Shown one piece after another: positions 1 to 34,838 of a DNA stretch of 34,838 bases. Within the stretch, counting starts at the first letter, position 1, and each line of letters opens with the position of its first letter. Under the pieces are notes generated by a model. It was not told the origin of the DNA, did no database searches, and was given only the letters and a program-made list of their open reading frames with translations. This DNA comes from Desulfobulbaceae bacterium (GTDB lineage: Bacteria > Desulfobacterota > Desulfobulbia > Desulfobulbales > Desulfobulbaceae), in contig WFUT01000150.1 in the NCBI GenBank assembly GCA_015484845.1, positions 1 to 34,838 on the forward strand, in the 5' to 3' direction. The position numbers were made by a program, and so were the translations under genes.

Positions 1-16
1 CTTGAAGTATTCATAT

Positions 17-69
17 ACGCCTGCGCCCTTGATGCCTCGCATCTCCGGCAAAATTGCCAATTGCAGGAT
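17..69 (+). repeat. 53-bp structured dispersed repeat, copy 1
   Basis: This 53-bp element matches 18822-18874 at 51 of 53 positions, and its last 45 bases match 16730-16774 at about 37 of 45. It can fold as a three-way junction. The outer stem is CCTGC 20-24 with GCAGG 63-67. Hairpin A is GATGC 31-35 with GCATC 39-43. Hairpin B is GGCA 47-50 with TGCC 55-58. The two differences from copy 3 (positions 37 and 61) lie in the loop of hairpin A and in the unpaired junction. The element sits in the 107 bp downstream of frdA; nothing else is recognisable in that stretch. Its function is unknown; it could be a REP/MITE-like element or a structured RNA. Confidence 0.75.
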
Positions 70-107
70 TGAGGTGGTATTCTGCAGGCCCGGGCCTCGC
101 CGCCCGC

Positions 108-2025
<1,918 letters not shown>

Positions 2026-2036
<11 letters not shown>

Positions 2037-2439
2037 GGTGTTCTTCTCGGCTGGAATGGGAAAGGGGATTGGCGATCTCGAGGAGATTGCCGTCCGGATC
2101 GCGGAGGTAGACGGACAGGATGGGGCCCCGGGCGCCGGTTCGCTCCACCGGGCCGGCCACGGGGTTGATGTCGTTGGCCCGCAGGTGGCGCAGGATCTCG
2201 GCCATGGGCGTGGCGCTGAGCAGGCAGATGTCGGCCGATCCGGGCAGGGGCGAGGCCGCCCGGGGCAGGATGGTGTCGTCCTGCCGGTGCAGGTTGATCT
2301 TCTGGCTGCCAAAGACCAGGGCCCGGCGCCCTGTACCGAACTCGACGGCCCGCATGCCCAGCACCCGGGTATAGAAACGGCAGGTCGCCTCGATGTCGCG
2401 CACGGTCAGCACCAGGTGATCCAGGGCATTGATCTGCAT
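2026..2439 (-). CDS. VOC (glyoxalase/dioxygenase superfamily) protein
   Basis: This 137-residue protein has the two-module VOC fold. The first module begins [10 protein letters not shown] (H8 is a likely metal ligand) and has FYTRVLGM. The second module ends [12 protein letters not shown], whose final Glu is the usual last metal ligand. VOC proteins include glyoxalase I, methylmalonyl-CoA epimerase and small-molecule resistance enzymes; the substrate here cannot be assigned. It starts 5 bp after the frdC stop codon and overlaps the frdA start by 11 bp, so it is embedded in the fumarate reductase operon and almost certainly co-translated. That position is unusual, and could indicate a metabolite-repair or assembly role linked to the complex (inference). 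Confidence 0.9.
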
Positions 2440-2444
2440 GGCGG

Positions 2445-3098
2445 TCAGGGGCGCAGGTAGCTGCCGGCCACGAGCAGGAGCAGGAGGATGCCGGCAAAGA
2501 CGCCGATGACCGCTGCCCAGCCCAGCCGGGCCAGGACCCGGATGGCCCGGTCATAGCGGGGATGGCTGATGCCCAGGCTCTGGAACAGGGACCAGAAGCC
2601 GTGACTGATGTGCAGGCCGAGGGCTGTCATGCCGATGCCGTAGAGAAGGGTGTAGAGCGGGTTGGACAGGATCGGGGTGACGATGTCGGCAATGGGCCGG
2701 TTGTGGTCGGTAAAATGGAAGTTGGCCAGGTGGAGCAGGAGAAAGGCCAGGATGACAAGGCCCGTCCAGGGCATGGTCCTGGAACCCCAGGTGCGGCCGC
2801 CGGCGCTGCGGTTGATCTCGTAGCGGCCGGGCCGGGCCTTCCTGTTGTCCAGGAAGAGCAGGAGCCCGGTGCCGACGTGGACCAGGAAGACCGCCAGCAG
2901 CATGACCTCGAAGATGTTGACCAGCACGCCCAGGGAATGGAGGTGGCGGGCATAGGAGATGAACGCACTCCGGCCCCAGAAGATGGAGCTGTTGCCCGCG
3001 GCATGGACCAGGAGGAAGCCGCCGAGCAGCAGGCCGGTGGTGGCCATGATATACTTCTTGCCAAGAGAGGATGTACAGGTTTCAATGAACCACGACAT
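2445..3098 (-). CDS. frdC: Fumarate reductase / succinate dehydrogenase cytochrome b558-type subunit
   Basis: This 217-residue integral membrane protein anchors FrdAB and carries electrons between haem and the quinone pool. Five hydrophobic helices are visible at about residues 16-35, 56-82, 111-130, 150-172 and 190-212. The N-terminus (SSLGKKYIMATTGLLL) is typical of the b558 family found in Geobacter. H32, H74, H123 and H163 are positioned as candidate axial ligands for two haems. I chose the ATG at 3098 because family members begin just before this helix; an in-frame ATG at 3161 would add 21 residues. There is no strong Shine-Dalgarno sequence at either. It is the first gene of the operon, and a promoter candidate lies at 3190-3218. 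Confidence 0.93.
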   Translation of the reverse strand: MSWFIETCTSSLGKKYIMATTGLLLGGFLLVHAAGNSSIFWGRSAFISYARHLHSLGVLVNIFEVMLLAVFLVHVGTGLLLFLDNRKARPGRYEINRSAGGRTWGSRTMPWTGLVILAFLLLHLANFHFTDHNRPIADIVTPILSNPLYTLLYGIGMTALGLHISHGFWSLFQSLGISHPRYDRAIRVLARLGWAAVIGVFAGILLLLLVAGSYLRP

Positions 3099-3189
3099 GG
3101 CGATGTTCCGGTTCGATTGCAGGAATGGGGGGTGCCGGTGGACGCTCTGGAGGTCTGCCATGGTCCGCCAGGTACCGGTTGACTGTTGG

Positions 3190-3218
3190 ACTGTATTCTT
3201 TTCAGGTTGCGTTGACAA
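3190..3218 (-). promoter_or_regulatory. Candidate sigma70 promoter for the frdC operon
   Basis: Read on the minus strand, a -35 box TTGTCA (3213-3218, 5 of 6 to consensus) is followed after 17 bp by a -10 box TACAGT (3190-3195, 4 of 6). Transcription would start near 3183, giving a leader of about 85 nt before frdC. The -35 box touches the start codon of the divergent radical SAM gene, so the two transcription units are tightly packed. Confidence 0.45.
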
Positions 3219-4183
3219 TGGCAAAAACGAAAAAAGAGGCCTCCTACCTTGCCCTGCACCGCCGGGGTGAGCTGCGCCGGCGGGCGGCCGAGGCCCGTGT
3301 CCTGCTCTCCCCCTGCCGGCTCTGTCCGCGCCGGTGCGGCGTGGACCGGCTGCGGGGTGAACTCGGGGCCTGCCGGACCGGGGCCCGGGCGCGGCTGGCG
3401 AGCTATGGCCCCCATTTTGGCGAGGAATCACCGCTGGTGGGCAGGAACGGTTCGGGCGCCATCTTCTTTGCCGGCTGCAACCTGCTCTGTGTCTTCTGCC
3501 AGAACGAGGAGATCAGCCATGCCGACACCCTGGGCGATGCGGCACCGGACGCGGCCACCGGCGGGCAACTGGCTGCGGTAATGCTGGACCTGCAGGACAG
3601 GGGATGTCATAATATCAACCTGGTGACCCCGTCGCACGTGGTGCCGCAGATCCTTGAGGCCCTGGCCATTGCCGCAGACGGCCTGCGCCTGCCCCTGGTC
3701 TACAACTCCAGCGGCTATGACGCGGTGGAGACCCTGCGCCTGCTGGACGGCGTGGTTGATATCTACATGCCGGATGTCAAGTTCTGGTCCGATGCCACCG
3801 CGGCCCGTTACACCGGGGTGAAAGACTATGCCACGGTCATGCGCGACGCGGTGCGCGAGATGCACCGCCAGGTGGGCGACCTGGAGCTGGACGACGAGGG
3901 GATCGCCATCCGCGGCCTGCTGGTCCGTCACCTGGTCATGCCCGGCCAGCTCGACGAGACCGCCGCCATCATGCGCTTCCTGGCCGACGAGATATCGCCG
4001 GACACCTATGTCAACGTCATGGACCAGTACCATCCCTGTGCGCGGGCGGCCGATTACCCGGAGATCAACCGCGCCATCACCGCAGACGAGTACCAACAGG
4101 CCAGGGACATGGCCCGCAGGGCCGGCCTGCACCGGCTCGACGAACGGGACTGGGCCGGGCTCTTCCGCCGCCTTGGCCTGTAG
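3218..4183 (+). CDS. PflX-like radical SAM protein (COG1313)
   Basis: This 321-residue protein is related to pyruvate formate-lyase activating enzymes. The radical SAM cluster motif C87-x3-C91-x2-C94 (CNLLCVFC) binds the 4Fe-4S cluster that cleaves SAM. An N-terminal cysteine group (C33, C36, C40, C52) may hold another metal or cluster, as is usual in the PflX group. The PflX family has no firmly established substrate, and no glycyl-radical enzyme gene is nearby. The ATG at 3218 is chosen because the basic, conserved N-terminus (MAKTKKEASY) begins there and the longer upstream frame is low-complexity. It is divergent from frdC with 119 bp between starts, and is followed after 49 bp by the Sel1 protein gene. 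Confidence 0.88.
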   Translation: MAKTKKEASYLALHRRGELRRRAAEARVLLSPCRLCPRRCGVDRLRGELGACRTGARARLASYGPHFGEESPLVGRNGSGAIFFAGCNLLCVFCQNEEISHADTLGDAAPDAATGGQLAAVMLDLQDRGCHNINLVTPSHVVPQILEALAIAADGLRLPLVYNSSGYDAVETLRLLDGVVDIYMPDVKFWSDATAARYTGVKDYATVMRDAVREMHRQVGDLELDDEGIAIRGLLVRHLVMPGQLDETAAIMRFLADEISPDTYVNVMDQYHPCARAADYPEINRAITADEYQQARDMARRAGLHRLDERDWAGLFRRLGL

Positions 4184-4232
4184 GCCGACAGCCGGAAATC
4201 AGCGCCAGCCATGCTGGGCGAATCGGAGTTTC

Positions 4233-5075
4233 ATGCAACAACCATCCTCTCTCCCATCCCGCTTTTGGCCCGTTCCGATCATCCTGGCCGTGGTTCTGTT
4301 CGCCGGGATCACGGCGGCCGGGGCAGCCCCTGTGCCGGTCCCGGACCGGACCGCCGATATACAGCAGCTCATGGTCCAGGCCTACCGCTACTATACCGGC
4401 TTCGGGGCGCCGCTCTCCCGTGCCCGGGCCCTGAAACTCTATCTCCAGGCAGCGGAACTGGGTGATGCCGAGGCCCAGTTCATCGTTGCCGGCATGTACT
4501 ACCGCGGCCTGGGCACGGAAAAGGACCAGCGGCAGGCCTTCAAGTGGTTCCTGCGCGCCGCCGAACACGGTCGCTACACGGCCAGGTCCCTGACCATCAT
4601 CGGCTCCATGTACCTGCGCGGAACAGGGGTGCCCCAGAACTACATGGAGGCGAAAAAATGGCTCGAACTGGCGGTGAAAAAGGGCAGTGTCCGGGCCATG
4701 AGCGATCTCGCCTTCATCTACTACAATGGCCTGACCGGGAAAAAGGATTTCAGGCGCGCCCTGGCGCTCTACCGGGAGGCGGCCCTGCAGGGTGATATCC
4801 AGGCCCAGTACAACGTGGGCCTCATGTATGCCAACGGCATCGGCACGCCGGTGGACACGGTCCGTGCCTATGCCTGGTACAGCCTGGCCGCCAGCCAGGG
4901 CAACACCATGGCCTCGGTTGCCCGCAACTCGCTCATGCCCGCCATGAACTGGCAGGATCTTACCCGGGCCCAGGCCCTGTCGGTCCGGCTCTACCAGGAG
5001 GTGGAACAGAACCGGGAAAAGCGGCAGGCAGAAGAGCAGGAGGAGGACAGCGGCAAGGGAGGAACAACGCCGTAA
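4233..5075 (+). CDS. Secreted Sel1-repeat (TPR-like) protein
   Basis: This 280-residue protein has an N-terminal signal peptide: a hydrophobic core at about residues 14-28, with probable cleavage near AGA-AP around residue 31. Four to five Sel1-like repeats of about 36 residues follow. They are recognised by motifs such as DAEAQFIVAGMYYRGLG, GSMYLRGTGVPQNYMEAKKW, AQYNVGLMYANGIGTP and AYAWYSLAASQGN. Sel1 repeats are helical scaffolds for protein-protein contacts; a periplasmic adaptor role is likely, partner unknown. The C-terminus is charged (QNREKRQAEEQEED) and possibly disordered. It ends 9 bp before the convergent TauE-like gene. Confidence 0.9.
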   Translation: MQQPSSLPSRFWPVPIILAVVLFAGITAAGAAPVPVPDRTADIQQLMVQAYRYYTGFGAPLSRARALKLYLQAAELGDAEAQFIVAGMYYRGLGTEKDQRQAFKWFLRAAEHGRYTARSLTIIGSMYLRGTGVPQNYMEAKKWLELAVKKGSVRAMSDLAFIYYNGLTGKKDFRRALALYREAALQGDIQAQYNVGLMYANGIGTPVDTVRAYAWYSLAASQGNTMASVARNSLMPAMNWQDLTRAQALSVRLYQEVEQNREKRQAEEQEEDSGKGGTTP

Positions 5076-5084
5076 CAGGGGAGA

Positions 5085-5783
5085 TCAGAAGATGAGCCTG
5101 GCCGTGTAGCCGGCCATCACGGTCCAGAAGAGGGCGGCATAGGAACGTTCCCCGATCTCCTCGTTGATCAGTCGGCCCAGGTAGACGGCAAACGGCATGA
5201 TGAGCACCGCGGAAACCAGGATGGTGAGCGTGGTGGAGTTGACCAGCGAGGAGCGGATAAAGATCGAGGACTTGACCGCGTCTCCGGCCAGGGAGACGAT
5301 GGAGGCGGCGCCGACAAACTGCATCCGCTCCAGGTTGAGACTGCGCAGGGCCACGCCCTTCAGCGGGCCGGAGGTGCCGGAAAAGCCGGAAAAGGCCCCG
5401 GCGAAGAAGGCGAGAACCAGGGCCATGATCCGCCGGGCCGCGAACCACCGGCGGGACTCGACCAGGAAGCTGAGGGTGAAACTGACAACCACGGCCACGT
5501 CCACCCACCGTTCCGGCACCGCCACCATCAGGCCGGCGCCCAGCCCGGCCCCGGCCATGGTCAGGAGCAGGACGCCCAGGGCCGCCTTCAGGGGGATGGT
5601 CTGCCGGTAGGCCCAGACCTTGAAGACATTGTTGATGCCCAGGAGCAGGGCGGCAATGGCAATGCCCTCCTTGGAACCGAGGAGCAGCGACATGGCCGGC
5701 ACCAGGATGAGCGAACCGCCCAGGCCGGCCGAGGCCGACAGGGTAAACGAGAGGCTCGCCACGATGAGCGCCAGGACGATCAA
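5085..5783 (-). CDS. TauE/SafE-family membrane permease
   Basis: This 232-residue, very hydrophobic protein has about seven or eight membrane segments. The family hallmark SAGLGGSLILVPAM follows the first segment, and a second-half counterpart (GAFSGFSGTSGPLKG) shows the internal duplication typical of TauE/SafE permeases. Members export sulfite, sulfoacetate or other small organic anions, but substrate cannot be predicted. The start is a TTG at 5783, chosen because GGGGAG lies 8 bp upstream and no in-frame ATG fits. It is the last of five consecutive minus-strand genes (38 bp after the 105-residue protein), so it may transport something linked to that cluster, though the link is only positional. 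Confidence 0.85.
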   Translation of the reverse strand: MIVLALIVASLSFTLSASAGLGGSLILVPAMSLLLGSKEGIAIAALLLGINNVFKVWAYRQTIPLKAALGVLLLTMAGAGLGAGLMVAVPERWVDVAVVVSFTLSFLVESRRWFAARRIMALVLAFFAGAFSGFSGTSGPLKGVALRSLNLERMQFVGAASIVSLAGDAVKSSIFIRSSLVNSTTLTILVSAVLIMPFAVYLGRLINEEIGERSYAALFWTVMAGYTARLIF

Positions 5784-5821
5784 TGCCGCTTCTCCCCGGA
5801 TACGGGCAGGGCTGCCGGCAT

Positions 5822-6139
5822 CTACTCGATCTCGGGTGCGGCGCCCGCCGAGATCCCGCCTGCGGCCTCGCCGGCCCGGACAATGGCCTCCTCCCGGGCA
5901 GCCAGGTCCGTCTCCGTCTCCGGTCCGGCTGCCGCACCCGCATCGGCCGGCAGGCCCTGCGGCTCCCCTGCCTCCTCCTCCATGACCAGCGCCGCCGGCC
6001 CGGCGTCCAGGGGCTCTGCCCCGGCCCAGGGCGCGGTCTCGACAGTGTCCGCCTCGCCGGCGGTGTTCCCTGTTGCGCCGGGTTGTGTGGTGGTGATGGT
6101 TCCCTTTTCCTCTGCGTCGATTTCGATGATGATTCTCAT
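5822..6139 (-). CDS. Small acidic Ala/Glu/Pro-rich protein of unknown function
   Basis: This 105-residue protein begins with a short ordered-looking strand (MRIIIEIDAEEKGTITTT) and continues as an acidic, low-complexity Ala/Gly/Glu/Pro segment that is probably disordered. There is no signal peptide or membrane segment. The start is supported by AGGGGAAGCC just before the ATG. It lies 8 bp downstream of the 85-residue domain protein, so the two are very likely co-translated. I do not recognise a family. The acidic linker composition resembles residues 75-115 of the large propeller protein two genes upstream, which may reflect a common environment rather than homology. Confidence 0.7.
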   Translation of the reverse strand: MRIIIEIDAEEKGTITTTQPGATGNTAGEADTVETAPWAGAEPLDAGPAALVMEEEAGEPQGLPADAGAAAGPETETDLAAREEAIVRAGEAAGGISAGAAPEIE

Positions 6140-6147
6140 GGCTTCCC

Positions 6148-6405
6148 CTAGCTGTTCATGATCGTGTAGCGGCCTTCGAATCGCACCTGCCTGTCGGTCA
6201 GGTTCTTGACCGTGATCCAGTAGGTGCAGCGGTTCGACTCGGCCCGTTCCACGGCCACGTCCCAGTCGAGCTGCGGCGCGCCCCGGCGCGGGGACGTCGG
6301 CATCATGCACCAGTGCACGTGCCAGCCCGCATACCAGTTAAAGGTGAACCAGCGCTGGCTCTGCCTCGGGCCGATGGTTCCTGTCCACTGTACTCCTGTT
6401 CTCAT
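6148..6405 (-). CDS. Stand-alone copy of the propeller protein's C-terminal domain
   Basis: This 85-residue protein is a single-domain paralogue of residues about 763-844 of the neighbouring propeller protein. Starting at QWTG, about 57 of 80 aligned residues are identical. Shared stretches include RWFTFNW, RRGAPQL, WDVAVERA, TYWITV, NLTD and VRFEGRY. Alternating hydrophobic and aromatic residues suggest a small beta-sandwich rich in Trp. The ATG at 6405 is chosen because AGGAG lies 6 bp upstream; an earlier in-frame ATG at 6432 lacks this. There is no signal peptide. I cannot name the domain family. Its tandem arrangement with the larger gene suggests a binding module produced both fused and free. 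Confidence 0.85.
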   Translation of the reverse strand: MRTGVQWTGTIGPRQSQRWFTFNWYAGWHVHWCMMPTSPRRGAPQLDWDVAVERAESNRCTYWITVKNLTDRQVRFEGRYTIMNS

Positions 6406-6453
6406 GGTGTTCTCCTGTGTAAAAGGTATCACCTCGATTCTGCGATTGGCAAT

Positions 6454-8988
6454 TCAGTGAAAGCTGAGAATGCAGTAACGGCCTTCGAACCGGACAGTGG
6501 TGTCTGTCAGGTTCCTGACCGTGATCCAGTAGGTTACATGCTCGGCATCCGCCCGTTCCACGGCCACGTCCCAGGTCAGTTGCGGTGCGCCCCGGCGCAC
6601 GCTGGTCGGCATCACGGTCCAGACCATGTGCCAGGTCGCCGGCCAGTTGAAGGTGAACCAGCGCCGTGACTGGCGCGGCCCGAGGCTGCCGGTCCATTGC
6701 CGGCCGCAGATGGGCCTGGCCAGGGGACCGTTGACGTCGATCTCCCAGACGCCGCGGTTCCTGGTGCCGGCCCTGAGGACGCGTGCCAGGGGATGGTAGA
6801 GCAGGTCCGCCACCAGGACGTTGGGCAGGCCGTTGGCAAAAGGCCGCCAGTTGACCCCGCCGTTGAAGGACTGGTAGACCCCCACGTCCGCCGCCACCCA
6901 GACCCGGTTGGCATTGCCCGGGTCCACCTCGACGGCGTTGACGGGCAGGCCGGGCAGACCGTCCGTGCGGTCCGTCCATGTCGAGCCGCCGTCATCGGAC
7001 CGGAAGACCCGGCCACCCCCCAGGCTGGAACTGGTTGCCCACAGCCGGTTGGTGTTGCGCGGATGGGCGTGCAGGTCGCTGATCCAGGCGGTTCGCGGCC
7101 GGGTCAGCTCTGTTGCCGCGCTCCAGGCCCCGCGCCGCCAGCGAATGCGGAAGATGCGGCCGTCGGTGGTGCCGACAAAGACCAGGTCCGGCGTGGGCAT
7201 GTGCATGGCGCTGGCAACGGGATTGCCGGCCAGGGCGATCTCTGTCCAGGTGGCGCCGTTGTCCCGGGAGATGAACACGCTCTGGCCCGCCTGGGCGATG
7301 GTGTTGCCCCTGCCCTCCATGGGCGGGTAGAACAGGGCCCGGTAGCCCGGCCGGTTGCGGCCGTTCTGGATAAAGCCGCCCCAGGTGTCGCCCCGGTTGT
7401 CGGAGCGCTGCAGGCCCATGCCATAATAGGAGTGGAAGACAGAGTCCGGGTTGATGGAGTTGACGGCGCAGTCGCCGCCGTCGCCGTCGGCGATATGGTC
7501 CCAGACCGGGCCGCCGCGGAAGCGGATGGTGCCGTTGTCCTGGGTGCCGCCCATGAGCCAGCGGTAGGATCCGGGATCCTGGGCAATGTATTCCATCTCG
7601 GTGATGGCGAGATTGGTGTTGAGCGACCTCCAGGAGATGCCCCGGTCCGTGGAGCGGTACAGGCCGCCGTCATTGCCGATGTAGACGATGGCCGGGTTGG
7701 TGGGGTCAAAGGCGATGGCATGCTGGTCCGGGTGGATGGAATCACCCGAGGTCTTTGACGAGATATTGGTCCATGTCCAGGTCCCGCCCGACAGGTCTCC
7801 CCGGTGGGCGTGGATGGCGCCCAGGTAGACCTGGCCTTCGCGGTCCGGGGCGGCGGCGACGAACCAGTCGTACCATGCCTGGCCGGTGGAGAGGTCCGAG
7901 GGCGTGGCCAGGCGGTGCCAGACGCCGCGGCCGTCGCGTCGGTACAGGTAGGCCCTGTCGCCGGAGGCCCCGAAGGCGTAGGCGATCTCCGGCCTGGCGC
8001 GGACATGGTCCACTGCCAGCCGGTTCCAGGCCGAGGGCGCGCCGGGCAGGGCCACGGCGGCCCAGGTCTGGCCGTTGTTGGTCGAGACCTTGAGCCCGTC
8101 GGAGGATGCGGCCAGGATCTCCGGCGAATCGCCGCCGGCCCTGGAGATCTTCCAGGTCTTCTGCGAGCGGCGGCGCGTCCAGCTCCGGCCGCTGTCCGTT
8201 GACTTGTAGAGTCCGCCCGTGGTGGCGGCGAGCAGGTTGGTCGTGTTGTCTGGATCAATACTGATATCGTAGACCCCCTGGCCGACAAAGGGGGCGTCGG
8301 CGAGCAGGGACCAGGTGGCGCCGCCGTTGGTCGAGCGCAGCAGGCCGGCGCCGAGGCGGGCGTAGAAGTTGCCCTCGCCGGTGCCGGCGTAGACGATACT
8401 GGTGGAAACCGGATCAAAGGCAATGGCACCGGTTGCCAGGGTTGCCATGCGGTCGGTGCGGGGCGACCAGCTGCGGCCGGTGTTTCTGCTCTCCCAGATG
8501 CCGCCGGCCGCTGCCCCGCAGAGGATGTGACCGGGGCTGGCCGGATCAATGGCAATGGCGGCAACACGACCGGAGACATCGATGCGTTTTGAACCGTAGG
8601 TCTGGCCCTTGGGGATCCGCACCGGTCCCAGGGGACGCCACCTGGGCGGCGGCGCCGCCGGAGGAGCCGGGGCCGGGGATGGTGCGGCCGTCTCTTCCGC
8701 GCCGCCTTCTTCAACGTCGCTTTCGGCAGCGCCACCCTCTTCCAGGGCCCTGGCGCCTTCGATGTAGAGCCGGGCGATATCCTCGCCGGTCAGTTTTTTC
8801 CCTTTTTCCTTTTTTTCCTCCCCTGCTTCCCCGGGCTCGATCTCCCGGGCAAAGGAGGCCATCTCGATGCCCCGCTGCTCTTCAAAGAGCTGCAGGCGCC
8901 TGAGGACCTTGCCCCCCGGTCCCCTGTAGATCGGCTTACCGCGCATGGTTTCGTCAATGGCGTCCTGTACGTCTCTCGGCAGTCTCAT
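6454..8988 (-). CDS. Asp-box (BNR/sortilin-like) beta-propeller protein with C-terminal Trp-rich domain
   Basis: This 844-residue protein has three parts. Residues 1-115 are charged and then Ala/Pro-rich (probably a flexible linker) and begin MRLPRDVQDAI. Residues about 118-760 carry at least nine Asp-box motifs (for example NTGRSWSP, NGGATWSL, DSGRSWTR, DRGISWRS, DNGATWTE, DGGSTWTD) between recurring DPxxxxxxxAG turns. This is the pattern of sortilin/VPS10-like or exo-alpha-sialidase-like propellers. Residues about 763-844 are the Trp-rich domain duplicated by the next gene. Strikingly there is no signal peptide, although such propellers are usually exported. No sialidase catalytic set is evident, so an enzymatic role is not supported; a binding or scaffold role is more likely. 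AGGAGG lies 7 bp before the ATG. Confidence 0.85.
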   Translation of the reverse strand: MRLPRDVQDAIDETMRGKPIYRGPGGKVLRRLQLFEEQRGIEMASFAREIEPGEAGEEKKEKGKKLTGEDIARLYIEGARALEEGGAAESDVEEGGAEETAAPSPAPAPPAAPPPRWRPLGPVRIPKGQTYGSKRIDVSGRVAAIAIDPASPGHILCGAAAGGIWESRNTGRSWSPRTDRMATLATGAIAFDPVSTSIVYAGTGEGNFYARLGAGLLRSTNGGATWSLLADAPFVGQGVYDISIDPDNTTNLLAATTGGLYKSTDSGRSWTRRRSQKTWKISRAGGDSPEILAASSDGLKVSTNNGQTWAAVALPGAPSAWNRLAVDHVRARPEIAYAFGASGDRAYLYRRDGRGVWHRLATPSDLSTGQAWYDWFVAAAPDREGQVYLGAIHAHRGDLSGGTWTWTNISSKTSGDSIHPDQHAIAFDPTNPAIVYIGNDGGLYRSTDRGISWRSLNTNLAITEMEYIAQDPGSYRWLMGGTQDNGTIRFRGGPVWDHIADGDGGDCAVNSINPDSVFHSYYGMGLQRSDNRGDTWGGFIQNGRNRPGYRALFYPPMEGRGNTIAQAGQSVFISRDNGATWTEIALAGNPVASAMHMPTPDLVFVGTTDGRIFRIRWRRGAWSAATELTRPRTAWISDLHAHPRNTNRLWATSSSLGGGRVFRSDDGGSTWTDRTDGLPGLPVNAVEVDPGNANRVWVAADVGVYQSFNGGVNWRPFANGLPNVLVADLLYHPLARVLRAGTRNRGVWEIDVNGPLARPICGRQWTGSLGPRQSRRWFTFNWPATWHMVWTVMPTSVRRGAPQLTWDVAVERADAEHVTYWITVRNLTDTTVRFEGRYCILSFH

Positions 8989-9018
8989 GCGATACCCTCC
9001 TGTGGTGTGGCGTGCGTC

Positions 9019-9240
9019 TTACCGGCTGTCAGGATCCTCCTCCCCGCGTCCCTTCCCGGGCAGAGGCGGCTGCGGCCCCTCTTTTTCCGGCCCGGCCGGC
9101 TGCTTTCTGCCGCGCTCCGGCGCATCGGCCGGCTGGCCGGCATCCTTGTCCACCGCTCTCCTGGCCTCTTCGAACTGGCGCAGCCGCTCTGCCGCCTTGT
9201 CTTTCGGGCCGTTTTCCATCTCGTTCGGAAGTCTGACCAT
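9019..9240 (-). CDS. Small charged protein, possible relative of the propeller protein N-terminus
   Basis: This 73-residue hydrophilic protein begins MVRLPNEMENG, has a probable helix (DKAAERLRQFEEARRAVDK), then a Pro/Gly/Lys/Glu-rich tail. The RLP start and the RLRQFEEAR stretch resemble RLP and RRLQLFEEQR in the first 40 residues of the downstream propeller protein, so the two may share an N-terminal module (weak similarity). The ATG at 9240 is preceded by AGGTGAT; an in-frame ATG near 9339 would add about 33 residues but has no ribosome-binding site. It is the first gene of the minus-strand cluster, 30 bp before the propeller gene. Function unknown. Confidence 0.65.
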   Translation of the reverse strand: MVRLPNEMENGPKDKAAERLRQFEEARRAVDKDAGQPADAPERGRKQPAGPEKEGPQPPLPGKGRGEEDPDSR

Positions 9241-9320
9241 ATCACCTGTCCCCCTGGCATCGGCGCCGGGCATGGCCGTGGACGCCGCCTGGTCCTTTGC
9301 CTTCAGGATATCCACAACGT

Positions 9321-9363
9321 GGTAACAAAACGGTAACATCCACGGAAATTTTTCGGAAAAATT
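9321..9363 (-). promoter_or_regulatory. 11-bp-spaced direct repeat and AT-rich palindrome upstream of the propeller cluster
   Basis: GGTAACA occurs at 9321-9327 and again at 9332-9338, exactly 11 bp apart, the spacing typical of OmpR/PhoB-type response-regulator sites. Next to it is a palindrome with arms AATTTTTC (9347-9354) and GAAAAATT (9356-9363) around one base. Both lie about 80-125 bp upstream of the 73-residue gene. No regulator can be named. If the longer start of that gene were used, the direct repeat would be coding. Confidence 0.35.
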
Positions 9364-9480
9364 GTTGCCGGCAGGGCACGGGGTCATCCGTTGTCCCGGG
9401 CAGGACAGCCGCCGTCCGGGTGGGTCGGCGCCGTGCGTGGCAGGGAAGGGGAGGGGGAAACAGGGCAGGGATGTCTTTTC

Positions 9481-9508
9481 TTGACTCTGGCAGGAAACGT
9501 AGTAACTT
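9481..9508 (+). promoter_or_regulatory. Weak candidate promoter for hpnA
   Basis: A good -35 box TTGACT (9481-9486) is followed after 16 bp by a poor -10 box TAACTT (9503-9508). It would give a leader of roughly 130 nt before the hpnA ATG. Confidence 0.3.
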
Positions 9509-9647
9509 GGTGCCGCATGCGGGGAGTCGGTATCCCTGCGCAGCATGAGTGGAGGCAAGCCATGGAAATCCGAACAGAACACGGAAGGCGGCACAGCGGG
9601 CGGCACAGGGCCGCGGCCTGCCGGCCGTCACCTTCCGCTTCCCTGGT

Positions 9648-10655
9648 ATGAGCGCGCAATCTTCCGCACCGCCCTGCCTGGTCATCGGCGGCAGCGGTTT
9701 CATCGGCAGCCACCTGGTGCAGGAGCTGCTCCGGCAGGGAAAGCCGGTCAGGGTCTTTGACCGGGCGGCCTTTCCCGGCGAGCTGGAGCTGCAGCCCGGG
9801 GAGATGGTGCAGGGCGATATCATGGACCGGCAGGGGCTGGTCCGCGCCATGCAGGACTGCGATATCGTCTTTCACCTGGCCGGCACCCCCATGCTCTGGG
9901 ATCGTGATCCCTCGGTCTTTGAACGGCTCAACCACCAGGGGACCCGCAACGTCGTGGCAGCGGTCCGGGAGGCCGGCAGCCGGCGGCTGGTCTTCACCAG
10001 CACCGAGTCCATCCTGGCGCCCACCAGGGGAGACCTGCCCGTGACCGAGGATGTCCGCCCCCGGCTGGAGGACATGCTGGGGCCCTACTGCCGCTCCAAG
10101 TTCCTGGCCGAGCAGGCCGTGTTCCGGGCAGCCGGGGAGGGCCTGGACGCCGTGGTCGTCTGTCCCACCCTGCCCATCGGCCCGGGCGACCGGAACCTGA
10201 CCCCGCCCGGCCGCATGGTGTCGGACTTTCTGCAGGGCAGGATTCCCGGCTACCTGGACTGCATGCTCAACTTTGCCGATGTGCGCGACATGGCCGTCTG
10301 GCACCAGCGGGCCGCGGAACGCGGCCGGAGCGGACGACGATACATCCTCTCGGGCTACAACCTCAAGATCATCGAGTTCTTCCAGTACCTGAGCCGCGAG
10401 AGCGGCCAGCCCTGTCCCCGCCTGCGGGTGCCCTGGATAGTGGCCCTGGCCTGGGCCTACCTGGAGGAGGCGGTCTGCCGTGTCACCGGCGGCCGGCCCA
10501 GGAGCTCGGTGACCGGGGTCAGGCTCTGCCGCCGCTCCATGGCCTTTGACGGCTCCTGGACCTGGCAGGCCCTGGGCCACCGGCCGCGGCCCCTGGAGGA
10601 ATCCATCCGCGATACCGTGGCCTGGCACCGGGCGCGCCTTGCCGGCAGGGCCTAG
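9648..10655 (+). CDS. hpnA: Hopanoid-associated NAD-dependent sugar epimerase/dehydratase
   Basis: This 335-residue extended short-chain dehydrogenase has the N-terminal NAD-binding GGSGFIG (residues 14-20), a TSTES serine region near 116-121, and the catalytic Y147-x3-K151 (YCRSK). Length and position in a hopanoid island fit HpnA, associated with processing of the hopanoid side chain; its exact reaction is not settled. Other extended SDRs (3-beta-hydroxysteroid dehydrogenase-like) are possible, which is notable for a sterol-like substrate. The ATG at 9648 puts the Rossmann strand near the N-terminus as usual, though no Shine-Dalgarno sequence is seen. Its stop codon and that of the convergent sulfotransferase-like gene share the four bases CTAG. 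Confidence 0.75.
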   Translation: MSAQSSAPPCLVIGGSGFIGSHLVQELLRQGKPVRVFDRAAFPGELELQPGEMVQGDIMDRQGLVRAMQDCDIVFHLAGTPMLWDRDPSVFERLNHQGTRNVVAAVREAGSRRLVFTSTESILAPTRGDLPVTEDVRPRLEDMLGPYCRSKFLAEQAVFRAAGEGLDAVVVCPTLPIGPGDRNLTPPGRMVSDFLQGRIPGYLDCMLNFADVRDMAVWHQRAAERGRSGRRYILSGYNLKIIEFFQYLSRESGQPCPRLRVPWIVALAWAYLEEAVCRVTGGRPRSSVTGVRLCRRSMAFDGSWTWQALGHRPRPLEESIRDTVAWHRARLAGRA

Positions 10656-11779
10656 CCGGAAAAGCCATATTCCTCGAAGATGGGCTGCAGCCGCCGGCGG
10701 ATCATCTCCCGGCCCAGGCCATACTGTTCCAGGGAATAGTGGTGCCTGCTTTTGTACTTCCTGGCCCTGCCCGTTTCCTCGACCAGCAGGGCGTCGAAAT
10801 CGGGCCGCACCTCCATGCCGAAGGCCTGGTAGATCCTGTGGACCGTGGCCCGGGGATCAGCGACAAGATCCTCGTACCGGACCTTGAGCAGCCGGTTGGC
10901 TGGAAAGTCCTTTTCCAGTTCATGCAGGTGCAGGTAGTAGTCACAGATCAGTTCGGCCAGCTCCCGGCAGGCGCGGTTGTCCTCCCGGGCCCGGGGGGCA
11001 AGGGTCTTCCAGGTCACCTCGAACATGGAGATCAGGGACGGGATCGACTCGTAGGGATGGCGGACCAGGTGGACGACGCGCATGTCCGGCAGCAGGGAGT
11101 GGATGGTGTCGAGACGGCCCGCGATGAGGGCCACCTTCTGCAGCAGGATCTTGTCCGGCCCGGTGGCGTAGAGATGCCGCTGCAGGCAGCTCCTGTAATA
11201 GGCCATCAGTTTTTTTCGTTCCCGCTCCGGCATCCGGTCGACAAAGACTGCCGCGTCCATCTCCCTGAAGAAGGGAAAGAGCAGCCCCAGCAGGGGGCTC
11301 AGCAGGGCGAACATGAAGAGCATCTCGTCTGATTCGGCCTTTTCCGGGCCGGTGCGGTGGATGGTCTCCCAGCCCTTGAAGCCCCGGTTGCTGATGACCG
11401 ACAGGATGCGGCGGCCCGGGCTGCCCAGCCGCCGGTCGATGGCCGCGCTCAGGCCGAAGAGCTTGTAGCAGGTGATGGCCGGAAAGATGGTGTGGTAGAG
11501 CTTGAACCAGGAGAACTGTTCATCCAGGGCCAGGAGGCGGTGGCTGAAGGTGGTGCCGCTGCGCGGGTTGCCGATGATGTAGAGGGGCGCGCGCAGGGGC
11601 TGGCTGCGAAAACCCGGGAACAGGACGTGGTCCAGCAACCGCATGGCCCAGACAAAGAGGCGCAGGACGAAAAAGGGCACCAGGAAGAGAACAACCAGGG
11701 TTGCATGCCGGGGCGAAAAGTATTTCCTGGAAAAGGAGAGCCGCAGCAGGGCAAACAATGTCGGGTAGTGAAGGTACAT
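10652..11779 (-). CDS. Sulfotransferase-family protein with N-terminal membrane segment
   Basis: This 375-residue protein has a hydrophobic segment at about residues 26-46, then a PAPS-binding P-loop (IIGNPRSGTTFSH, with NPRSGTT at 71-77). It also has the 3'-phosphate-binding motif VHLVRHPYESIPSL and a C-terminal RLLKVRYEDLVADP, all typical of PAPS-dependent sulfotransferases. These transfer sulfate from PAPS to hydroxyl or amino groups of lipids, sugars or proteins. Its place between hpnA and hpnL, on the opposite strand, raises the possibility of a lipid or hopanoid acceptor, but this is positional inference. No Shine-Dalgarno sequence precedes the ATG at 11779, so the start is less certain. 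PAPS synthesis genes are not in the window. Confidence 0.85.
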   Translation of the reverse strand: MYLHYPTLFALLRLSFSRKYFSPRHATLVVLFLVPFFVLRLFVWAMRLLDHVLFPGFRSQPLRAPLYIIGNPRSGTTFSHRLLALDEQFSWFKLYHTIFPAITCYKLFGLSAAIDRRLGSPGRRILSVISNRGFKGWETIHRTGPEKAESDEMLFMFALLSPLLGLLFPFFREMDAAVFVDRMPERERKKLMAYYRSCLQRHLYATGPDKILLQKVALIAGRLDTIHSLLPDMRVVHLVRHPYESIPSLISMFEVTWKTLAPRAREDNRACRELAELICDYYLHLHELEKDFPANRLLKVRYEDLVADPRATVHRIYQAFGMEVRPDFDALLVEETGRARKYKSRHHYSLEQYGLGREMIRRRLQPIFEEYGFSG

Positions 11780-12188
11780 GATCGTTATTTCGGAAGAAGA
11801 GGACAGGTTCCGGGCCGGCGTCTGCCTGCAGCGGTCATCCCGGTCCGGGGGCGTTGCCTGTTTGCATTGTCCGGCCTGCCACGCGCCGCGGGCAGCCGTC
11901 TGCGCACGTACCGGCCGTGCCGGTATCGCCGCTGCTGACCAGGGAATATGGCCGCAAACAGGGGAGCCGTCAAGGGCGGGGGAGGTCCGGGGATCATTTT
12001 TCCCGGCTTCTGCACCGGGCCGGGCGCAGACCCGACAGGCGCGCAGGGCCGGCACGGGCAGCGAGGAAAATGGCCGGCAGCCGTGCCGTGACACCCTGGC
12101 GCGGTGTGCACGAGGTTGAAAGAAACGATGCCACCAGGCCCGGCCCCGGTTGGTGCTGGTCGGCCGGAATCGTTTGGAACAGTAGGAG
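11780..12188. other. Divergent intergenic region between the sulfotransferase-like gene and hpnL
   Basis: About 409 bp of G/C-rich sequence without a convincing gene. It contains a perfect hairpin at 11909-11925 (TACCGGC, loop CGT, GCCGGTA), about 130 bp upstream of the sulfotransferase-like ATG. No good -35/-10 pair was found on either strand. Confidence 0.55.
11909..11925. repeat. Perfect 7-bp inverted repeat
   Basis: TACCGGC at 11909-11915 and GCCGGTA at 11919-11925 are separated by three bases. It could be an operator or a leader hairpin of the sulfotransferase-like gene; there is no T tract for a terminator. Confidence 0.45.
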
Positions 12189-13172
12189 ATGACAGGGAAA
12201 ATACGCGCCACCACCATTGCCGGCACCCTGCTGGGGCTGGCCCTGCTCGCCTGGCTCCTGGCCCGGGCCGGGGTCGGGGAGATCGTTGCCGTCTTCTCCC
12301 TGGTCGGCTGGAACCTGCTCTGGCTGGCCGCCTACCGCACCCTCCCCATCCTGGTCGATGCCCGGGGCTGGCGGCAGCTCTTCTCCCGCCGCACAAGGCC
12401 GCGGTTCAGGGACCTGGCCCTGGCCCGCTGGGTGGCGGAGTCGGTCAATACCCTCTTTCCCGTCGGCCAGGTGGGCGGGCACATCATCCGCGCCCGCCTG
12501 GTCAGCAGGATCGACCGCTCGGCCGGCGAGGCCGGCGGCACGGTGATGGTGGATTTCACCATCGGCCTGCTTACCCAGGCCCTGTTCACCCTGCTCGGCC
12601 TTGCCCTGCTCCTGGGAGAGGCCGGCCTGAGCCGGGAGACCTCGGGGATATTCATCGGCCTTGTCGTGGCCCTGGTCGTGCTCTGCTGTTTTTTCCTGAG
12701 CCAGAAGGCCGGGCTGTTCGGCTTCGTGGCCCGGAAGATGGGCCGGCTCCTGAAGGAGGAACGCTTCACCTCCCTGGCCAGCAGCGCCCGCGACCTGGAT
12801 GCCCGCATCAACGAGATCTACGGCCGCAGGTCGCAGCTCCTGGTCTGCCTGCTCTGGCGGCTGCTGGGCTGGATCAGCAAGTCCGGGGAAAACTGGCTGT
12901 TTTTTTATTTTTCCGGCGCCCGCCTGACCCTGGCCCAGGCCATCGTCCTCGAGAGCATCGCCACCGCCTTTCGCAGCGCCGCCTTTGTCGTCCCCGGCGG
13001 CCTCGGGGTCCAGGACGGCGGCCTGCTCCTGGTCGGTTCCCTGCTCGGCCTTGCCCCGCAGGAGCTCATGGCCCTGGCCCTGGCCAAGCGGTTCCGTGAG
13101 CTGGCCGTCGGCCTGCCGGGCCTTGCCTGGTGGGCCAGGGCCGAGGCCGGGGGGCATGGGCGGGACGGCTGA
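12189..13172 (+). CDS. hpnL: Hopanoid-associated membrane protein HpnL (LPG synthase TM family)
   Basis: This 327-residue integral membrane protein has about seven hydrophobic segments and signatures of the lysylphosphatidylglycerol-synthase TM / flippase-like family. These are NTLFPVGQVGGHIIRARLV near residues 91-109 and AAFVVPGGLGVQDGGLLL near 263-280. HpnL belongs to this family and usually lies beside hpnN and hpnM; a role in hopanoid or lipid translocation is suspected but unproven. The ATG at 12189 follows directly on AGGAG, closer than ideal. The 3' end is 88 bp before hpnN on the same strand, so the two are probably one transcript. Confidence 0.85.
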   Translation: MTGKIRATTIAGTLLGLALLAWLLARAGVGEIVAVFSLVGWNLLWLAAYRTLPILVDARGWRQLFSRRTRPRFRDLALARWVAESVNTLFPVGQVGGHIIRARLVSRIDRSAGEAGGTVMVDFTIGLLTQALFTLLGLALLLGEAGLSRETSGIFIGLVVALVVLCCFFLSQKAGLFGFVARKMGRLLKEERFTSLASSARDLDARINEIYGRRSQLLVCLLWRLLGWISKSGENWLFFYFSGARLTLAQAIVLESIATAFRSAAFVVPGGLGVQDGGLLLVGSLLGLAPQELMALALAKRFRELAVGLPGLAWWARAEAGGHGRDG

Positions 13173-13260
13173 GGGCCGGCCGCGGCTTCTGGTGGAACCG
13201 TGAATCGCCTGCCCGTGGAACGGTCTCCGGAATGTGAACCTCTCCTTCGGTACCAAGTAT

Positions 13261-15909
13261 ATGCTGAAATGCCTGCGAGACAACAGACCCTGCCTGCCGG
13301 TCCGGTGGGTGCGGTGGGTGCTGCGGCACGGACCTGTCCTGCTCCTGCTGACCCTCTGCGGCACCGGGGTGCTGCTCTATTTCACGGTCCGCAATTTCCG
13401 GATCAACACCGATCTCACCGAGATGATCTCGGCGAAACTCTCCTTTCGCCGGGACGTGCAGAAGTTCCACCGGGAGTTCCCGCAGCTGGTCGGCAACGTG
13501 GTCGTGGTGGTGCAGGGCGACTCGCCGGAACAGGCCCGCCAGGCCAGGAACCTGCTCGCCGGCCGGCTGGCAAAGGAGAACACGCTCTTTCGCTCGGTCT
13601 ATGCGCCGGGTGCCGGTCCTTTTTTTGCCCGCAACGGCCTGCTCTACCTCGGCCGGGACAGGCTGGAGGAACTGGGGGACAGGCTGGCGGAGATGCAGCC
13701 CTTCCTGGCGCTCCTGTCGCGGGACTTTTCCCTGTCAGGACTCTTCAAGGTGCTCACCGACCTCGTGGAGCAGAAGGATATCTCCCTGTCTGAAAACGAC
13801 CGGATTCTCGTGCTCTTCGACCGGCTGGCGCGGGTGTTCTCCGCGGTCGGTGCCGGCAGGAGCGCCCACATGGACTGGCAGTCCCTGGTCATGACCGGCC
13901 GCGCCGGCCGGGGGGAGCAGCAGTTCATCCTCCTGCAGCCGGCCGGCGGTGGCAGGGGCAACCCGGTCAAGCGGGCAGTACAGGCCATCCACCGCGCGGC
14001 GGATGACCTGCACCTTGCCGACCGTTTCGGCACCAGGATCAGTATCACCGGCAAGCCGGTGATCAACTGGGAAGACCTGCGGAGCGTTCGGCGCGACATC
14101 ACCATCGCCTCGCTGGTCTCCTTTGTCCTGGTCGGCATCGTCCTCTACCTGGGGCTGGGCTCCATGCGGCTGGTACTGGCCGGTCTTTTCACCCTGGTGG
14201 TGGGGCTTGCCTGGACCATCGGCTTCGCCATCCTGGTGGTGGGCCAGCTCAACATGATCTCGGTCACCTTCGTGGTCCTCTTCATCGGCCTGGGCATCGA
14301 CTACGGCATCCAGATCTTTCTCCGCTACAAGGAGCTGCTCATCCACGGCCGGCCGCACATGGACGCCATCGCCGAGGCGGTCTCCGCCACCGCCAACAGC
14401 CTGCTCCTGTGCGCCATATCGACGGCCATCGGTTTTTATGCCTTTGTGCCCACGGCCTATGTCGGGGCCTCGGAGCTGGGTATCATCTCCGGTACCGGCA
14501 TGTTTCTCATCTTCCTGGCCTCCATCACCGTGCTGCCGGCCCTCATGGCCCTGCTGCCGGAGCAGAAGAGACAGGCCCTGCCCCTGGCCATGGGAGGGAC
14601 CGTCGCCCGATGGCTGACCCGTTACCCGCGGCCCATCCTGGCCATGGCCGGGGCGGCGCTGGTGGGGTCGCTGCTGCTCCTGCCGCGCATCACCTTTGAC
14701 ACCAATCCCTTTCACATGTCGGACCAGGGAGCGCCGGCGGTGCGGGCCGCCATGCGCCTCTTTGCCGGTGAACGGACCACGCCCTGGACCATCTCGGTCC
14801 TGGCCCCGGACCGGCGGCAGGCCCGGCAGCTTGCCAGGCGGCTGAAGGCCCTGCCCGAGGTCGGCTCGGCCATCACCATTGATGATTTTGTCCCGGCGCA
14901 CCAGGAGGAGAAACTGGCCCAGATCGAGGACATGGCCCTGACCATGCCGCCGGCCCCGGTCACCGGCAGCGCACCGGCTCCGCAGCGCTACCAGCGGGAC
15001 CGCGCGGCGCTGCTCGCCCTGGGCAGGGCCCTGGATCGGCGCCTGGCAGCGGGAGGAATGGAGCGCCGGGTGCAGGAGAAGATGGCCGCCCTGGCCGCCG
15101 GCGTGCACGGGATCGAACAACAGCTTACCGGCGCAGACCGGGAGAAGCAGGTCTTTGACCGGCTCGAGCAGGCCCTGCTGCCCGATCTCGGCGCCCTTAT
15201 CCGGCGACTGAACCGGTTGATGGCGGCCAGGCCGGTCACCCTGGCGGATTTACCACCTGAGCTTGTCAGGCGCTACGTCTCGGCCGACCACCACTACCGC
15301 ATCCAGGTCTTTCCCAGCCGCGATCTCAGGGACCGGCGCAACCTGGAGCAGTTTGTCAGCGCCGTCACCGCCATCGCCCCCCATGCCACGGACCAGCCGG
15401 TGACCATTCTCAGGGCGGGCCAGACCATCGTCAGGGCCTTTCGCAACGCCTCGATCCTGGCCTTTGTCCTGATCGCACTCTTCCTGCGCCTGACCATGCG
15501 CACCTGGACCGAGGTGCTCCTGGTGGTGGCGCCGCTCGTCCTCGCCCTCTGCTACACCGCGGCGGCAGCGGTGCTGCTGGCCATCCCGTTCAATTTTGCC
15601 AACATCATCGTTGTGCCGCTCCTGCTGGGCATCGGGGTCGATGCCGGTATCCATGTCCTGCACAGGGTGCGGGAGGTGCACGGCCGGACCATCCACGTCC
15701 TGGAGACCAGCACGGCCCGGGCCGTGCTCTTCAGCTCCCTGACCACGGTGATGAGCTTCGGCACCCTGTCCTTCATGCACCATGCAGGGACGGCCAGCAT
15801 GGGCAAGCTGCTCACCCTGAGCGTCACCATGATGATCATCTGTACCCTGATCGTCCTGCCCGCCTGGCTGGAGCTGTTCAACCCGTTTACGGCCAGGGAA
15901 AAGGAATGA
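13261..15909 (+). CDS. hpnN: Hopanoid transporter HpnN (RND superfamily)
   Basis: This protein of about 882 residues is an MMPL/RND-type exporter. It has two repeats, each with one membrane helix, a large periplasmic domain and a block of five or six helices. The first block includes FVVLFIGLGIDYGIQIFLRYKE and the second NIIVVPLLLGIGVDAGIHVLHR, the paired GxGxDxG motifs of the proton-relay helices. HpnN is known in Rhodopseudomonas and Burkholderia to move hopanoids to the outer membrane. ATG 13261 is used here; an in-frame GTG at 13234 would add nine residues, and neither has a clear Shine-Dalgarno sequence. It lies downstream of hpnL and converges on hpnM. Confidence 0.92.
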   Translation: MLKCLRDNRPCLPVRWVRWVLRHGPVLLLLTLCGTGVLLYFTVRNFRINTDLTEMISAKLSFRRDVQKFHREFPQLVGNVVVVVQGDSPEQARQARNLLAGRLAKENTLFRSVYAPGAGPFFARNGLLYLGRDRLEELGDRLAEMQPFLALLSRDFSLSGLFKVLTDLVEQKDISLSENDRILVLFDRLARVFSAVGAGRSAHMDWQSLVMTGRAGRGEQQFILLQPAGGGRGNPVKRAVQAIHRAADDLHLADRFGTRISITGKPVINWEDLRSVRRDITIASLVSFVLVGIVLYLGLGSMRLVLAGLFTLVVGLAWTIGFAILVVGQLNMISVTFVVLFIGLGIDYGIQIFLRYKELLIHGRPHMDAIAEAVSATANSLLLCAISTAIGFYAFVPTAYVGASELGIISGTGMFLIFLASITVLPALMALLPEQKRQALPLAMGGTVARWLTRYPRPILAMAGAALVGSLLLLPRITFDTNPFHMSDQGAPAVRAAMRLFAGERTTPWTISVLAPDRRQARQLARRLKALPEVGSAITIDDFVPAHQEEKLAQIEDMALTMPPAPVTGSAPAPQRYQRDRAALLALGRALDRRLAAGGMERRVQEKMAALAAGVHGIEQQLTGADREKQVFDRLEQALLPDLGALIRRLNRLMAARPVTLADLPPELVRRYVSADHHYRIQVFPSRDLRDRRNLEQFVSAVTAIAPHATDQPVTILRAGQTIVRAFRNASILAFVLIALFLRLTMRTWTEVLLVVAPLVLALCYTAAAAVLLAIPFNFANIIVVPLLLGIGVDAGIHVLHRVREVHGRTIHVLETSTARAVLFSSLTTVMSFGTLSFMHHAGTASMGKLLTLSVTMMIICTLIVLPAWLELFNPFTAREKE

Positions 15910-15944
15910 CGGCTTGCCGGGGGCCAGGGGCCGCTGCGGCGGGA

Positions 15945-15965
15945 AACGGCTCAGCCGTTGTTTTC
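15945..15965 (+). terminator. Weak candidate terminator after hpnN
   Basis: The hairpin AACGGC-TCA-GCCGTT (15945-15959) is followed by GTTTTC, 36 bp after the hpnN stop. The loop contains the stop codon of the convergent hpnM. The short T run makes termination uncertain. Confidence 0.35.
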
Positions 15966-16568
15966 GAGCTTGCTGATCTTTTTGTCCAGGATGCCGAGCA
16001 GGCCGCTGATCCCGTCCTTCCTGAGCACGGACTTGAACTGGGACCTGGTCAGGGCCAGCTGGCTGACGCCCTCCACCTGGATGTCAATGATCATCCACCT
16101 GTCATTGTGGCGGAGCAGCAGGTAGGTGAGATCACGGGGCTTCTTTTCCGGCCGGGTGATGCGGCAGGTCACCTTGACGAACCTGTCCCGGACAGGACGG
16201 CTGTCGATGATGGTGAACCGCTGGCCCTTGTAGTGGGCGAACCGCCTGGCATAGGTGCCCACCGACCAGGTGATGTACTTGGTCAGCAGTTCCTTCTGCT
16301 GGGCCGGTTCCAGTTTCTTCCAGAAGGAGCCGGTGGATTTCCTGACCATGAATTCGTAGAAGAAGGAGTTGCGCATCACCGGTTCGAGCAGGGCATAGCG
16401 CCCCTTGAACCCGAGGCTTTCCCCTTTTTTCATGCAGGTGAGCAGGGTGGAGTTCAGGGTCTCGATGACCCGGGTCGCCTCGCCGACGGCAGCGTCCTGC
16501 CCGGCCCGGCAGGGGATTGTCATGGCAAGGGCGAGGAAAACGACAGGAAGGAAAAGAGCATGCTTCAT
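15951..16568 (-). CDS. hpnM: Hopanoid-associated MlaC/Ttg2D-family periplasmic protein HpnM
   Basis: This 205-residue protein has a signal peptide (hydrophobic core at about residues 5-17, cleavage near CRA-GQ at 22) followed by an MlaC/toluene-tolerance domain. Family features include YALLEPVMRNSFFYEFMVRK, TYARRFAHYKGQRFTIID and RHNDRWMIIDIQVEGVS. MlaC-type proteins carry lipids across the periplasm; HpnM is the hopanoid-cluster member and presumably works with HpnN. The ATG at 16568 has AGGA 9 bp upstream. It is transcribed towards hpnN, with 41 bp between the two stop codons. Confidence 0.9.
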   Translation of the reverse strand: MKHALFLPVVFLALAMTIPCRAGQDAAVGEATRVIETLNSTLLTCMKKGESLGFKGRYALLEPVMRNSFFYEFMVRKSTGSFWKKLEPAQQKELLTKYITWSVGTYARRFAHYKGQRFTIIDSRPVRDRFVKVTCRITRPEKKPRDLTYLLLRHNDRWMIIDIQVEGVSQLALTRSQFKSVLRKDGISGLLGILDKKISKLENNG

Positions 16569-16611
16569 GGTTCGGGTCCTGTTATGTTCAGCCACGCGCC
16601 GGGCTGATTTT

Positions 16612-16620
16612 TTTATACCA
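16612..16620 (-). promoter_or_regulatory. Candidate extended -10 promoter for hpnM
   Basis: On the minus strand the sequence reads TGGTATAAA, an extended -10 element with TATAAA at 16612-16617. It would place the start of transcription about 37 nt before the hpnM ATG. No -35 box is seen at the usual distance. Confidence 0.4.
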
Positions 16621-16729
16621 ATATTGCAGTGTATGGGGTACATCAGCAGAATGATTCTCAGTGGCTGCCGCCGGCCCGGTACGGGCGGGAGCCGGGATGC
16701 GGACCGGTCTGCGTCCGCGGCCGTCTCCG

Positions 16730-16774
16730 GCCCTTGGGGCGCCGCAACCCCGGTAAAATTGCCAAGTGCAGGAT
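16730..16774 (+). repeat. Structured dispersed repeat, copy 2 (diverged), upstream of ispH
   Basis: Forty-five bases align without gaps to positions 25-69 of the window at about 37 of 45. The best conserved block is AAAATTGCCAA, one variable base, TGCAGGAT. The outer CCTGC arm is lost, and hairpin A is replaced by a possible GGGG/CCCC pairing. It ends 30 bp before the ispH ATG, in the same orientation as that gene. Confidence 0.6.
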
Positions 16775-16804
16775 TCAGGAACAAAAAAATACGACGGAAG
16801 AACG

Positions 16805-17743
16805 ATGGAAATAATTCTTGCCAAACCGCGCGGTTTCTGTGCCGGCGTCAACAGGGCCATCGCCATTGTCAACGAGGCCCTGCGGCGATACGGGGCCCCG
16901 GTATACGTGCTGCACGAGATTGTCCATAACACCTATGTCGTCAACAGCCTCGCGGACAAGGGAGCGGTCTTTGTCAGGTCCCTGGACGATATTCCCACCG
17001 GTTCGGTCACCATCTTCAGCGCCCACGGCGTCTCCCGGGCTGTGGAGGAGCAGGCCCGTTCCCTGGGGTTGCATGTTATCGACGCCACCTGTCCACTGGT
17101 GACAAGGGTACACCGTCGTGTGGCCAGGCTCAATAAAATTGGTTACGACGTGCTCATTATCGGGCACAGGCGCCACCCCGAGGTGGAGGGCACCTGCGGC
17201 AGGGCCGTGGGCCGGGTCCATGTCATCTCCAATGGTGACGACGTGGCAGAGCTCCGGGTCGCGGACCGCAACCGGGTGGGCTATGTCACCCAGACCACGC
17301 TGAGCATGGACGATGCCGCGCTGCTGATCGGCCTGCTCAAGGAGAAGTTCCCGGAAATCGATATTCCGGACCGGACCGATATCTGTTATGCTACCCAGAA
17401 CCGCCAGACCGCGGTCCGCGAGCTTGCCGGCCGTGTTGACCTCTTCCTGGTCGTGGGGTCAAGGAACAGTTCCAATTCCAACCGGCTGCGCGAGGTGGCG
17501 GCAAAGCAGGGCGTCCGGGCCTATCTCATCGACAGCCGGGAGGAGATCGACCCTGCCTGGCTGGAAGGCGTGCGCCGGGTGGGCATCACCGCCGGCGCAT
17601 CGGCGCCCGAGGTCCTGGTTGAAGAGGTCGTTGACTGGTTGAAGAAACGGCAGCCGTCCACGGTGCAGGAGATGGACGGCCCGGTGGAGAACACCAGGTT
17701 CAAGCTGCCCGAACTGCCGGATTTCGCCCTGCAGGAAACATGA
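16805..17743 (+). CDS. ispH: 4-hydroxy-3-methylbut-2-enyl diphosphate reductase
   Basis: This 312-residue iron-sulfur enzyme performs the last MEP-pathway step, reducing HMBPP to IPP and DMAPP. The three cluster cysteines are C12 (GFCAGV), C96 (DATCPLV) and C194 (ICYATQNRQ). The catalytic glutamate E126 (HPEVEGT), the histidines H41, H74 and H124, and the SNSNRL signature are all present. The length matches the family. The ATG at 16805 has GGAAG about 5 bp upstream. It supplies isoprenoid units for squalene and hopanoids and is placed three bases before the DUF116 gene, which shows a shared transcript. A diverged copy of the 53-bp repeat lies immediately upstream. Confidence 0.96.
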   Translation: MEIILAKPRGFCAGVNRAIAIVNEALRRYGAPVYVLHEIVHNTYVVNSLADKGAVFVRSLDDIPTGSVTIFSAHGVSRAVEEQARSLGLHVIDATCPLVTRVHRRVARLNKIGYDVLIIGHRRHPEVEGTCGRAVGRVHVISNGDDVAELRVADRNRVGYVTQTTLSMDDAALLIGLLKEKFPEIDIPDRTDICYATQNRQTAVRELAGRVDLFLVVGSRNSSNSNRLREVAAKQGVRAYLIDSREEIDPAWLEGVRRVGITAGASAPEVLVEEVVDWLKKRQPSTVQEMDGPVENTRFKLPELPDFALQET

Positions 17744-17746
17744 ACG

Positions 17747-18652
17747 ATGAAAGAACTCAAACTCACCACGGTCCAGGAATTTGACCGGGAGGACCTGGAG
17801 GCGGGCAAGGCCAAGAAGCGCCTGTTCATCGGCCTGGTGGCCGCCGCCGGCACCGCGGTCACCCTGTTTCTGGTCCTGGTCCTGGTCCTGCCGATCATCG
17901 GCCTGCGCAATATCCATCCCTGGGCGCCCTATATCTTCAGTGTCCTGGTCGGCAGCCTGATCCTGCTGGTGGTCTGGGCCACGGTGGGCCTGGTGCTCAG
18001 CATCCTGTTCGGCCGCTCGCTCCTGCTTTTTTCCAGGATGCGGGGCCTGACCATCAAGCTCTTCCTGCCCCTGATGATCCTGGTCGGCAAGCTGCTGGGC
18101 ATACCCAAGGACCGGATCCGTTCCTCGTTCGTCAAGGTCAACAATGACCTGGTGGGCAGGACCGACAAGCGGTTCAAGCCCGGCGAGCTGCTCCTGCTCA
18201 TGCCGCACTGCCTGCAGAACTCCAGGTGCAAGATGCGCCTTACCTACTCGATCCACAACTGCAAGCGGTGCGGCAAGTGCCCCATTGACAGCCTGATCGG
18301 CCTCAGCGAACGCTACGGCATCCACCTGGCCATTGCCACCGGCGGCACCATTGCCCGCCGGATCGTGGTCCAGCGCCGGCCCAGGATGATCCTGGCCGTG
18401 GCCTGTGAGCGGGACCTGGCCAGCGGCATCCAGGATACCTATCCCCTGCCGGTGTTCGGGGTCCTCAATTTCCGGCCGCACGGCCCCTGCCTGGACACCA
18501 ATGTGCCCCTCGACGTCCTGGAACAGGCCATCCGCAGGTTCATGGATCCCCGCTGGTACCCGGAAAACCGGCCCGTGGACCTGGACAAGATGCGCCTGGT
18601 CAAGGGCGGCGGCCAGTCGGGCCGGGAAAAGAAGACGACCCGGGCCGGCTAG
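17747..18652 (+). CDS. DUF116 membrane protein with cysteine cluster
   Basis: This 301-residue protein has two or three membrane segments (about residues 26-50, 62-88 and 101-118) followed by a soluble DUF116 domain. Seven cysteines stand out: C155, C161, C172, C175, C178, C220 and C248, including HNCKRCGKCP. These suggest an iron-sulfur or metal site. DUF116 proteins are widespread in anaerobes, but function is not established. It begins 3 bp after the ispH stop codon, so it is translationally linked to that iron-sulfur enzyme. The 3' region runs 260 bp to hpnH. Confidence 0.88.
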   Translation: MKELKLTTVQEFDREDLEAGKAKKRLFIGLVAAAGTAVTLFLVLVLVLPIIGLRNIHPWAPYIFSVLVGSLILLVVWATVGLVLSILFGRSLLLFSRMRGLTIKLFLPLMILVGKLLGIPKDRIRSSFVKVNNDLVGRTDKRFKPGELLLLMPHCLQNSRCKMRLTYSIHNCKRCGKCPIDSLIGLSERYGIHLAIATGGTIARRIVVQRRPRMILAVACERDLASGIQDTYPLPVFGVLNFRPHGPCLDTNVPLDVLEQAIRRFMDPRWYPENRPVDLDKMRLVKGGGQSGREKKTTRAG

Positions 18653-18796
18653 AACGGCTGCCGTCGGACCTGTTCCACCGCCGCGGCCGGTGCGCGTCAC
18701 CCGGGGCCCGTGGCGGCACCCTTTTTCCCGGAAATTCCAGCCCGCGGCGCAGGAGACGGCACCGTTTTCATGCTGTCTTGAGGCTGCGACCTGAAA

Positions 18797-18819
18797 GCCG
18801 GTCCGGCCGTGTTTTTATT
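18797..18819 (+). terminator. Weak candidate terminator after DUF116
   Basis: The hairpin GCCGG-T-CCGGC (18797-18807) is followed by CGTGTTTTTATTT. The stem is only four to five pairs, so read-through to hpnH is plausible. It lies immediately before repeat copy 3. Confidence 0.3.
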
Positions 18820-18821
18820 TA

Positions 18822-18874
18822 ACGCCTGCGCCCTTGATGCCCCGCATCTCCGGCAAAATTGCCAACTGCAGGAT
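18822..18874 (+). repeat. 53-bp structured dispersed repeat, copy 3, upstream of hpnH
   Basis: Identical to positions 17-69 except for two T-to-C changes. One is in the three-base loop of hairpin A and the other in the unpaired junction, so all proposed stems (CCTGC/GCAGG, GATGC/GCATC, GGCA/TGCC) are kept. It ends 38 bp before the hpnH ATG and has the same orientation as hpnH. Confidence 0.75.
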
Positions 18875-18912
18875 GTAGGTTCTTATCTCCCCCTTCACAG
18901 GCACGTATTATC

Positions 18913-19920
18913 ATGGGTATTCCCGCGTTACAGAAACGGCGCATCGGTGCGTATATCATCGGCCGCATGCTCAGGAGAACCGACAGGTTTCCCCTGGTCC
19001 TGATGCTCGAGCCGCTCTTTCTCTGCAACCTGCACTGCAAGGGATGCGGCAAGATCAACCAGCCCAGGGAGATCATGGAACAGATGCTGTCCGTGGACGA
19101 GTGCGTGGGCGCGGCAGAGGAATGCGGCGCGCCGGTGGTGACCATTGCCGGCGGCGAGCCCCTGCTGCACCCGCAGATCCACACCATTGTCGGCCAGCTG
19201 GTCCGGCGAAAGCGGTTTGTCTACCTCTGCACCAACGGCCTGCTCGTCGAGCGCAGGCTGGAGGGATTTTCACCCAGCCCCTACCTGACCTTCAATATTC
19301 ATTTCGACGGCCTGGCCGAACGCCACGATGCCGCCGTCTGCCACGAGGGTGCCTTTGCCAAGGCAACGGCGGCGATCCGGAAACTGGTGGCCGCCGGCTT
19401 CCGGGTCACCACCAACACCACCTTTTTCAAGGGGCAGAGCGCCGAGGATGCGGCCCGACTGTTCGATCACCTCAGCTCGCTGGGAGTCGAGGCCATGACC
19501 GTGGCCGCCGGCTTTAACTATGAAAACGCCGACGACCAGGACAGCTTCCTGGGCCGGGAGGGGACCAAGCAGCTCTTTCGCGAGATCCTGCGCCAGGCCA
19601 AGCCGGAGTGGACCTTCAACCACTCGGGCCTGTACCTGGATTTCCTGGCCGGCAACCGGGAGCTGACCTGCACGCCCTGGGGCAACCCCACGCGGACCCT
19701 CAAGGGATGGCAGCGTCCCTGTTACCTGCTGGCCGACGGCTATGCGCGGAGTTTCAAAGAGCTCATGGAAGAGACCGACTGGGACCGCTACGGTGTCGGC
19801 CGGGAGCCGCGCTGTGCCGACTGCATGGTCCATTGCGGCTTCGAGCCATCGGCCGTGCTCGAGACCGTGCGCCATCCGTTCAGCGCCCTCCGGGTGGCCC
19901 TGCGTGGCCCGGGCCGCTGA
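18913..19920 (+). CDS. hpnH: Adenosyl-hopene transferase HpnH (radical SAM)
   Basis: This 335-residue radical SAM enzyme adds the 5'-deoxyadenosyl group to diploptene, the first step in making the C35 hopanoid side chain. The cluster motif is C38-x3-C42-x2-C45 (CNLHCKGC), the glycine-rich TIAGGEPLLHP follows, and the C-terminus has CADCMVHCGF. The N-terminus MGIPALQKRRIGAYIIG is characteristic of HpnH and sets the ATG at 18913. The Shine-Dalgarno sequence is weak. Its 3' end overlaps the convergent hpnG by 41 bp, an arrangement that could produce antisense interference. Confidence 0.93.
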   Translation: MGIPALQKRRIGAYIIGRMLRRTDRFPLVLMLEPLFLCNLHCKGCGKINQPREIMEQMLSVDECVGAAEECGAPVVTIAGGEPLLHPQIHTIVGQLVRRKRFVYLCTNGLLVERRLEGFSPSPYLTFNIHFDGLAERHDAAVCHEGAFAKATAAIRKLVAAGFRVTTNTTFFKGQSAEDAARLFDHLSSLGVEAMTVAAGFNYENADDQDSFLGREGTKQLFREILRQAKPEWTFNHSGLYLDFLAGNRELTCTPWGNPTRTLKGWQRPCYLLADGYARSFKELMEETDWDRYGVGREPRCADCMVHCGFEPSAVLETVRHPFSALRVALRGPGR

Positions 19921-20653
19921 GAGAGCCGCGGACCAGGGGCGTGCAGGCGGCCTGCCATGCCTGTTCCATCTGCCTGCGGGCGCGGGCAAAGTCCCTGGCC
20001 ATGGCCAGGAGCGGGCCCAGCAGCCGGGGCCGGCGCGCCAGGGCCGCCAGGACACGCAGCGGCCTGCTGTTGCCCTGGCGGTCCACCCCGCAGAGCAGCT
20101 CCGGCGCGAGCATACGTTCCGCCGGATCGCAGATGACCCGCAGGCAGAAAAACGGCCGGCCGGCGGCTTGGGCGGCATGGGCCGCGGCCGCGCTCTCCAT
20201 GTCCACGGCCAGGGCCCCTGTCTGGCGGTGGGCGGCGAGCTTGTCTGCCGGCGTGAGCAGGGGGGCGTCGGTGCAGAGCAGGGTGCCGCGCCGGCAGGGG
20301 ATGGCGGCCTTTTCCAAGGCCTGTTCCAGCAGGTGGACCAGGTCCCGGCTGCAGGCATAGGCCGGCTCCAGGCCGGGCGCGCGGTTGCAGATCGCCTCGG
20401 CCAGGATCACGGTCCCGGTCTCCAGTTGCGGCGCCAGGGCGCCGGAGACCCCGATGCTGCCCACCAGGCGGGCCCCGGCCACGTGGGGCCGGGATGCTGC
20501 CAGCACGGCCTTGCAGCCGATGCCGCACTGCAGGACCCGGACACTGTCCGCCGGCCGCTGCCGCCGGCAGGCCCGGTCAAGCGATGCCGCCTCGGCGGCC
20601 AGGGCGGCCAGGAGGAGCAGGGCAGGGGAGGTGGTTGCTTGGACTGTGGTCAT
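19880..20653 (-). CDS. hpnG: Adenosylhopane nucleosidase HpnG (phosphorylase superfamily)
   Basis: This 257-residue protein belongs to the nucleoside phosphorylase/MTA-SAH nucleosidase superfamily. Visible features are VGSIGVSGAL near residues 64-73 and the purine/ribose-site VDMESAAAAHAA (D151, M152, E153). HpnG removes adenine from adenosylhopane to give ribosylhopane (or its phosphate), acting directly after HpnH. The ATG at 20653 gives the usual family length, though no clear Shine-Dalgarno sequence is seen. It lies on the strand opposite hpnH and shc: tail-to-tail with hpnH (41-bp overlap) and head-to-head with shc across 234 bp. Confidence 0.88.
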   Translation of the reverse strand: MTTVQATTSPALLLLAALAAEAASLDRACRRQRPADSVRVLQCGIGCKAVLAASRPHVAGARLVGSIGVSGALAPQLETGTVILAEAICNRAPGLEPAYACSRDLVHLLEQALEKAAIPCRRGTLLCTDAPLLTPADKLAAHRQTGALAVDMESAAAAHAAQAAGRPFFCLRVICDPAERMLAPELLCGVDRQGNSRPLRVLAALARRPRLLGPLLAMARDFARARRQMEQAWQAACTPLVRGSLSGPGHAGPPGGR

Positions 20654-20759
20654 ATGCCCGGAAGACAGGGGGACAGGAGCCGGGCCGGTTTGCCTGCCGC
20701 TCTGATGTGATTGTCTGTTGAGGCTGGGCGCTGAAGCCCTGGCCCGGCCATGCTGGTTG

Positions 20760-20776
20760 AACCGGAAACACCGGTT
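20760..20776. repeat. Inverted repeat between hpnG and shc
   Basis: AACCGG (20760-20765) and CCGGTT (20771-20776) are separated by AAACA. There is no T tract, so it is more likely an operator or leader hairpin than a terminator. Confidence 0.4.
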
Positions 20777-20777
20777 T

Positions 20778-20827
20778 GATCCCGCATCACCTGGATCCCG
20801 CAGTTGCCGAACCCGGCGGGCGGGATT
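20778..20827. promoter_or_regulatory. Three GATCCCGC-like half-sites upstream of shc
   Basis: GATCCCGC occurs at 20778-20785 and 20794-20801, 16 bp apart. An inverted GCGGGATT lies at 20820-20827, where it touches the -35 box of the proposed shc promoter. The arrangement suggests a binding site for an unknown regulator of shc or hpnG. Confidence 0.35.
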
Positions 20828-20854
20828 GAGATTTTCCATACCCGATATTACACT
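20826..20854 (+). promoter_or_regulatory. Candidate sigma70 promoter for shc
   Basis: A -35 box TTGAGA (20826-20831, 5 of 6) is followed by a 17-bp spacer and a -10 box TACACT (20849-20854, 4 of 6). Transcription would begin near 20861, about 27 nt before the ATG at 20888. This also argues against any upstream start codon for shc. Confidence 0.45.
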
Positions 20855-20887
20855 GTCCTGACAGGAAAACCTACATCATCGCAGTCC

Positions 20888-22870
20888 ATGGAACAAGAAC
20901 AACTGGCCCGGTGCGTGGACGCCGCTGTCCGCTGGCTGCTCGACGACCAGGATCCGCAAGGATTCTGGGTCGGCCGTCTCCAGTCCAACTCGTGCATGGA
21001 GGCGGAGTGGGTCCTGGCCATGCATATCATGGGCGTCAAGGATGATCCCAAGTACGAGGGCGTGGTCCGGGCCATCCTGAACGAGCAGCGCGAGGACGGT
21101 TCCTGGGAGGTCTACTACCAGGCCCCCACCGGTGACATCAACACCACGGTCGAGGCATATGCCGCCCTGCGCGCCGCCGGCCTGGACAGGGACAGCGAGC
21201 CCCTGGCCAGGGCGCGGCAGTGGATCCTGGCCAACGGCGGCCTGTCCGGCATCCGGGTCTTTACCCGCTACTGGCTGGCCCTGATCGGCGAATGGCCCTG
21301 GGAACATACCCCGGCCCTGCCGCCGGAGATCATCTTCCTGCCCACCTGGACACCGTTCAACCTCTACCGGTTCGCCTCCTGGGCCAGGGCCACCATGCTG
21401 CCCCTGGCCATCCTCACCGCGCGCAGGCCGGTACGTCCCCTGCCTGCCGACCGCCGCCTGGATGAGCTCTTTCCCCGGGGCCGGGACGAATTTGATTACC
21501 GGCTGCCGCGGAAAAAGGGGGCCATGTCCTGGGAGCGGTTTTTTCTCTGCGCCGACCGGGCGCTCAACCGCTACGTGAACGCGCCCTGGCAGCCGCTGCG
21601 CGAGCACGCCATTGCCCGCTGCCGGGAATGGATCATCAGCCACCAGGACGCGGACGGGGCCTGGGGCGGCATCCAGCCGCCCTGGATCTATTCGCTCATG
21701 GCCCTGCATGCCGAGGGGTATGCCCACCACCACCCGGTGCTGGCCGCCGGCCTGAACGGGTTCAACCTGCACTGGTCCTATGAGCGCGACGGCGGCATCT
21801 ACCTGCAGCCCAGCGAATCGCCGATCTGGGACACGGTCCTGGCCCTGCTCGCCCTCCTCGACTGCGGCATGCCCGAGGGCAGCATGGCCGCGGCAGAGCG
21901 GGCCGTTCGTTACCTGCTCCGCAAGCAGGTGCTGGTGGGCGGCGACTGGCAGGTCTTTGTCCCGGACGTGGAGCCGGGCGGCTGGGCCTTTGAGTTTGAA
22001 AATGACAAGTACCCGGACGTGGATGACACGGCCGTGGCCGTGATCGTCCTGCTCCGCCTGGAGCCGCTCATGGCTGATACCGAACTGCGCCGGCAGATGC
22101 GCCGGGCCGTGGAGCGGGCCATCCCATGGATGCTGGCCATGCAGAACCCGTGCGGTGGCTGGGCCGCCTTTGACCGCGACAACACCGGCCGTTTCCTGAC
22201 CCTGATCCCCTTTGCCGATTTCGGTGAACTGCTCGATCCGCCCAGTGTCGATGTGACGGCGCACGTGGTGGAGGCGCTGGGCCTGTACGGCCGGCGGCTG
22301 GATGACCCGGTGGTGGCGCGGGCCTGCCGCTACATACGCGACGAACAGGAAGAGGATGGCCCCTGGTTCGGCCGCTGGGGAGTGAACTATATCTACGGCA
22401 CCGCCGCCGTGCTGCCGGCGCTGGCAGCGGTGGGCGAGGACATGGGCGCCGACTGGGTGCTCAGGGCGGCGCGCTGGCTTGTGGGGCGCCAGAACGAGGA
22501 CGGCGGCTGGGGCGAGAGCTGTGGCTCCTACATGGACGACCGGCTGCGGGGCCGGGGTCCGTCCACCGCCTCCCAGACCGGCTGGGCCCTCATGGCCCTC
22601 TGCGCCGTGGACAGCAACGAGTTTGACCAGGCCATCCGTCGCGGCCTGGAGTATCTCCGGAAATCACAGCGGCCGGACGGCACCTGGGACGAGCCCTGGT
22701 ATACGGGTACCGGTTTTCCCGGCTACGGGGTCGGCGAGCGGATCAACCTGGGCCGGGCGGCCGAGGAGATCGACCAGGGCCGGGAGTTATCCCGCGGCTT
22801 CATGCTCAACTACAACCTCTATCGCCACTACTTCCCGCTCATGGCCATGGGCAGGGCGACACAGGGATAA
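20888..22870 (+). CDS. shc: Squalene-hopene cyclase
   Basis: This 660-residue membrane-associated terpene cyclase converts squalene to hopene/hopanol. The catalytic acid motif DVDDT is at residues 377-381. Several QW repeats are visible: QREDGSW, QDADGAWGG, QNPCGGWAAF, QNEDGGWGE and QRPDGTW, the alpha-barrel signature of the family. The ATG at 20888 is chosen because the earlier part of the frame has no other acceptable start downstream of the proposed promoter, and MEQEQLARCVDAAVRWLLDDQ matches a normal cyclase beginning. Alternative names are hpnF and shc. The 3' end overlaps the convergent chalcone-isomerase-like gene by 43 bp. Confidence 0.96.
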   Translation: MEQEQLARCVDAAVRWLLDDQDPQGFWVGRLQSNSCMEAEWVLAMHIMGVKDDPKYEGVVRAILNEQREDGSWEVYYQAPTGDINTTVEAYAALRAAGLDRDSEPLARARQWILANGGLSGIRVFTRYWLALIGEWPWEHTPALPPEIIFLPTWTPFNLYRFASWARATMLPLAILTARRPVRPLPADRRLDELFPRGRDEFDYRLPRKKGAMSWERFFLCADRALNRYVNAPWQPLREHAIARCREWIISHQDADGAWGGIQPPWIYSLMALHAEGYAHHHPVLAAGLNGFNLHWSYERDGGIYLQPSESPIWDTVLALLALLDCGMPEGSMAAAERAVRYLLRKQVLVGGDWQVFVPDVEPGGWAFEFENDKYPDVDDTAVAVIVLLRLEPLMADTELRRQMRRAVERAIPWMLAMQNPCGGWAAFDRDNTGRFLTLIPFADFGELLDPPSVDVTAHVVEALGLYGRRLDDPVVARACRYIRDEQEEDGPWFGRWGVNYIYGTAAVLPALAAVGEDMGADWVLRAARWLVGRQNEDGGWGESCGSYMDDRLRGRGPSTASQTGWALMALCAVDSNEFDQAIRRGLEYLRKSQRPDGTWDEPWYTGTGFPGYGVGERINLGRAAEEIDQGRELSRGFMLNYNLYRHYFPLMAMGRATQG

Positions 22871-23424
22871 CAGCGCAGCAGGGCCTTCTTCAGGTCCGCG
22901 TCGCCGGGCGTGTTGCCCAGCCAGATGGCGAACAGGGTCTGTTTCAGGGCCAGGTTGTCGATGGTGGCCAGCAGCCTGCCGTTGAAGCTCACCTCCATGC
23001 CGCGGCCGGGCAGCCAGGTCACGTCATAGACATCGTTCTTCCGGACCCGGACCGTGAACAGGCCGCAGAACCGGCGCATGGCCCTCTCCAGGTCCGGGCC
23101 GGCATGGGGCGCCCTCTTCTTGAGCCCCCTCATCCATCCCCTGCTCAGCCGATCGGGCGGAATGCCGTCAAAGAGAAAATGCATCCGCATGAGCATGGGC
23201 GCATCGGCCCTGGCAATGGCGGTGCCGTCCCGGCCCGGCTGCGCCAGGTAGAGGGCGCCGATGTAGATGTCGAGCAGGTACTTGCTGCGGATGCCGGCCC
23301 CGTTCAGGACCAGCCTGTGGCCGTCCACCTCCAGGGAGCAGGGCAGCCGGACGCCGTGGATCTCCATGGCCGTGGCGGGTTGGGCCAGGCAGAGCAGCAG
23401 AAGGATGAGGATGTGTTTTTGCAT
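22828..23424 (-). CDS. Periplasmic chalcone-isomerase-like protein
   Basis: This 198-residue protein has a signal peptide (MQKHILILLLLCLAQPATA, cleavage near residue 19). The mature part resembles bacterial chalcone-isomerase-like proteins: VRLPCSLEVDGHRLVLNGAG, IRSKYLLDIYIGALYL, and the late FAIWLGNTPGDADLKKALL. These bacterial relatives generally lack proven isomerase activity; they may bind fatty acids or other lipids. GGAAG precedes the ATG at 23424. It overlaps the end of shc by 43 bp tail-to-tail. A lipid-binding role near the hopanoid genes is attractive but unproven. Confidence 0.8.
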   Translation of the reverse strand: MQKHILILLLLCLAQPATAMEIHGVRLPCSLEVDGHRLVLNGAGIRSKYLLDIYIGALYLAQPGRDGTAIARADAPMLMRMHFLFDGIPPDRLSRGWMRGLKKRAPHAGPDLERAMRRFCGLFTVRVRKNDVYDVTWLPGRGMEVSFNGRLLATIDNLALKQTLFAIWLGNTPGDADLKKALLRCYPCVALPMAMSGK

Positions 23425-23524
23425 GGCTTCCGGGCTCACGGTTGCATTGCAGGGGTCATGCGCACCGGCCCAGCGCCGGCAGTGGTCTGCAAGGATAGCA
23501 GGAAACCCGGCCCCTGTCACCATC

Positions 23525-25861
23525 TCAGGCCCTGGCCATCATCATGCGGACCTGGCTGTCGAGAAAGGTGTCCATGCGGCGGAGGTATTCCTGTTCCGGG
23601 AGCTGCTGCAGGGCGGCCAGGCGGACCCGCAGGTGCATGGTCTGCAGGCTGGTGGCCAGCCGGGGATCGGCGCCAATTTTCTCTGCCTCGTCCCATTGCT
23701 TCAGGGCCATGTGCGCCTTGAGCCGCTGGTTTTCCATCTCGGCGCTGGTGTCGGCGGCCCGGCGCAGGTAGTGCAGGGCCTCCTCGGCCAGGCCGTTGGC
23801 CAGCAGCACCCGGCCGGCATGCCCCATGACCGAGGGCTCGTCGGGCAGGGTGGCGGCAAGGTCCAGGGCCTTTTCCGTAAAACCCAGTTTCAGGTAGTAG
23901 TTGAACAGGGCCATCATGTGGGGCAGGTTGCCGGTATAGCTGTGCAGGACCGAGTCGCGCAGGACCATGTAGTAGAGGTTCTCGTTGTGCTTCTTGAGGT
24001 TGAAGAGGTCGTCGAAGCGGTACATGTTGCGCGGCGCCTTCTGTTCGACCTCGGCCAGGTCGGTATAGGTGATCGGTTCCAGGACCTGGTGCAGGAAGAC
24101 ATGGAAGGGGATCTCCTGCCCGGCCAGGGCCGGGTTGCCATAATCCGCTGGAAAGCGGACCCTGATCTGGGTGAGGCCGCCGGCCTTGACCCCCTCCATG
24201 CCCTGCTCGAAGTCGGGCAGCAGCCTGCCATCGCCCAGGGTGGCCATCTCAAAGTAACACTCTGTCTCCGGCACCACCTCGCCATCCATCAGTCCCTTGC
24301 AGTCAAAGATGATCCGGCAGCCCTTTTTCGCCACTGCCCGCCGCCTGTTCCTGAAGCAGGCCAGGGGCCGGCGCACCATTTCCTGTACCCGGGGCAGATC
24401 AGGGAAGTTTTCCTGCAGGCGGCGCAGGCAGGCGGCAGCAGGGCCGGGTTCGTCGAGCTGCAGGTAGATGGAGGCCAGCATCATGTCCGCCTCGGGGCAG
24501 CAGGCCAGGAGTTTCCTGTGCCGGGTGATGAAACCGGCAATGGTAAAGAGGCGCCTGCCTGCCCTGATGTCGTCGGCAAAGTCCTGCCGGTTCAGGCGCC
24601 AGAGGAGGCTCATCTGCAGGATCTCTTCCTCGCTCATGGTATCGGTGCGGTAGTCGCGGCCGATACTCATGTAGAGGGGCCGGGTCCGGGGCAGGGGGGT
24701 GATGCCGTGGCGGGCGGGATCGTCGGCCATGGGGGTGCCGAAGAAGAGATGGAGCTGCTGGGAGATCGAGTTGCCGCTGATCTCGACATCGTGCCTGCGG
24801 ACAAAGTCCAGGGTCTTGCGGGCCCTGGCCGGGGTCTCGCCGGGCAGCCCGAACAGGGTGAAGAGCTCGACCCGGATGCCGGCGTCCCGGGTGAGACGGA
24901 TGGCCCTGGAGATACCGTCCGGGTCAAGGCCCTTGCGGATCCTTTGCAGGACCTCGCGGTCAGCCGATTCCAGGCCAAAGGCGATGGTATGGGCACCGGC
25001 CTCTTTGAGCAGGGCCAGGAGTTCTCTGTCAACCAGGTTGTAACGCGTCTGGCACCAGAAGGTTGCCCAGGGCGCCCGGGCGATGATGGCATGGAGCAGG
25101 GCCTCCAGCCGTTCGCGGGACCAGGCGAAGTTGGGGTCGGCAAACCAGAAATCGGTGATGTCGTCCCGTTGGCGAAGGCACTGCATCTCCTCGATCATGC
25201 GGTCGATGGAATGGAAGCGGACGGTCCTGTTGCTGGCCCTGGGGGTATAGCAGAAGGTGCAGTTCGAGGTGCAGCCGCGCGACGAGAGGAGGATGGCCCG
25301 GACCTTGCCCCGGCATTGCAGGGTGCCGTCCAGGTAGGGGGAGGGAAGGGCGTCCAGGGAACCCGTGCCGCAGTGTCGCGGGGTCTCCACAAGCCTGTCG
25401 CCGTCCCGGAAACAGATGCCGTCCACCTCGGCCAGGGTGCCGGAACCGCCGCTGAGAACGCGGGCCAGCGCCGGCATGACCTCTTCGCCCTCGCCCCGGC
25501 AGAGGATATCGGCCTCCGGCATCTGCAACAGCGCCTCGCCCGGCATGAAGGTGACCTGCGGTCCTCCCAGGACCACGGTGATCTCCGGGTCGACCCGCTT
25601 GGCAAAGCTCGCCCACAGCCGCACCTTGTCCATGTTCTCCTGGTAGACGGAAAATCCCACCGCCCGGGGATGGAGTTCCTGCAGGGCGGCCTTGAAGACG
25701 CCGGGCTCCAGGGGCCGGTCCTGGTAATCGCCCAGGATGCGGCCCGGGTAACCGGCCTGCCGGAGGCGGGCAAGGATGTAGCCCTGGGAGATGGGAATGG
25801 CGTCCGGGCTGGCAAAGTTAGCCCATTCGTTGACATGGACAAAGAGAAAGTTTCCGGACAT
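23525..25861 (-). CDS. B12-binding-type radical SAM protein fused to an FKBP-like domain and helical repeats
   Basis: This 778-residue protein has four regions. Residues about 1-160 look like a cobalamin-binding Rossmann domain (PISQGYILARLRQAGYPG, VVLGGPQVTF) but lack a clear DxHxxG. Residues about 185-400 are a radical SAM domain with C197-x3-C201-x2-C204. Residues about 512-596 resemble an FKBP/trigger-factor prolyl isomerase (LGDGRLLPDFEQGMEGVKAG, then ADYGNPALAGQEIPFHVFL). Residues about 640-735 are TPR-like helices. The substrate is unknown; it is too long and differently built to be HpnR, HpnP or HpnJ. GGGAGG lies 7 bp before the ATG at 25861. It is downstream of, but separated by a strong terminator from, the OmpA-like gene. 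Confidence 0.85.
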   Translation of the reverse strand: MSGNFLFVHVNEWANFASPDAIPISQGYILARLRQAGYPGRILGDYQDRPLEPGVFKAALQELHPRAVGFSVYQENMDKVRLWASFAKRVDPEITVVLGGPQVTFMPGEALLQMPEADILCRGEGEEVMPALARVLSGGSGTLAEVDGICFRDGDRLVETPRHCGTGSLDALPSPYLDGTLQCRGKVRAILLSSRGCTSNCTFCYTPRASNRTVRFHSIDRMIEEMQCLRQRDDITDFWFADPNFAWSRERLEALLHAIIARAPWATFWCQTRYNLVDRELLALLKEAGAHTIAFGLESADREVLQRIRKGLDPDGISRAIRLTRDAGIRVELFTLFGLPGETPARARKTLDFVRRHDVEISGNSISQQLHLFFGTPMADDPARHGITPLPRTRPLYMSIGRDYRTDTMSEEEILQMSLLWRLNRQDFADDIRAGRRLFTIAGFITRHRKLLACCPEADMMLASIYLQLDEPGPAAACLRRLQENFPDLPRVQEMVRRPLACFRNRRRAVAKKGCRIIFDCKGLMDGEVVPETECYFEMATLGDGRLLPDFEQGMEGVKAGGLTQIRVRFPADYGNPALAGQEIPFHVFLHQVLEPITYTDLAEVEQKAPRNMYRFDDLFNLKKHNENLYYMVLRDSVLHSYTGNLPHMMALFNYYLKLGFTEKALDLAATLPDEPSVMGHAGRVLLANGLAEEALHYLRRAADTSAEMENQRLKAHMALKQWDEAEKIGADPRLATSLQTMHLRVRLAALQQLPEQEYLRRMDTFLDSQVRMMMARA

Positions 25862-25961
25862 GGCGATCCTCCCTGGCGGCAAGAGGAGCAGTGGTGCGTA
25901 GACATGTCGTCAAACTGGACTCTGGCAAAAGAAATCAGAAAAAATGCAGGAGCGCAAGATG

Positions 25962-25997
25962 AAAAAGCCCCTGTGCGCAGCGTGGCGCACAGGGGCT
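25962..25997 (-). terminator. Strong intrinsic terminator after the OmpA-like coiled-coil gene
   Basis: A perfect 13-bp stem (AGCCCCTGTGCGC at 25966-25978 with GCGCACAGGGGCT at 25985-25997) and six-base loop is followed on the minus strand by TTTTT. It lies 21 bp beyond the stop codon of the OmpA-like gene and separates that gene from the radical SAM gene. Confidence 0.92.
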
Positions 25998-26017
25998 GGT
26001 TCCGGTTACCGGTGGGG

Positions 26018-29000
26018 TTACTGGCCTGCCGGCGTCTCGGCGGCGGGCGCCGCGGGTGCCTCGGCCGGGGCTGCCGCCGGCGGCGTAGCGGCTGTTGCGG
26101 GCAGGATGTGCAGTTCAACCCGCCTGTTCCTGGCCCGGCCGGCCGGGGTGGAGTTGTCGGCCACCGGATCGGCCTCGCCATAGCCCCTGGCCACCAGCCG
26201 GCCGGGGGCGATGCCCTTGCTGACCAGGTAGTTGAGAACGCGGCGGGCGCGGGCCTCGGAGACCTTCAGGTTGCGGGCGGCATCGCCGATGTTGTCGGTA
26301 TAGCCGGCCACCTCCATGCGCACCTCCGGGTGCTTCCTGAGCAGCAGGACCACCTTGTCCAGGCTCTGCATGGATGCCTTGGTCAGGTCGGCGGTGCCGG
26401 GCCGGAAGGTCACACCGCCGAGGATGACCCGGCCGTTTTCGGCGCAACCCAGTTCGTCGACCTTGGCCCCCGGCGCACTGTGCGGGCAGAGATCCAGCCG
26501 GTCGACAAGACCGTCATGGTCACTGTCCGGTTCGCAGCCCTGGGCATTGACCTTGACCCCTGCCGGGGTGCCGGGGCACTTGTCCTCGGCGTCGACAACA
26601 CCGTCATGGTCGCTGTCGACCGTCTTGCGCTGCAGCTCCTGCTTCTCCCGGCGCAGGGTGTCCAGCTCGGCCTGCAGGCTGTTCACCTTGTCGGTGAGCT
26701 CTGTGGCCTGCTGCCTGCTGTTGGCCAGTTCCTCCTTGAGGCGTCCGGTCTCCTCCTGCAGGGCCTGCAGCTTTTCATTGGCCGCCTTGAGCTGCTGCAC
26801 CTCGTCCCTGGTCCGGGCAAGTTCACCGGTCGCCTTCTGCAGCGATTGCTTGAGTGCGGCCACGGCTGCCGCCGCCTTGAGGCTCTGCTGCAGTTTCTGT
26901 TCGATCTCCTGCTTGGCGCTCACGGCCGCGGCCAGCTTCTCCTGCACCGTGGCCAGCAATCCCTCCTTTTCCTTGACCTGGCTGGAGAGTTGCGCCACCT
27001 GCTGCTGCAGGGAGTTCAGCCTGCCCTCGACCTTCTGCCTGGCTGCCAGGAGTTCGCCGGCGGTCTTCTCCTTCTCCTTGACCATGCCGGTCAGCTCGTC
27101 CACCCTGGCCAGGGCAGCGGAGAGCTTCTGCTGCAGCGCCTGCTCGGCCTTTTTCCGCTTTGCCATCTCGGCGTTCAGCCTGGTCAGGCTGGCCTCGGTG
27201 GCAGAGAGCTTTTTGCCGATCTCCTGCACCTTGCCGGCCGCGGCCCTGGCATCGGCCTCGGCCTTGGCCAGGGCGGCTGTCTTCTTCTCCAACAGGGCCT
27301 TGACCTGGGCAAGCTCCTTGGCTCCTGCCTGTGCCGCGGCGAGCTGTTTCCGCAGGGCTGCCAGCGTTTCGGTCTTCTTCTTGAGCTCGGCCCTGACCTG
27401 GGCAAGCTCCTTGCTTCCGGCCTGTGCCTTGGCAAGCTGCTGCTTGAGAGCGGCCAGTTCCTTGGTCTTCTTCTCCAGCTCGGCCCTGGCCTGGGCAAGT
27501 TCCTTGGTGCCGGCCTGTGCCTTGGCAAGCTGCTGCTGGAGGGCTGTCAGCTCCTTGCTCTTCTTCTGCAGTTCGGTTTTGGCCTGCTCAAGCGCCTTGG
27601 CCCCGGCCTGTGCCGCGGTCAGCTGCTCCTGGAGGGCCGCCAGCTCTTCGGTTTTCTTCTGCAGCGCCGCCTTGGCCTGGGCAAGCTCCTTGGCCCCGGC
27701 CTGTGCCGCAGCGAGCTGTTTCTGCGCTGCTGCCAGGGCGTCGCTCTTCTCCTGCAGGCTGGCTTTCAGTTTTTCCACCGCCTTGGCCGCGGCCCTGGCG
27801 GTCTCCAGCTCGGAGTTCAGGGTGGCCTGCTGGTTCTTCAGGTCGGTGAGCTGCTTGGTCAGCTCGGCCACCTTGCCGTCCTTGTCCTTGATGGCTGCGC
27901 TCAGCTTCTGGTTTTCGGTTTTCAGTTGATCGAGCTTGGCCTGCAGCTCGGTGAGCCGGGCGATCTTGCCCTCTGCCTCGCCCAGGGCGGCGTTCTTCTT
28001 CTCCAGTTCCGCCTTGACGGTCTTCAGCTCGTCCGCTGCCTTGCTTGCCGTCTCCAGGCGGGCGGCCAGATCGGCCTTGTCCTTGTTGGCAGCGTCCAGG
28101 GCCGCGCCCAGCACCTTGATCCGCTTTTCCCTGTCAGCCAGGGAGGCGGTCAGCTCGTCGACACGCTTCTGCAGCGCCTCCCTGGCCTTGCCGGCCTCGG
28201 CAAGCTGCTGCCTTGTCGTGTCCAGGGCCTTTTTGGTCTGGCTGAGTGCCGTCCGCAGGTCCTTGATGGTCCTGGTCGCTGAGCCGAGCCTGTTGCTCAG
28301 GTCCTTGATCTGGTTGTTGAGGATCAGGGAGGATTCGGTCAGGCTGGCCACCTGCCGGACCAGCTCCTGGCCCTGCTGGAAGGAATCGCTGGCATCCTGC
28401 CGTGCCTTGGCCAGCTCGCCACGCAACTGTACCAGCTCACGCTCCTTCTCCTCCATACGCTTCTTGCCGGCCTTGATGGCGGCCTCGAGCCTGGCCAGGG
28501 CCTTGGGCTGCTGCGCAAGTTTTTCCTGCAGGCCGGCGATGGTTTTGCCGGCCCGGTCGAGCTCCTGCTGCCTCTTTGCCAGCTCGTCCTGCAGCATGGC
28601 GATACGTTCCTGCAGCGGCGCAAGCATCCGCTCCTTTTCCTGGCCGTATTTCAGCATGGCCTCGGCCTTGAGGTTGGCCTTCTTCAGGGCGTTCCTGGCC
28701 AGGGAGAGCTGCGAGGTGGTGTCGGTCAGCCGGGCCTTCAGGTTGCCGATCTCGGCAACCCGTTGCTGCAGGTTCTTCTGCAGTTCCTCGATGGTCGCAT
28801 CCTTGTTTGCGGCCAGTTGCTCGGCATCTTTCCTGGCCGACTCGGAGGCGGCCAGGGCCTTCCGCAGGCCGGCAATGGTCTGCCTGGCCGCGTCGAGTTC
28901 CGCTGCCGTCTGCTGCACCCGGGTGGTGAGGGCCTTGATCTGGCCGGTAGCCGCAGCCAGCTTCCTGGCATTTTCCGCCAGGGCCTTTTCCTGTTCCGGC

Positions 29001-29731
29001 ACATGCGCCGCCACGCTCTTGGCTTCCTTGAGCTGCTTGCGCAGCGTATCGTTCTCCTGCCGCGCCCGGGTCAGCTGCTCTTCCGTGGCGGTGAGCTGTT
29101 TCTCCAACCCCTGCAGCCGCTCGGAAACGGTCTTGTCCTTGTTCAGGGCGCTGTTGAGGTTCCTGACCTTGTTCTGCAGGGAGGTGATCTTCTCCCTGGC
29201 CTGGCGCAGCTCGTCCTGCACCTGCTGGTAGTTGGTTGTCAGGGTCTTGCGCAGCATCATGAGCTGGGCGATGCGGTCGTCCCGCCCGATCATCTCGTTG
29301 CGCAGCTTCTCCATCCCCTTTTCCTGCTCCTGCCGCAGCGCCGCCAGCTGCTGTTCTTCCTGCCTGAGCTTTGCCTCCAGCTCCTTTATCCTGGCGTCAC
29401 GCGCGGCCAGTTCCTTGTCCAGGGTGGCCAGCTTTTTCTTGTCCAGCCGGACGCGGTCCCGTTCGGCCAGGGCCTTGTCGCGCTCGGCGCGCAGGCTCTC
29501 GAGCTGCTGCTTCAGGGCAGTTACCTCTTTCCTGGCCTTGAGGAAACGGTCACGGTAGTCTTCCACCTTGTCGCGGAGAGTATTGACCCTGGCCTCGTAT
29601 TCGTTACCGGCCCCGACATGGCCAGCCTCGACGGCGGGAACGCGCTTCTTCAGCAGGGAGCTGTGGTAGCTGGCAAGAAGGATGTAAATCAGTATGCCGA
29701 TAACAGTCAGAATAATAGTGCGTGGCTTCAT
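26018..29731 (-). CDS. Membrane-anchored giant coiled-coil protein with TSP3 repeats and OmpA domain
   Basis: This 1237-residue protein has an N-terminal membrane anchor (about residues 5-23, TIILTVIGILIYILLASY). About 980 residues of nearly unbroken coiled coil rich in Lys, Glu, Gln, Ala and Leu follow. Next come two calcium-binding thrombospondin type-3 repeats (DSDHDGVVDAEDKCPG and DSDHDGLVDRLDLCPH, about 1039-1090), an OmpA-type peptidoglycan-binding domain (about 1097-1212, with MEVAGYTDNIGD and RVLNYLVSKGI) and an Ala/Pro tail. It probably links the inner membrane to the cell wall. Residues about 675-829 are five exact 31-residue tandem units. It follows glgB after 70 bp with no terminator between, so co-transcription is possible. 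Confidence 0.9.
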   Translation of the reverse strand: MKPRTIILTVIGILIYILLASYHSSLLKKRVPAVEAGHVGAGNEYEARVNTLRDKVEDYRDRFLKARKEVTALKQQLESLRAERDKALAERDRVRLDKKKLATLDKELAARDARIKELEAKLRQEEQQLAALRQEQEKGMEKLRNEMIGRDDRIAQLMMLRKTLTTNYQQVQDELRQAREKITSLQNKVRNLNSALNKDKTVSERLQGLEKQLTATEEQLTRARQENDTLRKQLKEAKSVAAHVPEQEKALAENARKLAAATGQIKALTTRVQQTAAELDAARQTIAGLRKALAASESARKDAEQLAANKDATIEELQKNLQQRVAEIGNLKARLTDTTSQLSLARNALKKANLKAEAMLKYGQEKERMLAPLQERIAMLQDELAKRQQELDRAGKTIAGLQEKLAQQPKALARLEAAIKAGKKRMEEKERELVQLRGELAKARQDASDSFQQGQELVRQVASLTESSLILNNQIKDLSNRLGSATRTIKDLRTALSQTKKALDTTRQQLAEAGKAREALQKRVDELTASLADREKRIKVLGAALDAANKDKADLAARLETASKAADELKTVKAELEKKNAALGEAEGKIARLTELQAKLDQLKTENQKLSAAIKDKDGKVAELTKQLTDLKNQQATLNSELETARAAAKAVEKLKASLQEKSDALAAAQKQLAAAQAGAKELAQAKAALQKKTEELAALQEQLTAAQAGAKALEQAKTELQKKSKELTALQQQLAKAQAGTKELAQARAELEKKTKELAALKQQLAKAQAGSKELAQVRAELKKKTETLAALRKQLAAAQAGAKELAQVKALLEKKTAALAKAEADARAAAGKVQEIGKKLSATEASLTRLNAEMAKRKKAEQALQQKLSAALARVDELTGMVKEKEKTAGELLAARQKVEGRLNSLQQQVAQLSSQVKEKEGLLATVQEKLAAAVSAKQEIEQKLQQSLKAAAAVAALKQSLQKATGELARTRDEVQQLKAANEKLQALQEETGRLKEELANSRQQATELTDKVNSLQAELDTLRREKQELQRKTVDSDHDGVVDAEDKCPGTPAGVKVNAQGCEPDSDHDGLVDRLDLCPHSAPGAKVDELGCAENGRVILGGVTFRPGTADLTKASMQSLDKVVLLLRKHPEVRMEVAGYTDNIGDAARNLKVSEARARRVLNYLVSKGIAPGRLVARGYGEADPVADNSTPAGRARNRRVELHILPATAATPPAAAPAEAPAAPAAETPAGQ
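27245..27709 (-). repeat. Five tandem 93-bp repeats inside the coiled-coil gene
   Basis: The marker CCTGTGCC on the plus strand recurs at 27328, 27421, 27514, 27607 and 27700, exactly 93 bp apart. Each unit encodes 31 residues of the type AQAGxKELAQxKxxLxKK followed by TxELAALxxQLA. The units differ by scattered substitutions, so the array is old enough to have diverged but has kept its length. Confidence 0.9.
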
Positions 29732-29781
29732 AGTGCGGCTTCTTGTGCTGGGGTTAGTTCTGAAGTTGGGGAAATGACATC

Positions 29782-29803
29782 GGTTGCTGATTGGTTGCTG
29801 GTT
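29782..29803 (-). promoter_or_regulatory. 11-bp tandem direct repeat between glgB and the coiled-coil gene
   Basis: GGTTGCTGATT (29782-29792) is followed directly by GGTTGCTGGTT (29793-29803), 10 of 11 identical. It overlaps the glgB stop codon and lies about 50 bp upstream of the coiled-coil ATG. The spacing fits a response-regulator site, but chance or a simple duplication cannot be excluded. Confidence 0.3.
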
Positions 29804-31730
29804 AAACGGGTTTCAGGATCAGGGTCGAGAGCGGCGGCAGGGTGAGGGTGAGCGAGTGGTCCATCCCGTGGGCCGCCCGTTCGCTGCTCCGCAGGGGAGG
29901 CTCGTTCTGAACCCCGCTGCCCCAGTAGACGTCAAGATCCGAATTGATGAGTTCGCGGTACTCACCGTCCCGGGGCACGCCGATCCGGTACTCGTTGCGG
30001 ACCACCGGCGTGAAGTTGCAGACCACGATCAGGAAATCCTCCCGGTCCCTGGCATAGCGGACATAGGAGAGGACCGAGTTGTCGGAATCATTGGCGTCGA
30101 TCCAGGAGAATCCGCTCCAGTCGAAATCGTTTTCATAGAGGGCCGGCTCGCTGCGGTAGACCAGGTTCAGGTCGCGGACAAACCGCTTCAGGCCCCGGTG
30201 GTTGGGAGCCTTGAGCGCCTCCCATTCCAGGCCCTTGTCATAGTTCCATTCCTGCCACTGGCCGAAATCGCCGCCCATGAACAGGAGCTTCTTGCCCGAG
30301 TAGGTCCACATGAAACCGAAATAGGCCCTGAGATTGGCGAACTTCTGCCAGTCGTCGCCGGGCATCTTGTTGATCAGCGAACCCTTGCCGTGCACCACCT
30401 CGTCGTGGGACAGGGGCAGGACGAAATTCTCGTGAAAGGCATAGAGCATGCCGAAGGTGAGCTGGTTGTGGTGATACCGCCTGAAGAGGGGATCCTTGGA
30501 CATGTAGCTCAGGGTGTCGTGCATCCAGCCCATGTTCCACTTGAGACTGAAACCGAGCCCGCCCAGGTAGGTGGGCCGGGAGACCATGGGCCAGGAGGTG
30601 GATTCCTCGGCAATGGTCAGGATGCCGGGAAAGTTGCCATGCACGACCTCGTTGGTTTTCCGGAGAAAATGGATGGCGTCCAGGTTTTCGCGGCCGCCGT
30701 ACTTGTTGGGCACCCACTGGCCCTCGGGTCGCGAGTAGTCCAGGTAGAGCATGGAGGCCACCGCATCCACCCGCAGGCCGTCGATATGGTACTTGTCCAG
30801 CCAGAAGAGGGCGTTGGAGATCAGGAAGGAGCGGACCTCGTTGCGGCCGTAGTTGAACACCAGGGTACCCCAGTCCCGGTGCTCGCCCTGGAGCGGGTCC
30901 TCGTGGGAGTAGAGGTGGGTGCCGTCGAAGTAGTTGAGACCGGCCCCGTCCTTGGGAAAGTGGGCCGGTACCCAGTCCAGGATCACGCCGATGGAGTTCC
31001 GGTGGCACTGGTCCACGAAGTACATGAAGTCGGATGGCGTGCCGAAGCGGCTGGTGGGTGCGAAAAAGCCCAGCACCTGGTAGCCCCAGGAGCCGTCAAA
31101 GGGATGCTCGGCAATGGGCATCAGCTCGATGTGGGTATAGCCCATCTCCACCACGTAGGGGATCAGGGTCTCCGCCATCTCCCGGTAGGTGAGGTAACGC
31201 TGGCCCCAGCGCTCGTCGGGCAGGCGCCGCCAGGAAGCCAGGTGGACCTCGTAGATGGACAGTGGGCTCTCCAGGGACTGCTTTTCCGCGCGGCCGGCCA
31301 TCCAGTCCTGGTCCTGCCAGCCGTACCTGTCCAGGTCGACGACCACGGAACCGGTGCGCGGCCGTTCCTCCATGAAGAAACCATAGGGGTCGGACTTGTC
31401 AAAGACCTGGCCGTCGGCGGCGGTGATGCGGTACTTGTAGACGGTGTACTCGGGAAGTCCCGGAATAAAGAGGGTCCATATGCCGGACTCGGAGGGGTGC
31501 ATGGGATGGTGCCGGCCGTCCCAGCCGTTGAACTCGCCGATGACCGCCACCTCCCTGGCATTGGGCGCCCAGACCGAGAAGACGACGCCGTCCCTGCCAT
31601 CCATGGTGACCAGGTGGGCCCCCATCTTTTCATAGGCCCGCTCGTGGGTGCCTTCGCCCATCAGGTAGCGGTCGAAATCGCTGAGCCAGTTCGCTGTCAC
31701 GGGCAGGCCGGGAGGTATGTTCAGTGTCAT
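29802..31730 (-). CDS. glgB: 1,4-alpha-glucan branching enzyme
   Basis: This 642-residue GH13 enzyme makes alpha-1,6 branches in glycogen. It has an N-terminal CBM48 domain (about residues 45-135, [21 protein letters not shown]), the catalytic barrel with nucleophile D322 ([11 protein letters not shown]), acid/base E375 (IAEEST) and D443 ([10 protein letters not shown]), and a C-terminal beta domain. All catalytic residues are present. The length matches the shorter GlgB form without the extra N1 module of enteric enzymes. The ATG at 31730 has no strong Shine-Dalgarno sequence. A gap of 378 bp lies upstream. No other glycogen genes are in the window. Confidence 0.96.
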
Positions 31731-32108
31731 ATCGGGTCGTCAGAAACCAGGTTATAATCGTCTGTCAGGCTACAGAAACCGAGGACAGGCGCCGGGCGGG
31801 GTTCCGCCCGTGGCGACCGGCCTCTTCATCGGTGACCGGGATACCCGTTGCCGTGATCCCCTGGAATGCACGGAGAACGGGGAGGTTATGGAAAAAATGC
31901 GGTCAAATTGGCGCAATTGTACCGTACTGGAGACAAATTGTCATGCCATTTTCGGCCGTCGGTTCGATGCTGCACACAATGTGGCATTTCCCTTCAACCG
32001 GCGTGATAACATGCTTCAGTTCTGCTGATTTTGCAGGCCTGCAGCCACTGGCGGCAACCGGTCCGCGGGCGCGCGGCAGGCGGGGGTATCGCGGCCGCCC
32101 GGGGAAGC
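31731..32108. other. Intergenic region between the alcohol dehydrogenase gene and glgB
   Basis: About 378 bp, locally richer in A/T than its neighbours (notably 31888-32035). It contains a possible minus-strand -10 element TATAAC near 31753-31758 for glgB. There are two operator-like palindromes: AATTG-GCG-CAATT at 31906-31918 and GACAAATTGTC at 31932-31942. A 46-codon frame at 31888-32028 starts after GGGGAGG, but the spacing is too short and no family is recognised. Confidence 0.5.
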
Positions 32109-33281
32109 TCACCGGCAGAGAGCGAGGATCTCCTCGATGATCCCGGGCGTGTACTCGCCCAGGCGCCAGACCCTGGCCAGGGCCATGGCATTGCGGGCGA
32201 TCTTCGGGATGTCGGCTGCCGGGATGTCGAGTTCCTGCAGGGAGGCGGGGCTGTTGATCCTGCCGAACCAGTTGCGCAGGATGGTGATGGCCCGCGCTGC
32301 CAGTTCCCGTTCACTGCACCGTTCCATGTCCGGAAAGGGAAACAGGCGGCGGCAGAGGCCGGCGACGCGCGCCGGCGCCCTCCGGCTGTGCCAGGTGAGC
32401 CAGCCGGGGATGATCGCCGACAGGCCGGCCCCGTGCGGGACATCGTAGAGGGCGCTGAGCGAGTGCTCGATCATGTGCATGGGGAAACCGACCCTGCCCA
32501 GGCCGGCAGCGGTCAGGCCGTTGAGGGCCAGGGTCGCGGTCCACATCAGGGCGGCGCGGCCGCCATAGTCGCACGGATCGGCCAGGCAGCGGTCGCAGGC
32601 CTCCATGGCGTTTTCGATCAGCCCCTCCATGATCCGGTCCTGGACCGGGGTGTCGGGATCGCGGCTGGTCATGTAGAACTCGAGCACATGGGCCACCGCA
32701 TCCACGGCGCCGTAGGCGGTGTAGTCCGGGGGCACGGTGAAGGTGAGCTCGGGGTCGAGGATCGAGGTCCGGGGGTAGAGGAGCTGGTTGCCGGTCCCGA
32801 ATTTTTCCCTTGTCTCCTCGTTGGTGATCACCATGCCGGAGTTCATCTCCGAGCCGGCGGCGGCCAGGGTCAGGACCGTGGTCAGGGGCAGGGTCTTCCT
32901 GATGCTCCTGCGGCCGGTGAAGAACTTCCAGACATCGTGCTCGACCAGGCTGCCGGCGCTGATGGCCTTGGCCTCGTCGATGACCGAGCCGCCGCCCACG
33001 GCCACGATCACCTCGACCCGGTGTTGCCGGGCCAGGGTGATCCCCTCGCGGACATGGGAGAGCACGGGATTGGAGCGGACGCCGCCATGTTCGAAGACCT
33101 CCACCCCTGCGTCGGACAGGGACGCGCTGACCCGGTCGAGGAGGCCCGAGCGCCTGCTGCTGGCCCGGCCATGGACCAGCAGGCACCTGGAGCCCCAGGC
33201 CGCGGTCTCTGGACCAATGGAGGAGACCGTGCCACGACCGAAAATGACCTTGGTGGGAATGTGGAAGACAAAGTTTTGCAT
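32109..33281 (-). CDS. Iron-containing alcohol dehydrogenase (YqhD/BdhA type)
   Basis: This 390-residue group III alcohol dehydrogenase probably reduces aldehydes with NADPH. The nucleotide-binding GGGSVID is at residues 97-103. The metal ligands D194, H198, H269 and H283 have the spacing of E. coli YqhD (D194, H198, H267, H281). Length also fits the YqhD/butanol dehydrogenase subgroup. The start at ATG 33281 (MQNFVFHIPTKVIFG) is the family's usual beginning. AGGAAAAAAC upstream is duplicated, and the nearer copy is about 14 bp from the ATG, rather far. Physiological substrate unknown; detoxification of short aldehydes is common in this group. Confidence 0.93.
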   Translation of the reverse strand: MQNFVFHIPTKVIFGRGTVSSIGPETAAWGSRCLLVHGRASSRRSGLLDRVSASLSDAGVEVFEHGGVRSNPVLSHVREGITLARQHRVEVIVAVGGGSVIDEAKAISAGSLVEHDVWKFFTGRRSIRKTLPLTTVLTLAAAGSEMNSGMVITNEETREKFGTGNQLLYPRTSILDPELTFTVPPDYTAYGAVDAVAHVLEFYMTSRDPDTPVQDRIMEGLIENAMEACDRCLADPCDYGGRAALMWTATLALNGLTAAGLGRVGFPMHMIEHSLSALYDVPHGAGLSAIIPGWLTWHSRRAPARVAGLCRRLFPFPDMERCSERELAARAITILRNWFGRINSPASLQELDIPAADIPKIARNAMALARVWRLGEYTPGIIEEILALCR

Positions 33282-33290
33282 GGCCAGCCG

Positions 33291-33310
33291 TTTTTTCCTG
33301 TTTTTTCCTG
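33291..33310 (-). repeat. Exact 10-bp tandem duplication upstream of the alcohol dehydrogenase gene
   Basis: TTTTTTCCTG occurs twice in direct succession on the plus strand, so the transcript reads CAGGAAAAAA twice. Each copy contains an AGGA-like ribosome-binding element next to a six-base homopolymer. Confidence 0.6.
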
Positions 33311-33364
33311 TTGACTTGAATGGTGCGGTTGCCAACCTGCGAAGGGCGGGTCCAGGGGTGATGG

Positions 33365-33880
33365 TTACCTGGATCGCCGGTTGAGCAGGTGTTTCTGCTG
33401 TCGCTTGAGCCGCAGGTTGGTAAAGAACCAGTAGGTAAAGAAATAGGTGAACAGGCCGGTGGGAACGGCCAGGACGATGCCGCCGCTCATCATGACCAGG
33501 ATCACGTCGAAGCTCAGGTGGCTCAGCGTATGCAGGCTGTCGAGCAGGCTCTGGCTGCGGAGGATGACCAGGACCTGGTGGATCCGTGCCCAGTCGAGGT
33601 GGCCGGGCAGGAGGAAGTTGCCTATCTTCCAGGCCAGGTAGTACTGGGGCACGAAGGTGAGGGGATTGCTGACAATGGTGCCGGCGATGATGGCGGCCAC
33701 GGTGGAGACCCGCAGCAGCAGGGTCAGGGAGACGATGATCACCGTGTGCAGCGGCAGGGTGGGGGTGACGGCCACGGCAGCGCCGATGGCCGCGCCGGTG
33801 GCGAGCGAGGAGGGCGATCCCTGCAGACGCCGGAAGCGGAGATAGTGGTACCTGATGGTGCGACGGATATCCCAGTTCAT
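33365..33880 (-). CDS. DUF2062 membrane protein
   Basis: This 171-residue protein begins with a basic, amphipathic N-terminus (MNWDIRRTIRYHYLRFRRLQG). It is followed by three or four hydrophobic segments including SLATGAAIGAAVAVTPTLPLH, IVSNPLTFVPQYYLAWKIG, and a C-terminal hairpin. This is the DUF2062 pattern. Function is unknown; related domains are sometimes fused to glycosyltransferases. AGGGGA lies about 8 bp before the ATG at 33880. It sits 67 bp downstream of rsmA and 83 bp upstream of the alcohol dehydrogenase gene, all on the minus strand, so an operon is possible. Confidence 0.9.
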   Translation of the reverse strand: MNWDIRRTIRYHYLRFRRLQGSPSSLATGAAIGAAVAVTPTLPLHTVIIVSLTLLLRVSTVAAIIAGTIVSNPLTFVPQYYLAWKIGNFLLPGHLDWARIHQVLVILRSQSLLDSLHTLSHLSFDVILVMMSGGIVLAVPTGLFTYFFTYWFFTNLRLKRQQKHLLNRRSR

Positions 33881-33947
33881 CGTCCGTTCCCCTGCACGGC
33901 CGCGGTGTGCCGGTGGTCCTGGCCTGTAACGGCGGTATGCGGGGTGC

Positions 33948-34823
33948 TCATGCGCATGTGGTCGTTTCCATGGCTGTCCGGATGCTGCGGCTCAGCCTGA
34001 CAAAGTCCTCGAGTTCCAGGCGCTCGGCCCGCACCGAGGGCGAGATGGCCGCCTGCCCGATACAGGCGGCGAGCTGTTTCTTGTCCTTCACCATCCCTGT
34101 TGCCGCCAGGGCGTTGAGCAGGGTCTTGCGGCGCTGGCCAAAGGCGCCGTTGACGATCCGGCGCAGCAGGCCCCGGTCGAAATCGCCCAGCCGTCTCACC
34201 CGCTGCGGCACCGGGTCAAAGGTGAGCCGCACCACCATGGAGTCGACCCTGGGCCGGGGATGGAACTCGGCCGGCCCGATGTCGAGCAGGGGCTGCACCT
34301 CGGCACAGGCGGCCAGGAGGACGCCGGGCACACCATACTCCTTTGTGCCCGGTTTTGCCAGCAGCCGCCGGGCCACCTCCTTCTGGAGCATGACCACGGC
34401 GTATTCGACCAGGTCGAAGTGGTCGATGAGCCGGAAGATGAACGGTGTCGAGATGGAGTAGGGCAGGTTGGCGATGATCCGGAACCTGCCGCCGGCCTGG
34501 TCGGCCAGCGCGGCCAGGTCCACCTTCAGGACGTCGGCATGGACCAGGGTGACGTTGGCGGGCAGCTCACCGTTCTGCTCGTGCATCCTGACGATGCCCG
34601 AGTCGGCCTCCAGGCCGATGACCCGCGCCGCGGCCCTGGCCAGCGGCACGGTCAGGGCGCCCAGGCCGACGCCCACCTCGATCACCGTGTCTTCGGCACG
34701 GACACCGGCCGCGGCGACGATCCGCTCGGCGGTATGGCGGTGGACCAGGAAGTTCTGGCCCAGCTTCTTTTTCGGCGCCAGTCCCTGCTGCCGGAGTGTG
34801 TTCCTCGTGTCCTGGTAGGGCAT
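33948..34823 (-). CDS. rsmA: 16S rRNA dimethyladenosine transferase
   Basis: This 291-residue SAM-dependent methyltransferase (also called KsgA) dimethylates two adjacent adenosines near the 3' end of 16S rRNA during small-subunit maturation. The N-terminal KKKLGQNFLVH, the SAM motif IEVGVGLGALTVPLA, and the catalytic NLPYSISTPFIF are all present, followed by the helical C-terminal domain (FGQRRKTLLNAL). The ATG at 34823 gives the usual start. The gene is complete, ending 67 bp before the DUF2062 gene; its upstream region lies beyond the window edge. Confidence 0.96.
   Translation of the reverse strand: MPYQDTRNTLRQQGLAPKKKLGQNFLVHRHTAERIVAAAGVRAEDTVIEVGVGLGALTVPLARAAARVIGLEADSGIVRMHEQNGELPANVTLVHADVLKVDLAALADQAGGRFRIIANLPYSISTPFIFRLIDHFDLVEYAVVMLQKEVARRLLAKPGTKEYGVPGVLLAACAEVQPLLDIGPAEFHPRPRVDSMVVRLTFDPVPQRVRRLGDFDRGLLRRIVNGAFGQRRKTLLNALAATGMVKDKKQLAACIGQAAISPSVRAERLELEDFVRLSRSIRTAMETTTCA

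Positions 34824-34838: not shown

Follow-up and report, generated by a model that had tools for sequence, protein, structure and literature searches.

Cobalamin-dependent radical SAM enzymes such as CysS, TokK, AprD4, ApyD, HpnJ and BchE are the closest described relatives of the protein reported here. They have in common with it an N-terminal B12-binding-type domain followed by a radical SAM domain, with significant matches in each case, and among solved structures CysS and AprD4 are closest to its radical SAM half. However, the equivalog cut-offs of these named enzymes are far from reached (114.5 against 750 for ApyD and 113.3 against 577.6 for HpnJ in NCBIfam), and no match covers the FKBP and repeat region. 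That region finds its nearest counterpart in the PPIase domain of trigger factor, which resembles residues 511–597, but four pocket positions are changed and the domain is fused here to a radical SAM enzyme. The methyl-coenzyme M reductase of methanogens is a target of YcaO as well as of B12 radical SAM enzymes. The likeness to these modifiers lies in a YcaO-TPR gene whose nearest model is that of McrA thioamidation and that stands beside the long (FKBP-containing) form of the present gene, and in the match of its short form (without FKBP) to the model of the McrA glutamine C-methyltransferase; both matches remain under the cut-offs, the adjacency is confined to one genus, and the FKBP domain and repeats are a feature of the protein described here. 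E. coli YcaO, which carries a TPR domain, thioamidates a folded protein, the ribosomal protein uL16 (PMC13063428). In the genome of the present gene it is likewise a TPR module of YcaO that resembles the partner of the short-form radical SAM protein. The YcaO found here is nearer to the methanogen type, so uL16 is not carried over as a substrate, and nothing here connects ribosomal proteins with the radical SAM enzyme.

The gene occupies positions 23525..25861 on the minus strand of the window (the whole stretch of DNA analysed, 34,838 nucleotides), with the ATG start at 25861 and the stop codon ending at 23525. According to its translation and to Pfam and NCBIfam matches, the 778-aa product is a B12-binding-type radical SAM protein with a trigger-factor-type FKBP domain and helical repeats. 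The B12-binding-type (Rossmann) domain comprises residues 20–133 (25463..25804, minus strand, as are all parts of the gene; PF02310, E 6.8e-18) and the Radical_SAM domain residues 193–354 (24800..25285; PF04055, E 2.1e-23). The latter contains the CxxxCxxC motif at residues 197–204 (25250..25273), whose cysteines C197, C201 and C204 are expected to be the ligands of a 4Fe-4S cluster and are invariant in the alignment of 30 relatives. The core domain together with this motif places the protein in the radical SAM superfamily, and the N-terminal Rossmann domain (PF02310) is the one typical of the cobalamin-dependent class; it probably holds cobalamin, although such a domain is no proof of this in itself. 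TPR-like helices precede the FKBP domain (residues 436–497, 24371..24556), with a weak TPR_19 match whose best stretch, 456–496, scores 27.1 bits against a Pfam cut-off of 25. The trigger-factor-type FKBP domain itself (residues 511–597, 24071..24331; FKBP_C, tig and PDB profile matches) is followed by C-terminal helical repeats (residues 612–778, 23528..24028), which are seen as helices in a low-confidence AlphaFold model and give a weak TPR_16 match at 651–705. The Pfam cut-offs are passed by B12-binding, Radical_SAM, FKBP_C and TPR_19, the repeats at about 651–705 being weaker. Elsewhere in the same genome nothing clearly related to these C-terminal repeats was found.

The individual parts of the protein are of known kinds, and their combination is without description in the open-access papers searched, in which no radical SAM-FKBP or radical SAM-trigger-factor fusion was found. 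Among the curated NCBIfam models there is none whose cut-off is reached by the 778-aa protein, and none of the plasmid records searched covers 80% of the query.

The preliminary description proposed a radical SAM enzyme fused to an FKBP/trigger-factor-like domain at residues 512–596, and both the fusion and these nearly exact limits were borne out. FKBP_C matches residues 511–585 over its cut-off (E 1.4e-7, 32.1 bits against 21.1), and the NCBIfam trigger factor model (tig) matches residues 500–597 with E 1.1e-15. The tig match is limited to model positions 138–235, i.e. the middle (PPIase) part, and its 57 bits lie under the whole-protein cut-off of 180, which is to be expected of a single domain. 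No match to the ribosome-binding and C-terminal parts of trigger factor was found in the 778-aa protein with Pfam or NCBIfam. Compared with solved structures, the FKBP fragment aligns with the PPIase domain of E. coli trigger factor (1l1p) at E 1.2e-8 over about 84 residues without gaps. A profile built from 16 relatives recovers the trigger-factor PPIase at E=1.5e-17, and its top seven PDB matches are all trigger factors. Judged by these profiles, the kinship of the FKBP region with trigger factor is far beyond chance. AlphaFold2, run on a 4-sequence alignment of the window protein and three related loci, gave poor models, with a mean pLDDT of 59.5 when the whole protein was modelled and of 60.3 with the FKBP fragment, so the assignment of the fold rests on the sequence profiles. 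The best PDB matches of the low-confidence fragment model in Foldseek are again trigger factors, with SlyD, FkpA and FKBP51 lower, none of them below E 0.001, which agrees weakly with an FKBP fold and does not prove it.

The distribution of the gene was followed within one phylum, in 194 genomes of the order Desulfobulbales and in other families. It is present in 23 of the 194 genomes of the order, one of which (G006) has the short form; the relatives outside the order belong to families f31, f70, f85 and f39 of the same phylum. The order of domains given in the preliminary description (B12-type radical SAM, FKBP, helical repeats) is correct, and a search of other genomes found it kept in relatives across several families of the phylum. 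Almost every long relative retains the FKBP domain, both in Desulfobulbales and in three further families, and FKBP_C is matched at E 0.01 or better by 26 of the 30 aligned sequences. Within the order its mean identity is 63%, equal to that of the B12-binding and post-radical-SAM parts. In comparison with other families it amounts to 38%, against 20–24% for the TPR parts and 13–14% for the linkers, which rules out the reading of residues 500–600 as a variable linker: by these identities the FKBP region is a constrained domain. One long relative, L051 (G494), has a degraded FKBP copy in which most of the domain is lost and the other parts of the protein are kept. An apparent operon surrounds the degraded-FKBP long form of this genome (L084, 610-7356); it includes a 303-aa cysteine-containing protein without a Pfam match. 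Recoding of an in-frame TAG was considered for three relatives and rejected: in L022 and L027 it is an ordinary stop near the end, and L024 is a single case. In L024 (G105), a long form, the TAG falls at a serine position within CxxxCxxC and is a mutation or an assembly error.

Other families of the phylum have a shorter version of the protein, about 428 residues long (the short form), which terminates after the radical SAM part and has no FKBP arm. In 12 of the 12 clustered short-form windows a separate TPR protein is encoded downstream on the same strand. Its gene overlaps the short-form gene or sits near it, the exception being L099 with two genes in between. In that locus (G295, 6480-8068) the intervening genes encode a Thi4-family protein and a methyltransferase. 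The TPR partner has spaced cysteines in the N-terminal region and TPRs in the C-terminal one. By our own reading the cysteine region is SPASM-like, and no Pfam domain names it. In the tree of the radical SAM halves short and long forms are separated (99/95), with weak support for the long group (69/44), and one change only is required between the two forms. No genome of these samples contains both of them at E 1e-50, contig fragments aside. A profile comparison of the C-terminal repeats of the long form with the TPRs of the partner gives a generic repeat match only. Both forms probably serve one and the same function, the arm for the substrate being separate in one and fused in the other.

Our preferred reading, in which we have about even confidence, is that a radical SAM enzyme of the B12-binding class modifies a protein and that the FKBP/repeat arm presents this substrate. 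The iron-sulfur cluster and SAM would generate a radical, and cobalamin in the N-terminal domain would donate a methyl group or join another radical step. The FKBP domain and the flanking helical repeats would form a substrate-handling arm, gripping the protein at a stretch that contains proline or is partly unfolded and presenting this stretch to the active site, and in the short relatives the adjacent TPR protein would substitute for this arm. That the FKBP domain presents the substrate is our inference. A protein substrate, one of the two kinds named in the preliminary description, is plausible: the FKBP and TPR modules speak for it in an indirect way, as do the dedicated TPR partner of the short forms and the closeness of that partner's TPRs to those of YcaO; the conservation of the fusion also suggests that a protein is the target of modification. 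Against the preferred reading, the long form has no operon shared between genera, half of the FKBP pocket is altered, one relative (L051) has lost most of the domain, and the structure models are poor. If the reading is true, a trigger-factor-type FKBP domain inside a radical enzyme would be an unusual way of capturing a protein substrate. The contrast between the long form (fused FKBP and repeats) and the short form (separate TPR protein) provides a route to this substrate, namely whatever both arms bind.

The FKBP domain might, on the other hand, serve the enzyme itself as an intramolecular folding aid or an assembly module without contact to the substrate. We consider this unlikely, and the state of the binding pocket bears on it from both sides. 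Pocket positions were numbered by a gap-free alignment to E. coli trigger factor (1w26), where we take F168, F177, E178, F185, I195, F198, Y221 and F233 to line the pocket. F198 corresponds to F551 (29 of 30 sequences), Y221 to Y574 (29/30) and F233 to F586 (25/30), while I195 is replaced by L548, with L or V in nearly all relatives. The positions of F168, F177 and E178 are changed, mostly to C/I/S, V/I/F and P/T, respectively, and that of F185 is variable, with W in distant relatives. The trigger-factor pocket is half conserved and half altered, and the altered half agrees with a role in the enzyme's own folding, as do the short forms, which do without the domain, and the degraded copy in L051. 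However, the surface and pocket positions F551, Y574, G557, G561, F570 and P571 are nearly invariant across 31–87% overall identity, which exceeds the needs of a spacer. The domain is likely to have a groove. Catalysis of isomerization by it is uncertain: activity is unproven because only half of the pocket positions are conserved, and as four of them are changed the domain may not bind proline peptides in the manner of trigger factor.

Directly downstream of the gene, at 22828..23427 on the minus strand, lies a chalcone isomerase-like gene (PF16036, E 3.4e-45), which follows in the three relatives of this genus only. Further on, a hopanoid-type group on the plus strand (13234-22870) encodes an MMPL transporter, IspH (LytB), a DUF116 protein, a DUF3463 radical SAM protein (HpnH-like) and a squalene-hopene cyclase. 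It could be supposed that a hopanoid or another lipid is modified, as by HpnJ or HpnR, and that the FKBP domain has some other role. The cyclase and the HpnH-like protein nearby in the window would fit such a function, and HpnJ ranks near the top of the sub-threshold NCBIfam matches. Nevertheless, we hold it to be distinctly improbable: the cyclase cluster (c13) adjoins the gene in this genus only (3 windows), the HpnJ score is 113 against a cut-off of 578, and a lipid enzyme would not usually carry FKBP and TPR modules.

A more specific version of a protein substrate would be a protein of anaerobic sulfur respiration, such as DsrC or the sulfite reductase DsrAB, with a YcaO enzyme perhaps taking part in its modification. 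Within genus g85 (family f31) DsrC adjoins the long form in all five genomes, and the YcaO-TPR gene on its other side is clear in four of them. In G276 the short form and its partner are followed by dsrA, dsrB and dsrC, and in G006 by an hmc operon; in G494 the long form is accompanied by two NarJ/TorD-type chaperones and by another protein containing a B12-binding domain. An interpretation of the operon beside L098 as dsrMKJOP was dropped, as NCBIfam names HmcA and HmcF there instead. When the genome of the window is searched with the TPR region of a short-form partner, the TPR module of YcaO comes first (1.7e-31; next match 1e-10). The sole YcaO of this genome (L102, C74:76450-77949) consists of YcaO and TPR repeats, and it is the YcaO in L079, a relative of L102, that is closest to the McrA-thioamidation model, under its cut-off. 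These genomic clues, drawn from few lineages, point to anaerobic-respiration proteins as the substrate. Against them, the dsr arrangement of G276 is not conserved in its relative L096, genes of these kinds are frequent in the genomes concerned, and a rough estimate for the dsr and hmc adjacencies arising by chance, with few lineages, is p about 0.04. Of the 194 genomes of the order, 184 have YcaO, against 23 with the present gene, and the co-occurrence of YcaO is uninformative since it is nearly universal there. We regard a sulfur-respiration substrate as quite improbable, and we give equally little credence to the idea that the radical SAM-FKBP protein and YcaO-TPR constitute a maturation system for DsrAB/DsrC, a bacterial counterpart of the methyl-coenzyme M reductase modifiers. 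Should the substrate nevertheless belong to sulfur respiration, rare protein modifications would be a requirement of sulfite reduction, as they are of methanogenesis.

It is very improbable that the protein matures a RiPP from a small precursor: ApyD and rSAM_ocin_1 rank high among the NCBIfam matches under threshold, but their cut-offs are far from reached, and the linked peptide substrate considered in the preliminary description is weakened because no short ORF within 1.5 kb of the gene, and for the long form no operon, is conserved across genera. The two largest clusters of the first neighbourhood scan proved to be ORFs antisense to the gene itself and were discarded. Directly upstream of the gene, at 26018-29731 on the minus strand of the window, a 1237-aa coiled-coil protein with thrombospondin type 3-like repeats and a C-terminal OmpA domain is encoded; its gene is absent in L087 and present in L086.
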